A stretch of 64,000 nt of DNA from an uncultured Armatimonadota bacterium (GTDB lineage: Bacteria; Armatimonadota; Fimbriimonadia; Fimbriimonadales; Fimbriimonadaceae): positions 1 through 64,000 of the forward strand of contig CAILEM010000040.1 in assembly GCA_903833215.1 (NCBI GenBank). Direction: 5' to 3'. Position numbers and translations under genes: made by a program. This document shows, one piece after another, positions 1 through 64,000 of the stretch. Within the stretch, counting starts at the first letter, position 1, and every line of letters begins with the position of its first letter. Under the pieces are notes generated by a model, which searched no databases, was not told where the DNA came from, and saw nothing but the letters and a program-made list of their open reading frames with translations.

Positions 1-2
1 AA

Positions 3-250
3 GGTGGAGGGTCGGGAGGGGATTATGCCATTGACGCTGTCCCGACCCGGTCGGGACTCCAGATCTCTGGATACTCTCGATGTGGCCGAAATATGGAGTC
101 ACGACTTCGCCGTGCCTCGTTCTCCTGACCTGATTTGCCCCCCCCCCCCTAGCCGCCTGCTCGGACGTCGTAGAGGAGATCAGTGGCGCATAGCTCACGT
201 GGGTTCGTGGGTCCGCAATTATGTTATCAGCGCACCCGTAGCGGATTTCC
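3..250 (+). repeat. Degenerate intergenic repeat, unit 1
   Basis: First copy of a repeat seen again at 833-982 and 1048-1315. It opens with a G-rich block (3-31) that recurs base for base at 1048-1076. A perfect 8-bp hairpin with a 3-base loop follows at 39-57. A second block starts at 95 (GGAGTCACGACT) and has a C-run at 138-149. The hairpin is conserved in unit 3 with compensating changes, so structure appears to be under selection. Reading frames across it are open only by chance and match nothing I recognise. Strand is arbitrary. Confidence 0.6.
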
Positions 251-327
251 AGCAAGATAGCCTATGGATTCCACTGGAGCCGGGTGCCCTTGATGCTATC
301 TCCAGCACTACTTCAGCGAGTTCGAGT

Positions 328-747
328 TCACTCGGCATATTGGTCGCTGGCGGTCTCCAATTCTCGCCTCGAACTTCGATAAATGGTCACCGCCATCGTA
401 GCTCCTGCACTAGCAATCCTCAAGAGAAGGGGGTTGCTGATTACGCTTGTCGACTCGAACGACTCATCACAGCATTCGTAGCCGAAGTCTAGGCAACGTG
501 ACAGGCATCCCTGCCATGAGACACATTGCACATCATCCAAGCTCTCGATTGCAGTGAGGATCCGGGCTGTCGCTCGCTCTGGAGTCGGCCGCGCAAGACT
601 TGACTGAAGAGCTGCCCTCCAGACCCCTCCTTTGACGGTCACGTCGCCAAGCACAAAAAGCCCATTGTTCGTCAGGGCGTTTACCAACGGGCGCAAATCA
701 AACCTTGCCTTCAGAATGAGATCGGTATTAAGGAAAGTGGCACCCAC
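328..747 (-). CDS. Hypothetical protein, 139 aa (FLNTDL family)
   Basis: A 139-residue protein starting at a GTG codon. It resembles, from memory, a family of small hypothetical proteins in Planctomycetes and relatives. These open with FLNTDL, have a middle segment on PTPERA..ILTAIESLDD, and end with a C-terminal part rich in Cys and Gly (LDFGYECCDES) followed by SNPLLLRIASAGATMAVTIY. No signal peptide or membrane segment is visible, so it is probably cytoplasmic. It stands alone between repeat units. Function is unknown. The family match is recall, not a search. Confidence 0.6.
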   Translation of the reverse strand: MGATFLNTDLILKARFDLRPLVNALTNNGLFVLGDVTVKGGVWRAALQSSLARPTPERATARILTAIESLDDVQCVSWQGCLSRCLDFGYECCDESFESTSVISNPLLLRIASAGATMAVTIYRSSRRELETASDQYAE

Positions 748-832
748 GTGGTTATCTGAACCTCAAGGACATTATGATTCTCGGACTTCACCGACAATGT
801 CTTGGCGGAGAGCCGAACCGTGTTGAGTGAGT

Positions 833-982
833 GGAGTCACGACTTCGCTTCGACGCGTTTTGCTGCCCGGATTACCCCCACCAGAGCCCCGCTCGGACGC
901 GGTGGAGGCCATCGGTGGCGCCTTGCTCCCGAGCGACTGAGAGTTCTCTGTGCCAAAAGATTCCGAGATTTAACCATCGGCT
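833..982 (+). repeat. Degenerate intergenic repeat, unit 2 (partial)
   Basis: Second copy. It carries only the right-hand block: GGAGTCACGACT, a C-rich arm, then a CGGACGCGGTGGAGG segment and a tail ending ACCATCGG. It lacks the left G-rich block and the hairpin seen in units 1 and 3. Confidence 0.55.
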
Positions 983-1047
983 AGCGAATTGGATTGTCGA
1001 TTCCACGGGAGCATGGCGCCGATGATGCCCTCTCCTTTTTTCAAAAA

Positions 1048-1315
1048 GGTGGAGGGTCGGGAGGGGATTATGCCATCGACGTGTCTCGGCGAAGCCGGGA
1101 CTCGTTATCTCTGGGAACTATCGCGTTCACCGGACTTTTTGGAGTCACGACTGCGTCGCGACGCAATTTTATGGACCGGATTTCCCCCACCCGACCCTCC
1201 GCCCGCTTGGACGCGGTGGAGGGCATCAGGGGCACATTGCTCCCTTTGAATCGAGGGTTTTGGGTCTTGTTTTGCCGATTGGTCGCCTCGGATCAGCAAA
1301 TAAACATCGGACCCA
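1048..1315 (+). repeat. Degenerate intergenic repeat, unit 3
   Basis: The most complete copy. A G-rich left arm (1048-1066) is nearly the reverse complement of a C-rich arm at 1184-1204, so the unit can fold on itself. A small hairpin at 1083-1101 matches the one in unit 1, with a G-C pair replacing A-T and a G-T replacing G-C. The right block starts at 1141 and the tail ends AACATCGG. It could be a non-autonomous element or a structured RNA. Nothing in it looks coding. Confidence 0.6.
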
Positions 1316-1349
1316 CAACTACCTGAATGGCGGAGGGACCGTCACCAAT

Positions 1350-2330
1350 CTACGCCTTCCCCCCATACCAAAAAGACCGACGCCAGTTGTGGCCTCGGAG
1401 TGTGTTTAGCAACTCCGGCGACAAATCGGGGAGGTCGGAGACTTTGCAGTTCATCTCGGCCTGCTTGGCGTTTCGCATGCCAGGGATAACGGTGCTGACG
1501 GCAGGGTGGGCGAGGGCGAATTTGAGGGCGGCTTCGGCCATGGTGTATCCGGTGCCTTCAAGGTCTGCACGGATCTTCTCGGCGCGTTGAACAGAACGTG
1601 CCAGCCGGTCGCCGGCGAAGTAATTCTGTCGAAAGTCATCTTCGGCGAATGTCGTTTCTGGTGTGAACCGTCCGGTGAGAGACCCTTCGTCAAACACCAC
1701 GCGAACAATGATTCCCGTACCGGTTTCGCCCGCGACATCCAAGAGTTCTGCGGCCGGTTCCTGCTCGAAAATGTTGTAGATGACCTGGACAGCGTCGATA
1801 AATCCGCCACGCATCAGGTCGATCACCGAATTCTGGTCGTGCTCTGGCGTAGATACACCTATCAGACCCAGTTTGCCTTCCTGTTGGATCTTTCGGAGCG
1901 TTTCGAACGGCGTAGGATTTCGGTTCCATGCCCGCGTCCAGGTGTGCAATTGAAGCAAGTCCAATTTGTCAGTCCCCAGGCACTCGAGTCGCTCCTCAAT
2001 GTTCTGTCTCAGGTAGGACTCAGGGTAGCGATCTTCGGCAATGTCGTAGGGCGATGGCGGCCAGTTACCCGAAGTCGGTGGAGTTTTCGTGGCGACGAAC
2101 ACCTTCGAATCACCTCTCTCTCGGAGAGTTTTTCCAATGATCCGCTCACTCTTGCCATTGCCATATCCAGCCGCGGTATCGATGAAATTCACACCAAGAT
2201 CGAGCGCATGACCCAGTGCGGCAATCGAGTCGTCCTCGGACTGCGGACCCCAACTCCCCCCGATGGCCCATGCCCCGAACCCTATTTCAGAGACCTCAAC
2301 CGGATGCTTGGCAAATCCTCGATAATTCAT
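1350..2330 (-). CDS. Aldo/keto reductase
   Basis: A 326-residue NADPH-dependent oxidoreductase of the aldo/keto reductase superfamily, expected in the cytosol and acting on carbonyl compounds. The catalytic tetrad is visible: D51 and Y56 in FIDTAAGYG, K82 in ATKT, H129 in LLQLHTW. The C-terminal cofactor region has STVIPGMRN. I chose the ATG at 2330 over a TTG at 2345 because TATAAT lies exactly six bases upstream of 2330, the leaderless pattern seen elsewhere in this window. It diverges from the glucanase-like gene, with 47 bases between start codons. The true substrate cannot be read from sequence; family members act on sugars, ketones or aldehydes. Confidence 0.9.
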   Translation of the reverse strand: MNYRGFAKHPVEVSEIGFGAWAIGGSWGPQSEDDSIAALGHALDLGVNFIDTAAGYGNGKSERIIGKTLRERGDSKVFVATKTPPTSGNWPPSPYDIAEDRYPESYLRQNIEERLECLGTDKLDLLQLHTWTRAWNRNPTPFETLRKIQQEGKLGLIGVSTPEHDQNSVIDLMRGGFIDAVQVIYNIFEQEPAAELLDVAGETGTGIIVRVVFDEGSLTGRFTPETTFAEDDFRQNYFAGDRLARSVQRAEKIRADLEGTGYTMAEAALKFALAHPAVSTVIPGMRNAKQAEMNCKVSDLPDLSPELLNTLRGHNWRRSFWYGGKA

Positions 2331-2336
2331 GCCCGG

Positions 2337-2342
2337 ATTATA
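2337..2342 (-). promoter_or_regulatory. -10 box of a leaderless promoter (aldo/keto reductase)
   Basis: TATAAT on the minus strand, six bases (CCGGGC) before the ATG. A transcript starting about 7 bases after the box would begin at the start codon. No convincing -35 hexamer is visible. Confidence 0.65.
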
Positions 2343-2377
2343 CAAAGGGTCACTAGCGCTCTGAAAACTCTTGTGTT

Positions 2378-3655
2378 ATGCTGAATCGGTTCAGTTCAAT
2401 GATGATCTCTGCTCTTTTATGCCTTTCGATCCCATTTTCGGGTCCCTCGCTCATAGATGAGGTTCGCCACCGAGCGGTGTCGTTCTTCTGGAATGAATCC
2501 AACGAAGCCACGGGATTTACCAAGGACCGGGCTTCCAATGGTGATGGCGGTGACAAGAACAGCATTGCAAGTTGTGCGGCCGTAGGCTATGCCCTCGTGG
2601 CTTACCCGATTGGAGTGGAGCATAAATGGCTCGAAAGGAACGCGGCGCTTGAGCGCACGCGAACGACCCTGTCTCATCTTCTCACGGACTGGCAACAATC
2701 GCATGGATGGCTCTACCACTTCGCAGATTGGAAGACAGGCGAGCGTCAATGGAAAAGTGAAGCGAGCAGCGTGGACACGAGCCTATGCCTCGCTGGAGTT
2801 CTATTTGCGGAGAAGTATTGGAAAGACCCACAGGTGACGCGGGATGCTGATCGATTTATCAAACGAATCGATTGGGATTGGATGCTTACCGATGGAGGGG
2901 CGAAGCCGGACGCTGTACACTTTTCGATGGGTTGGCATCCGGAAAGTGGATTCATCAACAATCGCTGGTCTGACTATAACGAAGCTAAGTTTCTATACAT
3001 TCAAGCGTATGGTTTGTCGGACGTCACCAATGCCGGGTGGGACAAGATTCGTCGTCCCAGAGAGACATATAAGGGGCTCGAACTGATCACTGGCGGACCC
3101 ATTTTTATGCATGAGATGTCGGAGGGCTTCTACGATTTTCGAGGTAAGCGAGATCGACTCGGCTACGAATACTCGATCGAACAAAAGAACGACGTCCTTG
3201 CGAATCGCCAGTACTGCATCGATAACCCTAAGAAGTTCAAAGGCTATGGTCCGGACTTCTGGGGACTAAATGCTTGCGATGAGCCAGATGGCTACGGGGC
3301 ATTCGGGGCTCCTGGCTGGATTTCGGACAACGGGACGGTGTGTCCAACCGGACCCCTCGCGGCGATGCCTGCAATTCCAAAAGAGGCGACATCGTTTGCG
3401 GCTGCACTACGGCGAGATTATCCGACGGCTTGGGGGCGTTACGGATTCCCAGATGCACTCAATCCAAGTCGTAACTGGATTGATACCGATGTGCTGGGCA
3501 TCGATCTTGGGATGATGCTGTGTGCGACGGAAAATTACGAGACCGGATTGATCTGGCGCATTAACTCGGCGAACCCAGTTATCAAGCGTGGATTTGAACG
3601 TGCCGGGCTGAAAAACGCCAAGCCAGATCCTCGATTGCAGGTTCCGTCGCCTTAG
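2378..3655 (+). CDS. Glucoamylase-like secreted protein (PF10091/GH144-like)
   Basis: A 425-residue secreted protein with a short signal peptide (basic start, then SALLCLSIPFSG). The mature part has features of the glycoamylase-like domain that includes GH144 endo-beta-1,2-glucanases: a helical opening with FFWNESNEATGFTKDRA, SSVDTSLCLAGVLFAEKYW, FSMGWHPESGF, and SDYNEAKFLYIQA. This predicts an (alpha/alpha)6 barrel acting on beta-glucans in the periplasm or outside the cell. ATG codons at 2399 and 2402 are alternative starts, but 2378 gives the better signal peptide. The substrate is inferred from family resemblance. Confidence 0.8.
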   Translation: MLNRFSSMMISALLCLSIPFSGPSLIDEVRHRAVSFFWNESNEATGFTKDRASNGDGGDKNSIASCAAVGYALVAYPIGVEHKWLERNAALERTRTTLSHLLTDWQQSHGWLYHFADWKTGERQWKSEASSVDTSLCLAGVLFAEKYWKDPQVTRDADRFIKRIDWDWMLTDGGAKPDAVHFSMGWHPESGFINNRWSDYNEAKFLYIQAYGLSDVTNAGWDKIRRPRETYKGLELITGGPIFMHEMSEGFYDFRGKRDRLGYEYSIEQKNDVLANRQYCIDNPKKFKGYGPDFWGLNACDEPDGYGAFGAPGWISDNGTVCPTGPLAAMPAIPKEATSFAAALRRDYPTAWGRYGFPDALNPSRNWIDTDVLGIDLGMMLCATENYETGLIWRINSANPVIKRGFERAGLKNAKPDPRLQVPSP

Positions 3656-3707
3656 GAGGAAATTCTGCTTCGCCAAACGGCATGGGCGGGGTAACTTACC
3701 CCTATTC

Positions 3708-5165
3708 ATGCCGGAAAACACTGTCGAACTCACCCGTGCGACGCCTGAATCCACGGGCATCTCGTCGAAAGATATCCTGAACTTTGTCGAGTCCATTGAG
3801 GGCGCCGATCTCGAACTCCATAGCCTGATGATCCTGAAAGATCGGCAGGTCGTCGCTGAAGGGTGGTGGAAGCCTTACCGAAAAGACGACGTCCATTTGC
3901 TGTACTCCTTGAGCAAGAGCTTCACGTCGACTGCGATCGGATTTGCGGTTCAAGAAGGGTTGCTGACTATTGACGATCTCGTGGTGACCCACTTCGCCGA
4001 TGACCTACCAGCTAATGTCAGCGACAATCTGAAGGCCATGAAGGTTCGGCACCTGCTGTCGATGGCGACCGGGCACTCCTCTGATACTTTCGGCATGATG
4101 CATAGCCAAGAGGATGGTGACTGGGCCAAAGGATTTTTGAAGTGCGAGGTTACTCACGAACCTGGCACGCACTTTCTCTACAACTCGGGGGCGACTTACA
4201 TGCTCTCGGCGATCATCAGCCGCGTAACCGGAATGTGCACTCTCGATTACTTGCGTCCACGACTTCTTGATCCGCTCGGGATCGAACAAGCAACCTGGAC
4301 GAAGTGCCCGAAAGGGGTGAGCGTTGGCGCATCGGAAATGAGCGTTACCACGGAGTCGATCGCACGGTTCGGTCAATTCTATCTTGATGGCGGCGTCTGG
4401 AACGGAGAGCGCCTGCTTGACGCTGCTTGGATTGCCGATGCCACCCAAAGTCACGTCTCGAACGGATCGAACCCCGACTCCGATTGGGAGCAAGGATATG
4501 GGTTCCAATTCTGGCGATGTCGGCACAATTGCTACCGAGGCGACGGGGCTTTCGGACAGTACTGCATCGTGATGCCGGGTTCGCAAATGGTCGTTGCGAT
4601 GACTTCGTCGCTGTCCAATATGCAGGCAGTGATGGACCTTGTTTGGACCCACCTCCTTACGCCGGCCCAGCCGTCTGCCATATCAGAGGACTCTCAGTCC
4701 GTGGATGCGCTGAGGGCTAAGCTAGCTAGCCTGAAACTGGCGGGGATACCGAAACGACCCATTCCGTCGATCATTCCACATATTTCCGGTCGAATGTACA
4801 AACCGACGGGCGGAGACTCGGGTTTCCTGTCGTGCATTATCGACTTCGATCCGAACGGGGCAACGTTTACGGTGAGAACGGAGAGCGGCGATCGTTCGAT
4901 CCGAGCAGGCGCGAACCAATGGATCAATGGTGTGACCTCGATTGAAGGCGGACCAGGTAAGCGCATCGCTGCCACCGGCGGCTGGGTGTCGGACGATACC
5001 TATGAATTCAAAGTTCGCTACACCTTGAGCCCATCCGGCCTCACGATTACCTGCAAATTTGATGGAGACTCCGTCCAGGTGGAGTTCACCCGGACTTCAA
5101 GGTTTATGCCGCCTGAAGGGCCAGTATTTGAGGGCCGGACTACGTCGGTCGTCCGTGCAGCATAA
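3708..5165 (+). CDS. Serine hydrolase, beta-lactamase/penicillin-binding fold
   Basis: A 485-residue member of the class C beta-lactamase-like serine hydrolases. The nucleophile motif S67-L-S-K70 sits in LLYSLSKSFTST, and the second motif Y158-N-S160 in HFLYNSGATYML. Residues after about 360 form an extra beta-rich C-terminal domain, common in the group. There is no signal peptide, so it may be cytoplasmic, and true beta-lactam hydrolysis is unlikely. A 6-bp hairpin (3688-3702) lies directly upstream of the ATG. Its 3' end overlaps the convergent M48 protease gene by 26 bases. Family members act as esterases, D-aminopeptidases or transpeptidases; which applies here is unknown. Confidence 0.85.
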   Translation: MPENTVELTRATPESTGISSKDILNFVESIEGADLELHSLMILKDRQVVAEGWWKPYRKDDVHLLYSLSKSFTSTAIGFAVQEGLLTIDDLVVTHFADDLPANVSDNLKAMKVRHLLSMATGHSSDTFGMMHSQEDGDWAKGFLKCEVTHEPGTHFLYNSGATYMLSAIISRVTGMCTLDYLRPRLLDPLGIEQATWTKCPKGVSVGASEMSVTTESIARFGQFYLDGGVWNGERLLDAAWIADATQSHVSNGSNPDSDWEQGYGFQFWRCRHNCYRGDGAFGQYCIVMPGSQMVVAMTSSLSNMQAVMDLVWTHLLTPAQPSAISEDSQSVDALRAKLASLKLAGIPKRPIPSIIPHISGRMYKPTGGDSGFLSCIIDFDPNGATFTVRTESGDRSIRAGANQWINGVTSIEGGPGKRIAATGGWVSDDTYEFKVRYTLSPSGLTITCKFDGDSVQVEFTRTSRFMPPEGPVFEGRTTSVVRAA

Positions 5166-6948
5166 CGATTCCTGCGGCAAAGATCACGAGGAGGAGGATG
5201 TTGCCAGCTACTGCCCACGGGAAGTAGTTGGAGTACACCTTCTCTCCAGTGTCTAGCACCTCGAAGTGGTGGACTTCGAGATACGGGGCATTGAGGCGCC
5301 GGTACCAACCGTAGACACGTACCCGACGGCCGACATATCGGTCGGCGCTCGTGAGGCCAAACCAGAACTTCATGATTTCAAGCGGTCTTCGGAAAAGGCA
5401 CGCCATAAATCCGGAGTCGTCCTGAATGATGAAGTCGGATGCCCATGCGATTCCTGGTGAGATGCGACCGGTGAACGTGCCTTCCAAAGCGCTGGGTATT
5501 GGGTTGACGTGAGAAACCTCAACTTCGCCAAGCAAACGAATGACCTTGGAAGGTTTGAATTCGCCCATGTAGCTGAACAACAGCACGATGAGTCGTCCAG
5601 CAGAGAATCCTACGAGGGGCATAAAGATTCCCGACAGATCGAAGCGGCTCTCATTTTTGTAGGCTGACCCGGCGGCTGCTATGCCAATGAGCATCCCAAC
5701 CCACGGCATGCTGACCAATGCCAGATCACGCCCGAAGGCTTTATATTTGGCAGGCTTGATCTTCGAGAAGTCGAAGGCGTCGGGTTGGTTGAACAACTTG
5801 TTGAGTTTCTGAAGAGCTTTGATCCGTAAAGCTGTCAACGGGTGAGTGGAGAACACTTCTCCAATTCGGCCCCATGGGTTGAAAAGCTCCCATCGTGCAG
5901 CGGTCGTAAACGTGTCTGGGTTTGCCAAACCGTCGGCACCGGACCAAGCCACGGCGGCTCTCATCGAAGATACTCCCATCACACCGAAAGCGCCAAGCTG
6001 GGCAGCGGAAAAGGCTGGGCTTTCCTTAGCTTTCTTTTTGGCTGCGTCATTTGCGACGGGAGGCGCTGGAATAGCTTTTGCGGCAATCGCATGTGCGTTA
6101 TCGTAGCGAGCGGCTTCCAACTGGGCGGCAAGTCGATCGGAAGTTGCCTTATCGTACGAGTACGGACTCGCGTTCGGAGGAGGGGGTGCGATAGGTCCGT
6201 TGATTTGAGGTGGTGCATACACCGGCACCGTCGCGCCCCCTACGGTCTGAGTTTTCGCCAAGCCGTAGGCAATCTTCACGAGGGCATAGGAAAGGTGGTT
6301 CGGGTTGCCAGTAATTTGGGCAGACGAGTAGTCGGCCATGTACTCGCGAATTCGAGAGAGCAGAAGGGAAGCGTAGTAGCTTGCCCAATAGGCTGCATAG
6401 GCAGCGATGACGATGTACCAGTTGTTGCGGCTCGAGCTTCGCGAAGTGACGTAGAGCGTCCAGAGCAAGAGCACAAGTGCCTGAACCATGGTCATGATGA
6501 CGAAGTCTCGATTGCGGATATGGCCGAGTTCGTGGGCAACCACAGCTCTTAGCTCGTCGGGCGATAGCATTTCAATAAGGCCACGTGTGACCACAACTCT
6601 CGCGTCGTATGCGCCGTGACCGTAGGTGAATGCGTTCGGTGCCGCTTCCTCGATGATGCCAATCTTGGGTTCGGAAATCTTGAAGGTGCTGCAAGCAGTA
6701 GACAGCCACTGCCCGGTGCCATATCCAAGTTCTTCCGGGCTTGCCCATCGAACTTTGACGATCATGTCGATGACCATCGGTCCGAGACAATACTGAAGAA
6801 TGACAATGGCGACGGCGAATCCGCCCGTCAGAGCCATCGTGATTCCCATGGGAAGGTGCAGCTTCAAAAGGACCAGGAAGCCGACCGCAAAAACGAGCCC
6901 AAGAATGGCGACGATGACCATCATCGACGCACCAAGAAGTTTCGTCAT
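5140..6948 (-). CDS. M48 family zinc metalloprotease, membrane-bound
   Basis: A 602-residue HtpX/Ste24-type protease. Zinc ligands are visible as H139-E140-L-G-H143 (VVAHELGHIRNRDF), with the third ligand E202 in SRIREYMADYSSA. Two membrane segments open the protein (about 7-28 and 38-58) and two more flank the catalytic region (about 152-195). A proline/alanine linker near 265-300 leads to a C-terminal half with further hydrophobic segments (about 420-460 and 580-600), making it roughly twice the length of HtpX. Likely role: membrane protein quality control. TAAGAT sits six bases before the ATG. It converges on, and overlaps, the serine hydrolase gene. Confidence 0.9.
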   Translation of the reverse strand: MTKLLGASMMVIVAILGLVFAVGFLVLLKLHLPMGITMALTGGFAVAIVILQYCLGPMVIDMIVKVRWASPEELGYGTGQWLSTACSTFKISEPKIGIIEEAAPNAFTYGHGAYDARVVVTRGLIEMLSPDELRAVVAHELGHIRNRDFVIMTMVQALVLLLWTLYVTSRSSSRNNWYIVIAAYAAYWASYYASLLLSRIREYMADYSSAQITGNPNHLSYALVKIAYGLAKTQTVGGATVPVYAPPQINGPIAPPPPNASPYSYDKATSDRLAAQLEAARYDNAHAIAAKAIPAPPVANDAAKKKAKESPAFSAAQLGAFGVMGVSSMRAAVAWSGADGLANPDTFTTAARWELFNPWGRIGEVFSTHPLTALRIKALQKLNKLFNQPDAFDFSKIKPAKYKAFGRDLALVSMPWVGMLIGIAAAGSAYKNESRFDLSGIFMPLVGFSAGRLIVLLFSYMGEFKPSKVIRLLGEVEVSHVNPIPSALEGTFTGRISPGIAWASDFIIQDDSGFMACLFRRPLEIMKFWFGLTSADRYVGRRVRVYGWYRRLNAPYLEVHHFEVLDTGEKVYSNYFPWAVAGNILLLVIFAAGIVMLHGRPT

Positions 6949-6954
6949 ACAACT

Positions 6955-6960
6955 ATCTTA
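6955..6960 (-). promoter_or_regulatory. -10 box of a leaderless promoter (M48 protease)
   Basis: TAAGAT on the minus strand, six bases before the start codon of the M48 gene. Confidence 0.5.
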
Positions 6961-7010
6961 ATGCACTTGTCGTCGTAATGATGGGCAGAATTGTTTAAGG
7001 TTATAAATAA

Positions 7011-7042
7011 ATGAGGGGAGTCAAACGAATGACTCCCCTCAT
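7011..7042 (-). terminator. Intrinsic terminator after aconitase
   Basis: A perfect 12-bp stem (ATGAGGGGAGTC with its complement) around an 8-base loop, followed on the minus strand by TTTATTTAT. It lies 13 bases beyond the aconitase stop codon. Confidence 0.85.
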
Positions 7043-7054
7043 GAAGTTTTGCGC

Positions 7055-9727
7055 CTAGACCAGAGATCGAAGGACGTATTGAAGGATTCCGCCGTTCAGG
7101 TAGTACAGGTTCTCCTGAGGGGTATCAATTCGAACTTTCACCGTGATCTCCTTCACGCTGCCATCCTCACCACGCGCCTTCAATGTCAGCAATTTGCCGC
7201 CAGAGAAGTTCGAAGCAACCGCATGGGAAAGACCCTCGAGGTCGAATACTTCGTGACCGGTGAGGCCGAGGCTCTCTGCCGATTGGCCGTCGATGAACTC
7301 AAGGGGAACAACCCCCATTCCAATGAGGTTGGAACGGTGGATTCGTTCGAAGCTTTGAGCTAGGACGGCTTTGACTCCCAGCATCATCGTGCCCTTTGCT
7401 GCCCAGTCGCGGCTTGATCCCGATCCGTATTCCTTACCAGCAAGAATCAACAATGGGATGCCAGCAGCTTGGTACTGCATCGATGCTTCGTAGATTGTCG
7501 TCACTTCGCCAGTGGGAAGGTAAGTCGTGAAACCACCTTCTGTTCCTGGTGCGATCTGATTTCTCAATCGAACGTTAGCGAACGTTCCGCGTACCATCAC
7601 GTCATCGTTTCCACGGCGTGAGCCATAGGAATTGAACATCGCAGCGGGGACGCCTCGGCTTGTGAGGAATGCACCAGCCGGGGAATTCAGCTTGATGCTT
7701 CCAGCAGGCGAGATATGGTCGGTGGTAATGCTGTCACCTAGCATAGCCAGGGTTCGCATTCCGGCGAGGTCGGCGACCGCAGCGGGTGCTTCCAGACTCA
7801 TACCATCGAAGTAAGGAGGATTCTTGATGTAGGTCGAGTCCCCGTTCCACTCAAAGTTGTCGCCTCCGGTTACCGAGATCTCGGCCCATCGCTCATCACC
7901 CTTGAAGACGTCCTCATAGTTGTCGATGTACAGCTCTTTGCGAACTGCAAGCAGGTTCGTCTCCGCAATCTCGGCTCTGGTTGGCCAGATGTCGCGCAGA
8001 TAGACAGGATTGCCATCTTTGCCGAAACCGAGAGGATCCGTGTTCAAGTCGATGTTGATCGTGCCCGCCAAGGCATAGGCGACGACAAGCGGCGGTGACA
8101 TCAAGTAGTTCGCCTTGATGTCTTGATTGATTCTTCCCTCGAAGTTTCGGTTGCCGCTCAATACGCTGCAAACCACCAAGCTCTTGTCATTGATCTTCTT
8201 GGAGATCTCTTCTGGCAAGGGACCCGAGTTACCGATACAAGTCATACAGCCGTAGCCGACAACGTTGAACCGGAGAGCGTTGAGAGATTCTGTAAGTCCA
8301 GCCTTATCCAAAATGTCGCTGGCAACTCGAGAACCAGGTGCGAGCGAAGTTTTGACCCAGGGCTTGGTGGTGAGACCCTTCTCAACCGCCTTCTTAGCGA
8401 GCAAGCCGGCCGCCGTCATGACGGATGGATTGCTCGTGTTCGTGCAGCTCGTGATCGATGCGATTACGACGGCACCATGGTCGACGCCGGCGGCGATGCC
8501 ATCGTTGGAGCCATCTTCCTCAAAGGGTTTTAGCTGAGCGCTAAAGGTTGTTTGGAAGTTCTCGGCTGCTTTATCGAGAAGCAGGCGATCCTGTGGGCGC
8601 TTCGGTCCTGCGACAGATGGAACGATAGTGGATAGGTCGAGGTGCAGCACATCGGAGTACTCGCACTCAGGAGTGTCTGCGCTGTGGAACAGCTCTTGCT
8701 CCTTGAAGTAGTCCTCAACGAGTTGGACCTGTGCCTCGGGGCGGCCCGTGAGTCGCAAATAGCGGAGGGCTTCATCGTCAACTGGGAAAATGGCGCAGGT
8801 GGCGCCGAACTCTGGCGACATGTTGCCGATCGTTGCACGGTCAGCGAGCGGAAGGTTCTGCAAACCTGGGCCAAAGAACTCGACGAACTTGCCGACAACG
8901 CCCTTCTTTCGGAGCATTTCGGTAACCGTCAATACGAGGTCGGTTGCGGTAGCGCCTTCTGGAAGTTTGCCAGTCAATCGGAACCCAAGAACCTGGGGGA
9001 TGAGCATGCTGACGGGTTGGCCAAGCATTGCCGCCTCGGCTTCAATACCGCCAACGCCCCAACCGAGGACGCCGATTCCATTGATCATTGTCGTGTGAGA
9101 GTCGGTACCGACGATAGTGTCGGGATAGACCGTCTTGGAGCTTCCATCGTCTTTTACAAAAGCCACGCGAGCGAGATGCTCAAGATTGACCTGGTGAACG
9201 ATGCCGGTGTTAGGTGGAACGACTCGGAAATTGTCGAGAGCCTGCTGGCCCCATTTGAGGAATTCGTATCGCTCTTTGTTTCGCTCGAATTCGAGATCGC
9301 GGTTGATTAGAAGGGCGTCAGCTCGGCCGAAAGCATCCGTCTGAACCGAGTGGTCGATGACGAGTTCAACCGGCTGAAGCGGGTTGATCTTCGTGGGATC
9401 GCCACCGAGCGCAACCATCGCATCTCGCATTGCAGCGAGGTCGACAACGCATGGTACGCCGGTGAAGTCTTGGAGGATGACCCGTGCTGGCGTGAAGGAA
9501 ATCTCTTTGCTGGGTTCAGCTTTGGGGTCCCAAGTTGCCAGTGCTTCAATGTCTTCTGCGAAAACGCTCTTATTGTTCTCGGTTCGAAGCAGGTTCTCCA
9601 GAAGGATACGTAAGGAATAAGGGAGCTTCCCTATGTCGTGTCCCGCTGCCTTTAGGGCCTTAAGACTGTAGATTTGATATTCGACACCACTGCTCGTTAG
9701 CGTCTTTTTTGCATGAAAACTGTTCAA
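7055..9727 (-). CDS. acnA: Aconitate hydratase A
   Basis: An 890-residue monomeric aconitase that interconverts citrate and isocitrate in the TCA cycle through a [4Fe-4S] cluster. Cluster cysteines are in [11 protein letters not shown] and [14 protein letters not shown], and the swivel domain contains [14 protein letters not shown]. Length and order match AcnA/IRP-type enzymes. I place the start at TTG 9727 ([10 protein letters not shown]) because GGAGG lies 8 bases upstream; a TTG at 9742 would overlap that ribosome site. It is monocistronic with its own terminator. Given prpB and prpC elsewhere in the window, it may also hydrate 2-methyl-cis-aconitate, as some AcnA-type enzymes do; that is inference. 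Confidence 0.95.
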
Positions 9728-9860
9728 CCGATCCGCCTCCAAATACGCCCGGACTCCCGGTCGCGTCGGAGGTTTCCTTCATGGCCAAGGAGCGGTCTCT
9801 TAGCTCAATATACCTTTCAGCCAATCCTCCCTGGTTTGGGCAGATACTGTAACGACGGAG

Positions 9861-12053
9861 ATGCACAGGGGTATGAGTAGATTTTTGTGGACAATAGCCT
9901 TTCTCTCAATTGCTTGCTTGAGCAGTGGGAGCGTCCAAGAGGAACCCAAAATCACGCTTACGCTGCCCGCTATGAGCACAGCCCAGGCACTCAAACAGCT
10001 TTCAAACGTCGTCCACGGCTCCTTTGTTACATCACCTCAAACTGCTGATGATGTCATCTGCCTGCGATTCAAAGACGTGCCGCTGAAACTGGCAATGAGT
10101 CGCATTGCCGAAGCTGTCGATGGCACCTGGAAACTGGAAGGCGAATCCTATCGACTTATCCGAACATCCGAGCAGGCGAGGGCCGAGCGGAGCCGAGAAT
10201 TCGCGCAGGACGTTGAAAGATTTCGCAGTGCGATCAAGAAGATCGAAGATGAACTCCATGAGATGAAACCTTGGTCATCTGCGGAGGCAGATTCCTTGGC
10301 GAAAAGTGCTGCGAGCTTGATGAAGCAATACCAAGCGAACGCAGCGACGAATACTTGGTATCAAAGCGCGGGAAAAATCACTCAGATGGCCCCCATGTCG
10401 AGGGTCCTGAAGCAAATTGCAGTGATGCTGGACCCTCAAGAGTTGGCTGCGTTACCTCCGTTTTACAAAACCGTGTGGTCTTCTAGTCCAACCGCCATGC
10501 AACGCGCTCTCCCTCAGGGCTTCTTGCATGTGTTCGAAAAGTTTTGGCGAGACCAAGCGGAATGGGCAGCTGCGATCGAAAGGCATCACATCCGAGATGA
10601 CAATTCAAATCTCGGCGCTTTTTGGCAAGGTGGGTTTGGAGATCAGAGGGGTCAGGCGACGGGAACTCTCACGACCGTTCTCCTAACCGCAACTCGCTAT
10701 AGCCCCACCTCAGCACTTAGTTTTGACTTATCCGCCTTTGACGAAAAAGGAAGGGGAATGGGGCAGTATCAACTCACCTTGGGCTCGGCCCACGATGGAA
10801 TTGCCCAAACTTTGAAGGAAGCCCCCGCTGACGATTCTGAACCGCTGGTGACGTTTGATGGGGAGTCCAGGGAATTACTGGATGCAATCGTGCCGAGAGG
10901 TCAAGGCCTTCACTCGATTTCTCCAGAACTGAAGAACAAGCTGGCGACTCCCATGGAACACGACCCTTTGAGCTTTTTCGTTTCGCCCGCGCTGATCCAA
11001 GCGGCCGAGACCCGAAAGGTCAACATGGTGTGTTGCTTGCCCGATGACGCGATCTTCACGAGTCTCATGGGCACCGGCAGTGGCATTCGTGTGAATCAAC
11101 TCCTAAGCCGCCTGAGCCTCTACCAAACCACATGCGAATTCAAAGATGGCTGGCTCATCGGTAAGCCAACTCGACCGAGTGAAGCTCGTACGTATCGAGC
11201 CAGTCGGAGCGTTCTTGCTGCCTACTTTCAGCGAATTGGAACCGGACAACCCTTCTCCGTGGACGAACTTGCCCCTTATGCGGTGACCTTGCCAGATCGA
11301 TTGGCAAACCCTCTCCCTCAAACGGTGGGTCGGTTCATCGGATCGACGGACTCTGCAAACTTCAGTCAAGAGACCCTGAGGCTGTACGGATCGCTAAGGC
11401 GTAGCCAAAATAAGCAAATCGCAGCTGGCGGGTCGCTCATTAGTTCCCTGACGCCTGATCAGCAGGAGATCGTCGCGCGCATGGTCTATGGACCTACTTC
11501 GAACTTGCAATTCAATCTATCTCCAACTCAGGGGCGACGACTCGGTGGTGTGTCTGCTGAATATGCCGTTTATAACAATGCCTTGTTGCACGAACCGACG
11601 GTCGCACTGCCAGACGGCATCCCACACGGAGCGACCGTCCGGTTGAAGTGGAATGTTGACAATGTCGTATCTCAGGCAGGTCTACAAGATGGAACGATGC
11701 CGGGGCGGGGCCAGATGATGACGGCCGAGAATTTGGCATGGCAGCAGTTTTCGCAGGAGCGTCCGGACCTTTACCCTTGGATGACGCAACGAGACCAGCG
11801 GGTCGACTTCACCAGACTTCAATTTGGGCAACGCCTCAGCCTAACGTTTACGTTCGATTTGTCAACGTCTGTGTTCCTGGTGCACAACGTTGAAGGGCGG
11901 GCTACTTCCGAGCTGCAAAACGTTTCCGTGGAGGATCTCCCCGAGGATTATAAGAAGCAATACCTCAAGGCCTACCAGAACTATCGAAAGGCCAATCAAG
12001 GCTTGAGACCGACTCAAACGAGCCCACCAACAGGCAGTCAGCCTCCTCCTTAA
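9861..12053 (+). CDS. Secreted protein with a secretin/TonB short N-terminal-like domain
   Basis: A 730-residue protein with a signal peptide (WTIAFLSIACLSSGSVQ). Residues about 28-100 (LTLPAMSTAQALKQL, then VICLRFKDVPLKLAMSRIAEAV) resemble the STN domain of secretins and TonB-dependent transducers. The rest contains a charged helix (100-135), long mixed regions and a Pro/Thr-rich tail, and no secretin pore domain is recognisable. It is probably periplasmic or envelope-associated. A second ATG at 9873 is a possible start; GGAG lies immediately before 9861 and neither spacing is ideal. Similar orphan STN proteins occur in Armatimonadota. Function unknown. Confidence 0.7.
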   Translation: MHRGMSRFLWTIAFLSIACLSSGSVQEEPKITLTLPAMSTAQALKQLSNVVHGSFVTSPQTADDVICLRFKDVPLKLAMSRIAEAVDGTWKLEGESYRLIRTSEQARAERSREFAQDVERFRSAIKKIEDELHEMKPWSSAEADSLAKSAASLMKQYQANAATNTWYQSAGKITQMAPMSRVLKQIAVMLDPQELAALPPFYKTVWSSSPTAMQRALPQGFLHVFEKFWRDQAEWAAAIERHHIRDDNSNLGAFWQGGFGDQRGQATGTLTTVLLTATRYSPTSALSFDLSAFDEKGRGMGQYQLTLGSAHDGIAQTLKEAPADDSEPLVTFDGESRELLDAIVPRGQGLHSISPELKNKLATPMEHDPLSFFVSPALIQAAETRKVNMVCCLPDDAIFTSLMGTGSGIRVNQLLSRLSLYQTTCEFKDGWLIGKPTRPSEARTYRASRSVLAAYFQRIGTGQPFSVDELAPYAVTLPDRLANPLPQTVGRFIGSTDSANFSQETLRLYGSLRRSQNKQIAAGGSLISSLTPDQQEIVARMVYGPTSNLQFNLSPTQGRRLGGVSAEYAVYNNALLHEPTVALPDGIPHGATVRLKWNVDNVVSQAGLQDGTMPGRGQMMTAENLAWQQFSQERPDLYPWMTQRDQRVDFTRLQFGQRLSLTFTFDLSTSVFLVHNVEGRATSELQNVSVEDLPEDYKKQYLKAYQNYRKANQGLRPTQTSPPTGSQPPP

Positions 12054-12175
12054 CGATCAAGTGTTTTGCCGTCCGACGAACATCTCTTCGAGATTGCGAA
12101 TTTTCGTCAGATTCTAAAGCCGTTCGTTAGCCGAAAAAAGCATTGTTGGGCGCGATTCGACCATCATATCTGGAG

Positions 12176-13210
12176 ATGGTTGTGCTCACGCTGCTTTTGT
12201 CTCTGTCCCACGTTCAACTGAACCCGGACTCGATCCCTGTAGAGCCATTTGCTGGTGAGAAGCATCTGCGCAACGTCCGTCAACTTACGTTCGGTGGCCA
12301 GAACGCCGAAGCCTATTGGAGTGTTGATGGCAAAAAACTGATTTACCAAACTCAGCAACCCGAATATCCCGACGAGCAGATCTTTACGATGAATGCGGAT
12401 GGGTCGGGCAAGAAGTTGGTCAGCACTGGCAAGGGAAGATGCACTTGCAGCTACTTCAGCCCAGACGGCAAGTACATCTACTTCAGCTCTACCCACGAGC
12501 GCAATCCAGGCAAACAGGCTGATATTGATCACAGCAAAGGTTATGTTTGGATGGTGAACCCCGACTACGCCCTTTACCGTGCGAAGTTGGATGGGTCAGA
12601 CCTCACGCCGATCATCAAGAAGGATGGTTATGTCGCCGAGACAACCATCGCTCCTAACGGCAAGTACCTCGTCTTCACCGGCAGCTATGATGGCGACCTT
12701 GATATCTACCGAGCCAATCTTGACGGGTCCGGCATTAAGCGACTCACCAACATCATTGGATACGACGGTGGGCCGTTCGTGAGTTGGGATTCCAAAAAGA
12801 TCGCCTACCGTCGACAAGCCGTCAATAACGAGGCGGATAAGAAAGACTACTTAGATCTGCTCCACCAGAACCTCGTCCGCCCCGGCAAACTTGAAATCTG
12901 GGTGATGGATGCCGACGGTAGCCATAAAAAGCAAGTCACCGACCTCAAGGGAGCTTCATTCGGGCCGTTCATCCACCCCGACGGTAAGCACGTGATCTTT
13001 AGCACGAACTTCGCTGACCCCAAAGGACGCGAATTTGACCTTTACATGTGCACCCTCGACGGCAAGAACTTAGAGCGGATCACTTACGCACCGGAATTTG
13101 ACGGATTTCCGATGTTCACGCGAGATGGAAAGAAACTCGTGTTCGCTTCCAACCGTTACGGTAAGAAGCCTCGAGAGACGAACTTGTTTGTCGCTGATTG
13201 GGTGCCTTAG
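12176..13210 (+). CDS. TolB-like beta-propeller protein (PD40 repeats)
   Basis: A 344-residue propeller protein made of WD40-like PD40 repeats. Examples are RQLTFGGQNAEAYWSVDGKKLIY, NADGSGKKL, SPDGKYIYFSS, APNGKYLVFTG, HPDGKHVIFS, and FTRDGKKLVFASNRYG. The N-terminus is hydrophobic (VVLTLLLSLSHV), suggesting export. The ATG at 12176 is preferred to a TTG at 12143. The stop codon sits in the loop of an 8-bp hairpin (13200-13218) with no T-run. Family members act as periplasmic scaffolds or peptidase-like sensors; no catalytic domain is attached here. Confidence 0.85.
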   Translation: MVVLTLLLSLSHVQLNPDSIPVEPFAGEKHLRNVRQLTFGGQNAEAYWSVDGKKLIYQTQQPEYPDEQIFTMNADGSGKKLVSTGKGRCTCSYFSPDGKYIYFSSTHERNPGKQADIDHSKGYVWMVNPDYALYRAKLDGSDLTPIIKKDGYVAETTIAPNGKYLVFTGSYDGDLDIYRANLDGSGIKRLTNIIGYDGGPFVSWDSKKIAYRRQAVNNEADKKDYLDLLHQNLVRPGKLEIWVMDADGSHKKQVTDLKGASFGPFIHPDGKHVIFSTNFADPKGREFDLYMCTLDGKNLERITYAPEFDGFPMFTRDGKKLVFASNRYGKKPRETNLFVADWVP

Positions 13211-13249
13211 AGGCACCCGCGGCACCCCGGTTCTGCGCCAGAATAAGGC

Positions 13250-14218
13250 ATGAAGGTCCTATTCATTGGCGGTACCGGAATTATCAGTTCGGCTTGCTCG
13301 CCGCTTGCGGTTTCAAAGGGAATTGATCTCTACCTTCTCAACCGAGGAAAGTCGAGTCGTGAGAGTCCGGTCGGAGTCAAGGTGCTCAGTGGCGACATTC
13401 GCGATCGCGCATCGGCGGAAGCAGCCCTTCAGGGGCATACTTGGGATGCCGTGGTCGATTGGATTGCGTTTACTCCGGACCACATCCAAACGGACCTGGA
13501 ACTGTTCGAAGGCAAGACGGGGCAGTTCGTGTTCATCTCCTCGGCCTCTGCCTACCAGACGCCGCCTTCGACCCTACCGATCACCGAATCGACAGTGCTC
13601 GATAATCCCTTCTGGGAATACTCGCGGAACAAGATTGCCTGCGAGGAGATGCTCGTAAGCGCCTATCGTTATCGAAAGTTTCCCTACACCATTGTCAGGC
13701 CCTCGCACACCTACGACCGGACTCTGCTTCCATTTGATTACGGATACACGGTGGTCGACCGAATGCGCAAAGGGCAGCCGGTTATTGTGCCTGGCGATGG
13801 CACTTCTCTGTGGACTTTGACCCACCATGCTGACTTTGCCAAAGGCTTCGTCGGCTTGCTTGGAAACTCGCACGCCATCGGCGAGGCGTATCACATCACT
13901 TCCGACGAGTGGCTGACGTGGAATCAGATCTTCGATTTGGTTGCTTCAGCCGCGGGAGTCACTGCGAAAAAGGTTCATGTCGCCTCCGACGTGATTGCCG
14001 CTGCCGACTCCGGATGGAAAGACGGCCTCCTCGGAGACAAAGCGAATAGTACGATCTTCGATAATTCCAAGATCAAACGTGCCGTGCCCGAGTTCACATG
14101 CAATATCCCATTCTCGATTGGGGCACGTGAGATCATGGCGTGGTTTGACGCGGACGTCAGTCGCCAGCAGGTTGATGCCAAAGCGAGCGCCCTTATGGAT
14201 CGAATTCTCGGGCTCTAG
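13250..14218 (+). CDS. NAD-dependent epimerase/dehydratase family protein
   Basis: A 322-residue extended SDR protein. The Rossmann motif is GGTGIIS (7-13), and the catalytic pair Y124/K128 is in WEYSRNKIACE, preceded by FVFISSASAYQ. It probably acts on a nucleotide sugar or sugar-like substrate in the cytosol. It starts 40 bases after the propeller gene. CAGAAT sits five bases upstream of the ATG, a weak candidate -10. It converges on a Gfo/Idh/MocA oxidoreductase with a hairpin between them; both are typical of sugar interconversion. The exact substrate is not deducible. Confidence 0.88.
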   Translation: MKVLFIGGTGIISSACSPLAVSKGIDLYLLNRGKSSRESPVGVKVLSGDIRDRASAEAALQGHTWDAVVDWIAFTPDHIQTDLELFEGKTGQFVFISSASAYQTPPSTLPITESTVLDNPFWEYSRNKIACEEMLVSAYRYRKFPYTIVRPSHTYDRTLLPFDYGYTVVDRMRKGQPVIVPGDGTSLWTLTHHADFAKGFVGLLGNSHAIGEAYHITSDEWLTWNQIFDLVASAAGVTAKKVHVASDVIAAADSGWKDGLLGDKANSTIFDNSKIKRAVPEFTCNIPFSIGAREIMAWFDADVSRQQVDAKASALMDRILGL

Positions 14219-14227
14219 TGGGATGAA

Positions 14228-14254
14228 TTGGCCATGGATAAGTACCATGGCCAA
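14228..14254. terminator. Hairpin between convergent genes
   Basis: A perfect 10-bp stem (TTGGCCATGG and complement) with a 7-base loop, lying between the ends of the epimerase and the oxidoreductase. It is followed by only a short A/T run on either side, so it is a moderate terminator candidate for both. Confidence 0.55.
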
Positions 14255-14267
14255 AATTTGTCGGGAG

Positions 14268-15371
14268 CTATGCGCTCAATTCGTCAGCGTACTGAGTGGG
14301 TCCCATCGCTTCGGGTCGGTCGAAGTTAGCGGATAGCTGAATATGCTTTTCGGAAACCGAAGACTGTTCGAACGCATGCATTACTTCGAGGGCGTGCTTT
14401 GCTAACTCACCCGAGGCACGGACGCTGCTTCCAGTTCGGATAGCGTAGGCCATGTCGAGAACACCTAGTCCGCGTGAGTTCTCAGTGAACCCGTGAGTCA
14501 AGGCAACGGGAGAGAAACTGTTTTCACCGCGCCGCTTAATCATCGGTTCTCCTCCAAATCCATTGGGGTCCGGCACGACGAGCGTGCCTTCAGACCCGTA
14601 AATGACGATGCTCGGCATGTCGTTGCCGATGACATCAAAGCTGGTGGTGATATGGCCTATCGCGCCATTGGCGAAGTCCATCGTGCCGGTGATGTGGGTC
14701 GAGGTCTCAACCTCAATGATCTTCCCGCTATTTGGCTGGCTGGTAATGGTTCGAGTCGGGAATGAGATGCGGGTAGAGCCACTTACACGTCGAATCGGGC
14801 CAAGAAGGTTGAGGAGTGCAGTGATGTAATAGGGTCCCATGTCGAACATTGGACCGCCACCTGGCGCGTAATAGAATTCTGGGGCTGGATGCCAGCTTTC
14901 GTGCCCTCTCGAAAGCATAAATGCGTTTGCGGCAACTGGCTCGCCAATCGCCCCCGAGTCGATAAGGGCACGACAAGTTTGAATTCCGCCGCCAAGGAAT
15001 GTATCAGGGGCTCCACCGACGAGGACACCAGCTTTTGTGGCTTCACTGAGTAGTGTTTCCGCATCAGAGATCTCAATCGTCAGAGGTTTTTCGTTGTAAA
15101 CGTGCTTGCCGGCACGCACGGCCCCAATGGCGACTGGCCCGTGGGCCCTTGGGATGGTCAGGTTGAGCACAAGTTCTACTTCAGACGAGTGGATCAGGTT
15201 CTCTGGGGTGAGGGCTGCGATATTCCCGTTCTGGGCTGCGACCGTTTTCGCGCGATCAAGGTCAATATCAGCAACGGCAACGACCTCAGTGCTCCTAAAC
15301 TCCCCCAAGTTCTTGAGGTAAATCCCGCTAATATTTCCAACGCCAATAATCCCAACCCGCAGTGGATGCAT
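14268..15371 (-). CDS. Gfo/Idh/MocA family oxidoreductase
   Basis: A 367-residue NAD(P)-dependent oxidoreductase. The N-terminal Rossmann fold starts VGIIGVGNISGIY. The conserved EKP motif appears as NEKPLTIEISDAETL near residue 95, and the central segment GGGPMFDMGPYYITALLNLLGPI is typical of sugar or inositol dehydrogenases in this family. It is cytosolic and probably oxidises or epimerises a sugar. TAATCT lies six bases before the ATG, again the leaderless arrangement. It faces the epimerase across a shared hairpin. Confidence 0.9.
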   Translation of the reverse strand: MHPLRVGIIGVGNISGIYLKNLGEFRSTEVVAVADIDLDRAKTVAAQNGNIAALTPENLIHSSEVELVLNLTIPRAHGPVAIGAVRAGKHVYNEKPLTIEISDAETLLSEATKAGVLVGGAPDTFLGGGIQTCRALIDSGAIGEPVAANAFMLSRGHESWHPAPEFYYAPGGGPMFDMGPYYITALLNLLGPIRRVSGSTRISFPTRTITSQPNSGKIIEVETSTHITGTMDFANGAIGHITTSFDVIGNDMPSIVIYGSEGTLVVPDPNGFGGEPMIKRRGENSFSPVALTHGFTENSRGLGVLDMAYAIRTGSSVRASGELAKHALEVMHAFEQSSVSEKHIQLSANFDRPEAMGPTQYADELSA

Positions 15372-15377
15372 AGGATG

Positions 15378-15383
15378 AGATTA
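15378..15383 (-). promoter_or_regulatory. -10 box of a leaderless promoter (Gfo/Idh/MocA)
   Basis: TAATCT on the minus strand, six bases (CATCCT) upstream of the start codon. Confidence 0.5.
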
Positions 15384-15540
15384 CAGGTTGGCTCACCTTA
15401 GAATCCACCCTAGGCACGATCCGGGCTGGGTTTATGTGTGATTCCTAAGCTGGAGACCTGGAAGCCGGCACTTAGCGCTTGATAGCTTCGGTTGTGATGT
15501 CGCGATGAAATTAAGTGCCTGCTGGTATATTGCTTTTATC

Positions 15541-15563
15541 AACCCGAGCTAGCTCGGGGTTTT
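15541..15563 (+). terminator. Palindromic hairpin in the leader of a prepilin gene
   Basis: A 16-base perfect palindrome (15543-15558, CCCGAGCTAGCTCGGG) followed by GTTTTC. It lies 29 bases before the prepilin ATG and just downstream of a TATATT box at 15526-15531. With no plus-strand gene upstream, it could be an attenuator or a stabilising 5' hairpin of this message. Confidence 0.5.
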
Positions 15564-15591
15564 CTGTAGTCAATCGTTCAAGGATTTCTAT

Positions 15592-16509
15592 ATGCAAAAG
15601 CTTAAGGCGTTTACCCTGATCGAGTTGCTGGTGGTGATCGCCATCATCGCAATTCTCGCCGCCATTCTCTTTCCGGTCTTCGCACAAGCAAAAGCGGCTG
15701 CGAAAAAATCGGTCTCCATCTCCAATATCAAGCAGACTGCGCTTGGCGTGATCATGTATGGCAGCGATGTTGATGATACGGTTGTGGACATCACCGTCTG
15801 GGGTGGTGGAGCGGCCGATGTGGCTTTTGGGGGCGTAGCATGCAATCCTTGGCCGCTGTTGATTAATCCGTACACGAAGAGTGCTGACATCCTTGTCGAC
15901 CCACAGGCACCGGCAAACGTAGTGATGCCTGCCGGCTTTAATCCGCAAGACAATAAGTTCTTCGGCCCGGAGTATGGAATGAATCCCTACTTGATTCAAT
16001 CGGCTACCTATCCGCTGGATCCAAATGGATCGGCTTTGCTACCCCGGAATTTCTCCTCGATCAGTCGGACGAGCGATATCGTGCTTTTGTCGCAGAAGTA
16101 TTCGAACTCTGAAACGGTCGGAACTCGGTTCTATGGCTACTACTGGTACGGGCCCGGCACTTTCTTCATCACGCTGACTGTCGACCCACCCGACTGCCAA
16201 GCGCCTGGAAATTACTACTACTGCGCCGGCGGGTGGAATCTGAATGGCTTCTATGGTGGTCCGGGAAGCACCAACTACTTAAGCGGTGTCGAAGCGGCAG
16301 GAGCGTGGACAGGGGGTGCATCCATGCGGGGACCGAAGAAGACGGTGACAGCGTTTGTCGATGGCCATGTCCAGTCCGTCGCTCCCGGAGTTTTGGCGAC
16401 TGGGACGACCTATTCCTACAGCATCGGGGCAAACAACCAGCCGACTCAGAACGCATCCAGCATCGTCGTCAACAACGTTGGCATAGAGCATTACTACGGG
16501 ATCAAATGA
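15592..16509 (+). CDS. Type IV prepilin-like protein, DUF1559/H-X9-DG family
   Basis: A 305-residue prepilin. The short basic leader MQKLKA is followed by the peptidase/methylation site FTLIE and a hydrophobic helix ending [17 protein letters not shown]. The C-terminal half contains AFVDGHVQSV, the DG element of the H-X9-DG signature. Prepilin peptidase should cleave before F and place the protein in the inner membrane or a pseudopilus. A good ribosome site (AAGGAT) precedes the ATG. The stop overlaps the next start (ATGA), so it is cotranscribed with a small lipoprotein. Many paralogues are usual in this phylum and their individual roles are unknown. Confidence 0.9.
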   Translation: MQKLKAFTLIELLVVIAIIAILAAILFPVFAQAKAAAKKSVSISNIKQTALGVIMYGSDVDDTVVDITVWGGGAADVAFGGVACNPWPLLINPYTKSADILVDPQAPANVVMPAGFNPQDNKFFGPEYGMNPYLIQSATYPLDPNGSALLPRNFSSISRTSDIVLLSQKYSNSETVGTRFYGYYWYGPGTFFITLTVDPPDCQAPGNYYYCAGGWNLNGFYGGPGSTNYLSGVEAAGAWTGGASMRGPKKTVTAFVDGHVQSVAPGVLATGTTYSYSIGANNQPTQNASSIVVNNVGIEHYYGIK

Positions 16510-16679
16510 AGAAGTCACTCCTGCTCCTCGTAATCACAGTCCTAAGTTTCGTCGTAATCGGCTGTAATAAGGACGAAGCTTCAACCACTCCAACGCCAGC
16601 CGGTCCAGCCGGTTCCGCCGGCCCCAAAGCAAACAGCGGTCCGGCTGTTGGGCCAGAGCCCACGCCGATCAAGAAATAG
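16506..16679 (+). CDS. Small predicted lipoprotein, 57 aa
   Basis: A 57-residue protein. A lysine-rich start and a hydrophobic stretch (LLLLVITVLSFVVIG) end at a lipobox-like Cys (residue 20). The mature part is short and rich in Pro, Ala, Gly and Thr, and looks disordered. Its ATG overlaps the stop of the prepilin gene by four bases, indicating translational coupling. A strong terminator follows. It may help anchor or export the pilin partner, but that is guesswork. Confidence 0.75.
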   Translation: MKKSLLLLVITVLSFVVIGCNKDEASTTPTPAGPAGSAGPKANSGPAVGPEPTPIKK

Positions 16680-16686
16680 CCTTGAA

Positions 16687-16725
16687 AAAAATAGCCGGAG
16701 GTGTCCTTATCCTTCGGCTATTTTT
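16687..16725. terminator. Bidirectional intrinsic terminator
   Basis: Arms AAAAATAGCCGGAGG and CCTTCGGCTATTTTT pair over 15 bp (one G-T) around a 9-base loop. T-runs occur in both directions, so it serves the prepilin/lipoprotein pair and the convergent prepilin gene. Confidence 0.9.
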
Positions 16726-16743
16726 GCCAACTTGAATGAAGCC

Positions 16744-17514
16744 CTACTTCAGATTGAAGTAGTCGTCAGTGGTCAAATCGCCGTTCTTGGTGATGTCGCC
16801 AAGGTGAATCGGGGTGAACCAGTTGGAGTCGTAGCCATATCCAAACGTTCCCGTTCGGTAGGTTGGTGTCAGCGATTTCGCGTGGCCGTCGCACCACACG
16901 ATGTTGCCCTGATTTCCTGCGTTGCGTCCGTGGAAAGAAGGATTTGAGTAACTGGGGGGATCGAGATACGTGTTTCCTTCCAACGTTGGGGCGGCGTAAG
17001 CCCAGTTGTTAATTCTTGCACTCGTGGCAAACGTTAGGGTCTCGGCGGGATGCCCGATTTGGCCGAAGTTGACCGGCGTATCCACCTCGTTATAGTCCGG
17101 TGCCGGATACGTGGCAGGGCTGAGGTAGGCGTAGTTGTATCCATATCCGGTCAGACCCAAATTTGTGCGAAGCTTGTTATCGAAGCTAGGGTCAGATTGG
17201 ATCCCTTGATTGTGGGTGTAAGGATAGAGCAACCCTTCTTGAGGTAGGAGCACCATGCCGTCCCAGCTTCCCCACCAATAGTAGGTCTTGGCCAGGCTCT
17301 GGGTCGAGACACGCATGCAGGTGTCTTCATTATCGGCAAGGTACATGGTCCAAGCCAAACCGATTTGCTTGAGGTTGGAAAGGGACTGGACCTTTTTGGC
17401 TGCTGCTTTGGCCTGAGCGAAAACAGGGAACAGGATCGCAGCAAGAATCGCGATGATCGCGATGACCACGAGAAGCTCGATGAGCGTGAAGGCTTTAACT
17501 GATTTTCGAAACAC
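16744..17514 (-). CDS. Type IV prepilin-like protein, DUF1559 family, downstream of a cobalamin riboswitch
   Basis: A 256-residue prepilin with leader VFRKSVKA, site FTLIE and the same [26 protein letters not shown] helix as the gene at 15592. The body has the usual [23 protein letters not shown]. The C-terminal part has [22 protein letters not shown], matching the H-X9-DG form. I chose the GTG at 17514, with GTGAGGA upstream. The frame stays open to an ATG at 17661, but that codon lies inside the riboswitch core and would put about 50 unlikely residues before the leader. It is convergent with the lipoprotein gene. Confidence 0.9.
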
Positions 17515-17647
17515 GATTGTCCTCACTGGCGCACGGATGCGCAGACGGGCGAGGCCATCGGACGGACCTAAAATGGACGATTCAGCTGCGTTGACCGCGA
17601 ACCTTATCATCCACCCATGCTCGTAGGCGACGGCGTCACAAGACGCA

Positions 17648-17760
17648 TGCGAGACGGGCATTCGGGCTCGGGTTCCTTTTCAACCCACACCGCTGCGGCA
17701 CAGCGCCGGATTCTCACCGGACTTCCCCCGCTAAAGACCGTTTCCGATCCCATCGCAAGT
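17648..17760 (-). promoter_or_regulatory. Cobalamin riboswitch (compact class)
   Basis: Read on the minus strand, this contains the conserved core in order: GGGGGAAGTCCGGTG, AATCCGG, GCTGTGCCGCAGCGGT, a short hairpin (GGGTT and AACCC), then GAGCCCGAATGCCCGTC, close to the B12-box consensus AGYCNGAANRCC. The hairpin GCGTC-TTGT-GACGC just downstream (17634-17647) could supply the kissing-loop partner. The peripheral P8-P12 region of long AdoCbl riboswitches is absent, so it looks like the compact class. The only gene downstream on this strand is the prepilin starting at 17514, about 130 bases away. Confidence 0.88.
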
Positions 17761-17862
17761 ACGCAGAGGTTACCTGCGAAGGCGGTGACTGGTTGCCCAG
17801 CTTGTGAGGTGAGAATGTGGGACATCCGACACTTTGGTGGCACCGAATCTCACCAAGTTTTT

Positions 17863-17885
17863 GCCCACGGGAAATATCCGTGGGC
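17863..17885. repeat. Perfect inverted repeat
   Basis: GCCCACGG and its exact complement around a 7-base loop (GAAATAT). On the minus strand it is followed by A residues, not T, so it is not a terminator for the amidase. It could be a protein-binding site or an RNA hairpin upstream of the riboswitch. Confidence 0.5.
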
Positions 17886-17889
17886 CGGA

Positions 17890-17930
17890 CAAAATAAAGG
17901 GCGACCCGGCGCTTACGCTCGGCCCGCCCT
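17890..17930 (-). terminator. Intrinsic terminator after the amidase gene
   Basis: GC-rich hairpin with AGGGCG/CGCCCT ends and an inner GCG/CGC stem, followed on the minus strand by TTTATTTTG. It lies 35 bases past the amidase stop and isolates it from the riboswitch. Confidence 0.75.
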
Positions 17931-17964
17931 GGATGTCTCGGAACTCGAGACTAATTACATCGTA

Positions 17965-18651
17965 CTACGGAAATGGATGGGATGTTCCGTTTGATAGGCA
18001 CTTTGTACAAGCTTTGGCCAAGCCATTTGCTAGACGGTCCAAACCGGCTGAATTGTTGACCTTTGATTCATCTTGTGGGTTTGTGAGAACGCACATCTCA
18101 ACAAGAACGACCGGGACTTTGGCAAAGATCGAGCCAACAAGGGCACCGTGTTTTGACCCTACTGCTGTCTTCACATCCGCTAGATTTCCGTTGTCCTTAA
18201 GGAATCCATGGAGTTCGTTGCTCAACTGATCATGGAATCGCTGGGCGAGGGGTTTGATCGACTTGAGCAAACCCTTGTTGGGGCCTGTAAAGCCTTCCGC
18301 AGTTCCCTGGCGATCAGGAAAATACGTTGTGAAGCCAGATCCACTGGCTGCATCACAATGCAGCCGAACCATAAGGGCGGCGTGGCTATTATTGGCGATG
18401 TTCGCCCGCTCGCGATTCTTCACATACTGACCTTCAGAGGACTTCGTCATCACGACTCTGAATTTCTTGGCGATCAAGAGCTTCTGAAGCCTCTTCGCGA
18501 CTTCCCAAGAGATGTGCATTTCGCTCACGGTTTTCCCCTTGGTTCCTCGCCCCACTTCACTAGGATGCCCAGGATCGATGCAAATGGTGAGTTTTGCAGT
18601 AGCTCCTTGGGACAAAGCAGTGGCAAGAAGAAACCCAGCTATAGCGAACAT
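17965..18651 (-). CDS. N-acetylmuramoyl-L-alanine amidase (Amidase_3)
   Basis: A 228-residue zinc amidase that cuts the bond between muramic acid and the stem peptide. After a hydrophobic export signal (FAIAGFLLATALSQG) comes the Amidase_3 opening CIDPGHPSEVGRGT with the first zinc His. VSEMHISWEVAKRLQ carries the conserved Glu, and LMVRLHCDA the second His. It is predicted to be periplasmic and active in cell separation or wall turnover. A terminator follows. The start is 30 bases downstream of the ABC transporter stop on the same strand, so the two may be cotranscribed. Confidence 0.9.
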   Translation of the reverse strand: MFAIAGFLLATALSQGATAKLTICIDPGHPSEVGRGTKGKTVSEMHISWEVAKRLQKLLIAKKFRVVMTKSSEGQYVKNRERANIANNSHAALMVRLHCDAASGSGFTTYFPDRQGTAEGFTGPNKGLLKSIKPLAQRFHDQLSNELHGFLKDNGNLADVKTAVGSKHGALVGSIFAKVPVVLVEMCVLTNPQDESKVNNSAGLDRLANGLAKACTKCLSNGTSHPFP

Positions 18652-18681
18652 CGCAGAGCCAACGATACCAGCGAACGGGTC

Positions 18682-20877
18682 CTATTCCGCCGCAATGAAG
18701 TTTTCACGGAGTTTGTTTACTTCTTGCTGCATGTCGACGAGTTTCTTGTAGATGCCCTCTGGCATTGCGAGAAGCTCTTCGTGGGTACCCACCTCGGCGA
18801 TCTTGCCGTCATCAATCACGACGAGGCGATCAGCGTTGCGGAGTGTGGAAAGACGGTGAGCGATGGCGAACACGGTGCGGCCGTCAATCAGTCGCTCAAG
18901 CGCTTCTTGAATCATTCGCTCGGTCTCGGTATCGACACTAGCCGTCGCTTCATCCAGCACGAGGATCTTCGGGTTATGGAGAATGGCTCTCGCGATCGCG
19001 ATTCGCTGTCGTTCTCCACCGGAAAGTCGCTGGCCCCTCTCGCCGACGTACGAATCATAGCCATCGGGGAATGTGACGATGAAATCATGAGCGTTGGCGG
19101 CCTTGGCAGCGCCAATCACCTCTTCCAACGTTGCCTCGGGGCGACCATAGGCGATGTTATCTTTGATCGAACCTGGGAACAAGTACGACTCTTGGAGGAC
19201 GACGCCCACTTGCCGTCGGAAATCTTCAAGCGAGACCTTCTTGAGGTCCACGCCATCCAGCTCGATCTTGCCCTGAGTTGGGTCGTAGAATCGCATCAGC
19301 AAATTGATCATTGTCGATTTGCCAGCTCCGCTATGACCGACGAGGCCGATCATCTCGCCCGCCTTGACGTCGAGATCAATCCCATGAAGGACCTCGCGTG
19401 CCTTGTCATATCCAAAATGAACGTCGGTGAATTTGACGGCACCGTCGATCTTGGGCATTGAAACCGCATCTTCCGAGTCTTCGATCTCGACGGGTGTGTC
19501 CATCACCTCGAAGACGCGTTCGGCAGCTGTTAGTGCGCGTGAGGACCAATCGATGATGCGCTGGAGCATCATGAGTGGCTGCTGCAGCATGGCCACATAG
19601 GCGATGAACGCTGTGATCTGCCCTAGAGTCATCTGACCGGCGAGAACACTTCGACCGCCGATCCACCAGACCACGAAGGTGCTAAAGCTCATCGTGAAGA
19701 CGATGACGGGAAAGAAACTCGACCAAGCTGCTTCCGCGACGTAACCGGTTCGCGCGAGTTCGGAAATTCGTCGATCAAAGCGGTTAACTTCACGCTTCTC
19801 GCCATGGAACGCCTTCACCACACGGGTGCCTTGCAGGATCCCGTTGAGGGTTCCGCCGAGTCGTGACCAGTTGTGCCAGAAGCGGCTCCAAACGCGCATC
19901 ATTTTGCGTCGGAACCAGCGGACAGCGACAAGCACAAAGGGAACGGGGAGCAACGCCCAGATGGCGATGTGCCAATTCATGATCAACAACGCAGCGGGGA
20001 TGCCGATAAGCATGCACGCTTGGTTGAGTAACACCGGAATGCCATCCACCAGCACGTCGTAGAGTGCACCGGTGTCGTTGGTCATGCGAGACATGATCGA
20101 ACCGACGTTGCGCTTATCGTAGAAATTGAGACTGAGAGACTGCAGCTTTTCGAAAAGGGTTCCCCGAATACTGACGGTGATCTGCATGCCGAGATAGGCA
20201 ACGTTTCGGCCACGCGCTACTTGCACACCCATCACCACGAGCCGCATGCCGATCAGCGCTAGGACGAGTGGAGCTAGCATCGCTGCATGCTGGTTTATGA
20301 AGACGTCATCCACGAGCCACTGAGTCAACTTGGGTGGGGCAAGTTCAAGAATCGTGCCGCCTAAGGTTAGGATGGTTCCCCAGAGCAAGCGGCCTTTATA
20401 CGGTTTGGCGTATCGGAACAGCCGCAGAAGAGTCTTGCCCTTATTAACGCAGCCCTCGCAAACGTCTGAATGCTCAGGGAGAGGTCTTCCGCACCTTGGA
20501 CAAACCCTTACCGTGTCCTCAATCTCTGGCATTTCCTTGCCTTCGATGAGAGCCTTCAGCCTTTTCTCGGCCCCGGCGACTTGAAGTGACCGCCGACTTG
20601 TCGTTCGAATGAGCTCGACGGTGGTGCCGTCGAAGTCCGCAATCAATGAGTTTGCATCGACAAGATCCTCTAAGCGTGGGTTACTGAGCTTTTCAACATC
20701 ATACGAGGCAATGAGCTCTTCGCCAACAGGGGTTGTCTCATAGCGATAAGCTCGCTTATCTGTAACCAAGAGGCGCGATGACCCGAGCGCTCCGTCGTGC
20801 CGCATATCGGCATCGGTAACGAAACGTGTCTGTTCGGACTCGCTCAGAGGAGTCGGCTCTTGAATAACGTTGGTCAT
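18682..20877 (-). CDS. ABC exporter, fused permease-ATPase with N-terminal extension
   Basis: A 731-residue half-transporter with an unusual N-terminus. Residues 1-140 form a soluble domain, and a zinc ribbon with CPRC and CEGC pairs follows near 145-165. The type 1 exporter membrane domain (about 170-460) has six helices. The ATPase has Walker A GHSGAGKST, signature LSGGERQRIA, Walker B ILVLDEATASVD and the H-loop AIAHRLST. It probably works as a homodimer exporting lipid, peptide or drug. It precedes the amidase on the same strand by 30 bases. The zinc-ribbon extension is not part of standard MsbA-like proteins. Confidence 0.92.
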   Translation of the reverse strand: MTNVIQEPTPLSESEQTRFVTDADMRHDGALGSSRLLVTDKRAYRYETTPVGEELIASYDVEKLSNPRLEDLVDANSLIADFDGTTVELIRTTSRRSLQVAGAEKRLKALIEGKEMPEIEDTVRVCPRCGRPLPEHSDVCEGCVNKGKTLLRLFRYAKPYKGRLLWGTILTLGGTILELAPPKLTQWLVDDVFINQHAAMLAPLVLALIGMRLVVMGVQVARGRNVAYLGMQITVSIRGTLFEKLQSLSLNFYDKRNVGSIMSRMTNDTGALYDVLVDGIPVLLNQACMLIGIPAALLIMNWHIAIWALLPVPFVLVAVRWFRRKMMRVWSRFWHNWSRLGGTLNGILQGTRVVKAFHGEKREVNRFDRRISELARTGYVAEAAWSSFFPVIVFTMSFSTFVVWWIGGRSVLAGQMTLGQITAFIAYVAMLQQPLMMLQRIIDWSSRALTAAERVFEVMDTPVEIEDSEDAVSMPKIDGAVKFTDVHFGYDKAREVLHGIDLDVKAGEMIGLVGHSGAGKSTMINLLMRFYDPTQGKIELDGVDLKKVSLEDFRRQVGVVLQESYLFPGSIKDNIAYGRPEATLEEVIGAAKAANAHDFIVTFPDGYDSYVGERGQRLSGGERQRIAIARAILHNPKILVLDEATASVDTETERMIQEALERLIDGRTVFAIAHRLSTLRNADRLVVIDDGKIAEVGTHEELLAMPEGIYKKLVDMQQEVNKLRENFIAAE

Positions 20878-20975
20878 GAGGACGACTAGGTTCTACGAGG
20901 CGACAGCGCCAATAAGTAGACCCAGCAATGCCAACTGTTTACCCGAAGACTGAGCAATCGAACGGTGTGAAGCGA

Positions 20976-23225
20976 CTAACCCGCAAGAACCTTTGCGATT
21001 GCTCGAATGAAAGCCACCCCAGCCGGGTTATTCGGAATGCCAGTCGGTTGAACTCCCAAACCTCCAAAAGGACGCAACGTGGTTACGAAGCAGTCATCAA
21101 ATCGGACCATGACGGCATGCTCTTCATAAGTTCTCGTATCAATGCGTTTGAGAAGCACCTCATAGGGCTTGTCTAGCGCCAGCAACCAAGTTGGACTGAT
21201 CACACGGTCACCAGAAATCGGCAGAAGTCGCGACCACTTTTCGGCGAACGGGACCGCCGACCAGAAGCATGAGTTCTGAAATTCGTATGCCGCTTCCCGC
21301 CAGAAAGGTTTGGGGATCGTTGAGTCGCCGGTCAGAAGGACAAGGCTTGGTCCCTGCTCACTAAGAGCGGCGGTTGACAGTTGACAGTTTCCGCCGTGGG
21401 AATGAAATCCGAGCAACTCAAGTGAGTCATGAGTCGTCCATACCTCGCGGTCCTTCTCGCCAAACGGATCTGTTACCCACAAGGGCCATGAGTTCTTCGC
21501 ATTGCCAAACTCGACTTCGAAGGTGTACTCATCTGCCACATCGCAGTTCCAATAGATTTGAGCAATTTCGGTTGATGTGAGGGCTTCAACGGTTTGGAAT
21601 CGGGTCGCCCCTTGTTCAACGGTCGTTCCTGCCGAATTAATGATCCGCCAGATGAGCCCAGAATGAAGTTGCGCCTCGGAGTGAATTCCGACTTTGAGCA
21701 AGATCTGGCCTACGAAATGATTCACATGGTCCCGGAATCCGGGGCGATTCCCACCGTGAATCCATGGGGTTTGGCGAGTTGGGATGAGGAAGAGGCACGC
21801 ACTGCCATTCCAGCCGGCACATTCGTCCGGAGAGTAGCGGCTGGTGCCCCAGTCATCGAAGAAGCCTGCAGAGGAGATCGGAGTGTCTCGGATGCCCGTA
21901 ATGACGTAGCCGGAAATCGAATCTCGTGCTCGCACTCCCTCCTGCACTGTTTTCCGAATGAACAGTGCCTTTTTGCGGGAGGATTCCATCAGGTCGTTGT
22001 GGTGTTCTTTCGTGGGGTTGAGTGAGAATCGGCTCGACCTCAACACGTTGGGCAAGTCATGCTGCCACCGGACACCTACATCGTTCAACTCAGAAAGGTT
22101 GGAAGCCCAGAAAGGCATATCCAAACCCAAACGAGCGAGATCGCGATGGACATCGCAGTCGTTGAATTCCCCAAGTAGCATTGGCTTTCGGGTGCGCGGG
22201 CCAGTAAGCAGATCGTCGAGGACGCGTGGATAAAACTCTGTATCGCAATAGGGATGGAAATCATAGAAATCTCCGAATTCGCGGAGATCGCCACCGTACA
22301 TTTCCGCTCCACCTGAGTCATCTTTTACCAAAGGGCTTCCGGTGAGGTTCTTAACGAGTTGGGTTAAATTTCCGCGAAAATCTGCGGAGACCGCTTTGCC
22401 CAGTTCACACCCAATCGTCCAAAGCAGAATGTTGTCGTGCCTGCGGAATTGCCTGACGATCTGCTCCACTTCTGCGGCAATGCGCTCTTGGTTCTGTTTT
22501 TCAGGAGACGGGTTCCAGACCGGCAGTTCAAGCCACGCCTCCATCCCTTCCTCTTTGAGGATTTCGAGATACTTGTGAGACGGAACCCAGAGGCAGAACT
22601 TTATCAGATTGAATCCAAGTTTCTTGGCTTCAACGACTTCATTTCGGATGACATCGTTAGGTGGGTTGGTGTGGCCGAGTTCAGGGTACCAACCCCAATG
22701 GAGGAGACCACGTGGATAGAAAGGCTTTCCATCAACAAACATTTTCGAGTCTAATACGTGAAATCGAGAATGCTCAGGAGCTAGCTGGGTGAGAGGAACA
22801 TCGAGATCGAGGATTCTGACTGCGGCATAGATCCCACCGAACGTGTGATAGACGTAAGGAAGGAATCCACTTGCGACCTCTGAGACAGGGAAGGTCTCTC
22901 CTCCATTTTTTGTGACTGTGACCTTGACCTCGACGCGGCGGCCCAAAAACTGCGTGAGTGGCACATCAAACGCATCCCAAAGACCGTAATGGGTGGTCAG
23001 AACGACGCCATCAATTGCGACCTCCGCCGAATAGCTAACTCCGTCGAACCTAAGTTTGCAGGCAGTCTTCGGAACTTCTAGTAAGGCTGTATAAACAACG
23101 GGACCTTCGGAATTCACCGGCAGGTCTTGTCGCCACGCGTGTGGCACTGTGACTGCTTCTGGAGCTGAGCCGTCTCCATAGTCGACTTCCCACCGCTCAA
23201 TCAACAACTGTCCAATGTCGGTCAT
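20976..23225 (-). CDS. Glycoside hydrolase family 2-like protein
   Basis: About 749 residues. An N-terminal jelly-roll sugar-binding domain (LRFDGVSYSAEVAIDGVVL) and a linker lead to a TIM barrel with KMFVDGKPFYPRGLLHWGWYP. The acid/base region is ILLWTIGCELG and the nucleophile region MLLGEFND. The catalytic Glu residues appear present, though the usual N-E pair is C-E here. There is no signal peptide, so it is probably cytoplasmic. I prefer the ATG at 23225; an upstream start at 23297 would add an unlikely N-terminus. Beta-glucuronidase, galactosidase or another specificity cannot be told apart. Confidence 0.8.
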   Translation of the reverse strand: MTDIGQLLIERWEVDYGDGSAPEAVTVPHAWRQDLPVNSEGPVVYTALLEVPKTACKLRFDGVSYSAEVAIDGVVLTTHYGLWDAFDVPLTQFLGRRVEVKVTVTKNGGETFPVSEVASGFLPYVYHTFGGIYAAVRILDLDVPLTQLAPEHSRFHVLDSKMFVDGKPFYPRGLLHWGWYPELGHTNPPNDVIRNEVVEAKKLGFNLIKFCLWVPSHKYLEILKEEGMEAWLELPVWNPSPEKQNQERIAAEVEQIVRQFRRHDNILLWTIGCELGKAVSADFRGNLTQLVKNLTGSPLVKDDSGGAEMYGGDLREFGDFYDFHPYCDTEFYPRVLDDLLTGPRTRKPMLLGEFNDCDVHRDLARLGLDMPFWASNLSELNDVGVRWQHDLPNVLRSSRFSLNPTKEHHNDLMESSRKKALFIRKTVQEGVRARDSISGYVITGIRDTPISSAGFFDDWGTSRYSPDECAGWNGSACLFLIPTRQTPWIHGGNRPGFRDHVNHFVGQILLKVGIHSEAQLHSGLIWRIINSAGTTVEQGATRFQTVEALTSTEIAQIYWNCDVADEYTFEVEFGNAKNSWPLWVTDPFGEKDREVWTTHDSLELLGFHSHGGNCQLSTAALSEQGPSLVLLTGDSTIPKPFWREAAYEFQNSCFWSAVPFAEKWSRLLPISGDRVISPTWLLALDKPYEVLLKRIDTRTYEEHAVMVRFDDCFVTTLRPFGGLGVQPTGIPNNPAGVAFIRAIAKVLAG

Positions 23226-23436
23226 ATTCGATTCGATTCTTGCATACCCTTGCACAGAAGGGAAGCTTGGGAGTTTCTCTGCCCCCAAAACCAGCAATGT
23301 TCAGGATCTGTTCATCGACAACTGTGTTTTGTAAGGCAATTACGCATTCGGGAACGCTTTTGGGGGCGTCCAGGCGTAATGATCCTTTGGCGTCCAACTA
23401 TGGGCGATTAGAATTGTCGTTCACGGAGGAATTATC

Positions 23437-24468
23437 ATGATCTTAGCTGCTGCCCTGGTTCTTGGGGCGCCCCGCGCACACTCACAAGCAACGCCTGTGA
23501 CCGTCACGACCTCGGCCGTGATTAGCTACCTTCACCCTGTAGCATTTGCGCCTGCCCCGACAGGTTCAAAGATGATTGTCAGCATGGAAGATGGCTCCGT
23601 ACGAATCATGGATGGCACCACCCATCAAACCGTTCGTAACCTTGCCAAGCACCTCCAGCCAGCTTATGGTGTGGCTTGGAGTCCGGATGGTTTGTATGCT
23701 GCGACCGGTGATGAAACCGCTAGGATATTTGTCGAGAGCGCGGTGTCTGGAGCTTCTATACGACAATATCGAACTCACACGAAGGGCATCCAGAAGCTGA
23801 GTTTTAATTCCACACGCCAGTATCTCGTCAGCACTGGAAAAGACGATCAGATCAACATCTATGATCTGAACATCGCTGCACCTAAAGAAGTGCGAAAGAT
23901 CCTGGGCAAGGGTGCCAACTTTTATGGCGCATCGTGCAGCCCGACATTGCCATACACGGTAGCAACTGGCATCCTGGGCCCTGGCGGTCGAGCCTATGAT
24001 CTAGTCACTGGGAAACAGACAGGCTTCCTGGTGACGAACGATGATCAAGGAGTGTTCGACGTTTCGTATAACCCTGCCGGGACACGTCTCGTTACAGCGG
24101 GCAAGTGTGGAGATGCGGTTGTATTCGATGCAAAGACACTGAAAAAATTAGCGACCCTCAAAGGGCATAAGGATTTCATCTTGTACGCGACCTATTCTCC
24201 CAACGGCGCTCTCATCGCTACCGCCTCCACTGACAGAACGGTGAAGATTTGGAACGCAAACACCTTCCAGAAAGTAGCTGAGATCCAAGATCAAAACACG
24301 GTAGGTTCACCGCTTTGCTTTACGGCGGACGGAAAAACGCTAGCAACCGTGAACGATCAAGGCTATCTTCAATTCAATACGATCTCACCTTCACAAGCGG
24401 CTAAGGATAAGCCCGCGGCGAAGGCAACGAAGAAGGGAAGAAGAGGCCGACGTCGAAGATCGGGCTAA
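23437..24468 (+). CDS. WD40-repeat protein, secreted
   Basis: A 343-residue beta-propeller with a signal peptide (AAALVLGAPRAHSQA) and about seven WD40 blades. Examples are VAWSPDGLYAATGDETARIF, LSFNSTRQYLVSTGKDDQINIYD, VSYNPAGTRLVTAGKCGDAVVFD, and ATYSPNGALIATASTDRTVKIWN. It ends in a basic, Lys/Arg-rich tail (KKGRRGRRRR) that could bind nucleic acid or anionic wall polymers. AGGAGG lies 8 bases upstream of the ATG, a clear ribosome site. A terminator follows at 24490. The role is probably protein scaffolding in the envelope. Confidence 0.85.
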   Translation: MILAAALVLGAPRAHSQATPVTVTTSAVISYLHPVAFAPAPTGSKMIVSMEDGSVRIMDGTTHQTVRNLAKHLQPAYGVAWSPDGLYAATGDETARIFVESAVSGASIRQYRTHTKGIQKLSFNSTRQYLVSTGKDDQINIYDLNIAAPKEVRKILGKGANFYGASCSPTLPYTVATGILGPGGRAYDLVTGKQTGFLVTNDDQGVFDVSYNPAGTRLVTAGKCGDAVVFDAKTLKKLATLKGHKDFILYATYSPNGALIATASTDRTVKIWNANTFQKVAEIQDQNTVGSPLCFTADGKTLATVNDQGYLQFNTISPSQAAKDKPAAKATKKGRRGRRRRSG

Positions 24469-24489
24469 AGCCCAAAGGTCTCTTGCTGA

Positions 24490-24521
24490 AAAACGGGCCG
24501 CTCGAAGGAGCGGTCCGTTTT
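24490..24521. terminator. Bidirectional intrinsic terminator
   Basis: A 14-bp stem around the loop GAAG, flanked by AAAA and TTTT, between the convergent WD40 gene and the pseudopilin-like gene. Confidence 0.9.
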
Positions 24522-25138
24522 CATTTCTCTAGCTTGAGGAAAAGATCTTCGCTGTTCCCGAGGGCTTTGGGACCACCTCTGTCCTTCAGTATCGTGACGG
24601 AGCCATCCGTATTGACTCTCATTAGCCGACCGGAGACTTGGGCACGGAACGGCTCGCCAGGTTGAACTGAGCCATACCACTCATTCGCAAGCTCGCCGAT
24701 CTGTGGGTTCTGCCTTGTTTCGACCCAAGGCTTGACCGAAATCTTTTTATTGCGGATGAAGTTCTGAATATAGGAAAAGCTGATTCGATAGAGCGAGTGC
24801 TCGTTGTTCTCGAGTCCAGGATCTAGCGGGAAACGATCACCAGGCAAGGTAAATCCACCGTGCCCGAACGGATCAAGATCCGAGATGAAGTCTTCGCGCG
24901 TTGGGTTGTAAAGCGCGGCATCAAGCAAGTCCGGAGCCGGTTTCGTGTCGTATTGCTCCTCATAAAAGAACAGCGCAACATAAACTCGCCGCATCTTTCC
25001 AGTCTCGGTTAGGAGCAAATCCTTCTTTTGAATCTTTGACCAAAGGGGGAAAAGGATCGCGACTGTAGCGAGCACCACACAGACAGCCAGCAGGACTTCT
25101 TTTGGTCCAAAACCGCGGACTCGGTGCAACTGGCTCAT
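24521..25138 (-). CDS. Pseudopilin-like protein without a canonical cleavage site
   Basis: A 205-residue protein with one N-terminal membrane helix (VLLAVCVVLATVAILFPLW). A GspG-like layout follows: KMRRVYVALFFYEEQYDTKPA, then a short domain with DPFGHGG and YRISFSYIQNFI. It starts GFGPKEVLL instead of GFTLIE, so prepilin peptidase may not process it, though the E five residues after the Gly is kept. It is probably an inner-membrane relative of the DUF1559/GspG pilins of this phylum. It is monocistronic, sharing a terminator with the convergent WD40 gene. Confidence 0.75.
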   Translation of the reverse strand: MSQLHRVRGFGPKEVLLAVCVVLATVAILFPLWSKIQKKDLLLTETGKMRRVYVALFFYEEQYDTKPAPDLLDAALYNPTREDFISDLDPFGHGGFTLPGDRFPLDPGLENNEHSLYRISFSYIQNFIRNKKISVKPWVETRQNPQIGELANEWYGSVQPGEPFRAQVSGRLMRVNTDGSVTILKDRGGPKALGNSEDLFLKLEK

Positions 25139-25292
25139 GGTAAATATGATTCTTGCATGCTTGGTGACCTGTTCACGCGGTTAGTGGCACTTCTAGTCGA
25201 TATCCCAGCCCTGGAATTGTGCCTTAAGGAAGGCTCGGTAGGTAGACTCCGTAATTGCTGAGGGGTTGGTGCCCCTCGATTCAGGAACAAGC

Positions 25293-27380
25293 ATGGCAGC
25301 GGTCGCGGACGTCCAAACGGTCAACATCTCCATCAACGATATCCCTCTTCAGGTCCCTAAAGGGGAGATGATCGTTGAATCGGTCAAGCGCTTAGGGCTT
25401 GAGATTCCGATCTTCTGTTACCACCCCAGGCTGAAGCCTGTCGGAATGTGCCGAATGTGCCTCGTCGAGTGCGCGTTCAAGATGCCAGACGGCAGCATCC
25501 GCAAGATGCCCAAGCCTCAGGCTGGCTGCACGCTCCCAGCTTCAGAAGGCCTGATGGTGTTCACGGACACCGAAGCGATCCACAGAGATCGAAAAGGTGT
25601 TCTTGAATTTCTGCTTATCAACCACCCTCTCGACTGCCCTATTTGCGATCGTGGCGGAGAGTGCCCTCTTCAAAACAACACGCTGGCTTACGGTCCATCC
25701 ACCAGTCGATTTGTTGAGCTTAAGAGGCATGCACCCAAAGCGTTTCCACTTAGCAAGTACGTGACTCTCGACCTGGAACGCTGTATCCAATGCGGAAGGT
25801 GCGTTCGGTTTACCGAAGAGATTTCCGGTGATGCCCAGCTAGGGTTCCGCTTCCGAGGTTCACGAATGCAGCCGTCCACCTTCGAGATGCGCGAGTTCGA
25901 ATCGAAATTTAGCGGAAACGTTATCGAAATCTGTCCGGTTGGCGCACTCACCAACACGAAATACCGCTTCCGCGCCCGGCCGTGGGATCTTCAGACGAAA
26001 CCAGCGATTTGCACTCTATGCAGCAATGGATGTAACGTCTACCTCGACTACCGAGCGAACGAAATCGTGCGTGTCAATGGACGAACTCATGAAGGCGTGA
26101 ACGAAGAGTGGACTTGCGATCAAGGCAAGTTTGGACATGGGATTTTTAACGCCACCAATCGTTTGGTCCGCCCTCAAGTGCGGACGGGCGACAAGCTCGA
26201 ATCAAGTGATTGGGCAACGGCGTACGGCTCAATCTTACCGAAACTCAAAGAATTGAAGGGAAGTGAGATCGCTGTCCTCGCAGGGGCATCAATTTCAAAC
26301 GAGGGCCTTTATGCCCTCAAGATGCTCTTCAGAGATCAACTCGGTTCTCAAAACCTTGACTACAGGTTTACAAAAGCTCTGTCCAAACAGAACGTCCAAA
26401 CTCAGCTCGGCTTGCCCAATTCGCGAACACCGATTGCATCCTACGAAAAGCAAAAGGCCATATTGATCTTTGGAACATCGCTGGCTGACGAAGAGCCGAT
26501 CTTGTTCCTTAGAGTGCGAAAAGCGTGGTTCAATCACGGCACCAAGGTCGTGGTTGCGAGCGAAGAGCCGACTGATGCTGATAGCTTCGCCCACCTCATC
26601 TTGCGATATCGAAAGGGGACAGGCGCAACACTTGCGGGCGGCCTCGCGACTGCAGCGGGCCTAAAGGGTGCTGACGCTCGACTTACCGCAGAATACGTCG
26701 CCGCAGAAACAGGAGTTCAGGCCTCTGACATCATTGCTGCGGCTGAATTGCTTAAAGAGCAAGCCGCCCCAGTCATTTCGACTCGTGGCTTGTATGACCA
26801 AGAAAACGGTCTGGAAACTCTCGAAGCTCTGGCAGCTTACGCGGTCAACAATGGTTCCGCTTTCAATCTCTACTCGGTGGGTGCCAACGACCAAGGCGCC
26901 GAAGAATTGGGATTCGTTCCAGGAGGTGGCGGTCTCAACACTCAAGAGATCTTGAATGCCTGTGCCGCAGGACAGATCAAGATGCTGTGGCTGGTCGGAG
27001 TCGACCCATTCGCGGCATATCATGACAAAGCTCTCGTTGCAAAGGCGCTTGAAAACGTTGAATTCCTCGTCGTTCAAGACCAAGTTCACACCGATTCTCT
27101 CGGTTATGCCAGCGTGGTGCTGCCTAGCACTGCTCCGACGGAATGCGATGGAACCTACACGAACGTCGAAAGGCGCGTACAGCGTTCGCAGCAAGTAACT
27201 CCTGCCAGAGGAGAAGCTAAGCCTGTATGGCGTGCTGTCGTCGAGATTTCTCTCCGCTTAAAGCCAGAACCGCCTATGTTCAATGCGTCCGAAGTAATGG
27301 ATAGGATCGCCAAAGACGTTCCTGCCTTTGCTGGCGTAAGCTACGAAAGCATTGGCGAAGAGGGATCTTTCCTCGCGTAG
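25293..27380 (+). CDS. nuoG: NADH-quinone oxidoreductase subunit G
   Basis: A 695-residue peripheral-arm subunit of respiratory complex I. The N-terminal ferredoxin-like part carries [2Fe-2S] ligands in CYHPRLKPVGMCRMC, then HPLDCPICDRGGECPLQ, and a [4Fe-4S] set in RCIQCGRCVRF and EICPVGALT. A molybdopterin-type domain follows (CTLCSNGCNVY onward). The ATG at 25293 has AGGAAC upstream; an in-frame TTG at 25266 is less likely. No other nuo gene lies within the window, so it is detached from the usual nuo operon here. A perfect hairpin follows. Confidence 0.93.
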   Translation: MAAVADVQTVNISINDIPLQVPKGEMIVESVKRLGLEIPIFCYHPRLKPVGMCRMCLVECAFKMPDGSIRKMPKPQAGCTLPASEGLMVFTDTEAIHRDRKGVLEFLLINHPLDCPICDRGGECPLQNNTLAYGPSTSRFVELKRHAPKAFPLSKYVTLDLERCIQCGRCVRFTEEISGDAQLGFRFRGSRMQPSTFEMREFESKFSGNVIEICPVGALTNTKYRFRARPWDLQTKPAICTLCSNGCNVYLDYRANEIVRVNGRTHEGVNEEWTCDQGKFGHGIFNATNRLVRPQVRTGDKLESSDWATAYGSILPKLKELKGSEIAVLAGASISNEGLYALKMLFRDQLGSQNLDYRFTKALSKQNVQTQLGLPNSRTPIASYEKQKAILIFGTSLADEEPILFLRVRKAWFNHGTKVVVASEEPTDADSFAHLILRYRKGTGATLAGGLATAAGLKGADARLTAEYVAAETGVQASDIIAAAELLKEQAAPVISTRGLYDQENGLETLEALAAYAVNNGSAFNLYSVGANDQGAEELGFVPGGGGLNTQEILNACAAGQIKMLWLVGVDPFAAYHDKALVAKALENVEFLVVQDQVHTDSLGYASVVLPSTAPTECDGTYTNVERRVQRSQQVTPARGEAKPVWRAVVEISLRLKPEPPMFNASEVMDRIAKDVPAFAGVSYESIGEEGSFLA

Positions 27381-27385
27381 TTGGC

Positions 27386-27419
27386 ACGATCTAGTTCCTC
27401 CGTTGAGGAACTAGATCGT
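27386..27419. terminator. Intrinsic terminator, perfect 15-bp stem
   Basis: ACGATCTAGTTCCTC and its exact complement with loop CGTT, followed by TT-C-T. It terminates nuoG, and its right arm overlaps the stop codon of the convergent DUF3303-like gene. Confidence 0.85.
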
Positions 27420-27686
27420 TTCTAGTTTCACACCCTGCCAATATTGCTGCGAGGTTTGAACGGCAGTGACCTCAAAATCTACGAGGTCACTCCAAAGGCC
27501 GATCCACGGTTCAAGCGCATCACGGTTCGGTGCTTCCATGATCTGGAAGCATACTGATCCGTCCGTCTTCATCCAACTCGCGTGATAGACCACATCGTCC
27601 GGAAGCATTCGACCTTTTAACTGATACCGTTGCTCAACCGCAAGTTGCTGGCCTGTCTTAAATCGCTCAACGATCATGAACAGCAT
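27411..27686 (-). CDS. DUF3303-like small protein
   Basis: A 91-residue cytoplasmic protein resembling the DUF3303 family. It opens MLFMIVERFK, followed by RYQLKGRMLPDDVVYHASWM, CFQIMEAPNRDALEPWIGLWSDLVDFEVTAV and a final TSQQYW. This is the usual length, with a ferredoxin-like fold expected. Function is unknown. TAGAAT lies exactly six bases before the ATG. The last codons lie within the hairpin shared with nuoG. Confidence 0.85.
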   Translation of the reverse strand: MLFMIVERFKTGQQLAVEQRYQLKGRMLPDDVVYHASWMKTDGSVCFQIMEAPNRDALEPWIGLWSDLVDFEVTAVQTSQQYWQGVKLETI

Positions 27687-27692
27687 GCAGCC

Positions 27693-27698
27693 ATTCTA
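27693..27698 (-). promoter_or_regulatory. -10 box of a leaderless promoter (DUF3303-like gene)
   Basis: TAGAAT on the minus strand with a 6-base gap (GGCTGC) to the ATG. Confidence 0.6.
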
Positions 27699-27726
27699 CA
27701 TTGAAGGAACATGCCCCGGACCACCG

Positions 27727-30213
27727 CTAGAGCGGTGATCGGGTTATTCGCACTTTATGCTCACCAGCGAGAGACCGAGCTTCAATGGCATCGGGCACGC
27801 AACTGATCCGCACCGCAAACAAGCCTGGCTGGGGCAGAGTGACGAAATTGTCGATAAACGGACTGGGAGATCCGTCTTCTGTGAGCATAAGGTCAACGAG
27901 TGGGGTGGAGCTCTGGATTGTTAGGACGCCTTCCTCAAATGTCGAGATGGTCAGTGGTTCAGGTATGGCAAACCGCGCCGCTTTTGGCTCGGCGAGAAGC
28001 TGCCAAGTCATCAGTTGTCCATCCTCGTCGCACGCGGAGAGAAGCACATCGGGCACAGCGTAACCCTGGATGGATGCTTCCAGTACGCAACTGCGGGAAT
28101 CCGCGTCGAGATCCACTTCCGCCACCCACTCTTCGAGGAATTCACCGGTTGAGAGGTTTGTGGCAGTAAGAATGACGGTCGAAGCCCATGGGCTTATTCC
28201 GTCATTGATCGCCCAAAGGGAGATGCGATCACCCTCTCGAGCGATTGAGAGCAGATTGTCTCGATACAGACGGCGAAGGTCGTAGGCAAGGGCCTTGTAG
28301 TCGCCTGCACTATCCAGGATTGCCCAACTCTGCACTGGCCAACAATCGTTGAGTTGCCAAATGAGTGAACCCCGGCAGAATTCGGATCGGCGATAGTGCT
28401 CCACGCCAAAGCGAAGGGCATCCCGCTGATTGAGTTGGCTGTAGTACACCCAATCTTCCAGCGTTATGGAATCAGGATAGTGGAGCTTGACGTAACCGTG
28501 GAACGTCTCATGGCCCTTGCCAGTGCGGTCATGCCACTGAACTGCCTTAGAATGCGGGCTCCAATCGGTTTCGTCGAGGGTTTCGGCCCAAAGGGCAGTG
28601 CTGCAGGAAGAGACAAACCCGTATTCGCTGGAAAATCGTCCGGTCGAATCTGCGTAGTATCTCCAGTCACCCCGGCCATGCCAGACATCCCAGCAATGCT
28701 GATCGCCGAAACCACCTGAATTTGGCCCTGTCTGTTTGACTGCTACGCCATCGTTGTTAGGGTCTTCGCCGATGGGTGAGGTGGCGATGTAAGAACGCCC
28801 GGCGTCGAATTCAGCAACGACGGCGGGAAGGACCTTGTCGTAGTGGTTCGCGCCGTAGTAATAGTCGGGGCGCTGTGGCGGACGTCCCCAATTGCAGTGC
28901 ATTTCGAGGTTCTCGTTATTTCCGCACCAGATGGCTAGACATGGGTGGTTGCGCAATCTGCGAACGTTGACAATGGCTTCCTGCCGGATGATTTCTTGCC
29001 ATTGAGCATCGTCCGGATAGTAAGCGCAGGCAAACGGGAAATCCTGCCAGACAAGAATGCCAAGTTCGTCGCACAGGTCGTAGAACTCATCGGTTTCGTA
29101 GAGTCCGCCACCCCAAACGCGAAGCATGTTAAAGCCCATATCCTTGGCCTTCTCAAGGCGGTCACGATACTGAGCCTTCGTCACAATCGATGGGAACGAG
29201 TGATCGGGAATCCAGTTTGCCCCACGCACCCAAATTCGATTACCGTTCACGGCGAATTCAAAAGATTCACCGAATTTGTCCGGTTCCTGAATCAGGACTG
29301 TCTGAACGAGACCGATGTCGAGCGACTTGACATCTCTGAGGGCGATGGTCTGCTCGCCGTCCTCACCGTCGAACACGCTGCTGATCGAGACAGAGATATT
29401 GTAAGTGACGGGATAGTTTGTGTCCCATAACTGGGGATCTTCGATGACGATCAGAGATGTTGGTCCTGCGTCTGCAATTTCATCAATCAAAACGCCGTCT
29501 GGATCGAAAACATGAATCGTAACGAAATCTGCATCGCCCTGCTGGACGATGTTGCATTGGAGTTCGACCGCCCCGGTTGGAAGGTGGTTTTGCGATACGT
29601 GGACGTCCACCGCTCTTGCTGCGAATTCAACCAGCATGACCGGGCGCCAAATACCGCACGACACGAGTCGGGGACCCCAATCCCAACCGTACATGTACTG
29701 TGCTTTACGGACAAATGACCGCTCGTCGAATCGCATCGTGTCATCGATGAGACCTTCTTTTTCGAAGTAAGGTTTTCGGCGCTCAAGGCCCACCCGGATC
29801 GCGGATTCGAATTCGATTCGGAGCGAGTTCTCACCTTCGATGAGCTGATTGGTGACATCAACTTCGAGCGGGACAAACATATTATCGTGCTGGGCGACCT
29901 GAACATCGTTGAGGAACACAGAGCAAACCGTGTCGAGCCCTTCAAACCTTAGAATTCGATGAGGTAGCTCAGGATTTTCTTGCCACTGGAAGGTTGTTCG
30001 ATAGCTCCAGTCACGCTCGTCGACCCAGTGACTCCCTAATTCATTCATCCGCTCGAATGGATGTGCGATCACGCCGTTTTCGACGAGATCTAGGTGGACG
30101 TGGCCCGGTACTGTTGCGGGGAGCCAGCCGGTTTCGCGGGAATCGATCTTTCCGCCTGGCCAATTCTTCTCGGCAAACTCCCAATCGGAGTGCAAATATG
30201 TCGTCTGGAGCAT
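27727..30213 (-). CDS. Beta-mannosidase, GH2 family
   Basis: About 828 residues, with the domain order of GH2 beta-mannosidases: an N-terminal sugar-binding domain (SYRTTFQW, LRFEGLDTVCSVFLNDVQV), an immunoglobulin-like domain, and a TIM barrel with GFNMLRVWGGGLYETDEFYDLCDELGILVWQDFPFAC. The acid/base Glu is in IWCGNNENLEMHCNW and the nucleophile in RFSSEYGFVSSCS. It removes terminal beta-mannose from oligosaccharides and lacks a signal peptide. ATG 30213 is preferred to 30246 because it starts at the homologous region and has TACACT seven bases upstream. Confidence 0.9.
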   Translation of the reverse strand: MLQTTYLHSDWEFAEKNWPGGKIDSRETGWLPATVPGHVHLDLVENGVIAHPFERMNELGSHWVDERDWSYRTTFQWQENPELPHRILRFEGLDTVCSVFLNDVQVAQHDNMFVPLEVDVTNQLIEGENSLRIEFESAIRVGLERRKPYFEKEGLIDDTMRFDERSFVRKAQYMYGWDWGPRLVSCGIWRPVMLVEFAARAVDVHVSQNHLPTGAVELQCNIVQQGDADFVTIHVFDPDGVLIDEIADAGPTSLIVIEDPQLWDTNYPVTYNISVSISSVFDGEDGEQTIALRDVKSLDIGLVQTVLIQEPDKFGESFEFAVNGNRIWVRGANWIPDHSFPSIVTKAQYRDRLEKAKDMGFNMLRVWGGGLYETDEFYDLCDELGILVWQDFPFACAYYPDDAQWQEIIRQEAIVNVRRLRNHPCLAIWCGNNENLEMHCNWGRPPQRPDYYYGANHYDKVLPAVVAEFDAGRSYIATSPIGEDPNNDGVAVKQTGPNSGGFGDQHCWDVWHGRGDWRYYADSTGRFSSEYGFVSSCSTALWAETLDETDWSPHSKAVQWHDRTGKGHETFHGYVKLHYPDSITLEDWVYYSQLNQRDALRFGVEHYRRSEFCRGSLIWQLNDCWPVQSWAILDSAGDYKALAYDLRRLYRDNLLSIAREGDRISLWAINDGISPWASTVILTATNLSTGEFLEEWVAEVDLDADSRSCVLEASIQGYAVPDVLLSACDEDGQLMTWQLLAEPKAARFAIPEPLTISTFEEGVLTIQSSTPLVDLMLTEDGSPSPFIDNFVTLPQPGLFAVRISCVPDAIEARSLAGEHKVRITRSPL

Positions 30214-30220
30214 CCCGAGA

Positions 30221-30226
30221 AGTGTA
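30221..30226 (-). promoter_or_regulatory. -10 box of a leaderless promoter (beta-mannosidase)
   Basis: TACACT on the minus strand, seven bases before the ATG at 30213. It supports that start over the one at 30246. Confidence 0.4.
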
Positions 30227-30270
30227 CACGGGTCTGGCACAATCATGCTTACGCGTTAACTAACAGGGTG

Positions 30271-31272
30271 TTAAGGAAGCGGGTGTTCGACTGCCTCGCG
30301 GGCAAGCATTTTGCCATCGGGCATGTTCAAAACTTCTTCAGCACGCCAGCAAGCTGCTTTATGCCCAGCTTCTAGCGACACCAACGGCGGAGCCGACTCG
30401 CACTTTTCGAATCTCAGCGGGCACCTCGGAGAAAACGCACAACCTTTCGGGAGGTTAGAAAAGTCGGGAGGATAACCTGCAATGGATTCTAGCCGTGTCA
30501 TTCCAGCGTGGGGCAGGGCGTTCAACAGCGCCCGCGTGTAGGGCATTGAAGCGTGACGCAAAACACGTTCGGCAGGTCCATGCTCAACGATTTGACCGCC
30601 GTAAAAGACGGCGATTTTCTGCGAGATTGAGGCGATCGCGCCAACGTCGTGCGAGATCAGCATGACTGCCGTGCCATTTGTCTCTTGCAGATCTCGAATC
30701 AGCCGCAGTATTTGAGCCTGGGTAGTCACATCCAACGCTGTAGTTGGCTCATCAGCAATGAGCACTTCTGGTTTGCATGCAAACGCGATGGCGATCACGA
30801 CGCGTTGTCGTTGTCCACCACTCATTTGGTGAGGGAATTTCCGAGCAGCCCCTTGAGGGTCGGGAACCCCGACTTTTTCAAGCATTTCAACTGCCTTCGC
30901 CCAGGCTTCCTTCTTATGCATCCCTTGGTGCAAGATGAATGCTTCGCCGATTTGGTCGCCGATTCGCATCATCGGGTTCAGGCTGGTGAACGGGTCCTGC
31001 ATCACTAGCGCGATTCGGTCTCCCCGAATATTGCGAATTTGCTTTTCAGGCATTCCTACCAGTTCGGTGCCTTCAAGCTTGATCGAGCCAGCGCTGATTT
31101 TGCCTGGTGCCTGAAGCATTCCCATCACTGCGAAGCCGGTCATCGACTTGCCGCAACCCGATTCGCCGACAACACCGAGCGTTTCGCCCGCATCCAAGTC
31201 GAACGAAACTCCTCGCAGGATCTTTATTGGACCGAACGAAACCTCAAGGTCGCGTACTTCAAGAACAGCCAT
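30271..31272 (-). CDS. Peptide/nickel-type ABC transporter ATP-binding protein
   Basis: A 333-residue DppD/OppD-type ATPase. Walker A is GESGCGKS, the Q-loop [14 protein letters not shown], the signature [12 protein letters not shown], Walker [13 protein letters not shown], and the switch His in LISHDVG. The C-terminal oligopeptide-transporter extension has [19 protein letters not shown], including the cysteines that bind an Fe-S cluster in some members. It powers uptake of peptides or sugars, but no permease or binding protein is adjacent. The start at ATG 31272 ([14 protein letters not shown]) is chosen over GTG 31281 by family alignment. Confidence 0.92.
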
Positions 31273-31460
31273 CAGGCCCACAAGGGTACCCCTCGAACGA
31301 AAGTGGTAAACAGCATGAAGTCATTCGCGTTGGAATAATTGAAATCGGTTTTGGGTCAATACGTAGGCCAAATGCTCTACTCAGGTGAACATCTGACAGA
31401 GTGTCTATGTCAAACCCCTTGCCAAAGGTCCCCGCTTAGCTGGTTGCACATGAACCCTGA

Positions 31461-31466
31461 TATAAT
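31461..31466 (+). promoter_or_regulatory. -10 box of a leaderless promoter (NarL-type regulator)
   Basis: TATAAT followed by seven bases (CGCCTCC) and the ATG of the response regulator. There is no Shine-Dalgarno sequence between them. Confidence 0.65.
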
Positions 31467-31473
31467 CGCCTCC

Positions 31474-32136
31474 ATGCCAAAGAAGATCCGCGTTATCGTT
31501 GTGGATGACGAGGCCTCGTACCGCAAAGCGCTCGAAAAGACGCTGGCGTTGATGGCCGATTGTGAAGTGATCGCTGTTTGCAAGGATGGCCAAGAAGGCT
31601 TGGACGCTTGCCTCGCCGATCCACCTGATGTCCTTTTAACTGACATCAACATGCCCCGCCTCAGTGGTGTGGAACTTACTCGCAAACTGCTCAAGAAGGA
31701 AAAGCTAACCAAAGTAGTCATCCTTACCGTCAAAGAGGATGACGATACAGTTTACGAAGCGTTTCGTGCTGGTGCGTTGGGATATCTACTCAAGACTTCT
31801 ACTCCCCAAGATGTCATCGAAAGTATTCGATTGGCCGATAAGGGTGAGGCCAAGATCACACCTCGAATCGCCACCAAAGTGCTGGAAGACTTCCGGCGGG
31901 TGAAAGAAGAGGATGAAATCGACGATTCTGAGATGTTCGTGCTAAGTGATCGAGAGCAAGAGATTCTTGACTTGGTCGCTATGGGCCTACGAAACAAGGA
32001 AATCGCTTCGCGGCTCTGCATCGCTGAGAAGACGGTGAAGAACCACGTAAGTAACATCCTGAAAGCGCTGCAGGTCAATAGCCGAACTGAAGCTGCGATG
32101 AAAGCCGTGAAGTCTCGTTTGGGCGAAAAGGGCTAA
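31474..32136 (+). CDS. NarL/FixJ-family response regulator
   Basis: A 220-residue two-domain regulator. The receiver has acidic residues D11/D12 and phospho-acceptor D57 (VLLTDINMPRLSG). The LuxR-type HTH (about 150-210) has LSDREQEILDLVAMGLRNKEIASRL and EKTVKNHVSNIL. It should dimerise and bind DNA when phosphorylated. The frame is open further upstream (to 31339), but TATAAT just before 31474 and family alignment fix the start. No sensor kinase is adjacent. The next gene begins at the base after its stop. Confidence 0.93.
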   Translation: MPKKIRVIVVDDEASYRKALEKTLALMADCEVIAVCKDGQEGLDACLADPPDVLLTDINMPRLSGVELTRKLLKKEKLTKVVILTVKEDDDTVYEAFRAGALGYLLKTSTPQDVIESIRLADKGEAKITPRIATKVLEDFRRVKEEDEIDDSEMFVLSDREQEILDLVAMGLRNKEIASRLCIAEKTVKNHVSNILKALQVNSRTEAAMKAVKSRLGEKG

Positions 32137-32706
32137 ATGCCTTCGAGCCTCCCAAAGATGTCAGCTCCGATGGAAGGGCCTTCTTCGCCAAAGAAGAAGG
32201 CCAATCCGATGATGGTTGTGCTGCTCATCGTTGGTGGCCTCTGTGTTTCGTTTTGTGTTGGTGGGGGATTCCTCCTCGCATACTTGGCTCCGCGCTTCCA
32301 AGCAGTTCGTCAACGAAGCCAAGCGACCACCTGCATCAATAATTTGAAGACAATTGGAACATCTATCGGGCTTTACGCTGCCGATTGCGATGACCATTTG
32401 CCCATTGCTAGCCGATGGATGGACGAATTAAGACCGTTCGAGCAATTCGGCACCCAAATGCGGTGTCCAGCGGTGAGAGGCAGGCAGAGGGGCAAATTCG
32501 GCTACGCGTTCAACGCATCATTGAGCGGAAAACAACGGTCAAAGTCAGACAGCAAGGCTTCCATTGTTTTCGATAGCACGCTCATGGATAAAAACGCCTT
32601 CGCTGGCCTCGAAACGCTGCCGAAACCAGGAAGGCATTCTGAAAAGCAAAAGAAGTTTGACAACGTTTTGCTTCTTGATGGTTCTGTTCACTCCCAGGCG
32701 AAGTAG
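32137..32706 (+). CDS. Membrane-anchored pseudopilin-like protein
   Basis: A 189-residue protein. A Pro/Lys-rich cytoplasmic start is followed by one membrane helix (MMVVLLIVGGLCVSFCVGGGFLLAYLAP). A DUF1559-like body follows with CINNLKTIGTSIGLYAADCDDHLP, and the tail HSEKQKKFDNVLLLDGSVH carries the H-X9-DG pattern. It lacks a GFTLIE leader, so it keeps pilin-like topology without the cleavage site. Its ATG directly follows the regulator stop, so they form an operon. The 3' end overlaps the convergent kbl gene by 19 bases. Confidence 0.8.
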   Translation: MPSSLPKMSAPMEGPSSPKKKANPMMVVLLIVGGLCVSFCVGGGFLLAYLAPRFQAVRQRSQATTCINNLKTIGTSIGLYAADCDDHLPIASRWMDELRPFEQFGTQMRCPAVRGRQRGKFGYAFNASLSGKQRSKSDSKASIVFDSTLMDKNAFAGLETLPKPGRHSEKQKKFDNVLLLDGSVHSQAK

Positions 32707-33896
32707 AGCTTCATGTTGTCTCTGACCCTCTTGAATGCTTGGAGGGCAAACTCAAGGTCTTCTTGGGTGTGAGCAGCGGAAGGCATCGTTCGAATTCGTG
32801 CTTTACCACGACCAACGGTTGGGAAAACGATCGCGAGGGCGTACACGCCTTCATCCCAAAGAGCCCGCTCCATTGCCTGGGCTGCCCCTTCGTCTCCAAC
32901 ATAGACCGGAGTTATCGGCGTTTCACTTCCCATCGTGTCAAAGCCTTCTTCAGCGAGAGCCTTCTTCCACCATCGCGTGTTGTCCCAGAGTCGCAGCATC
33001 GGCTCAGGATCGTTTTCCATAATGTCGAGCGCAGCGATCAAGGCTGCGGCGACCATCGGAGGATGAGCTGTGCTGAACAGGTAGGGTCGTCCACGATTAA
33101 TAAGCCAATCCTTGAGGACCGCTGACCCAGCAATGTAGCCGCCCACGACGCCAAGGGCTTTGCTAAGAGTCCCAAGCTGGATATCAACACGGCCATAGAG
33201 GTTGAAGTGGGAAGTTGAACCAGCCCCGTTCTTACCAAGCACGCCGCTTGCATGGGCATCATCGACCATCACGAAGGCGTTGTATTTTTCGGCAAGCTCC
33301 ACGATGTCCGGAAGCGGTGCGATATCTCCGTCCATGCTGAAAACGCCGTCGGTGATGATCATGCGCTTCTCGAAGCTTTGCGTGCTCTGAAGGATCTTCT
33401 CCAGCGCCTCCATGTCTTTGTGTGGGTAGACAAAGCCGTCGGATTTCTTGTACTTGGCCGCACTCAGCCTAACGCCGTCAATGATCGAGGCATGATTCAG
33501 CTCATCGCTGATGATGACGTCCTTGTCGGTCACAACCGCAGGAATCGCCCCAGAATTGGCAGTGAATCCACCTGTAAACACCAGGACGGCTTCGGTGTGC
33601 TTGAAGCTGGCCAAACGCTGCTCCAGTTCGTCGTGGATGGCCATCGTGCCGCCGATCCATCGCACGGCACCAGCTCCGACACCCCAGTCTTCGATCGCCT
33701 TGACTGCCGCTGCTTTCACCTTAGGATGATTGGCTAGGCCCAAGTAGTTATTGCTGGCAAGATTAACGACTTCTTTGCCGTTCATCTTGACTCGTCCCCC
33801 GGCAGGGGACTCAAGGATCTTCGGGATCTTGTAAAGGTTCTGATCCTTCAGCGTTTGGATCTGCCCACCGAGCCACGATTGGAACTGTGAATTCAT
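32688..33896 (-). CDS. kbl: Glycine C-acetyltransferase (2-amino-3-ketobutyrate CoA ligase)
   Basis: A 402-residue PLP enzyme of the alpha-oxoamine synthase family. It converts 2-amino-3-ketobutyrate and CoA to glycine and acetyl-CoA in threonine breakdown. Motifs: NYLGLANHPKVKAAA, DELNHASIIDG, VMVDDAHASGVLG, and the PLP lysine in LGTLSKALGVVGGY. It lacks features that would specify AONS (BioF). ATG 33896 is favoured over 33902 because TAAACT is six bases upstream of 33896. It is divergent from prpB, with 81 bases between start codons. Confidence 0.88.
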   Translation of the reverse strand: MNSQFQSWLGGQIQTLKDQNLYKIPKILESPAGGRVKMNGKEVVNLASNNYLGLANHPKVKAAAVKAIEDWGVGAGAVRWIGGTMAIHDELEQRLASFKHTEAVLVFTGGFTANSGAIPAVVTDKDVIISDELNHASIIDGVRLSAAKYKKSDGFVYPHKDMEALEKILQSTQSFEKRMIITDGVFSMDGDIAPLPDIVELAEKYNAFVMVDDAHASGVLGKNGAGSTSHFNLYGRVDIQLGTLSKALGVVGGYIAGSAVLKDWLINRGRPYLFSTAHPPMVAAALIAALDIMENDPEPMLRLWDNTRWWKKALAEEGFDTMGSETPITPVYVGDEGAAQAMERALWDEGVYALAIVFPTVGRGKARIRTMPSAAHTQEDLEFALQAFKRVRDNMKLYFAWE

Positions 33897-33902
33897 GCTC
33901 AT

Positions 33903-33908
33903 AGTTTA
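33903..33908 (-). promoter_or_regulatory. -10 box of a leaderless promoter (kbl)
   Basis: TAAACT on the minus strand, six bases before ATG 33896. It faces a TACGCT box serving prpB in the same short intergenic space. Confidence 0.5.
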
Positions 33909-33965
33909 CGGCTAGCGGCGATGGATTCGCTTGTTCTGATCGCAGGCATCAAGAACGTCAAGGGG

Positions 33966-33971
33966 TACGCT
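33966..33971 (+). promoter_or_regulatory. -10 box of a leaderless promoter (prpB)
   Basis: TACGCT with a 6-base gap (CCAACC) to ATG 33978. A weaker alternative reading is a distant AGGGG ribosome site 12 bases upstream. Confidence 0.4.
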
Positions 33972-33977
33972 CCAACC

Positions 33978-34868
33978 ATGCTGCAACCCGCACTTAAAGC
34001 TCCTGGCGCACTCCTTCGTGACTTGATGACTCAAGACATTGTTGTGATGCCTGGTGTGTTTAGTGCGATCAGTGCTGTATCGGCAACGAAAGCTGGCGCC
34101 AAAGCGCTTTATATAAGCGGCGCGGGAATTACCAATGCAGCGCTGGGAGTCCCTGACATCGCTTTGGCCACGCTCACGGAATTCGCCCAGCAGGCGGCCG
34201 CGATCTGCCAAGTGGCGCCTATTCCTGTACTATCGGATGCTGATACGGGCTTTGGCGAATCGCTCAATGTGGCGAGAACGGTCATCGAAATGGAGCGTGC
34301 GGGATTAGCTGGCATTCACCTCGAGGATCAGGTCAGTCCGAAGCGGTGTGGTCATCTGGATGGTAAGACCTGTATCGAGCCACAAGCAATGGCCAACAAG
34401 ATTCGAGCCGCGGTCGATAGCAAACGGGACAGTAGCTTTATGATCGTCGCACGTACAGATGCTCGGGGCGTTGAGGGCTTGGATGCAGCAATCAATCGAG
34501 CAAGGCTCTACGAAGCGAACGGTGCTGATGCAATCTTTCCCGAGGGATTGGGCTCGGAGCAAGAATTTGAAGTCTTCAGGAGTGCGCTGAAGGTACCACT
34601 CCTTGCGAACATGACCGAGTTCGGCAAAACGCCGCTTATCTCTGTTCAGCGATTCCGGGAACTTGGTTATCAGATGGTGATATTCCCCATGACAGCCTTT
34701 CGAGTCATGCTCAAAGCCCTGGACGACAGCTATTCCGAACTGCTCGGCAGTGGCACCCAAGCTGGGTTAATGAAATCGATGCGCACTCGCCAGGAACTGT
34801 ACGATCTCATCGATTACGCTGAGTACAACTCCAAAGATCACCTCTGGTCACAGATCGTCACAGAATAA
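33978..34868 (+). CDS. prpB: Methylisocitrate lyase
   Basis: A 296-residue member of the isocitrate lyase/PEP mutase superfamily. It cleaves 2-methylisocitrate to pyruvate and succinate in propionate oxidation. Signatures: VLSDADTGFGESLNVARTV, the catalytic loop SPKRCGHLDGK, and FMIVARTDARGVEGLD. The start at ATG 33978 begins at the conserved region. It is followed 100 bases later by the citrate-synthase family gene, giving a prpB-prpC order. No prpD is seen nearby; aconitase at 7 kb might serve, as in prpD-less pathways. Confidence 0.92.
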   Translation: MLQPALKAPGALLRDLMTQDIVVMPGVFSAISAVSATKAGAKALYISGAGITNAALGVPDIALATLTEFAQQAAAICQVAPIPVLSDADTGFGESLNVARTVIEMERAGLAGIHLEDQVSPKRCGHLDGKTCIEPQAMANKIRAAVDSKRDSSFMIVARTDARGVEGLDAAINRARLYEANGADAIFPEGLGSEQEFEVFRSALKVPLLANMTEFGKTPLISVQRFRELGYQMVIFPMTAFRVMLKALDDSYSELLGSGTQAGLMKSMRTRQELYDLIDYAEYNSKDHLWSQIVTE

Positions 34869-34968
34869 AGGAAAAAGCGGATTCTTACTGAGCCTACTTT
34901 TGAGGACATTCTGAATCTGGGGCCTGTGGGTAGACTGCGATTCTTATACTTTTCGAAGAGGAATACGA

Positions 34969-36117
34969 ATGAGTGCAATTCAGACGCAGTATCCAAACTA
35001 TAGCCCAGGCCTAGAAGGTGTCCCAGCAGGTATCACCTCCATCAGCGAGATCGACAGTGATCGAAGCAGTCTCACGTATCGAGGATACAACGTCCACGAC
35101 CTAGCGGAGCAAGGCTCCTACGAGCAGACGGCTTACCTTCTTATCTATAAGAAGTTGCCGACAGCTCAGGAACTCGCTGATTTCAACGAGCTCCTCGGAG
35201 CGGAACGTCAAGTTCCCGAACAGGTTTACCAAGCGATTGCCGCGCTTCCTAAAGACGCTAATCCGATGGATTCGATCCGAACCGGATACTCGGTCCTCGC
35301 AGCTTACGATCCTGATTATCGCGCTGATGTCATGGATTTCGATGCGAAAGTTCGAAAGGCAGTTCGGATTATCGCCAAGGCGAGCACGATGGTTGGCAAT
35401 GGCTACCGAATCAGTCAAGGACTTGATCCCATCGAGCCAAACCCCAAGCACAGCTCCGCAGCCAATCTTCTTCACCTGATCACGGGTACGGAACCAGATC
35501 CAAAAACTGTCGAAACGATGGATGTGTCGTTGACACTGTATGCAGAGCACGGCTTTAACGCTTCGACCTTTGCATGTCGAGTTACGGTGAGCACTCTCAG
35601 CGACTTGTACAGTGGAGTCGTAGCAGGCATCAGCACTTTGCGAGGCCCCCTACACGGTGGAGCGAACGAAGAGGCGATGCGAATGATCCTTGAAGTTGGC
35701 ACTCCCGAGAACGCAGAAGCGTGGATTAGGGATGCGTTAGCCACCAAGAAGAAGATCATGGGCTTTGGACATCGCGAATACAAGAAAGGCGATAACAGGG
35801 CTTTCCACATGTCTAAAGTCGCAAAGCAACTCGGCATTGAGAAGGGAATCACTAAATACTCCGAGATTGCCGAAATCCTGGAGAGGGTGATGCTCGAGGA
35901 GAAGGGTATCTACCCGAACGTAGACCTTCCCACTGGATACGCTTACTACCTTCTTGGTATCCCCATCGATCTTTACACTCCGATCTTCGCCGTCGCTCGA
36001 GTCGCAGGCTACTCTGCCCACGCTATCGAGCAGCTCACACATAATCGTCTCATTCGTCCCAAAGCCATCTACGAAGGCCCGACATACTTGCCGTATGTTC
36101 CGATTGCCGACCGGTAA
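34969..36117 (+). CDS. prpC: 2-methylcitrate synthase / citrate synthase
   Basis: A 382-residue citrate-synthase-family enzyme that joins oxaloacetate with propionyl-CoA or acetyl-CoA. The catalytic residues sit in LYAEHGFNASTF (His), LRGPLHGGANEEA (His) and the Asp region IPIDLYTPIFAVARV, with MGFGHREYKKGDNR binding substrate. Short type 2 architecture and adjacency to prpB favour the methylcitrate role, but it may be the cell's general citrate synthase. AGAGGAA sits 7 bases before the ATG, and TATACT lies a little upstream. A hairpin terminator follows at 36178. Confidence 0.88.
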   Translation: MSAIQTQYPNYSPGLEGVPAGITSISEIDSDRSSLTYRGYNVHDLAEQGSYEQTAYLLIYKKLPTAQELADFNELLGAERQVPEQVYQAIAALPKDANPMDSIRTGYSVLAAYDPDYRADVMDFDAKVRKAVRIIAKASTMVGNGYRISQGLDPIEPNPKHSSAANLLHLITGTEPDPKTVETMDVSLTLYAEHGFNASTFACRVTVSTLSDLYSGVVAGISTLRGPLHGGANEEAMRMILEVGTPENAEAWIRDALATKKKIMGFGHREYKKGDNRAFHMSKVAKQLGIEKGITKYSEIAEILERVMLEEKGIYPNVDLPTGYAYYLLGIPIDLYTPIFAVARVAGYSAHAIEQLTHNRLIRPKAIYEGPTYLPYVPIADR

Positions 36118-36177
36118 TCGATCCGCCGGGTTGTCGTAGGTCCTTTGGCCGTGTTACGATGGGTTCCGTGAAAAATC

Positions 36178-36220
36178 AAATGACGCAATTCGCACGTAAG
36201 TCGTGCGGTTTGCGTCATTT
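36178..36220 (+). terminator. Intrinsic terminator after prpC
   Basis: Arms AAATGACGCA and TGCGTCATTT plus an inner CGCAC/GTGCG stem, ending in TTTACATT. It separates prpC from the kinase gene. Confidence 0.8.
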
Positions 36221-36245
36221 ACATTAGGCTCTAGCTCGCCTCTTC

Positions 36246-38069
36246 ATGAACAGTCCGCCCACCACGCTCGGTCAGTACCAAATCATTAGGGAAATTGCTC
36301 GTTCGAACGACATCGTTTACGAAGCGTACGATCCCCTGATGAACCGCCGTGTTGCGATCAAAGAGCTTTCAATGCCGCAGGGGGCATCAGGCCCGCAACA
36401 AGAAGAGCGCATCAGTCGATTTAAGCGAGAAGCCCAAGCTGCAGGCACTCTCAATCATCCAAACATCATGACCGTGTTCTCGTTCGCCGAGGACGCCGGT
36501 CGGACGTTCATGGCGATGGAGTACCTCGACGGAGGGACACTTCGCAACGAGATCGATACCAAAGGGTTCGTTCCGGTTGATCGCGCATTGAACATTGCGA
36601 TCAGCATCCTTGAAGGGCTGGGCCATGCCCACTCAAAGGGTGTCATTCACCGCGATATCAAACCTGACAATATTCAGATCCTGTCAAACGGAACCATCAA
36701 AATCACGGATTTCGGCATCGCGCGTCTGACATTTCAGCCAAACCTGACGATGGATGGACAGGTTTTCGGAACGCCGAGCTACATGTCGCCTGAGCAGGTG
36801 GTTGGTAAAGAGATCGACCAACGAAGTGATCTGTTCAGCGTCGGTGTTGTTCTTTACGAGATGGTTGCGGGACAGAAGCCGTTTGCCGGTGACAGTGTCG
36901 TATCCATTACCTACGCGATCATGAACTCTGAGCCGACTCAACCGGCTCAAGCGGATTACGCCTTGTGGAAGGTCATCTCTAAGGTGCTCGATAAGTCGCC
37001 CAGCATGCGATTTTCGAATGCAGATGAGATGGTAAAGGCGTTGAAGGACGCTCAAGTCGCTACGAATTCTGGAATTGCGGGAGCTGTTTCTGGCCCGACG
37101 CCTACAGCGTATGGCGCAAACCCGTACATGACTCCGCCTCCGATTCCTCCCGCAGCGCAGCCGGTTTACACTTACAATCCGTATCAGCCGCAGCAGGTTT
37201 TGCCGCAGCAAATTCCAGGACCGTATCAAAACGTTGGTTATCAGACGACGCCCTACCAGCAGAATCCTTACCAGCAGCCATATCAGGGAATGCCCTACAA
37301 CTACCAGGCTGGGCCAAGCATGGCGCCGCCGAATAGTATTCCAATTTACTATCCGCCTCCTCCCCGCGCTCCGTTGTTGAAGCCGGAGACGTCGGCGTTT
37401 CTAAAAAAGCTATGCCTGACGTTCATGCTCATCGGCACTCTAGTGCTGCTGATCCTTGTTGCGTTGGGTGCGCTATCGGATTCGATAAGCAATGCCCGCA
37501 ATGATCGGATGGACAACAATAAGTTGCCAGACAGCATCGCGAAGTTGCCAGAGAATATGCCGATCCAAGAGAAAATCTCCTTTGCTACGAATGAGCTCCA
37601 CAAGAACCAGAGTGATGGACGCAAGGCTGAAATCCGCCACTACGTTTCGATGCTCTACGATCGAAGCGGGATGAATTCATTTTCGCAGGCAAACCTGGTT
37701 GCTGCCGAATTGCAGTTCAGTAATGGAACTCAGGTGGACTCAGCAAATCCGGCGTTGTGGAGCCACCTAGCCATGGTTCGTCAGAAGCTGGCTGATTCGA
37801 ATCAGGATGCCGAGCGAAGAGGACTGTTGTTGGATTCTGGTGATGATTGGTCGAAAGCATTCGTGCTTGAGACGAATGCTTTGCGTAAGCAGGACGATGC
37901 CAATGGGGCTGCCCAGGCTTATCTGTCGTTCGCCCAGGCCGCCATTGAGTCCGGTGACCGAGCTCAGATAGCTCAGGCTCGGCAGAAATTGTACGACGTT
38001 CGTTCAATGGACGGCCTGAAGCCTGAGGTCGATAGTCAGATCAAGGACATGCTGTCCAAGTTGAGCTAG
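36246..38069 (+). CDS. Membrane Ser/Thr protein kinase with an extracytoplasmic helical domain
   Basis: A 607-residue Hanks-type kinase (residues about 11-270). Present: VAIK lysine K39, HRD as VIHRDIKPDN (about 133-142), ITDFGIAR (about 152-159), and SYMSPEQ. The glycine-rich loop is replaced by EIARSNDIVYEA. A long Pro/Tyr/Gln-rich linker (280-375) leads to one membrane helix (about 390-412). The outer domain is rich in helices resembling TPR repeats (QAQAYLSFAQAAIESGD). It probably senses envelope state and phosphorylates cytosolic proteins. It is monocistronic and convergent with the SDR gene. Confidence 0.92.
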   Translation: MNSPPTTLGQYQIIREIARSNDIVYEAYDPLMNRRVAIKELSMPQGASGPQQEERISRFKREAQAAGTLNHPNIMTVFSFAEDAGRTFMAMEYLDGGTLRNEIDTKGFVPVDRALNIAISILEGLGHAHSKGVIHRDIKPDNIQILSNGTIKITDFGIARLTFQPNLTMDGQVFGTPSYMSPEQVVGKEIDQRSDLFSVGVVLYEMVAGQKPFAGDSVVSITYAIMNSEPTQPAQADYALWKVISKVLDKSPSMRFSNADEMVKALKDAQVATNSGIAGAVSGPTPTAYGANPYMTPPPIPPAAQPVYTYNPYQPQQVLPQQIPGPYQNVGYQTTPYQQNPYQQPYQGMPYNYQAGPSMAPPNSIPIYYPPPPRAPLLKPETSAFLKKLCLTFMLIGTLVLLILVALGALSDSISNARNDRMDNNKLPDSIAKLPENMPIQEKISFATNELHKNQSDGRKAEIRHYVSMLYDRSGMNSFSQANLVAAELQFSNGTQVDSANPALWSHLAMVRQKLADSNQDAERRGLLLDSGDDWSKAFVLETNALRKQDDANGAAQAYLSFAQAAIESGDRAQIAQARQKLYDVRSMDGLKPEVDSQIKDMLSKLS

Positions 38070-38072
38070 CTT

Positions 38073-38852
38073 CTACGCTAGACCTTTGGTCAATCCGCCA
38101 TCAACGAGAGTATTGGTGCCTGTAACGTAGGCTGCCTGTTGACTGCATAGGAAGACAACCACCGCTGCGATTTCTTCAGGAGTCGCCATCCGTTTCATAG
38201 GAATCGCTTCAGCTTGTAGACGTAGCGCCTCGTCAACCGAAATGCCCTCTCTTTCCGCTCTTAACTCGGCAAGGTGAGTTTGGCGACCCGTCAGGGTGTG
38301 TCCGGGAAGAACGCTGTTAACCGTAACACCGGATTCTGCATATTCGGTGGCTTGGAGGCGTGTGAGGGCCATGATGCCGGCACGTAGTGTCGACGAAATC
38401 GGAAGCATTCGATTTGGCTCCTTCGCAACCAGTGAAGTGATGTGGACGATTCGACCCCATCCTGCCTGAGACATCGCAGGTTGGACTTCTCGCACGAGTC
38501 GAACAATATTCATCAGAGTTCCATCAAAGCCGTTCTGCCACTGCTCATCCGTCATGGCATCCATGAGCCCAGCCGGAGGACCACCCGTATTTGTCACAAG
38601 AATGTCGATCGGGCCAAGGTCCTGGATCGTCTGTTCAATCCACCACGTTAGGTCTTCTTGGTTTGAGACGTCTACAACGTAGGAACGCGTTTCCTCGCCT
38701 ATTTCGGCCGCGGCGGCTTCGAGAGTTTCCTCGTTTCGGCCGCAAATCGACACCCGACAACCTTCCCGTGTGAGCTCTTTTGCGATCGCAAATCCGATCC
38801 CTTTGCTTGCCGCAGCAACCAGAGCAACTTTTCCAGAGATTCCAAGATCCAT
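38073..38852 (-). CDS. Short-chain dehydrogenase/reductase (FabG-like)
   Basis: A 259-residue classical SDR. The nucleotide-binding motif is AAASKGIGFA, with LVTNTGGPP in place of NNAG. The catalytic Ser is in VHITSLVAKEPN. The usual YxxxK is not obvious (the region reads LPISSTLRAGIMALTRLQA), so the Tyr and Lys appear replaced by S and R. The C-terminus VTGTNTLVDGGLTKG is typical. This matches a subgroup with TGGPP that differs from true FabG. Function is unknown. It converges on the kinase gene with three bases between stops. Confidence 0.87.
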   Translation of the reverse strand: MDLGISGKVALVAAASKGIGFAIAKELTREGCRVSICGRNEETLEAAAAEIGEETRSYVVDVSNQEDLTWWIEQTIQDLGPIDILVTNTGGPPAGLMDAMTDEQWQNGFDGTLMNIVRLVREVQPAMSQAGWGRIVHITSLVAKEPNRMLPISSTLRAGIMALTRLQATEYAESGVTVNSVLPGHTLTGRQTHLAELRAEREGISVDEALRLQAEAIPMKRMATPEEIAAVVVFLCSQQAAYVTGTNTLVDGGLTKGLA

Positions 38853-39095
38853 GGCACATTATTCCCATTTGAGCACCATGAATGAACAGGGAACGACTTG
38901 AGCGGTGAATTCGAGGACTGAAAGCGCGATGTTAGACGGAATCAGCGACTCGGTTACACACATTCTCGGCGATCCTAGCTAAAATGAATGTAACTCAACG
39001 GATGTTTAGCAAGTAAATCGGTCGTAGGAAGCGCGTAGCAAAGGAATGCTAAGGTACTACCTTTCGGGGACCTTTCGTGCGGTTTGGTTATTAGG
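38853..39095. other. Intergenic region upstream of the signalling operon
   Basis: Divergent spacer between the SDR and the histidine kinase. I see no RNA gene or coding frame. A TAAAAT sequence at about 38979 is a possible -10 for a longer leader of the signalling operon. Confidence 0.3.
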
Positions 39096-42000
39096 ATGCC
39101 TCCACTACCTCAAAGATCACGACTCTATCTTGGGCTTGCCACTGGCTTAGGGGTTGTCGTGTTGCTTGCGAGTATTAGCCTTCGCAGCGCGGCCGGATTT
39201 GGAAAGAGCGAACTCCAGATTGAGGCAGTCCACGATGCGATCGAATCGCTAGAAAAGGCGCAGAACGTACTTCAGGGTGCGGAAGACCTTCAGCGCGGAC
39301 TCATCCTTCAAAAAGGGCAAACAAAACTGACGACCCTTGATGCGGATCGAAAGGAATTCACTTCGAGAATTGTGAACCTGGATGCTGCTGTTTCCTCGAT
39401 CCCTGGTGCCCATACTCACGTTATTCGGTTGGAAGCAATCGGCAACCAGAAGCTTCTCGAAACGGCTCGAGTGTTGGATGTCTTTAGGACGAAAGGCCAT
39501 GGTGCTGCCTTTGATCAAGCCAAAGCAGGGCAAACCCATCAACTTATTGCGGATCAGACCCAAGAAGTCGCCATTCTTCGCCAGTATTTGCTAAATCAAC
39601 TTCAACTGGTGGCGACTGAAAACGCGGGACATCAGAAGGATGCCCGTACTTGGCTTGAAGGTGGAATTGCCGTAACCGCTCTTGTTGCAGCACTGGCATG
39701 CCTTGTCGCGCTGAGGGACTCAAGGCGCCGGGTGGAAGTTGAAGAGCGGATGCGAAAGGTCGTCGCGTTGCAAACCTCCATTCTTGACTCTGTAAATAGC
39801 TCCATCGTGGCGATCGACCTTCACGGCTCCATTACCGTTTTTAACAGGCAGGCTGAGTTAATGCTCGGGTATGCCGCCCAAGAAGTCATCGGCAAATTAA
39901 CGCCTTCTGCGTTTCACGATTCAAAAGAAGTGGAGGCGCGTGCCCAGGATGCGAGCAGAGACCTTGGACGCCCGCTGACCACCGGCGGCGACATCTATGT
40001 GTGGGAGGCCATCAAGGCAAGCCACGAATCGAGCAGGTGGACATTTGTTCGTAAAGATGGATCGAGATTTCCTGGATCGCTTGCGGTGAGCATGATCTAC
40101 GACACCTCGGGGGAACTCTTTGGTTACGTTGGGTTGTCGGTGGACCTCACGGAGCAAATTCGGACTCAGGCCACTCTTGATAACTATGTTAAGGAGATCG
40201 AGGTAGCCAGCGATCTTACCAAACAACAGAACATCGAACTGAAGCGGCGCGCAGCAGAGCTGAAAGAGTCCGGCGACGCAGCAGTAGCTGCAACGCGAAT
40301 GAAATCTGAATTTCTAGCGAACATGAGCCACGAAATTCGAACACCGATGAACGGGGTTATCGGTATGGCGCATCTGCTGATGAACACGCCTCTCACCGAA
40401 AAACAACTTGGCTACGCCCGTACCATCCAGCAGAGTGCGGAGACCCTTCTCGCGATTCTCAACGATATCCTTGATCTTTCGAAGATGGAAGCAGGGAAGA
40501 TGACCTTGGAGAATTTTCCATTTGACCTTCGATTGATGATGGAGGATCTGTGTGACGTCATGGCTCCGGCAGCTCACACAAAAGGCCTTGAACTGAACTG
40601 TGTTTTTCCTCCCCTAGCTCCGACACGGGTGATCGGTGACCCTGGAAGATTGCGTCAAGTTCTTACCAACCTCATGGGGAATGCGATCAAGTTTACGGAG
40701 TCCGGTGAGGTGAGCGTCAAGGTCAAGGTCAAGGTTTTGAAGGAAAACCAAAAACGCGTTACTTTCCGGATTGGCGTGGCTGACACAGGCATTGGAATAG
40801 GAAGTGAGCGGCAGGAAAAAATCTTCGAAAGCTTCACACAAGCGGATGGCAGTACAACCCGAAGGTTCGGTGGAACTGGGCTTGGACTTACGATTAGTCG
40901 ACAGCTGGCCGAATTGATGGGTGGTGAGATCGGGGTGAGCAGTAGCCTTGGCGCGGGCAGCGAGTTCTGGTTAGAAATGGCCTTTCAAAAGCAGCCGTCG
41001 CCCGTTGTTGAGCCAGAGAAGATTCAGCAGGACCTGGAGGGTGTTCGCGTTTTGGTGGCGGACGATAACGCGACAAACCGCTATATCTTGCGCGAGATGT
41101 TGGCCTCATGGAACTGTCGCTTAGTTGAGGCGACGAATGGAACGGAAGCTTTGAGCGAGATCAGCCTTAGCAAACAAGATCCATTTGCCTGTGTTCTTAT
41201 GGACCTTAACATGCCTGGAATGGATGGTTTTGAGGCGGCCAGGGCGATCAAGCGTGACCCGCGCCATAAGGATTTACCGTTGATCCTGTTGTCATCATCC
41301 GGATTTGCACCTCCTGATACAGAGTCCATTGGTCTTTATGCAGCGGTTCTCTCGAAGCCGGTGCGAAGTGCGCCCCTGTTCAACGCCATGAGTCTCGTCA
41401 CCGGGCTATCGGCTCAACCAGATTCTAAGCCACCCGAGATAAGTATCCAGCCTTCGCAGGTTCTGCGGGGTATTCGCGTCCTTGTGGTTGAGGACAATGC
41501 CGTCAATCAACTGGTGGTGACAGAACTGTTAGAGGCCTGGGGATGCCAAGTTGTCGCCGCTGACAACGGCTTGATTGCCGTTGGTGCGACCGCCAAAGAG
41601 AAGTTTGACGCGATCCTCATGGATGTCCAAATGCCGGTGATGGACGGCTTTGAGGCTACTGCCGCGATTCGGGAACAGGAGAGGATCTCAAACACTCACA
41701 CCGACATCATTGCGATGACTGCCAATGCGATGAGTGGTGACAGAGAACGTTGCCTACGCGCTGGCATGGATAGCTACCTTTCGAAGCCCCTACAGCCGGC
41801 GTCTTTATTGGAGAAGCTGGCGATCGCTTCGGGAAGACAAGTGATCGGCAACGAGGCACTGCCAGAACCAGAGGCCCCATCGGCTGCAACCTTCGACATC
41901 AGTCGACTTGACGAATCGTGCAGCGGAAACGTACCGCTTAAACTCAAGGTGATCGACAAATACCTGGTGACTTCACTAGATTCGTTGGTCCTTATTAGCC

Positions 42001-42242
42001 AAGCCGTAGCTGAAGGCGATGTAAATGCCGCAAAATCGGCGGCACACGGTTTGAAGGGAAGCAGCCTAACCATTGGGTCAACCAAAGTTGGTAACTTGTG
42101 TCAAGAACTTGAAATCGCTGTCATGTCTGAAAGCACTGGGCGCGATCGAATGGAATTAGTCGAACAACTACGTAATGAGTTGATGAACGTACATGCGGAA
42201 CTTCGCGCCTACGTGATTCATCTGAACGGCACACCATCATGA
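39096..42242 (+). CDS. Hybrid sensor histidine kinase with two receivers and an HPt domain
   Basis: About 1048 residues. A first membrane helix (about 10-32) and an extracytoplasmic CHASE3-like helical domain lead to a second helix (about 195-215). A PAS domain follows (230-335), then HisKA with H in [12 protein letters not shown] (about 412) and a HATPase with [17 protein letters not shown] and GTGLGLTI. Receiver 1 has Asp in [13 protein letters not shown] (about 701), receiver 2 in [12 protein letters not shown] (about 841), and HPt has the His in AHGLKGSS (about 984). It can run a full internal phosphorelay. The start is ATG 39096 rather than TTG 39084. Its stop overlaps the next start by four bases. 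Confidence 0.92.
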
Positions 42243-43837
42243 GGATTCTTGTTGCAGACGATGACGAACTCTCCGCAGAGATCTTGATTGCGAGCCTCAG
42301 GGCTATGTCGCATGAAGTCGTGTTCGCGAGTAACGGCAGCGAAGCCTGGCGTATGCTTCAGGTTGAGCCATTCCGTTTGGTGATTCTGGACTGGGTCATG
42401 CCCGAAATGGATGGCATGGAGGTGTGTCGCAATATACGAGCGATGCACGCCAACAGCTACACGTACATTATTCTCCTAACGGGGCGAACCGACCGAAAGG
42501 ATCGTTTGGAAGCCCTTGAGGGTGGTGCAGATGACTTCCTAACCAAGCCGCTGGACAACGGTGAACTTGTGGCACGCCTCAACGTCGCGAATCGAATTCT
42601 AGAGACTGAGGAAGCGGTTCGTCGCACGAATAGGGAACTCCAGCAGGCGAGACAAAAAGAGATCGAACTTGGTGCGACGATCCAGAAGCGACTTCTGTAT
42701 AGTCCCCCACCTCGGACTACGAATGCGATTGAAAGCGCCAGCTTGAGCATTCCATCTCAGTATGTCGATGGAGATTTTTGCGACTTCTTTGCTCACGGAG
42801 ACAAGATCGTCGACGTGTTCGTTGGCGATGTGATGGGCAAAGGCGTGCCTGCAGCGATGGTTGGTGCGGGTGTGAAAACCGGTTTGCAGAGGTGCATGAT
42901 TTCGCTGCTCACCCATGCGACCCATCCTGGCCTCCCGAGTCCAGAACGCCTGCTACAGAGCCTTGACGACCTTGTGTGCGCCGAGCTTATCGACTTGGGC
43001 ACGTTCCTAACCCTGTGTTATGCTCGGTTTGACTCCTCGGACGACTCTCTTACGTACGTCAACTGCGGTCATCCAAAGATCGTTCTATGGGATTCATTGT
43101 CTGGCGTGTGTCGCCTTCTCGACACCACAAACGTGCCATTGGGCTTTTCAGATACCGAATCGTATGAGCAGAGGACCGGGAACCTTCACGCTGGCGACCT
43201 GATTTTGTTTTATTCGGACGGTGTGACCGACCTTAAGCTGCCCAATGGTAAACGCTTGGGGATGAACGGCTTCGCCGACTGGGTTGAGAGCCGTGCCCAT
43301 TTGCCACTTGATGAGTTTCTGTGGGAAGTAGAGCAACTAAGAATGGGTGGTTTGACCGGGATCCTAGCGGGAGATGACTTCACTTGCGTGGCAATCCGGT
43401 ATCGTGGCTCTGAGATCGTAAGAGATAAATATCTTAACCTGTGGGCGGATTCAGGTAGCTTGCGTAAGGTGCGAGACTTTGTAAAGTCATCGGCCAGATC
43501 CAGTGCAATTGGATTTACCGAACCAGAAATCACTGAGCTCCTGCTTGCAGTTCAGGAGGCGGCCAGTAACGCGGTTCGTCATGCCCGACCTGGGCAAAAG
43601 GGTATTCCGATCAAGGCGATGGCGTCGGCGGAACAAGGAACCTTCGTTGTTGAGTTGAGATACCCGGGAATACCGTTTGACATCAAAGAAGTCCCAGAAC
43701 CCGTGTTAGATGGCACAAAAGAAGGCGGATTTGGCATATCTATCATCAAAAAATGTGTGGATACTGTTGAATACTCGTTCCAAGGAGACCACAATCTGGT
43801 GACGTTAAAAAAGCAGCCTAAAGGGAGCGGCATTTAG
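42239..43837 (+). CDS. Response regulator fused to PP2C-type phosphatase and anti-sigma-like ATPase
   Basis: A 532-residue three-domain protein. The receiver (1-120) has acidic residues D7-D9 and acceptor D51 in [13 protein letters not shown] short helix leads to a SpoIIE/RsbU-type phosphatase (about 170-390) with [20 protein letters not shown] and [11 protein letters not shown]-terminal RsbW-like HATPase (about 400-532) has [15 protein letters not shown] and GGFGISIIK. It likely dephosphorylates a STAS antagonist under control of the upstream kinase, and the fused ATPase could rephosphorylate it. The next gene encodes such a STAS protein, one base after its stop. Confidence 0.92.
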
Positions 43838-43838
43838 A

Positions 43839-44174
43839 ATGGCAATATCAATTGAAATCGTACACAGCGGAAAAGCGGTGGTGCTTAAAGTTCAGGCGGA
43901 CAGCTTGGAAACCGACAATGTCGCAGCCTTTCGGGCCGCAATTACTCCGCTGCTAGATAAATCGGCTCACTTTGTGATCGATTTATCGGATGTGGAGTTC
44001 ATGGACAGCACCGGATTGGGTTCAATGCTGTCGTGCTTACGAATCGTGAAGTCGAAAGGCGGTAGCCTACGACTTTGCAGCCTAACCGCTGAGGTTCAGC
44101 AACTATTTGAGATGGTGATGATGGACCGTGTGTTCGAAATCTTTGACACACCGGAAAGCGCTCTGGCAAAATAG
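43839..44174 (+). CDS. STAS-domain anti-sigma factor antagonist
   Basis: A 111-residue SpoIIAA/RsbV-like protein. The phosphorylatable serine is S57 in VEFMDSTGLGSML, followed by KSKGGSLRLCSL and a C-terminal helix with VFEIFDTPESAL. In partner switching the unphosphorylated form binds a kinase/anti-sigma ATPase. Here the natural partner is the fused upstream protein. No sigma factor is adjacent, so the output may be c-di-GMP, motility or a distant regulator. It is the last gene of the operon and lies 11 bases before the tRNA-Ser gene. Confidence 0.93.
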   Translation: MAISIEIVHSGKAVVLKVQADSLETDNVAAFRAAITPLLDKSAHFVIDLSDVEFMDSTGLGSMLSCLRIVKSKGGSLRLCSLTAEVQQLFEMVMMDRVFEIFDTPESALAK

Positions 44175-44185
44175 AATAACGATTT

Positions 44186-44273
44186 GGAGAGATGGTCGAG
44201 TGGTCTATGGCGGCGGTCTTGAAAACCGCTGGGCAGCAATGTCCCAGGAGTTCGAATCTCCTTCTCTCCTCCA
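44186..44273 (+). tRNA. tRNA-Ser (anticodon UGA)
   Basis: Complete 88-base class II tRNA with encoded CCA. The acceptor stem GGAGAGA pairs with TCTCTCC (44263-44269). The anticodon stem GCGGT/ACCGC holds the loop CTTGAAA (anticodon TGA), and a long variable arm follows. The T arm is AGGAG-TTCGAAT-CTCCT. The discriminator base is T (44270), where bacterial tRNA-Ser usually has G. Its 3' part is duplicated at 59975-60034 and in part at 51794-51812, marking it as an integration site. Confidence 0.95.
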
Positions 44274-44304
44274 AAATTGGCCCCGGTTAACCGGGGCCAA
44301 TTTT
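44273..44304 (+). terminator. Intrinsic terminator directly after tRNA-Ser
   Basis: A 32-base perfect palindrome (arm AAAATTGGCCCCGGTT) ending in TTTTTT, starting at the last base of the tRNA gene. Confidence 0.9.
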
Positions 44305-44365
44305 TTCTCCGTAGCTCGCGCTAGAGCCGTTGGAAGTCGTAGTATCATTCCAGAGAGGCAACAAC

Positions 44366-44647
44366 ATGAGCTTCGATTTTCCAGCCAATATTGAACGCGA
44401 GATTGAGCGCTACGCTTTGTCAGAGAGTATCTCGCCCGCCGAAGCGGCTGTCAAGCTTGTTCAAGATGCGCTCAGGAACAAGAAACCCAAAGCTCCCAAA
44501 CGCGAGATCACCGAAGCAGACTTAGAAACTCTCCGACAGAATGTCCCTATATTCGCTTTCCTTGAAAAACTTCCGGATCACGTCATAGACGGCATGGAAG
44601 CGACAAGCAAGCAAATCCGCGCCGAAAGGTTCGCGCCGCGTGGATAA
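44366..44647 (+). CDS. VapB-like antitoxin, copy 1
   Basis: A 93-residue partner of the downstream PIN toxin. The N-terminal part (FDFPANIEREIERYALSESISPAEAAVKLVQDAL) looks like a ribbon-helix-helix DNA-binding domain. The basic linker NKKPKAPKREIT leads to a toxin-binding tail with NVPIFAFLEKLPDHVIDGMEA. AGAGAGG lies 9 bases before the ATG. Its last eight bases overlap the toxin start, as in many toxin-antitoxin operons. A near copy lies at 52990. Confidence 0.85.
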   Translation: MSFDFPANIEREIERYALSESISPAEAAVKLVQDALRNKKPKAPKREITEADLETLRQNVPIFAFLEKLPDHVIDGMEATSKQIRAERFAPRG

Positions 44648-45086
44648 AGTCCTCATCGATACCAGCACGTTTTTTGATATCCGCAAGGCACCGAAAAACG
44701 CGCAGGCACCATGGGCACAAAACACTATCTACAACCTCTTACAGTATCAGGCCCATCATATCAGGCTTACGATCAGCGGCTTCACTGTCTTTGAACATCT
44801 GGACGGTTTGCACCGCCAAGGACAACACTCCGAAGTGGCAGAGTTTCAAGAGAGCGTGTTGCCGACTCTTGAAGTGATCTATCCTGACGAAACAATCTTT
44901 GCCCTCGCAGCACAAATCAACGCCGTGCTCGCCTTAACGGGCAAAACTATAGGCGTGCCCGATACGTTCATTGCGGCCACGGCTATTACTCAGCAATTGC
45001 CACTCGTGAATGCCAACACAAAACACTTCTCAAGGATCCAAGCTGCCGGTTTTCCAATTTCGCTTGAGAACTGGCGCGACAGCTGA
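44640..45086 (+). CDS. VapC-family PIN ribonuclease toxin
   Basis: A 148-residue PIN-domain RNase expected to cleave tRNA or rRNA when its antitoxin decays. Acidic metal-binding residues are visible: D7 (LIDTS), the Glu in TVFEHLDGL, and the Asp in GVPDTFIAATA, followed by LVNANTKHFSRI. It starts at a GTG that overlaps the antitoxin stop. It sits directly beside the tRNA-Ser attachment site, where toxin-antitoxin modules often stabilise islands. A decayed copy lies at 53264. Confidence 0.9.
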   Translation: MDKVLIDTSTFFDIRKAPKNAQAPWAQNTIYNLLQYQAHHIRLTISGFTVFEHLDGLHRQGQHSEVAEFQESVLPTLEVIYPDETIFALAAQINAVLALTGKTIGVPDTFIAATAITQQLPLVNANTKHFSRIQAAGFPISLENWRDS

Positions 45087-45137
45087 GTCGCGTTTACTAA
45101 TTCCCTCAGTACAACACATCCCCACGGTTACAGAACA

Positions 45138-45597
45138 GTGACGGACGACAGCAATGGCCAAATGGGCGTGGGCGGCAATCTTGGTGTTGGAAATGGAATT
45201 ACGGTCAGCAACGGCAACATCCATTTCCACGCTTGGAGCGGCTTGCTTTCTTCGTTGAGCGGCAATGTGACGCCTGTTCTCGCCATCCCAAATCAGTTCG
45301 GCTACGGTGAAATTCAGTGGGCTTCGAACGGCGGAGCTATCGGCACGATTTCGGCCACTGTGAACACTCCTCCGCTAAACGGAATCACTGGCACCCTTGG
45401 CGGCACGATCACTTTGCCAACAGGTTCATTCCAGGGGTCAAATCATCGTTGTCAAGGATGAAGGCGGCAACGCTTTGTCGGCAAACATTATCGTGGCTGG
45501 CACTGTTGACGGCGGAACCAACGTGGTGATCAATGAGAACTACGGTTCTGTGACGGTCTATTGGGATGCCCCTACCAACCAGTGGTTCACGATCTAA
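45138..45597 (+). pseudogene. Phage tail-fibre-like C-terminus with a frameshift, copy 1
   Basis: A Gly/Asn-rich beta protein fragment (GVGGNLGVGNGITVSNGNIHF, TVNTPPLNGITGTLGGTIT). It shifts frame at a G-run (45434-45437), one G longer than the copy at 54021-54413. In the next frame it continues IIVVKDEGGNALSANIIVAG and ends YWDAPTNQWFTI. This ending is typical of phage or virion tail proteins. The frame is open upstream without a good start, so it looks like the truncated 3' end of a larger gene. A sequencing error in the G-run is a possible alternative. Confidence 0.65.
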
Positions 45598-45809
45598 TGG
45601 CCGATACTGAGGCTGTCCAGCTTCGAAGTGCTTGGCTAAGCACTGCTGAGTACGATCCCGAAGAGAAGTCGTTAGAGATCACGCTCGACGACGGGAAGTC
45701 ACATGAATACAGCGGGGTACCTTCCACTGTATTCCAAGCTTTGCTAAATGCGCCTTCACCTGGCAGATATTTTGTCACTCAGATAAAGAATAGATTCCCA
45801 GAGACTTAG
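45597..45809 (+). CDS. KTSC-domain protein, copy 1
   Basis: A 70-residue protein made of one KTSC-like domain: VQLRSAWLSTAEYDPEEKSLEITLDDGKSHEYSGVP, then VFQALLNAPSPGRYFVTQI. The ATG overlaps the stop of the fibre fragment (TAATG). KTSC domains are small modules often near phage genes or fused to nucleic-acid enzymes; the function is unclear. A second copy is at 54413 and a truncated one at 46180. Its stop overlaps that of an AP2 remnant on the other strand. Confidence 0.8.
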   Translation: MADTEAVQLRSAWLSTAEYDPEEKSLEITLDDGKSHEYSGVPSTVFQALLNAPSPGRYFVTQIKNRFPET

Positions 45810-45937
45810 CCAGGAAAATTCAATCTTGCATATTCTCCATGAACTTCTTTAGCTTTGGCATCATAGGCTCGTGCGGCTTCGATGGCTGTTGAAAAATATC
45901 CAAGGTGCCACCTACTCTCCGATACTCGCTTATGGGT
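45806..45937 (-). pseudogene. AP2/ERF-like DNA-binding domain remnant
   Basis: Read on the minus strand, one frame gives HLGYFSTAIEAARAYDAKA followed by KEVHGEYARLNFPG and a stop. This is the C-terminal half of an AP2 domain as found in phage-type HNH homing endonucleases. A stop codon precedes it and no nuclease domain remains, so it is a fragment. It supports phage origin for this part of the island. Confidence 0.65.
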
Positions 45938-45948
45938 TCAAAATCGCG

Positions 45949-45954
45949 TAACAT
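45949..45954 (+). promoter_or_regulatory. -10 box of a leaderless promoter (small membrane gene)
   Basis: TAACAT with a 6-base gap (AACGTC) to the ATG at 45961. Confidence 0.4.
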
Positions 45955-45960
45955 AACGTC

Positions 45961-46179
45961 ATGAACAAGAGCATCAGCCGTTGGTTGCTGGACCATCCTG
46001 CCGTCTATGCTCTCTATCTCCCGATCATAATGGTGATCGTTCGCATGGCCGATTGGTATACGTATCGCAGCGATCCAGGCGACAAGCCAACACCGATCTT
46101 TTACGGCTCACTGCCCTTTTTATGGCTTTTTGCGTATTTGCTCATCCGCTTTCGTGTAGGGCGTCGGTCGAGCCACTGA
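45961..46179 (+). CDS. Small membrane protein, 72 aa
   Basis: A 72-residue protein with two membrane helices (about 13-30, AVYALYLPIIMVIVRMA; and 48-63, GSLPFLWLFAYLLIRF) joined by a charged loop. No family is recognised. TAACAT six bases before the ATG supports expression. Its stop codon touches the junction where a truncated KTSC gene begins, so the C-terminus may have been cut by the rearrangement. Confidence 0.5.
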   Translation: MNKSISRWLLDHPAVYALYLPIIMVIVRMADWYTYRSDPGDKPTPIFYGSLPFLWLFAYLLIRFRVGRRSSH

Positions 46180-46279
46180 TTCGAACGTGCCCGCTCAGAT
46201 TTATCAGGGGTTGATTTCAGCGTCGTCTGCTGGCAAGTTCTTCCGCGCCAACATTCGCGACCGATTCCCAGAAAGCTAA
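46180..46279 (+). pseudogene. Truncated KTSC gene fragment
   Basis: 100 bases matching the 3' half of the KTSC gene at 54413-54619 nearly base for base (SNVPAQIYQGLISASSAGKF region, ending DRFPES). The 5' half is missing. It is followed by its own terminator. It marks a recombination break within the island. Confidence 0.75.
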
Positions 46280-46292
46280 AGCCAAAATTACT

Positions 46293-46334
46293 AAACGCCC
46301 TTGTCGTTCCTCTGCGAAACGACAAGGGCGTTTT
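46293..46334 (+). terminator. Intrinsic terminator
   Basis: A 16-bp stem (AAACGCCCTTGTCGTT and complement) followed by TTTTGTTG, after the truncated KTSC fragment. Confidence 0.85.
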
Positions 46335-46423
46335 GTTGCGTCTGGGGCAAGCCCAACGTTGATCAAGTTGAACTCATTTATGCGGGAATTCCACCATACT
46401 AGGTGCAATCAGCTTGAATTCAC

Positions 46424-48388
46424 ATGGGCCACGAGCGTCACGTAACCGAAAATCCCTTCCGCATCCTCAACGTCGGTTCGCAGACGACTCAACGAGAACT
46501 GGCGCGTTTGGCAGCCTCTCACGCCATATCATCACGGGTCGGTCTTGTCGAATCTTCGCCATTCGACAAGGAATTTGGCCCATACGATCTTCAGGACTTG
46601 GTTTCCCACGTTCGGTCGATCTCGAACGACCCAAAGAGGAGGACCTTCTTTCGGTTTTTTTGGCCGCTTTCCGACACGGGGGCTAATCTTCTGAAGGACG
46701 GCGGACATATTGCGCCTAATTCAATACCGAAGTTCGAAGTCGATCACCTTCTGTTCCTCTCGGATTGGTTCGACTTTCTTGCCTCAGAATCAGTGGCGAG
46801 CGCAAAGGAAGCTCTTGCGTCGTGGACTCGTCTTCATGCGGACTACACTGACAGTGAAGCAGTGATCAAAGTGTCCGCTTCAATCAAAACGAAAAACCCA
46901 AACTATAACCTTAACGCCAGCTACTCGATTCTTGGCATTAAATTGTCCACCGCCATCAAAGATGATGACGATCTTGATTATTGCGATGCGTTCCCGATCT
47001 GGGATGAAGTGTCACCAGAGATCGCGGACTACCTTGTAACACGAATTACCCAGGCAGCCGACGAAAAATGGAACGACGGAATGTTTGTTGAGACATTAGC
47101 CCTGATGACCATGGCCGTGAACTCAAGGAATCTACGGATCACACCAGCTTCTCTCAACAGGATCGTTGAATCAGGAACCCGAAGAATGCGCCAAGTCGAA
47201 TCAATGCGGGACAGCATGTCAGACTTGAACATCGGCTCATCGCTTGAAGCCCCCGAAGTAGTCACGGAGTTGTTTCGCTTGTCTGAAGTACTCGGGCCTC
47301 ATCATCCTGTTGCTCGACTTTGGCAAGATGTAGTCCTGGACTGGAATACAAATCTCGCCTACAAAGTGAGAGAACTTGCCCTGAGTCTTAGCGATCAGCG
47401 TAAGTATGTAGAGGCAAAAAAGCTCATTGCTAAGGCCCTTTCGCTTGAAATCGCTTGGAACGCCAGAGAAGGGCTCGAAGAAGACAACGCTTCTTTGGAA
47501 GTTCTCATCGCTAATGACATTTACAGAGAGATTTTGCCTATTGCAAGTGCGCCGTCACTTTATACCTTCAATGGTATCGGCCAGATGCTTTATCAAACGT
47601 CACGGTTCCCAGGTGATCCAACCAAGCACTTCGCTATTCTGTTTCTCACAATTGCTTACATACCGATCATTCCCATCGAACGGTATCTGGTGACCTCTTC
47701 TGGACGGAACTCTTGGACCTTTCATGGAAAGACACCTTGGACAAAGTGGATGAAGGGCCACCTAGCAGGTGTGATTGGTTTGATCCTAATATCTGCGATC
47801 CTTGGCCTCGTAGGTTCCCCTCAATCTAGTCAACCTCTTCAAGCTTCACAAGAGACAAATTCGAGCAATGGAGAAGGTAACCCCACTTCGTCTGTCGAGA
47901 ACTCCGCTCAATCCAATATTTCTCTGTCACCGTCCGAACAGGCCAGCGCGGAAGCAAAGCATCAATCCGCTGTTGCCAAATCCGACAGTGAACCTGTCGC
48001 AGGGGCAAGTGGAGGCAATTCTTCGACTGTGATAAGCGAGGGAAGGGATGACGGAGGTAAAGCCGACAAGCGGAAGCTTCAAGAAACGAAATTGGCGTCG
48101 ATTGGCGCTGAACTCGATAATCTGAAATCGGAGATTAAAAGCCAAACTACTGCCCTAGATTCTGAGCAAGCACAACTAGCAGAAGTCAGGAAGTCTATTG
48201 ATGATTCATCCCCAAATACTGCAAACGAGGATGAAGTCAGCGCCTACAACGCGTTGGTTGATCGTTATAAAGCTGACAGACTTGTGTTCAACGATCATGT
48301 CACCGAATTCAATGGGAAGATTGCAAAGCAAAAAAAGCTAGTAGCTCGCTATAACGACTTGGTTCACCAGATTAATGAGGATAAGTGA
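46424..48388 (+). CDS. J-domain-like membrane co-chaperone of a mobile Hsp70 operon
   Basis: A 654-residue protein. The N-terminus (NPFRILNVGSQTTQRELARLA, later FGPYDLQDLVSHVRSISNDPKRRTFFRFFWPL) resembles the J-like domain of Hsp70-linked proteins in other bacteria but lacks an HPD motif. A helical middle (90-400) is followed by hydrophobic patches: 404-420 (FAILFLTIAYIPIIPI) and a clear membrane helix near 435-455 (LAGVIGLILISAILGLV). A Ser-rich stretch then leads to a C-terminal coiled coil (about 540-650). It overlaps the GrpE-like gene by 14 bases, with the Hsp70 next. I infer that it recruits Hsp70 to the membrane. Homology is by motif memory only. Confidence 0.7.
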   Translation: MGHERHVTENPFRILNVGSQTTQRELARLAASHAISSRVGLVESSPFDKEFGPYDLQDLVSHVRSISNDPKRRTFFRFFWPLSDTGANLLKDGGHIAPNSIPKFEVDHLLFLSDWFDFLASESVASAKEALASWTRLHADYTDSEAVIKVSASIKTKNPNYNLNASYSILGIKLSTAIKDDDDLDYCDAFPIWDEVSPEIADYLVTRITQAADEKWNDGMFVETLALMTMAVNSRNLRITPASLNRIVESGTRRMRQVESMRDSMSDLNIGSSLEAPEVVTELFRLSEVLGPHHPVARLWQDVVLDWNTNLAYKVRELALSLSDQRKYVEAKKLIAKALSLEIAWNAREGLEEDNASLEVLIANDIYREILPIASAPSLYTFNGIGQMLYQTSRFPGDPTKHFAILFLTIAYIPIIPIERYLVTSSGRNSWTFHGKTPWTKWMKGHLAGVIGLILISAILGLVGSPQSSQPLQASQETNSSNGEGNPTSSVENSAQSNISLSPSEQASAEAKHQSAVAKSDSEPVAGASGGNSSTVISEGRDDGGKADKRKLQETKLASIGAELDNLKSEIKSQTTALDSEQAQLAEVRKSIDDSSPNTANEDEVSAYNALVDRYKADRLVFNDHVTEFNGKIAKQKKLVARYNDLVHQINEDK

Positions 48389-48800
48389 AGTGAACTGCGA
48401 AGACCAAGATCGGACAAAACCGGCTTCACCTGATGTTGAGGATATGGCCGTTGGCTCCGTTACCGCAAGCCATTTAGAATGTCAGTCTGAATGTCAAATC
48501 TCTCTTGACCAGGTTGCTGAATTGGCAGTGGACATTTGGCGGATCACTCTACGCGCTCAGAATGATGATTCGAGTCATCGCGTCCTTGCCGCTTGTGAAC
48601 GAGCTTCCGACAGATTGAGGAGCATTGGGTTCGAGGTTGTTAATCCTACAGGGCAATATTACGATTCAAATATGAGAGTTCGAGTGATTGATCACATTGG
48701 CGGAACGGAACCCTTCAAAATCATAGATTGTGTGAGTCCAGCCATTTACTTTAAGGGCGAGCTTATTCGAGAAGCGGACATTGTAACTCAAGGGGAATAG
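48375..48800 (+). CDS. GrpE-like nucleotide-exchange factor
   Basis: A 141-residue protein. The helical middle (SLDQVAELAVDIWRITLRA, ACERASDRLRSIGFEVVNP) is followed by a compact beta part (TGQYYDSNMRVRVIDHI and VSPAIYFKGELIREADIVT). The order recalls GrpE, in which a helix leads to a small beta domain ending with a return such as GY.ln.rvLRPA.V. It lies between the J-like and Hsp70 genes, overlapping the first by 14 bases and ending six bases before the second. Context strongly supports a nucleotide-exchange role; sequence support alone is modest. Confidence 0.6.
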   Translation: MRISEVNCEDQDRTKPASPDVEDMAVGSVTASHLECQSECQISLDQVAELAVDIWRITLRAQNDDSSHRVLAACERASDRLRSIGFEVVNPTGQYYDSNMRVRVIDHIGGTEPFKIIDCVSPAIYFKGELIREADIVTQGE

Positions 48801-48806
48801 AGTCAG

Positions 48807-51197
48807 ATGGGAAGAACGGTTGATTATGGGATCGATTTAGGCACCACAAACAGTGCCATAGCTAGGATGACCGCGAAGGGTGCTGAGGTCATTCAGGTCC
48901 AACGTCAGAACTATATTCCATCGGTTGTTGGAGTGGATAAGCGAGGTGCTGTAAAGGTCGGAACAACTGCCCAAAGTCCAGCATTTGAATCGGCGAGGAA
49001 TTTCAAGAGAGTGATAGGGAGCGATACGACGATTTGCTTGGAAGACGGCGAAGCTTGGTCACCCGAAATGCTCTCTGCCGAAGTCCTGAAAGCTTTGAAA
49101 GCAGCGGCAAAACTGAAGACCGATGACGACATAGTTGATGTTGTCATCACCGTTCCAGCAATGTTTAACCAGCCTCAGTGCGCCGCCACAAACGCAGCCG
49201 CCTCTCTTGCAGGTCTAAACGCCGTGGCCCTGTTGCAGGAGCCAATCGCGGCGGCGACTGCTTATTTGTCAGAGAATCCAGTCGAAGGCTATTATCTTGT
49301 CTACGATCTAGGTGGCGGGACATTTGACGTTTCACTTATTCGCCTTCGCTCTGGCGAAATGAATGTGATCGAACACGGCGGAGATAACTTCCTTGGTGGG
49401 ACTGATCTTGACCGAGCCATATTCGATTGGGTTCTTGATCAAATCGACAGAAAAGGAGGCGATACGAAGCAATTTCAGAAGGGACCAAACCGACAGGTCT
49501 TGGTTGCGCATTGTGAAGAAGCTCGTGTTTCCCTAAGTGAGCAAGATAATACGACGATCTATCTAGACGAATTTGAACTGCCTTTGTCTAAAATCGAACT
49601 AACCCAACAACAACTCTCTGATATTATCGAGCCATACGTTTCGCGAACGATTGAGATTGCGAGAGATCGCTTGAAAGCTGTTCCGAAGTCAGGTTCGGTA
49701 AAGGGAATCCTTCTTGTCGGAGGTCCAACTCAGACTCCATACATTCGGGCACGACTAAAGGCTGAATTACAGCTTCCTTTGAACCTGGATCAAGACCCAA
49801 TGACAGTTGTTGCGAGAGGAGCGGCAATTCATGCTAGCTCGATTCTAAGACCGACGACCGACGCGAAACCTTCTGTCGGAAGTCTACAAATCGAACTCTT
49901 CTACGATCCGATATCACCTGACCCAAGGACCGTTGTTGGCGGAAAGGTGACTAGCCCCGTACCCTTCACTGGAGAGGTTCGGCTTTCGAATTCCGCAGGT
50001 GACTGGGAGACAGGATGGAAGGCCCTAATCAGTGGAGCCTTCAGCGCCGAGGTCTTACTTGGACGGCAACAGGTTTCAGAATTCGCAATCCAGATAAGGG
50101 ACCTTCAAGGACGGTTTATCCCATGTGAACCGTCAAGCTTTAGCATACGGTCTGGGGTAAGAGCGGCTCAGCCAGTCGCTCCATATAGTTATGGCGTCGT
50201 ACTCGAAGGCGGCCAAGACATAGGGATGATCGTGATGCAAGGAACGCCACTTCCTGCAAGCGGTTCGGCCACATTCGCACTCTCGCGGACAATCATTGCA
50301 GGTTCTCCCGATAAAGCAACCATCTACTTCATAGAAGGGAATAGCAGCCACGCGGACGATAATGCGAAGGTTGGTCATTTGGACATCAAGGGCACCGATA
50401 TCCATCGCACACTGAAGGAAAACGAAAAGGTTGAAATTCGGATACGAATGGACGAGAGCCGTCTACTAAAAGGAAAAGTTTATATTCCAGTGCTCGATAA
50501 GGACTACGAAGTCCAGCTTAACGAACTGCTCGTGAATCCTGACCTAGCTGACCTTGACAAGTCAATTCGGGAAACAAAGACGATTGCATCTCAACTGGAA
50601 GACTACGTTACGGATGACGAGCAATCGCTGGTCATTAGAGTCAACCGTCAGACCGAACAACTTGAGGCTAAATTGGAGAACGCTCTAAAGGGCGACATAG
50701 AAGAAGCAGCGGCTATCCAACATCACTTGAGCGAGTCGAAGGCAAGCATCAGACCACTCCAGCAAAAATACGCTGTGACGATGAAGCACCAGAGAGCAAT
50801 CGCGAGGATTGAGGGTGCCGAAGCCCTTTGTCAACGGTTCAATGATTCATTGGGAACGGCCAAGTTACAGGACCTTCGCTCGGAGGCTGATCGCTCTTTG
50901 AGATTAGAGCAGGAAAAGGCACTTGATGGCATATATGATCGCGCTTTGGACGTGTTCTGGGAGCATTACGGGAAGACCAAGGAATGCTGGGAATATCAAA
51001 TTGTCGTTATGAAAGAGTGCGCTCATTCGGCGAGCGATTCCTTGAGTTACTTTGAGTTGGTCAGAAAGGCAGAGCAGTGTTTAGCTGAAAATGACTTTGC
51101 AGGCGTCAATGTCTGCCAGCGGCGATCATGGGAGCTAATCCCTAGTGAAGAACTTACTGAGCGAAGATTTTCGGACGCCTCCCTACGAAAGATGTGA
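48807..51197 (+). CDS. Divergent Hsp70 (DnaK-like) chaperone
   Basis: A 796-residue ATP-dependent chaperone, longer than DnaK (about 640). Nucleotide-binding motifs are intact: DYGIDLGTTNSAIA (6-19), VVITVPAMFNQPQ (112-124), the catalytic Glu in LLQEPIAAATAY (145), YDLGGGTFDV (166-175), and GILLVGGPTQTPYIR (300-314). The interdomain linker differs from the usual hydrophobic DVLLLDV. A beta-rich substrate domain follows (about 360-590), then a long helical tail (590-796) in place of the lid. It is the last gene of a three-gene operon in a genomic island. Confidence 0.92.
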   Translation: MGRTVDYGIDLGTTNSAIARMTAKGAEVIQVQRQNYIPSVVGVDKRGAVKVGTTAQSPAFESARNFKRVIGSDTTICLEDGEAWSPEMLSAEVLKALKAAAKLKTDDDIVDVVITVPAMFNQPQCAATNAAASLAGLNAVALLQEPIAAATAYLSENPVEGYYLVYDLGGGTFDVSLIRLRSGEMNVIEHGGDNFLGGTDLDRAIFDWVLDQIDRKGGDTKQFQKGPNRQVLVAHCEEARVSLSEQDNTTIYLDEFELPLSKIELTQQQLSDIIEPYVSRTIEIARDRLKAVPKSGSVKGILLVGGPTQTPYIRARLKAELQLPLNLDQDPMTVVARGAAIHASSILRPTTDAKPSVGSLQIELFYDPISPDPRTVVGGKVTSPVPFTGEVRLSNSAGDWETGWKALISGAFSAEVLLGRQQVSEFAIQIRDLQGRFIPCEPSSFSIRSGVRAAQPVAPYSYGVVLEGGQDIGMIVMQGTPLPASGSATFALSRTIIAGSPDKATIYFIEGNSSHADDNAKVGHLDIKGTDIHRTLKENEKVEIRIRMDESRLLKGKVYIPVLDKDYEVQLNELLVNPDLADLDKSIRETKTIASQLEDYVTDDEQSLVIRVNRQTEQLEAKLENALKGDIEEAAAIQHHLSESKASIRPLQQKYAVTMKHQRAIARIEGAEALCQRFNDSLGTAKLQDLRSEADRSLRLEQEKALDGIYDRALDVFWEHYGKTKECWEYQIVVMKECAHSASDSLSYFELVRKAEQCLAENDFAGVNVCQRRSWELIPSEELTERRFSDASLRKM

Positions 51198-51272
51198 AGT
51201 CATTCAACCGAGCAGGCTTCTTGTCGATGGCGAAACGCAGACGATTGGGAGTGGAATCGTGTCTACCTGATG

Positions 51273-51278
51273 TAAAAT
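51273..51278 (+). promoter_or_regulatory. -10 box of a leaderless promoter (106-aa gene)
   Basis: TAAAAT followed by five bases (AAGTC) and the ATG at 51284. Confidence 0.5.
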
Positions 51279-51283
51279 AAGTC

Positions 51284-51604
51284 ATGTACGGACTATCTGA
51301 ATCAGAAATGGATCGTTGCTGGGAAGCATGGGCCAAGGAACTTAACCCTAACTACCAGATGGACTGCTTTACGGCATTTGACTTTGTGAGGGTCACGCTT
51401 AATCGAGGGTTCGATAGTCATATGACCGCGCTTCCTGCCGAGATGATTCCCTTGGTTGCCGAAGCCAGATATGACCTATTCACCCCAGAACAAGGCCGAA
51501 TCTTTAATACCGCTCTCAAGCTCGAAGAGGACCGATTCGAAGCGCACTTCGGATCGTTGGCTTCAGAAAGACTGCGAGAGTTCGCATCGCGCCAACCTTT
51601 ATAG
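51284..51604 (+). CDS. Hypothetical protein, 106 aa
   Basis: A 106-residue acidic, mostly helical soluble protein (ESEMDRCWEAWAKELNPNYQ, TLNRGFDSHMTALPAEMIPLV, LKLEEDRFEAHFGSLASERL). No family is recognised. It has its own leaderless-type promoter, so it is probably not part of the Hsp70 operon, which ends 87 bases upstream. It is the last gene of the left island, directly before the direct repeat that carries tRNA fragments. Confidence 0.6.
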   Translation: MYGLSESEMDRCWEAWAKELNPNYQMDCFTAFDFVRVTLNRGFDSHMTALPAEMIPLVAEARYDLFTPEQGRIFNTALKLEEDRFEAHFGSLASERLREFASRQPL

Positions 51605-51630
51605 TGTTCGCTATGGTCTTCTGAGGACTG

Positions 51631-51812
51631 AAAATGTTGGAATTTATGTTGGGATTTGCACTCGTTTTTGTGCGCTCGTGTGCGCTCCCAACCCGTTTAT
51701 TTGGCCCGATTCTTGATCGCTTTCAACCCTCATTTGAACCTAAAATGCCTGAAGAACGAGGGAAGCGCTATACTGGGATTAGAGGCTGAAAGGGGTCTTG
51801 CAAACCGCTGGG
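51631..51812 (+). repeat. Direct repeat with tRNA-Ser fragment, middle copy (attachment-site remnant)
   Basis: The first 58 bases (51631-51688) match 59812-59869 at 56 positions. A diverged spacer sharing CATTTGAACCTA...TGCCT follows, then AGGCTGAAAGGGGTCTTG and the tRNA fragment at 51794-51812 (GGTCTTG-AAACCGCTGGG). In both copies the 58-base part reads NVGIYVGICTRFCA in one frame, reminiscent of an integrase C-terminal tail. The stretch 51605-51945 otherwise holds nothing I can call. Confidence 0.75.
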
Positions 51813-51945
51813 TCAATTTTGTACGCAGTAGCTCCCGAGAGCGAAGGAGGACTGTCCTCGCCGGTTCTAATAACGTCCGGAATCCAAAATAGCCTCGCCG
51901 AAGTTCGCAAGAGCGAAGGAGAGCCAAAGATTACGGAGAAAATTC

Positions 51946-52161
51946 ATGATCCAAAGATGTGGCGAATGGTGGATGGAATCGCGACCGATTGATGAATCAG
52001 ATCGTGAATTTGATCGTGCCTTCTGGCAAGCCCAATCTCCCGACGCGATCTTCCGTGCAGCTTGGGAGATGGTCGAACTGGCATCAAAGTTGAAGGGGAC
52101 CAATCCAGATGAACTCAGACTTCAAAGATCTGTTGTCGTTATTAAACCGATTCGGGGCTAG
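51946..52161 (+). CDS. Hypothetical protein, 71 aa, partner of nucleotidyltransferase
   Basis: A 71-residue protein whose second half (DREFDRAFWQAQSPDAIFRAAWEMVELASKLKG, then NPDELRLQRSVVVIKPIRG) matches, from memory, a small conserved family that precedes DUF6036-type nucleotidyltransferases. GGAG lies 10 bases before the ATG. An internal ATG (51973) could be the start. It overlaps the next gene by 53 bases, so the two are translationally linked and probably form a toxin-antitoxin-like pair. Confidence 0.7.
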   Translation: MIQRCGEWWMESRPIDESDREFDRAFWQAQSPDAIFRAAWEMVELASKLKGTNPDELRLQRSVVVIKPIRG

Positions 52162-52555
52162 ATACCTCATCGTTGGCGGTTACGCCGTAATGCTCTACAC
52201 TGAGCCGCGGTACACAAAGGACATAGGTGTATTCGTCGGTGTCTCTGACTCCCAGGTTGCAGCAATCGGAAACGCCTTTGCTGAGTTCGGCTTTCCAATG
52301 ACCGAAAAGCTTCTGGAGGAACTCAAACTTCCAAATCGAATGATTTCAATTGGTCATCCGCCATCACGTATTGATCTTTTGAACGAAATAACCGGAATCG
52401 AATTCGAAGATGCCTGGAGGCGCAGAAACGTCGTTGAGATAGATGGAGTCCAAGTGCCCTTCATTTCCCTTGAAGACCTTGCAATAGCTAAGCGCTCCAG
52501 CGGCCGGCCTCAAGACTTAATCGATCTCAAAAACATCGAGCCACTGCTCCCATAG
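52109..52555 (+). CDS. Nucleotidyltransferase-like protein (DUF6036/AbiEii-like), altered active site
   Basis: A 148-residue protein of the nucleotidyltransferase fold. The substrate loop is LIVGGYAVMLYTEP, and the acidic motif reads TKDIGVFVG. Relatives have DxD (TKDIDxFV), so the second metal-binding Asp is Gly here, a change one base could cause (GAT to GGT). Downstream are RIDLLNEITGIEFEDAW and LEDLAIAKRSSGRPQDLIDL, as in AbiEii/MenT-like toxins. It overlaps the 71-aa gene. It may be inactivated or act without catalysis. Confidence 0.8.
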   Translation: MNSDFKDLLSLLNRFGARYLIVGGYAVMLYTEPRYTKDIGVFVGVSDSQVAAIGNAFAEFGFPMTEKLLEELKLPNRMISIGHPPSRIDLLNEITGIEFEDAWRRRNVVEIDGVQVPFISLEDLAIAKRSSGRPQDLIDLKNIEPLLP

Positions 52556-52607
52556 GAGCTGCAAATCGAATTCGCGTAGGTGAGCCGAAGACGGCGTCGT
52601 ATAGATC

Positions 52608-52844
52608 ATGATTTCTCAACGCGTAATCGAAGGAACCGGGGAAGACATCGCGGAGTTTGTGCAGCGTCGCCCTCAAGAGCGATTCAAACTGGTTCTCCTA
52701 GAATCGCCATCGGACAGGGCTCCAAAGTGGGGAGGTCCTGACCCGGAGACCTGGAATGAAGTCATGGCTTTCATTCACTCGTACAAGGGCAAGCTCCCCG
52801 TTTTACCAATGAACGCGGCCTCGACTGAGTCACTGTACGACTGA
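52608..52844 (+). CDS. Antitoxin-like small protein, 78 aa (orphan)
   Basis: A 78-residue protein with GTGEDIAEFVQRRPQERFKLV and a tail KLPVLPMNAASTESLYD. This resembles small antitoxins that precede PIN toxins. No PIN gene follows directly; the next gene is the second vapB copy. It may be an orphan left by deletion. Function is inferred from pattern only. Confidence 0.55.
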   Translation: MISQRVIEGTGEDIAEFVQRRPQERFKLVLLESPSDRAPKWGGPDPETWNEVMAFIHSYKGKLPVLPMNAASTESLYD

Positions 52845-52989
52845 TGTCTTCATCTGCCTATTTTGCGGACCGCTAGAATGATCCTTGACAAAGTCCGCGA
52901 TTGAGAACATATTTCCCGGCCAGCCCTCCCCAATTTTCGCCCGATAATTGACGTTGGACGTCATAATTACATTCCAAGGAAGTAACTCC

Positions 52990-53271
52990 ATGAGCTTTGA
53001 ATTTCCCGCAAACGTTGAACGCGTGATTGAGCGGTACGCGCAGTCGGAGCACATTTCGCCGTCTGAAGCGGCTGTCAAGCTTGTTCAGGAGGCGCTTAAG
53101 GCCAAGAAGCCCAAAGTCGTCAAACGCGAGATCACCGAGGCAGACCTAGGAGCCCTTCGGCAGAATGTGCCAATCTTCGCTTTTCTAGAAAAACTTCCGG
53201 ATAACGTCATCGAAGGCATGGAGGCGGCAAGCAAGCATATCCGTGCAGAAAGGTTCGCGCCGCGTGGGTAA
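52990..53271 (+). CDS. VapB-like antitoxin, copy 2
   Basis: A 93-residue near copy of the antitoxin at 44366 (same length and start; conserved FPANVERVIERYAQSE, EITEADLGALRQNVPIFAFL, ending RAERFAPRG). AAGGAAG lies upstream. The frame is intact although its cognate toxin gene, overlapping its last bases, is broken. It may survive by neutralising the first VapC or by autoregulation. Confidence 0.8.
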   Translation: MSFEFPANVERVIERYAQSEHISPSEAAVKLVQEALKAKKPKVVKREITEADLGALRQNVPIFAFLEKLPDNVIEGMEAASKHIRAERFAPRG

Positions 53272-53430
53272 GGTCCTCATCGATACCAGCACGTTTTTTG
53301 ATATCCGAAATACACCAACAACGCTCAATCCCCGTCGGCCCAAGACACTACTCTCAAGCTAATGAAGTATTGGGCCACCACACAAAACTCCTGATCAGTG
53401 CCTTCGATGCGTTTGACCACCTGGCCAGCG
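53264..53430 (+). pseudogene. Decayed VapC toxin, copy 2
   Basis: Starts at a GTG overlapping the antitoxin stop and reads GKVLIDTSTFFDIRNTP like the intact VapC. Two frameshifts follow, and the matching part ends LLISAFDAFDHLASV. Similarity stops near 53430, where the convergent 149-aa gene ends. The remaining two thirds of the toxin gene is missing. Confidence 0.8.
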
Positions 53431-53447
53431 TGGATTTTCATTCTTCT

Positions 53448-53897
53448 TCATGGCTTCGCGATAACGTAGCCATCGGCTTGTGCCTGGCTCACTAGGCTCT
53501 CGAAGAGGTGAGCATCCATAAAGGGAGCCCACTGACCATATTTATTTATGGTCTTGCCGTTTGGCTTTTCTACCTTATGCCAATATGGCATCCAAAATGC
53601 GTCCTTTCGACCTTCGCGACAAAGGACGACTAGAAACGGATAGAAGATGACCTTTGATCCGTCACTGTCGTTCCACGATTCCAATTTCTTCGGGAGATAA
53701 ATTGCCTTGACCTCGGACTTCGTGGCACCGACACCTAATCCAAATGAATGTTCAAAGTGTAGGTTCGTCGGTCCATTGCAAGCATTGCACGACGGGCTCA
53801 TCCCACGAGCAACGTTGCACAATGCCTCAAACAACGCACCCGCTTTGGAGCCGTCTCCGCCGCAAGCACCACACTTATAGATTCGCTTCGTCGCCAT
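53448..53897 (-). CDS. Hypothetical zinc-ribbon protein, 149 aa
   Basis: A 149-residue soluble protein opening with YKCGACGGDG and, about 35 residues later, CNACNGPTNLHFEHSFG. The two CxxC knuckles probably bind one zinc as in DnaJ-type or rubredoxin-like ribbons. The rest is aromatic-rich (FYPFLVVLCREGRKDAFWMPYWH). AAGGTGG is 8 bases before the ATG. No family is recognised. Its 3' end abuts the vapC remnant. Confidence 0.65.
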   Translation of the reverse strand: MATKRIYKCGACGGDGSKAGALFEALCNVARGMSPSCNACNGPTNLHFEHSFGLGVGATKSEVKAIYLPKKLESWNDSDGSKVIFYPFLVVLCREGRKDAFWMPYWHKVEKPNGKTINKYGQWAPFMDAHLFESLVSQAQADGYVIAKP

Positions 53898-54020
53898 AGA
53901 TCCACCTTCGAGCCATCCATAAGCTACTCGACATTATTGTGAAGTAGGAAGTCGCCGCTCGCCACTCCTTCCAACAAGTGCGATTATTATTGCAAGGGTT
54001 CTGCTAGCGGGCTGGTCGAG

Positions 54021-54413
54021 ATGATCAGCTTGCCCTCATATCAAATTTTGGTGTGTCTGGCAGTGCTACCCAAAGCTCCTGTATTGATTTGGCACAACAA
54101 CGAACAGAATCAGCTCGGATGCGGTGAGACTCCGCGGGTTTCGAGTGACGCAGTCATCGGCACGATTTTTGTCGCACTCAACACACCTCCGCTGAACGGA
54201 ATCACGGAAACCCCGGGTGGCACGATCACCGTGCCGCAAGGATCATTCCAAGGTCAAATCATCGTTGTCAAGGATGAGGGCGGGAACGCATTGTCGGCAA
54301 ACATCATCGTGGCTGGCGCGGTGGACGGCGGGACGAACGTGGTGATCAATCAAGACTACGGCTCAGTTACCGTGTATTGGGATGCCACTTCCAACCAGTG
54401 GTTCACGATCTAA
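54021..54413 (+). pseudogene. Phage tail-fibre-like C-terminus, copy 2 (truncated)
   Basis: From about 54110 the sequence matches the fragment at 45138-45597, here in one uninterrupted frame: LNTPPLNGITETPGGTIT, QIIVVKDEGGNALSANIIVAG, ending YWDATSNQWFTI. The 5' part is degenerate and no long fibre gene precedes it. It overlaps the KTSC start (TAATG), as in copy 1. It is called a remnant because the N-terminal part is absent, though the short frame could still be translated. Confidence 0.6.
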
Positions 54414-54619
54414 TGGCTGATGCTGTCCAGCTTCGAAGCGCATGGATGTCCACGGCTGAGTACGATCCCGACTCCAAAGAACTTGAGATCGTCTTGGACG
54501 ACGGCAAGAGCTACACGTATTCGAATGTGCCCGCTCAGATTTATCAGGGATTGATTTCGGCGTCGTCGGCTGGCAAGTTCTTCCGCGCCAACATCCGAGA
54601 TCGATTCCCTGAAACCTAG
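54413..54619 (+). CDS. KTSC-domain protein, copy 2
   Basis: A 68-residue KTSC-domain protein (VQLRSAWMSTAEYDPDSKELEIVLDDGKSYTYSNVP, then YQGLISASSAGKFFRANIRD). The ATG overlaps the upstream stop. The second half is nearly identical to the fragment at 46180-46279, closer to that than to copy 1, so the fragment came from a relative of this copy. A terminator follows. Confidence 0.8.
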   Translation: MADAVQLRSAWMSTAEYDPDSKELEIVLDDGKSYTYSNVPAQIYQGLISASSAGKFFRANIRDRFPET

Positions 54620-54642
54620 AGATTCCCAGTTCAAACATAGTA

Positions 54643-54681
54643 AAGCCCGTCCTGCCGAAAGGTAGTGACGGGCTTCTTTTT
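54643..54681 (+). terminator. Intrinsic terminator after KTSC copy 2
   Basis: 9-bp stem AAGCCCGTC/GACGGGCTT with a 15-base loop, followed by CTTTTTG. Confidence 0.8.
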
Positions 54682-54814
54682 GCTCATTACTTCTGCGTCC
54701 AATCCGAACTAGCGAATGCTGATTTAGCAGGGCTTAGGGGTCAGTGACGGCTTCGTGAAACTGATGTTCCATGAGTGGGGATCAGACATGAAGTTTCGCC
54801 AGTCTCCCTTTGAG

Positions 54815-55720
54815 CTAGTCCTCAGATGTTGAACAAGAAGCGATGACGAATTCCATCAATTCTCCCGCTGCTTTCACACAGACGTTGATCAACTTGCTCA
54901 CCAATAGGCCGTCGATGACCAAGTACTCTCCTTCGACTGCGTGCTCGAACTCTTCCCAATTCTTACATTGCCCCAAGAACTGCTTGTCTACTTTGCCGCT
55001 TCTGTGAGCGATCAGGTGCCGAGTTTTCTCCACCTTCATTAGGTCGGGATTAAATTTGAACACGTTACAACCCTTATTGGAAAGTTGACTAAAGGCCTCC
55101 TTGATGCCACCCAAGCTCTGGAAATTCATCCTTTTGGCGTCTCGCAACAAATCTCCCGTGTGGTTGCTGAGATCGCCTTCATATTCCTCGATCTTGTAAA
55201 TACTTGGGTTTAAGTTCACCGCCGTCACCCATAAATCAGTAGCCAAACTCTCAAACGCCGCATATGAGTTCAATATCATGGTGTAAAGGACAGCTTCTAT
55301 TCCTGCCCGTATGCTGTCATCATCAGCGGTATTGGCAGAAAGATATTCGATCATCTCACTGCCTATCTTTGAGATTTCCTTGGCCGCGTGAGGCATTCCT
55401 TGCGCCAGTAGTTCAGCTTCCGCTTCACTCATTCGGAAGTGGTACTCGCTTGAAGATTTGACATCACATTTCGCTAAGAGGTCGCCATGTGGGACGCCAG
55501 AGGTCAATGGAATCCAGCCGACTGCCCTTCCTGAAAGTGTTGACCAATATGCCACATCCGCTACAAGGTAGGGCATAGCGGCAACGCGATTCATGTTGCG
55601 CAAGTATGATTCAACAATAGGTCGAAACTCTTCTATCGGAACCGCATCAACCGTGTCTTTGGGGAACGCGTCAAAGGACATGGCCTCGAAGAACTTGTAG
55701 CCGCGCGTATCGATATTCAT
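54815..55720 (-). CDS. HEPN-like domain protein, 301 aa
   Basis: A 301-residue, mainly helical soluble protein. A conserved-looking segment is YAAFESLATDLWVTAVNLNP, followed near the C-terminus by KTRHLIAHRSGKVD. The latter fits the R-x4-H motif of HEPN domains (RHLIAH). HEPN proteins are often RNases or helical partners in defence and toxin systems. The N-terminal 90 residues are unrecognised. It is monocistronic. The assignment rests on this motif and helix pattern. Confidence 0.6.
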   Translation of the reverse strand: MNIDTRGYKFFEAMSFDAFPKDTVDAVPIEEFRPIVESYLRNMNRVAAMPYLVADVAYWSTLSGRAVGWIPLTSGVPHGDLLAKCDVKSSSEYHFRMSEAEAELLAQGMPHAAKEISKIGSEMIEYLSANTADDDSIRAGIEAVLYTMILNSYAAFESLATDLWVTAVNLNPSIYKIEEYEGDLSNHTGDLLRDAKRMNFQSLGGIKEAFSQLSNKGCNVFKFNPDLMKVEKTRHLIAHRSGKVDKQFLGQCKNWEEFEHAVEGEYLVIDGLLVSKLINVCVKAAGELMEFVIASCSTSED

Positions 55721-55772
55721 TGTGTTAATAACACCGCGGTTGGTTCACGGCTCGATGCGTGACCAGTCCCGG

Positions 55773-57107
55773 CTAGTGCCCCCATTTATCGTCATATGCT
55801 TCATGAGCGGCCTTTTGAACTCCTGGATCAGCATCATTGAACATCTGCTTTAATGTCTTTTTTGCAACAGCGCCGCCAATAGAAGCCAAGCTTTGCGCGA
55901 CCGTTATTCGAACGGACTTGTTTTCGTCGTTGGTCATGGCGGTAAGCGTGTCAAGGTCCTCGCTGGAACCGAAACTCCCCAGAGCCCGAACGCCTGAAAT
56001 TCGGTTAACGGGTTCTTTGGAGTCACAATAGGACTTCATGAGCGGAAGATATGACTTCGCTTTGAGTTTTCCAAGACTCTCTAGAGCGGAATTAGCCACG
56101 CTGTCCGCTTTGTCATTAAGGAGGACAGCTACATTTTCGACGAGCGATTGACCGTCAGCCCTATCGCCAATCACACGACAGGCTAGGCATCGAACCATTC
56201 GATCTGGATTCCCAAGCAACTCGCGAGCAAATGTCAAGGTTGGTTTAGTTCCCGCCTCTTGAAGTCCAAGACCTAAGAATGCAAGCGTGTATACAAACGC
56301 CTTTTCATCCTCGTCCTTAGACTTTTGACCTCGCTTGAAGATTTTGTCAAACGAATTCCTCAGCATGTAGATGTGCTCATTGTCAGCCGAGCGGCATATT
56401 CCGTCAAAGGCAGTAAATACTCGAATGGCATTATTGGAGTCGGAAAGAGCAATGTCAAAAAAATCTTGGATCGACTGAGCGTCACGAAGCTCAGCTAACG
56501 TGTGTAGGACGTAGCAGTTACAAAGGGGGTCTTGAAGTGCTCGGCGTAGACAAGACCGTGACTTCTCGTTCTTTATCCACGCATCTTTGGGATGAGGATC
56601 AGCGTCCAACTGGTATTGTTCGCCTAAGGTCCTGTGCCACCCGACTCTACTGTCGATGAGTAGTGCTGCGAAAACTCTTTGATCACCGCATCCATGCAAC
56701 AGCGCTTTAAGGATTGGTGCTTCCAACTCTTCGTGAAAGACTCCTAGAATTACCATGCCGACGAGAGTCTGATAAGATGCGTGATCCTTGATTCCTTTGG
56801 AGTAGAAATCACTGGCATATGCATTGACTACGGGTGCAATAATTTGTGGTCCAAAGCTCTGTAATTCTTTAATTGCGTTAGCAGTCTTTTTGGGGTCTGC
56901 GGCAAAAATGAAGCGCGTAAGCTCTGCAATCCTTCGTGACGATGAATTTGCCTTTGCGAGTTTCGAATTCTGGGTAGCAGATTTTGTTTGCTCCGATCTA
57001 GTCGAAACAAGAGTGGAGTGCATTAAAGTCAACGAACTCCGTGGTGCAATTGAGCAGCCAAATAGTGCGGCTAGCGCCAAAATGATATGCATATTTGAAA
57101 AGTCCAT
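55773..57107 (-). CDS. Secreted HEAT-repeat protein
   Basis: About 444 residues from ATG 57107. The N-terminus MDFSNMHIILALAALFGC looks like a signal with a lipobox-like Cys. The body is an alpha solenoid of HEAT repeats, clearest at the C-terminus (VNRISGVRALGSFGSSEDL, SVRITVAQSLASIGGAVAKK, GVQKAAHEAYDDKWGH). Such proteins bind partners on the periplasmic side. The frame stays open to 57197, but the extra residues precede the signal. It reads in the same direction as the HEPN-like gene, 52 bases upstream. Confidence 0.75.
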   Translation of the reverse strand: MDFSNMHIILALAALFGCSIAPRSSLTLMHSTLVSTRSEQTKSATQNSKLAKANSSSRRIAELTRFIFAADPKKTANAIKELQSFGPQIIAPVVNAYASDFYSKGIKDHASYQTLVGMVILGVFHEELEAPILKALLHGCGDQRVFAALLIDSRVGWHRTLGEQYQLDADPHPKDAWIKNEKSRSCLRRALQDPLCNCYVLHTLAELRDAQSIQDFFDIALSDSNNAIRVFTAFDGICRSADNEHIYMLRNSFDKIFKRGQKSKDEDEKAFVYTLAFLGLGLQEAGTKPTLTFARELLGNPDRMVRCLACRVIGDRADGQSLVENVAVLLNDKADSVANSALESLGKLKAKSYLPLMKSYCDSKEPVNRISGVRALGSFGSSEDLDTLTAMTNDENKSVRITVAQSLASIGGAVAKKTLKQMFNDADPGVQKAAHEAYDDKWGH

Positions 57108-57264
57108 CGAAACAGTTGGACTGAGCCGACCGCATCTGAATTCAATATTATCACGGACAAGCCGCTGGCCGACGAAAATGACCCGATCCCGCGTCATCTA
57201 AATCTAGTGCGTAAAAAGACGTTCGATGCTTGCGTCATTTCTACACGCCTGATAAACCAACCCT

Positions 57265-57603
57265 CTATTGGCGTTCTCGTTTGAACTGGTCAACTATTTT
57301 TTGCGCGTCCGTTGCCGACCACCCATCTTGCATAGCCTTCTGTCTTACAATCTCTTCCTGCGAGTGGTTGTAGTCTGAACTGCCATTGACCGTATGTTCT
57401 TGCGGCGGGTTATTTTTCTCACTTTGGATGAAAGCATCGAGCTTCTTGCTCTGCGCGGATTCACCTGCCCCTAGCTCAGACGCCCTACCATCCTGTGATG
57501 TCGTGGCCGCGTCGTTCGCAGATGGGTTGCTACATCCGCAGAACACTACAAGCGCCATCAACACAAAGAAAACGCCACGGAACGATAATCCACTAACCTT
57601 CAT
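57265..57603 (-). CDS. Small lipoprotein, 112 aa
   Basis: About 112 residues. The start MKVSGLSFRGVFFVLMALVV ends at a Cys-rich lipobox (FCGCSN). The mature part is polar, Ser/Asp/Gln-rich and probably disordered, with a C-terminal helix (SATDAQKIVDQFKRE). GGGGGC upstream favours ATG 57603 over 57630. It lies upstream of the HEAT protein on the same strand and may be cotranscribed with it. Confidence 0.65.
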   Translation of the reverse strand: MKVSGLSFRGVFFVLMALVVFCGCSNPSANDAATTSQDGRASELGAGESAQSKKLDAFIQSEKNNPPQEHTVNGSSDYNHSQEEIVRQKAMQDGWSATDAQKIVDQFKRERQ

Positions 57604-57825
57604 TTTGCCCCCGCGAAGCCTCAGACCCAAAGTTCATTCGCTTTGTCGAGCGTAGCATAGTTCCCATGTTGCGACATGAATTTGCCGACACGACACTTGT
57701 GGTGACAGGCGTCAAAGTCTTGTGGCGCTGACCCCCTAAAAGGCGTCTGGGTGGCCGATTTCAACTGAGCAGCGGACAACTTGCATGTGGGATTTGGCTG
57801 TCCAACCCTACGCGTTGATTCGCGC
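57604..57825. other. Intergenic region
   Basis: Divergent spacer between the lipoprotein and the 201-aa membrane protein genes. It holds the promoter of the latter at its right end; nothing else is recognised. Confidence 0.3.
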
Positions 57826-57831
57826 TATTAT
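57826..57831 (+). promoter_or_regulatory. -10 box of a leaderless promoter (201-aa gene)
   Basis: TATTAT followed by six bases (TGAGAC) and the ATG at 57838. Confidence 0.6.
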
Positions 57832-57837
57832 TGAGAC

Positions 57838-58443
57838 ATGGCAACGTCCTATGTGGAGTGGCTGGAAGCCGTCAAGAATTCTTTGGCGACTACGCGGCCA
57901 GATGTTAACCCCAAACTCCTCGACCCCAATGAAACGTTTGCTGCCTTTTCGTCTGGGCAAGAATCTCTTGATTTTGCTGGTCAGGTGAAGCTCCCTTTAC
58001 TTTCTCAGCAAGCCGAACAATCTTCACGCAAACCATTGCCTAAGAAGCTGGCCGTACGCTTGGCGATTATCCTGGTTGTGGGCGCTCTAATAGTCTGGTT
58101 TGCAGTGGGCTACTTTAAGGCACCCGAAGAGAAGGCGAAAGACATTGCCAAAAAGGTGATGAATGACTACTGTGCTGGAGGGATCAATGAGTTTGAAAAG
58201 AGTAAGTGGTGGAACGGAGAGACTCAGGAGCAGGAAGATCGGCACCCTATGCCTGTCCACACGAGGAGCCCTGTAATTGAATCGTCCCGCTTTAATGCAC
58301 AGGGTACAAAAGGCGCACACTATGAAGTGGATGGATTGGTTGAAGCGCTAAAGAACAATGGTGAGTGGGGCACAACCCACTTCTGGGTTGTGTTCGACCA
58401 AAACCTTAATTTCAGATACTTGGGTATTGACACGGAGCATTAG
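57838..58443 (+). CDS. Single-pass membrane protein, 201 aa
   Basis: A 201-residue protein. A cytoplasmic N-terminal part (1-73) with an opening amphipathic segment (SYVEWLEAVKNSLAT) is followed by one membrane helix (about 74-92, LAIILVVGALIVWFAVGYF). The 110-residue outer domain is small and alpha/beta (THFWVVFDQNLNFRYLGIDTE at the end). The outer part could be a ligand- or partner-binding domain. No family is recognised. The promoter is of the leaderless type. Confidence 0.65.
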   Translation: MATSYVEWLEAVKNSLATTRPDVNPKLLDPNETFAAFSSGQESLDFAGQVKLPLLSQQAEQSSRKPLPKKLAVRLAIILVVGALIVWFAVGYFKAPEEKAKDIAKKVMNDYCAGGINEFEKSKWWNGETQEQEDRHPMPVHTRSPVIESSRFNAQGTKGAHYEVDGLVEALKNNGEWGTTHFWVVFDQNLNFRYLGIDTEH

Positions 58444-58575
58444 AGTGGCAAAATCAGAACGGCGGATCACCAATGTCAACCTGTGCAACTCGTGTTAGGA
58501 AACTTCGAATAAAGTTGGTCATTCGCCATGATTCGTTCTTAGGATCGCCGATCTGAGCCTTGGCCTCTTACTCCT

Positions 58576-58846
58576 TTGAAGCTGGAAGCCATCCCACAGC
58601 GGTTTCGGCAACCAATTCCATGGTTGGATCACTTGACCATCGGAGAACTTGCCCGAATCGGCAAGTTCTATCGTCAACCATTGAAGCCAACGGAACTGCC
58701 GAACGGATCGCTCATCTTCTTTGCTCAAATTACTTCCATCATCCACTCCAGGACGTTACCGCGCTGAAATCGTCTACCCGCGAATCGTGACCTTGGGCGA
58801 TGAAGCCAAGAATCAAGATTTGAAGACTCTCGGCATCGCACTGTAA
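58576..58846 (+). pseudogene. Possible frameshifted small gene
   Basis: A frame starting at TTG 58576 (MKLEAIPQRFRQPIPWLDHL, then IGELARIGKFYRQPLKP, PNGSLIFFAQITSIIH) loses sense after 58746. Dropping the T at 58747 restores a coding-like continuation PGRYRAEIVYPRIVTLGDEA, then KNQDLKTLGIAL and a stop. The joined product of about 90 residues looks coherent but matches nothing I know. The rest of 58444-58957 shows no supportable gene. Confidence 0.35.
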
Positions 58847-58957
58847 CGAAACGACTAGGTGACTGGCCCCTTGCGCCGTCGTCGGGTCGTATGGGACTGC
58901 TGTGTCTAAGTGTTCTATCGAAGTATCGAAAGTTTTTTGGTGCCAGATTTCACGGCC

Positions 58958-58963
58958 TATCAT
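58958..58963 (+). promoter_or_regulatory. -10 box of a leaderless promoter (270-aa membrane gene)
   Basis: TATCAT with six bases (CCATAT) before the ATG at 58970. It supports that start over GTG 58910. Confidence 0.5.
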
Positions 58964-58969
58964 CCATAT

Positions 58970-59782
58970 ATGCCTAACAACATTTCAAAAGTATCCGTGA
59001 TCGTCGGGACCGCTTGCTTTTGCGCGGGAGTATTGCTCGGACTGTATCTGCCGACTCCGACTGCGTTTCTGCGGTTGCCGCACGGCCCTGACTCATGGAC
59101 GCCTGTCTTAAACGGCTTGCAACTTGTAATCATCTCTGTCCCAACCCTGCTTATTGCATGGCTATCGTTTAGGTTTGCTCAGACCGTTGCTCTTCGCAAC
59201 TCACTTAACAGCAAGCAGAGGGAAATCTACAAAAAATGGCTTAACGACGCTTCCAAGATTCGAATGCAATGTGTATTTGCGTCCAGCACCCATGATTCCT
59301 TCCGCACGCAATATCGGAGCCACAAAAAGGGGGACGCTGTTGACGCAATGGAAAAGACAAGAGCCGAGTCGATAGAACAATCAATTGCCTTATTGGAAGC
59401 CCTTCGGGACCTTTTTGCCTACAACAAGAAGCTCAGTGTTTTTTGCTCGCAAGAATCAGTCGATGCCGCCGATACTGGTTTTGCGGCATTAGGTGAACTC
59501 GTGATAGTTTATTGCTCTGAATTCCAGATCGATGATGCCCTTTTCGCCGACCAATGTGTACGGCGGAAGAAAGTTGGCTTTAAGGTGGACGCGATAATTG
59601 AAGTCTTCAGCGGAATCGCGAAAAAGGAACTCGGTGTTCCGCGTCTTTCGAAAGAAATTGCCTGGTTCACGAAACGAGAAGAGAAGGTGAAACCCTTCAA
59701 TGAGGCAGTCTTTCTTGCGGCTGTCGCACTTTGTCTGCCAGACACACCGACTGAGACGGTATGTTCCTCTCTACCGAAGTAG
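58970..59782 (+). CDS. Membrane protein with cytoplasmic helical domain, 270 aa
   Basis: About 270 residues. Two membrane helices (about 8-28, VIVGTACFCAGVLLGLYL; and 52-75, LVIISVPTLLIAWLSFRFA) precede a long, charged, helical domain (NSLNSKQREIYKKWLNDASKI, EKTRAESIEQSIALLEALRDLF, EIAWFTKREEKVK). No family is recognised. ATG 58970 is chosen for its -10 spacing. It is the last gene before the right-hand attachment remnant. Confidence 0.65.
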   Translation: MPNNISKVSVIVGTACFCAGVLLGLYLPTPTAFLRLPHGPDSWTPVLNGLQLVIISVPTLLIAWLSFRFAQTVALRNSLNSKQREIYKKWLNDASKIRMQCVFASSTHDSFRTQYRSHKKGDAVDAMEKTRAESIEQSIALLEALRDLFAYNKKLSVFCSQESVDAADTGFAALGELVIVYCSEFQIDDALFADQCVRRKKVGFKVDAIIEVFSGIAKKELGVPRLSKEIAWFTKREEKVKPFNEAVFLAAVALCLPDTPTETVCSSLPK

Positions 59783-59811
59783 GGCAGACTAAGCAAGTGT
59801 GAGTGGCCCGA

Positions 59812-60034
59812 AAAATGTTGGAATCTATGTTGGGATTTGCACTCGTTTTTGTGCGCTCGAGTGCGCTCCAAACCGCTTTCAGGACTCCACGCTTGGGCTG
59901 GTTTTTAGCCCATTTTGAACCTATAGTGCCTAAAAATCGCCTTCTGTAGTAGATTGACCGCCAAGGCTGAAAGGGGTCTTGAAAACCGCTGGGCAGTAAT
60001 GTCTCAGGAGTCTGGATCTCCTTCTCTTCCCCCA
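59812..60034 (+). repeat. Direct repeat and tRNA-Ser 3' remnant (right island boundary)
   Basis: Bases 59812-59869 repeat 51631-51688 almost exactly. Then AGGCTGAAAGGGGTCTTG leads into 59975-60034, which aligns with 44215-44273, the 3' 59 bases of tRNA-Ser, over its whole length with a few substitutions and one extra base. The anticodon TGA, variable-arm and CCA positions are recognisable, but T-loop and acceptor changes make it non-functional. It is the expected second attachment site of an element integrated at the tRNA 3' end. Confidence 0.85.
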
Positions 60035-60082
60035 AAAGTAAAGGTGATTTCCGCATATGTCAACGCCTCGGCCCGGAGCTGG

Positions 60083-61189
60083 TTACGGAGCGTCGAAGTA
60101 CAAAGTCGCATTATCTTTCCCGCGCAAAGCAGATTCGACAGATTCTCCGCGGTGCAGGCGCAATGCCAATGTTGGCCTGCTGACGTGACAACGTGGATCT
60201 TTTGACCATGCCTGAATCGACTTTGTCTCGCCGTGGCCAGTGAATAGAATGGGTTTGCCGTCATGTAGCGGTGGCTTGCAAAGCGCATCCTGTGGTGAAA
60301 CTCCCTTCTTGAGGCGAGCGCTGACGCCACGTGCGGTCAATTTGCACCGTTCATCCCCTGCCCATTGGCGGAGGCTCTTTGCATCTTCGAATGCTGGAAC
60401 CGTGCCCTTGCAACCATAATTTCGGGACACTTCTCGGACCTTGGTGAGGGCTGCCTCAAGTGGAATTCCCATCTGTACTCGCCGACGAAGGCTCGTGTGG
60501 GAAATGACGCAACGCGGATCCCGGGACCAATCGAGAAGCGACTTCCATTCGCCAAACGCTTCTCGAAGCATGAACGGAGGCGGCATCTCGCTCATAAGGG
60601 CGACCTCCACCGAAATTCCACGCTCTAGCCGTTGCTTTAGAACTCGAAACGGCACTTCACATCGACCGTCTTGCGTCCACTGGCGAAGCGTCATTTCCAC
60701 GCCGAACCCTTCATACCGATTGGCTCTCGTGTAATGAGATCCCATTGCATCTTCGGCTTGTGCCCCGTTGGAAAGTCTCATGAGTAGGATTGCGCGCTTA
60801 ACCTCGCATCGCGGATCGGTTAGCCATGCTGAAATAGGCTTAGTTTCCCCAAATGCGCGGATGAGCATGTCGCATCGTGATGGCCTTTTCTTCATCGCCT
60901 CTTCCGGTGCCATTCCGGTTCGAAGGCGCTTGATGAAAACCCGTATGGAAACCTCGCATCGACGATCAACGCTCCACGCTGCGACCGCCTTCAACTCGCC
61001 GAACGCCATGACGAGTGTGGTTGACGGGATGGAACTCTGGGTTTTTGATAAATTTGGCGGGCGGCTTAGCGCTCCTTCAAGTGTCTCGCCAGCAGCCAGT
61101 CGCCTTCGAAGCCCACCTTCACTGACGATGCATCTTGGATCGACAGTCCATGCATGCAAACACTTCGACTCTCCGAATGCCTGATGCAT
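60083..61189 (-). CDS. Seven-repeat protein with phage-type DNA-binding-like modules
   Basis: About 368 residues, almost all consisting of seven tandem units of about 45-55 residues. Each follows (A/G)F/HGE.K.(L/I)..W..D.RC.V.....L..RL..G.....A(L/M). Examples are AFGESKCLHAWTVDPRCIVS, AFGETKPISAWLTDPRCEVK and GHGETKSIQAWSKDPRCHVS. This recalls the small helical repeat beside HNH homing endonucleases of phages (W....gis..tL..Rl..Gw..eeAL), thought to contact DNA. No nuclease domain is attached. TATAAT lies at 61234-61239 on this strand. A GTG at 61225 is an alternative start. Confidence 0.75.
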   Translation of the reverse strand: MHQAFGESKCLHAWTVDPRCIVSEGGLRRRLAAGETLEGALSRPPNLSKTQSSIPSTTLVMAFGELKAVAAWSVDRRCEVSIRVFIKRLRTGMAPEEAMKKRPSRCDMLIRAFGETKPISAWLTDPRCEVKRAILLMRLSNGAQAEDAMGSHYTRANRYEGFGVEMTLRQWTQDGRCEVPFRVLKQRLERGISVEVALMSEMPPPFMLREAFGEWKSLLDWSRDPRCVISHTSLRRRVQMGIPLEAALTKVREVSRNYGCKGTVPAFEDAKSLRQWAGDERCKLTARGVSARLKKGVSPQDALCKPPLHDGKPILFTGHGETKSIQAWSKDPRCHVSRPTLALRLHRGESVESALRGKDNATLYFDAP

Positions 61190-61233
61190 TTGTCGGTTCT
61201 CAACTTTGCTCACTGTGCAGCCCACCAGTAGCA

Positions 61234-61239
61234 ATTATA
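61234..61239 (-). promoter_or_regulatory. -10 box upstream of the seven-repeat gene
   Basis: TATAAT on the minus strand. It lies 8 bases before a possible GTG start (61225) and 44 bases before the ATG at 61189. Confidence 0.5.
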
Positions 61240-61359
61240 TAGCCTTGCGCACGAAAATGTGCCCACTGCGGTTCGCAGAAACGCGCGAAAGGCTTCTCGG
61301 CCAAATAGAGTGGCGAGATGCCTGCCATGCCAGTAAAATCGCTTTAGAGGCTTGAAATT

Positions 61360-62274
61360 ATGACCATCGAAGAAATCATTCAAGAGTTTTCGCGGGAGGA
61401 TTGTGTCCTGCCGAAAGAGGCCATGCAGTGGTCGTTGGATCATTGGGAAGAGGTTTTGCCGTCATTTATTAGCGCGTTGAACGATCCTTCCATTGGGCCA
61501 CGGCATCCAAACGATCCGCGGTTCTTCATCTTTCACTTGCTCGGCGAAATGAAGGAGCAGCGTGCTCATAAGCAACTCTGTCGATTATCCGCTGTTGATC
61601 CGGAAGAAATTGAATCCATTCTCGGAGGCACCACGACGGAGGGGCTCGGTCAGATTCTTATCAGCACGTTTGACGGCGATCCGGCGTCCCTGATGCAGCT
61701 CATTGAGGCAGCAGGGGCGGACCAATACATTCGATCTCAGGCCTTGGACGCTCTGACTTACGTTTATGCGGTCGGCCGCATTGCGGACTTTGACATGCTG
61801 AGTTACGTTCGGCGCCTCGGCGAGGAATTGGAGCCTAAGCTGAGCTCTTACGTCTGGACCACGTGGGCGGAAACAGTCGCACGGTTTGGATACGAGGAAC
61901 TACTAGAAGTTTACAAGAGTCGCGCGGCGGAAGGTCTGATTGAGGAATTTACATTACTGCCAAGCGAATTTGAAGGGCTATTTGCGCTATCGAAGCAACG
62001 CGGGCCATTGGCTGTTTTTGAACATGACCGAATTAAGCCATACGGCCGGGCGATCGAGACGCTCTCTACGTGGCATGCGTTTTCCCCGGAGGCCCAACGG
62101 GCGGCTAAAGACGAGGGGAACGAGGACGCCGGTGACATTGTTGACGATTATCTGGACGCCCTTGTCTTGCCTGTCAAGGCTGAAAATCCCTACCGTAACG
62201 TTGGCAGAAACGATCCGTGTCCTTGTGCCAGCGGGAAGAAGTTCAAAAAGTGCTGCCTTCCGTCGCTCGTGTAA
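61360..62274 (+). CDS. DUF1186 protein with C-terminal SEC-C zinc motif
   Basis: A 304-residue helical protein. The body resembles DUF1186 (HEAT-like: EIIQEFSREDCVLPKEAMQW, FIFHLLGEMKEQRAHKQLCRL, YIRSQALDALTYVYAVGRI). The C-terminal 22 residues are a SEC-C zinc module (RNDPCPCASGKKFKKCC), as at the end of SecA. It probably binds ribosome- or SecB-related partners, but the role of DUF1186 proteins is unknown. AGAGG lies 10 bases before the ATG, and TAAAAT near 61331 may be the -10. It diverges from the repeat gene. Confidence 0.88.
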   Translation: MTIEEIIQEFSREDCVLPKEAMQWSLDHWEEVLPSFISALNDPSIGPRHPNDPRFFIFHLLGEMKEQRAHKQLCRLSAVDPEEIESILGGTTTEGLGQILISTFDGDPASLMQLIEAAGADQYIRSQALDALTYVYAVGRIADFDMLSYVRRLGEELEPKLSSYVWTTWAETVARFGYEELLEVYKSRAAEGLIEEFTLLPSEFEGLFALSKQRGPLAVFEHDRIKPYGRAIETLSTWHAFSPEAQRAAKDEGNEDAGDIVDDYLDALVLPVKAENPYRNVGRNDPCPCASGKKFKKCCLPSLV

Positions 62275-62280
62275 GTTAAG

Positions 62281-62811
62281 TTACATCTCATCAAGCCCAC
62301 TAAAGGCCTGCATGAGAGGAATGTTTATCTCAGTTCCCGGTACGGCTAATATGCCGTCCACTGGCCGGCTAATCCCAGACGGGGTGCAGATGAAGCCTGC
62401 GCGCGATTCGGGGTCGAGGAGCCAAACATTTTCAACGCCCATGCGGTGGTAGTCAGCGAACCGAACTCGCATTTTATGAACGGAATCTTCGGGACTCAGG
62501 ATCTCAATGCAGACCAAAGGCGCGGTTCGAATGATTTGCTCGATCGGAAGCTCACGGCGCAGGAGGCTGACGTCTGGAATGCGAAAACTGGTCTCAGATA
62601 CTTGAACACGTTGCTCTACGACGACTCGGACATTCCATTCTCGTTCATGGGTGCCAAACCAAAATGCCAAAAGTGCTTGAAGCCGAGCGTGGTTGTATTC
62701 ACCCCAGTTGCGCTCCTCAATGTAGCCGCCTACGAAGTCGACGTCAGGCCTGTAAGGTGATCTTAGATATTCGTCGATCGTGAGAGGTTTTGTGATGCCA
62801 GGTGCTGCCAT
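62281..62811 (-). CDS. Uma2-family protein (DUF820, PD-(D/E)XK-like)
   Basis: About 176 residues of the Uma2 family, which has a restriction-endonuclease-like fold. TIDEYLRSPYRPDVDFVGGYIEERNWGEYNHARLQ opens the core. The nuclease motif is FRIPDVSLLRREL followed by PLVCIEILSPED, giving the D...E-x-L pattern. Family members are very numerous and possibly mobile; their activity is largely unproven. ATG 62811, with GGAGG 10 bases upstream, is preferred to 62844. It converges on the DUF1186 gene with 6 bases between. Confidence 0.88.
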   Translation of the reverse strand: MAAPGITKPLTIDEYLRSPYRPDVDFVGGYIEERNWGEYNHARLQALLAFWFGTHEREWNVRVVVEQRVQVSETSFRIPDVSLLRRELPIEQIIRTAPLVCIEILSPEDSVHKMRVRFADYHRMGVENVWLLDPESRAGFICTPSGISRPVDGILAVPGTEINIPLMQAFSGLDEM

Positions 62812-62844
62812 AAACAAGTGACCTCCAGCCCAATTATGCGCCAA

Positions 62845-63076
62845 CTTCCGTAGACACGGGAACTCGGCTTGATGGTGCTTTTCTCCAGTATTGGACGTTG
62901 GTGTTCAATGAACCATTAGTATCGATCCAATAGCGCTAACGGCAGACTCCATCACTTTCCTGAAATCTCGGTATGCCGTGAAGAGATTTCAGGAAAATGT
63001 TTGATCGGGATGCTGCTGATCGTGTTGTCCGGGACTTGGCTGGCACAACCGGCGTAAAGCACATGACTGGATTTGT
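62845..63076. other. Intergenic region with a 14-bp inverted repeat
   Basis: TTTCCTGAAATCTC at 62956-62969 and its exact complement at 62983-62996 flank 13 bases. No T-run follows. Directly after, a short frame (62997) reads FDRDAADRVVRDLAGTTGVKHM, slightly like a BON domain fragment, but it is too short to call. Confidence 0.4.
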
Positions 63077-63115
63077 CATACATCAATACATCGTTCTGGG
63101 ATGCATTGATGTATG
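63077..63115 (+). promoter_or_regulatory. Palindromic operator of the PadR gene
   Basis: CATACATCAATACAT and ATGCATTGATGTATG form an inverted repeat matching at 14 of 15 positions around a 9-base spacer. The right arm overlaps the TATGAT -10 box (63112-63117), so binding would block transcription. This is probably an autoregulatory PadR site. Confidence 0.75.
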
Positions 63116-63117
63116 AT
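63112..63117 (+). promoter_or_regulatory. -10 box of a leaderless promoter (PadR gene)
   Basis: TATGAT followed by six bases (GTGTTC) and the ATG at 63124. Confidence 0.6.
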
Positions 63118-63123
63118 GTGTTC

Positions 63124-63480
63124 ATGAGACTCCAAACCGACACAAAGGCGCTGGTGCTTTCGGTACTTGCGAACGGACCAAAGCATGGGTACGGGATTGC
63201 CAAGGCAATTCGCGAGAACTCCGATGGCGCACTTAAGCTAGGAGAAGGCCAACTCTATCCGGCGTTGCACGCGCTCGAAGAAGAGGGGTGGGTTGTTGCC
63301 GAGTGGGAAGCGGTTGGCGAACAGTCCAAGCGGATCTATTCGATCACTCCGGCAGGGAGCGAAGAACTCGTACGCCGAGCTGCCCGATGGAATGCGTTTG
63401 CCAACGGTGTTGCCAAGATTCTGCCCACGAGTCCATTGGTAGCCGAGGTGAACTCATGTCGGAATTTGATGCATATCTGA
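63124..63480 (+). CDS. PadR-family transcriptional regulator
   Basis: About 118 residues. Winged-helix DNA-binding domain: TKALVLSVLANGPKHGYGIAK, EGQLYPALHALEEEGWVVAEW, and KRIYSITPAGSEELVRRAA. The C-terminal dimerisation helix is short. ATG 63124 is chosen over 63073/63109 because of the -10 box and operator just upstream. It probably represses its own operon in response to an unknown ligand or stress. The next gene overlaps it by 25 bases. Confidence 0.92.
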   Translation: MRLQTDTKALVLSVLANGPKHGYGIAKAIRENSDGALKLGEGQLYPALHALEEEGWVVAEWEAVGEQSKRIYSITPAGSEELVRRAARWNAFANGVAKILPTSPLVAEVNSCRNLMHI

Positions 63481-63734
63481 ACGCATTGGACGACTTCCTA
63501 GCGCCGCACCTGCCGAGCGAACTCCGCCAAACGAGGATCGACGAAATGCGAAGCCACCTTCAGATGGATCTGAGTGACCGAGTGGCTGCGGGATTCAGTT
63601 CGGAGGAAGCGGCACGTATGGCACGACGCGCACTAGGATCACCCGACTTGGTTGTGAGACAAATGATCCGCTACTCGCATAAAATTGAGATTCACATTGA
63701 CGCGGGGGAGTTGGCGTTAACGCGCAGCGTCTGA
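63456..63734 (+). CDS. HAAS-like PadR partner, short form
   Basis: A 92-residue protein. The first 70 residues (FDAYLNALDDFLAPHLPSEL, IDEMRSHLQMDLSDRVAAGFSSEEAARMARRALGSPDLVVRQM) match the helical signalling domain commonly encoded after PadR and normally followed by membrane helices. Here the frame ends soon after, at ELALTRSV, with no membrane segment. It is either a soluble short form or truncated by a frameshift. The 25-base overlap implies cotranslation with the PadR gene. Confidence 0.75.
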   Translation: MSEFDAYLNALDDFLAPHLPSELRQTRIDEMRSHLQMDLSDRVAAGFSSEEAARMARRALGSPDLVVRQMIRYSHKIEIHIDAGELALTRSV

Positions 63735-63775
63735 GAACTGGTCTGGTGATAAACAAGTCTGGCCAGGGGTGGCTA

Positions 63776-64000
63776 ATGTTGAGTTATCATGAGATCGTGA
63801 AATGCCGTCTTTCGATATCGGCCAAGGGCGAGTTGGCGTTGCCTTCGGCCCTGCTGAATTCTGCGGGCATCGGGGCAAATGATAAGGTGTTCGCAGAGGT
63901 TACACACGCTGGAATTCTGCTCACACCATGCCTGCCATTGCCGCTCGAAATCTATTCAGCCGAAAGGATTGCAGATTTTGATGCTATGGAAGAAGAACTT
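63776..64000 (+). CDS. AbrB/MazE-type antitoxin (cut by window end)
   Basis: At least 75 residues, continuing past the window. The swapped-hairpin DNA-binding pattern is CRLSISAKGELALPSALLNS then AGIGANDKVFAEVTHAGILL. The tail LEIYSAERIADFDAMEEEL is typical of antitoxins whose partner toxin follows. AGGGG lies 7 bases before the ATG. A toxin gene is predicted just beyond the edge. Confidence 0.7.
   Translation, partial: MLSYHEIVKCRLSISAKGELALPSALLNSAGIGANDKVFAEVTHAGILLTPCLPLPLEIYSAERIADFDAMEEEL

Follow-up and report, generated by a model that had tools for sequence, protein, structure and literature searches.

What could a protein do that consists of seven tandem copies of a small phage-type module and has no catalytic domain? 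This question is raised by a gene at 60083..61234 on the minus strand of the window, by which we mean the whole 64,000-nucleotide stretch of DNA analysed here; its host belongs to the family Fimbriimonadaceae of the little-known phylum Armatimonadota. The original prediction described the product as a modular DNA- or RNA-binding array. That description is partly supported, by the predicted helix-turn-helix (HTH) fold, the basic recognition helix and the diversified specificity modules; the structural role it suggested for the cysteines is not supported. We consider the array to be a nuclease-free, modular, sequence-specific DNA-binding protein with a probability of roughly 0.6.

Seven units and no second domain

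Read from a TTG codon, the gene encodes 383 amino acids. Because a TATAAT box sits directly before this TTG, the possible alternative ATG at 61187-61189 (minus strand), giving 368 amino acids, is favoured and may be the true start. The units, all on the minus strand, lie at 61061..61186 (unit 1), 60887..61012 (unit 2), 60737..60862 (unit 3), 60590..60715 (unit 4), 60440..60565 (unit 5), 60275..60400 (unit 6) and 60119..60244 (unit 7). Each is about 42 residues long, and linkers of 7-16 residues separate them, so that the motif W..D.RC begins at residues 29, 87, 137, 186, 236, 291 and 343 of the 383-aa protein, with spacings of 58, 50, 49, 50, 55 and 52 residues. W13, D16, R18, C19, R29, G33 and A39 (numbering of alignment A1) are shared by all seven units, whereas the F-GE-K motif is common but not invariant (FGVEM in unit 4, FEDAK in unit 6 and HGETK in unit 7). 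The seven consecutive units are thus as predicted, and searches of the 383-aa protein against Pfam, PHROGs and NCBIfam found no second domain, HNH or other. The repeat pattern is not due to chance, as an HMM of the units also picks up relatives, often with several units, in 14 further genomes of the family.

The Cys of the RC motif had been proposed to be structural. We rejected this role, as a metal or disulfide site, because each unit has a single Cys and the residue is replaceable: it is carried by 137 of 168 units, and in the remaining ones it is replaced by A, S, F, V or G.

The units are predicted to fold as separate HTH domains

AlphaFold2 modelled a pair of window units, supplied with 53 homologous pairs, at a pLDDT of 93.2. 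The predicted unit comprises a beta-hairpin of two short strands, a helix, a turn over DPRCxVS, a second helix and a short third helix, with the helices at 11-15, 24-32 and 37-40; the predicted HTH turn is longer than that of a classical HTH. The prediction for the whole protein repeats this fold in each of the seven units, whose placement relative to one another has little confidence (pTM 0.33). In the model the seven units are therefore beads on a string without a fixed arrangement, not a solenoid. A solenoid without a basic face would have spoken against the original prediction; the predicted structure has instead separate HTH domains, in which helix 2 is basic. By likeness to HTH proteins, contact with DNA would be made through this helix.

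The best match among predicted viral structures (BFVD) was an HNH endonuclease (E 5e-4), followed by individually non-significant matches to intron-associated, GIY-YIG and 'HTH homing' endonucleases and to PVL ORF-50-like proteins. Foldseek and VIA-align searches of the PDB gave no meaningful match to the unit fold, an outcome to be expected of two small, flexibly linked domains. A profile of the units against PDB sequences likewise returned nothing significant.

The unit is shared with phage HNH proteins

The window units match the C-terminal part of phrog_3377 'HNH endonuclease' in PHROGs (E 1.5e-14) over positions 102-190 of 196, past its HNH part, and a second match, phrog_3190 (E 3.5e-14), is a family of unknown function. 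The same domain follows HNH-like domains in phage proteins, in line with the original prediction, which placed similar single units next to HNH homing nucleases in phages; homologues thus do occur with nucleases. An HNH-like domain with one or two units is found in Rhodococcus phage Peregrin gp61, Bacillus phage 035JT004, a Klebsiella phage-type plasmid, a Nostoc plasmid and one of the family's own genomes (G032). The phage HNH homing-endonuclease-like proteins of PHROG 3377, 374 and 2081 share with the unit the pattern GETK-L--W----C-VS--TL--RL--GW--E-AL and the same predicted fold; in them the HNH-like domain is followed, on its C-terminal side, by one or two copies, whereas the window protein has seven units and zero HNH domains. 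The genes of PHROG 2081 HNH proteins lie within group I introns that interrupt phage DNA polymerase genes (PMC11878797).

Neither Pfam nor NCBIfam contains a model for the array units. NUMODs and the NUMOD-like module of I-HmuI are small DNA-binding modules appended to nucleases (PMC1564403), and the array units resemble NUMOD1-4 and the I-HmuI module in being small and, in relatives, attached to nucleases. However, the array protein had no match to Pfam NUMOD1, 3 and 4 at E up to 10, and the only NUMOD4-like stretch (E 0.06) lies upstream in a fused protein, L014; long nuclease-free NUMOD arrays are not described in the open-access papers found. The PVL ORF-50-like family (PF07768), itself of unknown function, is linked to the units through structural neighbours of the units in BFVD and through a match to array L022 (E 2.4e-5, 25.1 bits) that falls below the cut-off of 27, while the window protein is unmatched.

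Other contexts of the unit were also seen. In viral contigs L074, L075, L080 and L085-L088, it stands immediately after an HNH domain of another, classical-looking type (DHxxRxRLxNxxxNLR...NANNR), so that the unit has had partners among more than one kind of HNH domain. Viral contig L071 (1894-3159) encodes an unusual modular protein with an XRE-type HTH, then three or four Cys-rich repeats (HGTxxGYGxGCRCxxCxxA) and then one unit. In two Streptomyces sequences (L090, L098) the unit is fused behind GntR-type winged helices, which suggests its use as a regulator module.

Arrays are scattered and the window array appears old

Units are present in 15 of 85 genomes and 8 of 32 genera of the family Fimbriimonadaceae, in 21 of 291 genomes of the phylum Armatimonadota, and in 5 of 343 Planctomycetota and 1 of 346 Actinomycetota genomes, the last two counts including the seed genomes. 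The original prediction had called for a survey of repeat number and hypervariable positions among homologues; unit number ranges from 1 to 11 in nature, and the variable positions are exposed residues of helix 2, as described below. Array-only proteins include one of 757 aa with 11 units (G033), three in G036 of 550, 502 and 479 aa with 9, 8 and 8 units, one of 448 aa with 8 units (G055), two of about 283 aa with 5 units each (G026), one of 286 aa with 5 units on a Streptomyces plasmid and one of 334 aa with 6 units in another Streptomyces (L153). Most proteins in phage records carry just one or two units, placed after an HNH-like domain, and large phage contigs L158 and L160 have 4-5 units. 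Only itself was found when relatives of the Streptomyces plasmid array were sought in plasmids, phages and viral contigs.

The genome of the window also encodes a 1-unit gene (contig C29) and a 3-unit gene with a C-terminal extension (contig C89). The latter (G000:C89, L002 1447-2247; L111; also in G018, G020 and G022) has a C-terminal domain with 'ELWVY...ETDTIKNYELT..G' and adjoins pheT. Its neighbours are kept in four genomes, which indicates vertical inheritance; with its conserved recognition helices, this gene is a domesticated member of the group.

No orthologue of the window array was found in the 19 congeneric genomes. Its units are as different from one another as from those of other arrays (identity 0.42 in both comparisons), whereas the Streptomyces array has 0.68 within and 0.40 between; from this comparison of identities, the window array is old and long retained.

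The HNH motif is degenerate in HNH-bearing proteins with three or more units

We scored 36 HNH-like domains of unit-bearing proteins for the D/E-R ... N motif on an HMM alignment. The motif is intact in 20 of 24 domains from proteins with one or two units, versus 0 of 12 from proteins with three or more (Fisher p 1.5e-6, with related sequences counted separately); one of the four non-intact domains in the former class, L147, is a fragment of L136. At the protein level the counts are 18 of 21 and 0 of 6, the six motif-less proteins being a planctomycete clade and the Armatimonadota protein L114 (G188), so that the count is dominated by this one clade, in which the layout HTH, degenerate HNH and units is repeated. 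In L114, at least eight units follow a degenerate HNH domain, and this protein may be an intermediate between a nuclease-linked unit and a nuclease-free array. The HNH domain of the five-unit phage protein L158 is degenerate by eye. The HNH motif was thus lost at least two or three times, together with unit multiplication, and its loss would presumably inactivate the enzyme.

The planctomycete proteins (L092, L095, L134-L136 and L139; 430-690 aa) form a family in which one kind of block recurs, made up of a classical HTH, a degenerate HNH-like domain and one or two units. None of their HNH motifs is retained, and they are possibly large multi-module DNA-binding proteins.

The missing catalytic domain, the degenerate HNH domains of relatives with three or more units and the lack of an orthologue in the 19 other genomes of the genus would also fit a decaying homing-endonuclease remnant that is functionless at present. 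However, the 383 codons contain no stop or frameshift. Identity between the window units at codon positions 1, 2 and 3 is 51, 57 and 32%, and the core residues of the seven units have a pN/pS of 0.18 with saturated synonymous sites, indicating that all of the window units have been kept by selection. As the units are also as old as those of other arrays, a dead remnant is very improbable.

Exposed residues of helix 2 show the pattern expected of specificity residues

Helix 2 occupies columns 21-29 of a 38-column alignment, and we compared exposed positions 21, 22, 25, 26, 29 and 30 with 13 other exposed positions; these were chosen from the predicted secondary structure, before the orthologue test and after the entropy table had been seen. 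Over 168 units, positions 25, 26, 29 and 30 are 35-40% Lys/Arg and 4-15% Asp/Glu. The mean charge is +0.20 at the exposed helix-2 positions versus 0.00 at the other exposed ones (permutation p 0.022), and +0.33 versus -0.04 in the window protein.

These positions are also the most variable among units of one array, with an identity of 0.11, compared with 0.24 at other exposed and 0.74 at core positions. In the window, the recognition sextets of all seven units differ, reading EGRRAA, IRIKRT, RALMSN, FRKQER, HTRRQM, ARSAKK and RPALHR in units 1 to 7, respectively. Between orthologous units the pattern is reversed: in the 3-unit gene from four genomes, agreement is 0.69 at recognition versus 0.52 at other exposed positions, whereas different units of this gene agree at only 0.04 and 0.19 (exact permutation p 0.005 for the contrast).

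Two independent recent duplications show rapid change at the same sites. The pN/pS values at recognition, other exposed and core positions are 1.47, 0.83 and 0.23 in the Streptomyces plasmid array and 1.18, 0.52 and 0.21 in units 4-6 of G055, compared with 0.24, 0.42 and 0.13 between orthologues (pooled permutation p 0.009 for the two duplications and 0.002 for their contrast with orthologues). In the window array itself, recognition (0.91) and other exposed (0.84) positions are both saturated. The statistics on specificity residues thus come from relatives, namely four orthologous genomes and two recent duplications, and pairs within an array are non-independent.

Three further comparisons were made. 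Colinear paralogous arrays in G026 and G036 have lower conservation at recognition (0.23) than at other exposed positions (0.33), as expected with changed targets, a difference that is non-significant alone. The contrast failed in the Nocardia/Streptomyces 4-unit genes (p 0.99) when two within-genome paralogues were taken as orthologues. The cross-species pair L094-L155 gave 0.61 versus 0.49, in the expected direction; we do not count it as support, since either pair could be the orthologous one.

Taken together, exposed helix-2 residues that vary among units, are conserved in orthologues and evolve fast after duplication form, at the sequence level, the signature of specificity residues, as expected if helix 2 reads a target and a newly duplicated unit then acquires a different one. 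The units behave as specificity modules that have diversified separately.

The same data bear on the possibility that the array binds nucleic acid non-specifically, or binds RNA, as a nucleoid-type or RNA-coating protein in which a weak basic module was multiplied to raise avidity. The basic character of the arrays (pI 9.5-10.4), the variation in unit number from 3 to 11, the flexible linkers and the fact that the unit is known only from nucleic-acid enzymes are all compatible with this. However, recognition residues that are conserved in orthologues, divergent between units and subject to raised nonsynonymous change after duplication would be needless without specificity, and the arrays are present or absent in accessory regions, with no core conservation. 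We therefore regard non-specific or RNA binding as unlikely.

The array gene lies beside a tRNA-Ser integration hotspot

The accessory region is bounded on the left by tRNA-Ser(UGA) at 44186..44273 (plus strand). A 63-bp copy (89%) of the 3' part of this tRNA at 59975..60037 (plus strand) forms a right attachment-like repeat, and the stop codon of the array gene lies 46 bp outside it, in agreement with the original placement next to an island boundary. Another copy of the tRNA 3' part, 19-30 bp long, is found at 51783-51812, and a 68-bp repeat precedes each of the two right copies. Several 100-300-bp repeats recur 8.2-8.8 kb apart within 44186-60037, the repeats of 68-300 bp being 75-93% identical. 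On this sequence pattern, 44186-60037 is made up of two related elements in tandem at a tRNA-Ser(UGA) integration hotspot. The hotspot carries PIN, Hsp70-like and nucleotidyltransferase genes, and the congeneric genome G022 has its own insertion of about 10.5 kb at the corresponding tRNA (L148 7402-17997).

In another congeneric genome (G018), the orthologue of the core gene at 64272-65558 comes about 1.2 kb after tRNA-Ser. This short spacing indicates that 44.3-64.2 kb is accessory and that the array sits between the attachment repeat and the core gene. For neither flanking gene, at 58910 or at 61360, was a homologue present in the 19 other genomes of the genus.

Such a position, 46 bp from an island edge, together with the arrays on Streptomyces plasmids and large phage contigs, would suit a transcriptional repressor of the array's own or a neighbouring integrated element, of the lysogeny or plasmid-control type, rather than a defence against incoming elements. 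However, no repeated operator-like sequence was found upstream of the array gene, and the stretch that separates the att repeat from the next core gene is an accessory segment in its own right. An element repressor is thus possible, though we hold it to be doubtful.

Defence-like neighbours occur beside three other arrays: SIR2-like and T5orf172/ResIII genes in G012, AAA in G021 and HD-CE in G026, a raw count over three loci. Beside the G012 array, L110 8948-12441 contains a SIR2-like gene and a T5orf172 and ResIII gene resembling type IIG restriction enzymes, and is possibly a defence locus. PADLOC matched no anti-phage defence model in the three arrays searched.

These neighbours and the accessory position beside a tRNA hotspot, together with the many small HTH-like domains that bind proteins, would also accommodate units that bind a phage or host protein, the array acting as a scaffold, decoy or antirepressor. 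The basic face of helix 2 points to DNA instead, as does the linkage of the unit to several HNH-like kinds and to GntR-type winged helices, and the neighbourhood comparison found no conserved partner gene beside the arrays. A protein-binding array is, in our view, quite improbable.

A possible mode of action

As a nuclease-free, sequence-specific DNA binder, the array could have arisen and could work as follows. The unit would be a beta-hairpin plus HTH module, of the same type as the specificity module at the C-terminus of phage HNH-type homing nucleases, and in the array lineage this module would have been multiplied and the nuclease domain lost. The linkers of 7-16 residues would let the units occupy successive major grooves. 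Helix 2 would read bases through its exposed positions 1, 2, 5, 6, 9 and 10, with the conserved K, R and R residues holding the backbone or the fold. Since the recognition residues differ in all seven units, the whole array would recognise one long site, or several. For an array protein without a catalytic domain, occupancy is the most likely mode, by which it might, through repression or blocking, keep a mobile element or phage from being transcribed, replicated or integrated. We infer DNA rather than RNA as the target, as well as the number of bases per unit, the joint binding of several units and the blocking mode.

A more far-reaching and tentative proposal, which we rate as rather unlikely in full, is that tandem HTH units are natural modular DNA readers derived from homing-nuclease modules, with a decipherable and engineerable code, and are re-targeted by duplication and diversifying selection. 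Each unit would then read a short base stretch via helix-2 residues 1, 2, 5 and 6. The named specificity positions make the idea of DNA reading directly testable.

Comparison with other modular binders

We found no earlier description of nuclease-free arrays of this unit in the open-access literature searched, and a prior description may still exist. If the units read DNA independently, the arrays would be a bacterial counterpart of TALE and zinc-finger arrays, built from a 42-residue HTH module. They would also illustrate a route from a selfish nuclease to a nuclease-free regulator or defence protein, through motif loss and multiplication of the specificity module, and would assign a function to a domain that in phages is found very frequently behind HNH-type proteins and that has no Pfam entry reaching the window protein.

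TALE and TALE-like arrays (BurrH, MOrTL), for which a screen for repeats of other lengths has been published (PMC5472282), resemble the array only in the way they would work. In them, tandem near-identical units differ mainly at a few specificity positions, and these positions diversify first in recent duplicates; here, the latter is seen in two relatives, while the window gene is saturated. TALE repeats of 33-35 residues form one continuous superhelix, whereas the array has separate 42-residue HTH units on flexible linkers. There is no sequence or fold similarity between them (the Foldseek PDB search was without a match).

The arrays can likewise be compared, in their manner of working, with eukaryotic Myb R1R2R3 proteins and zinc-finger arrays, in which small HTH or finger domains are joined by short linkers. 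Myb repeats are about 50 residues long and contain conserved Trp residues. No homology to either group was found, and the present arrays are distinguished by their 4-11 units, their bacterial origin and the beta-hairpin that precedes each HTH.
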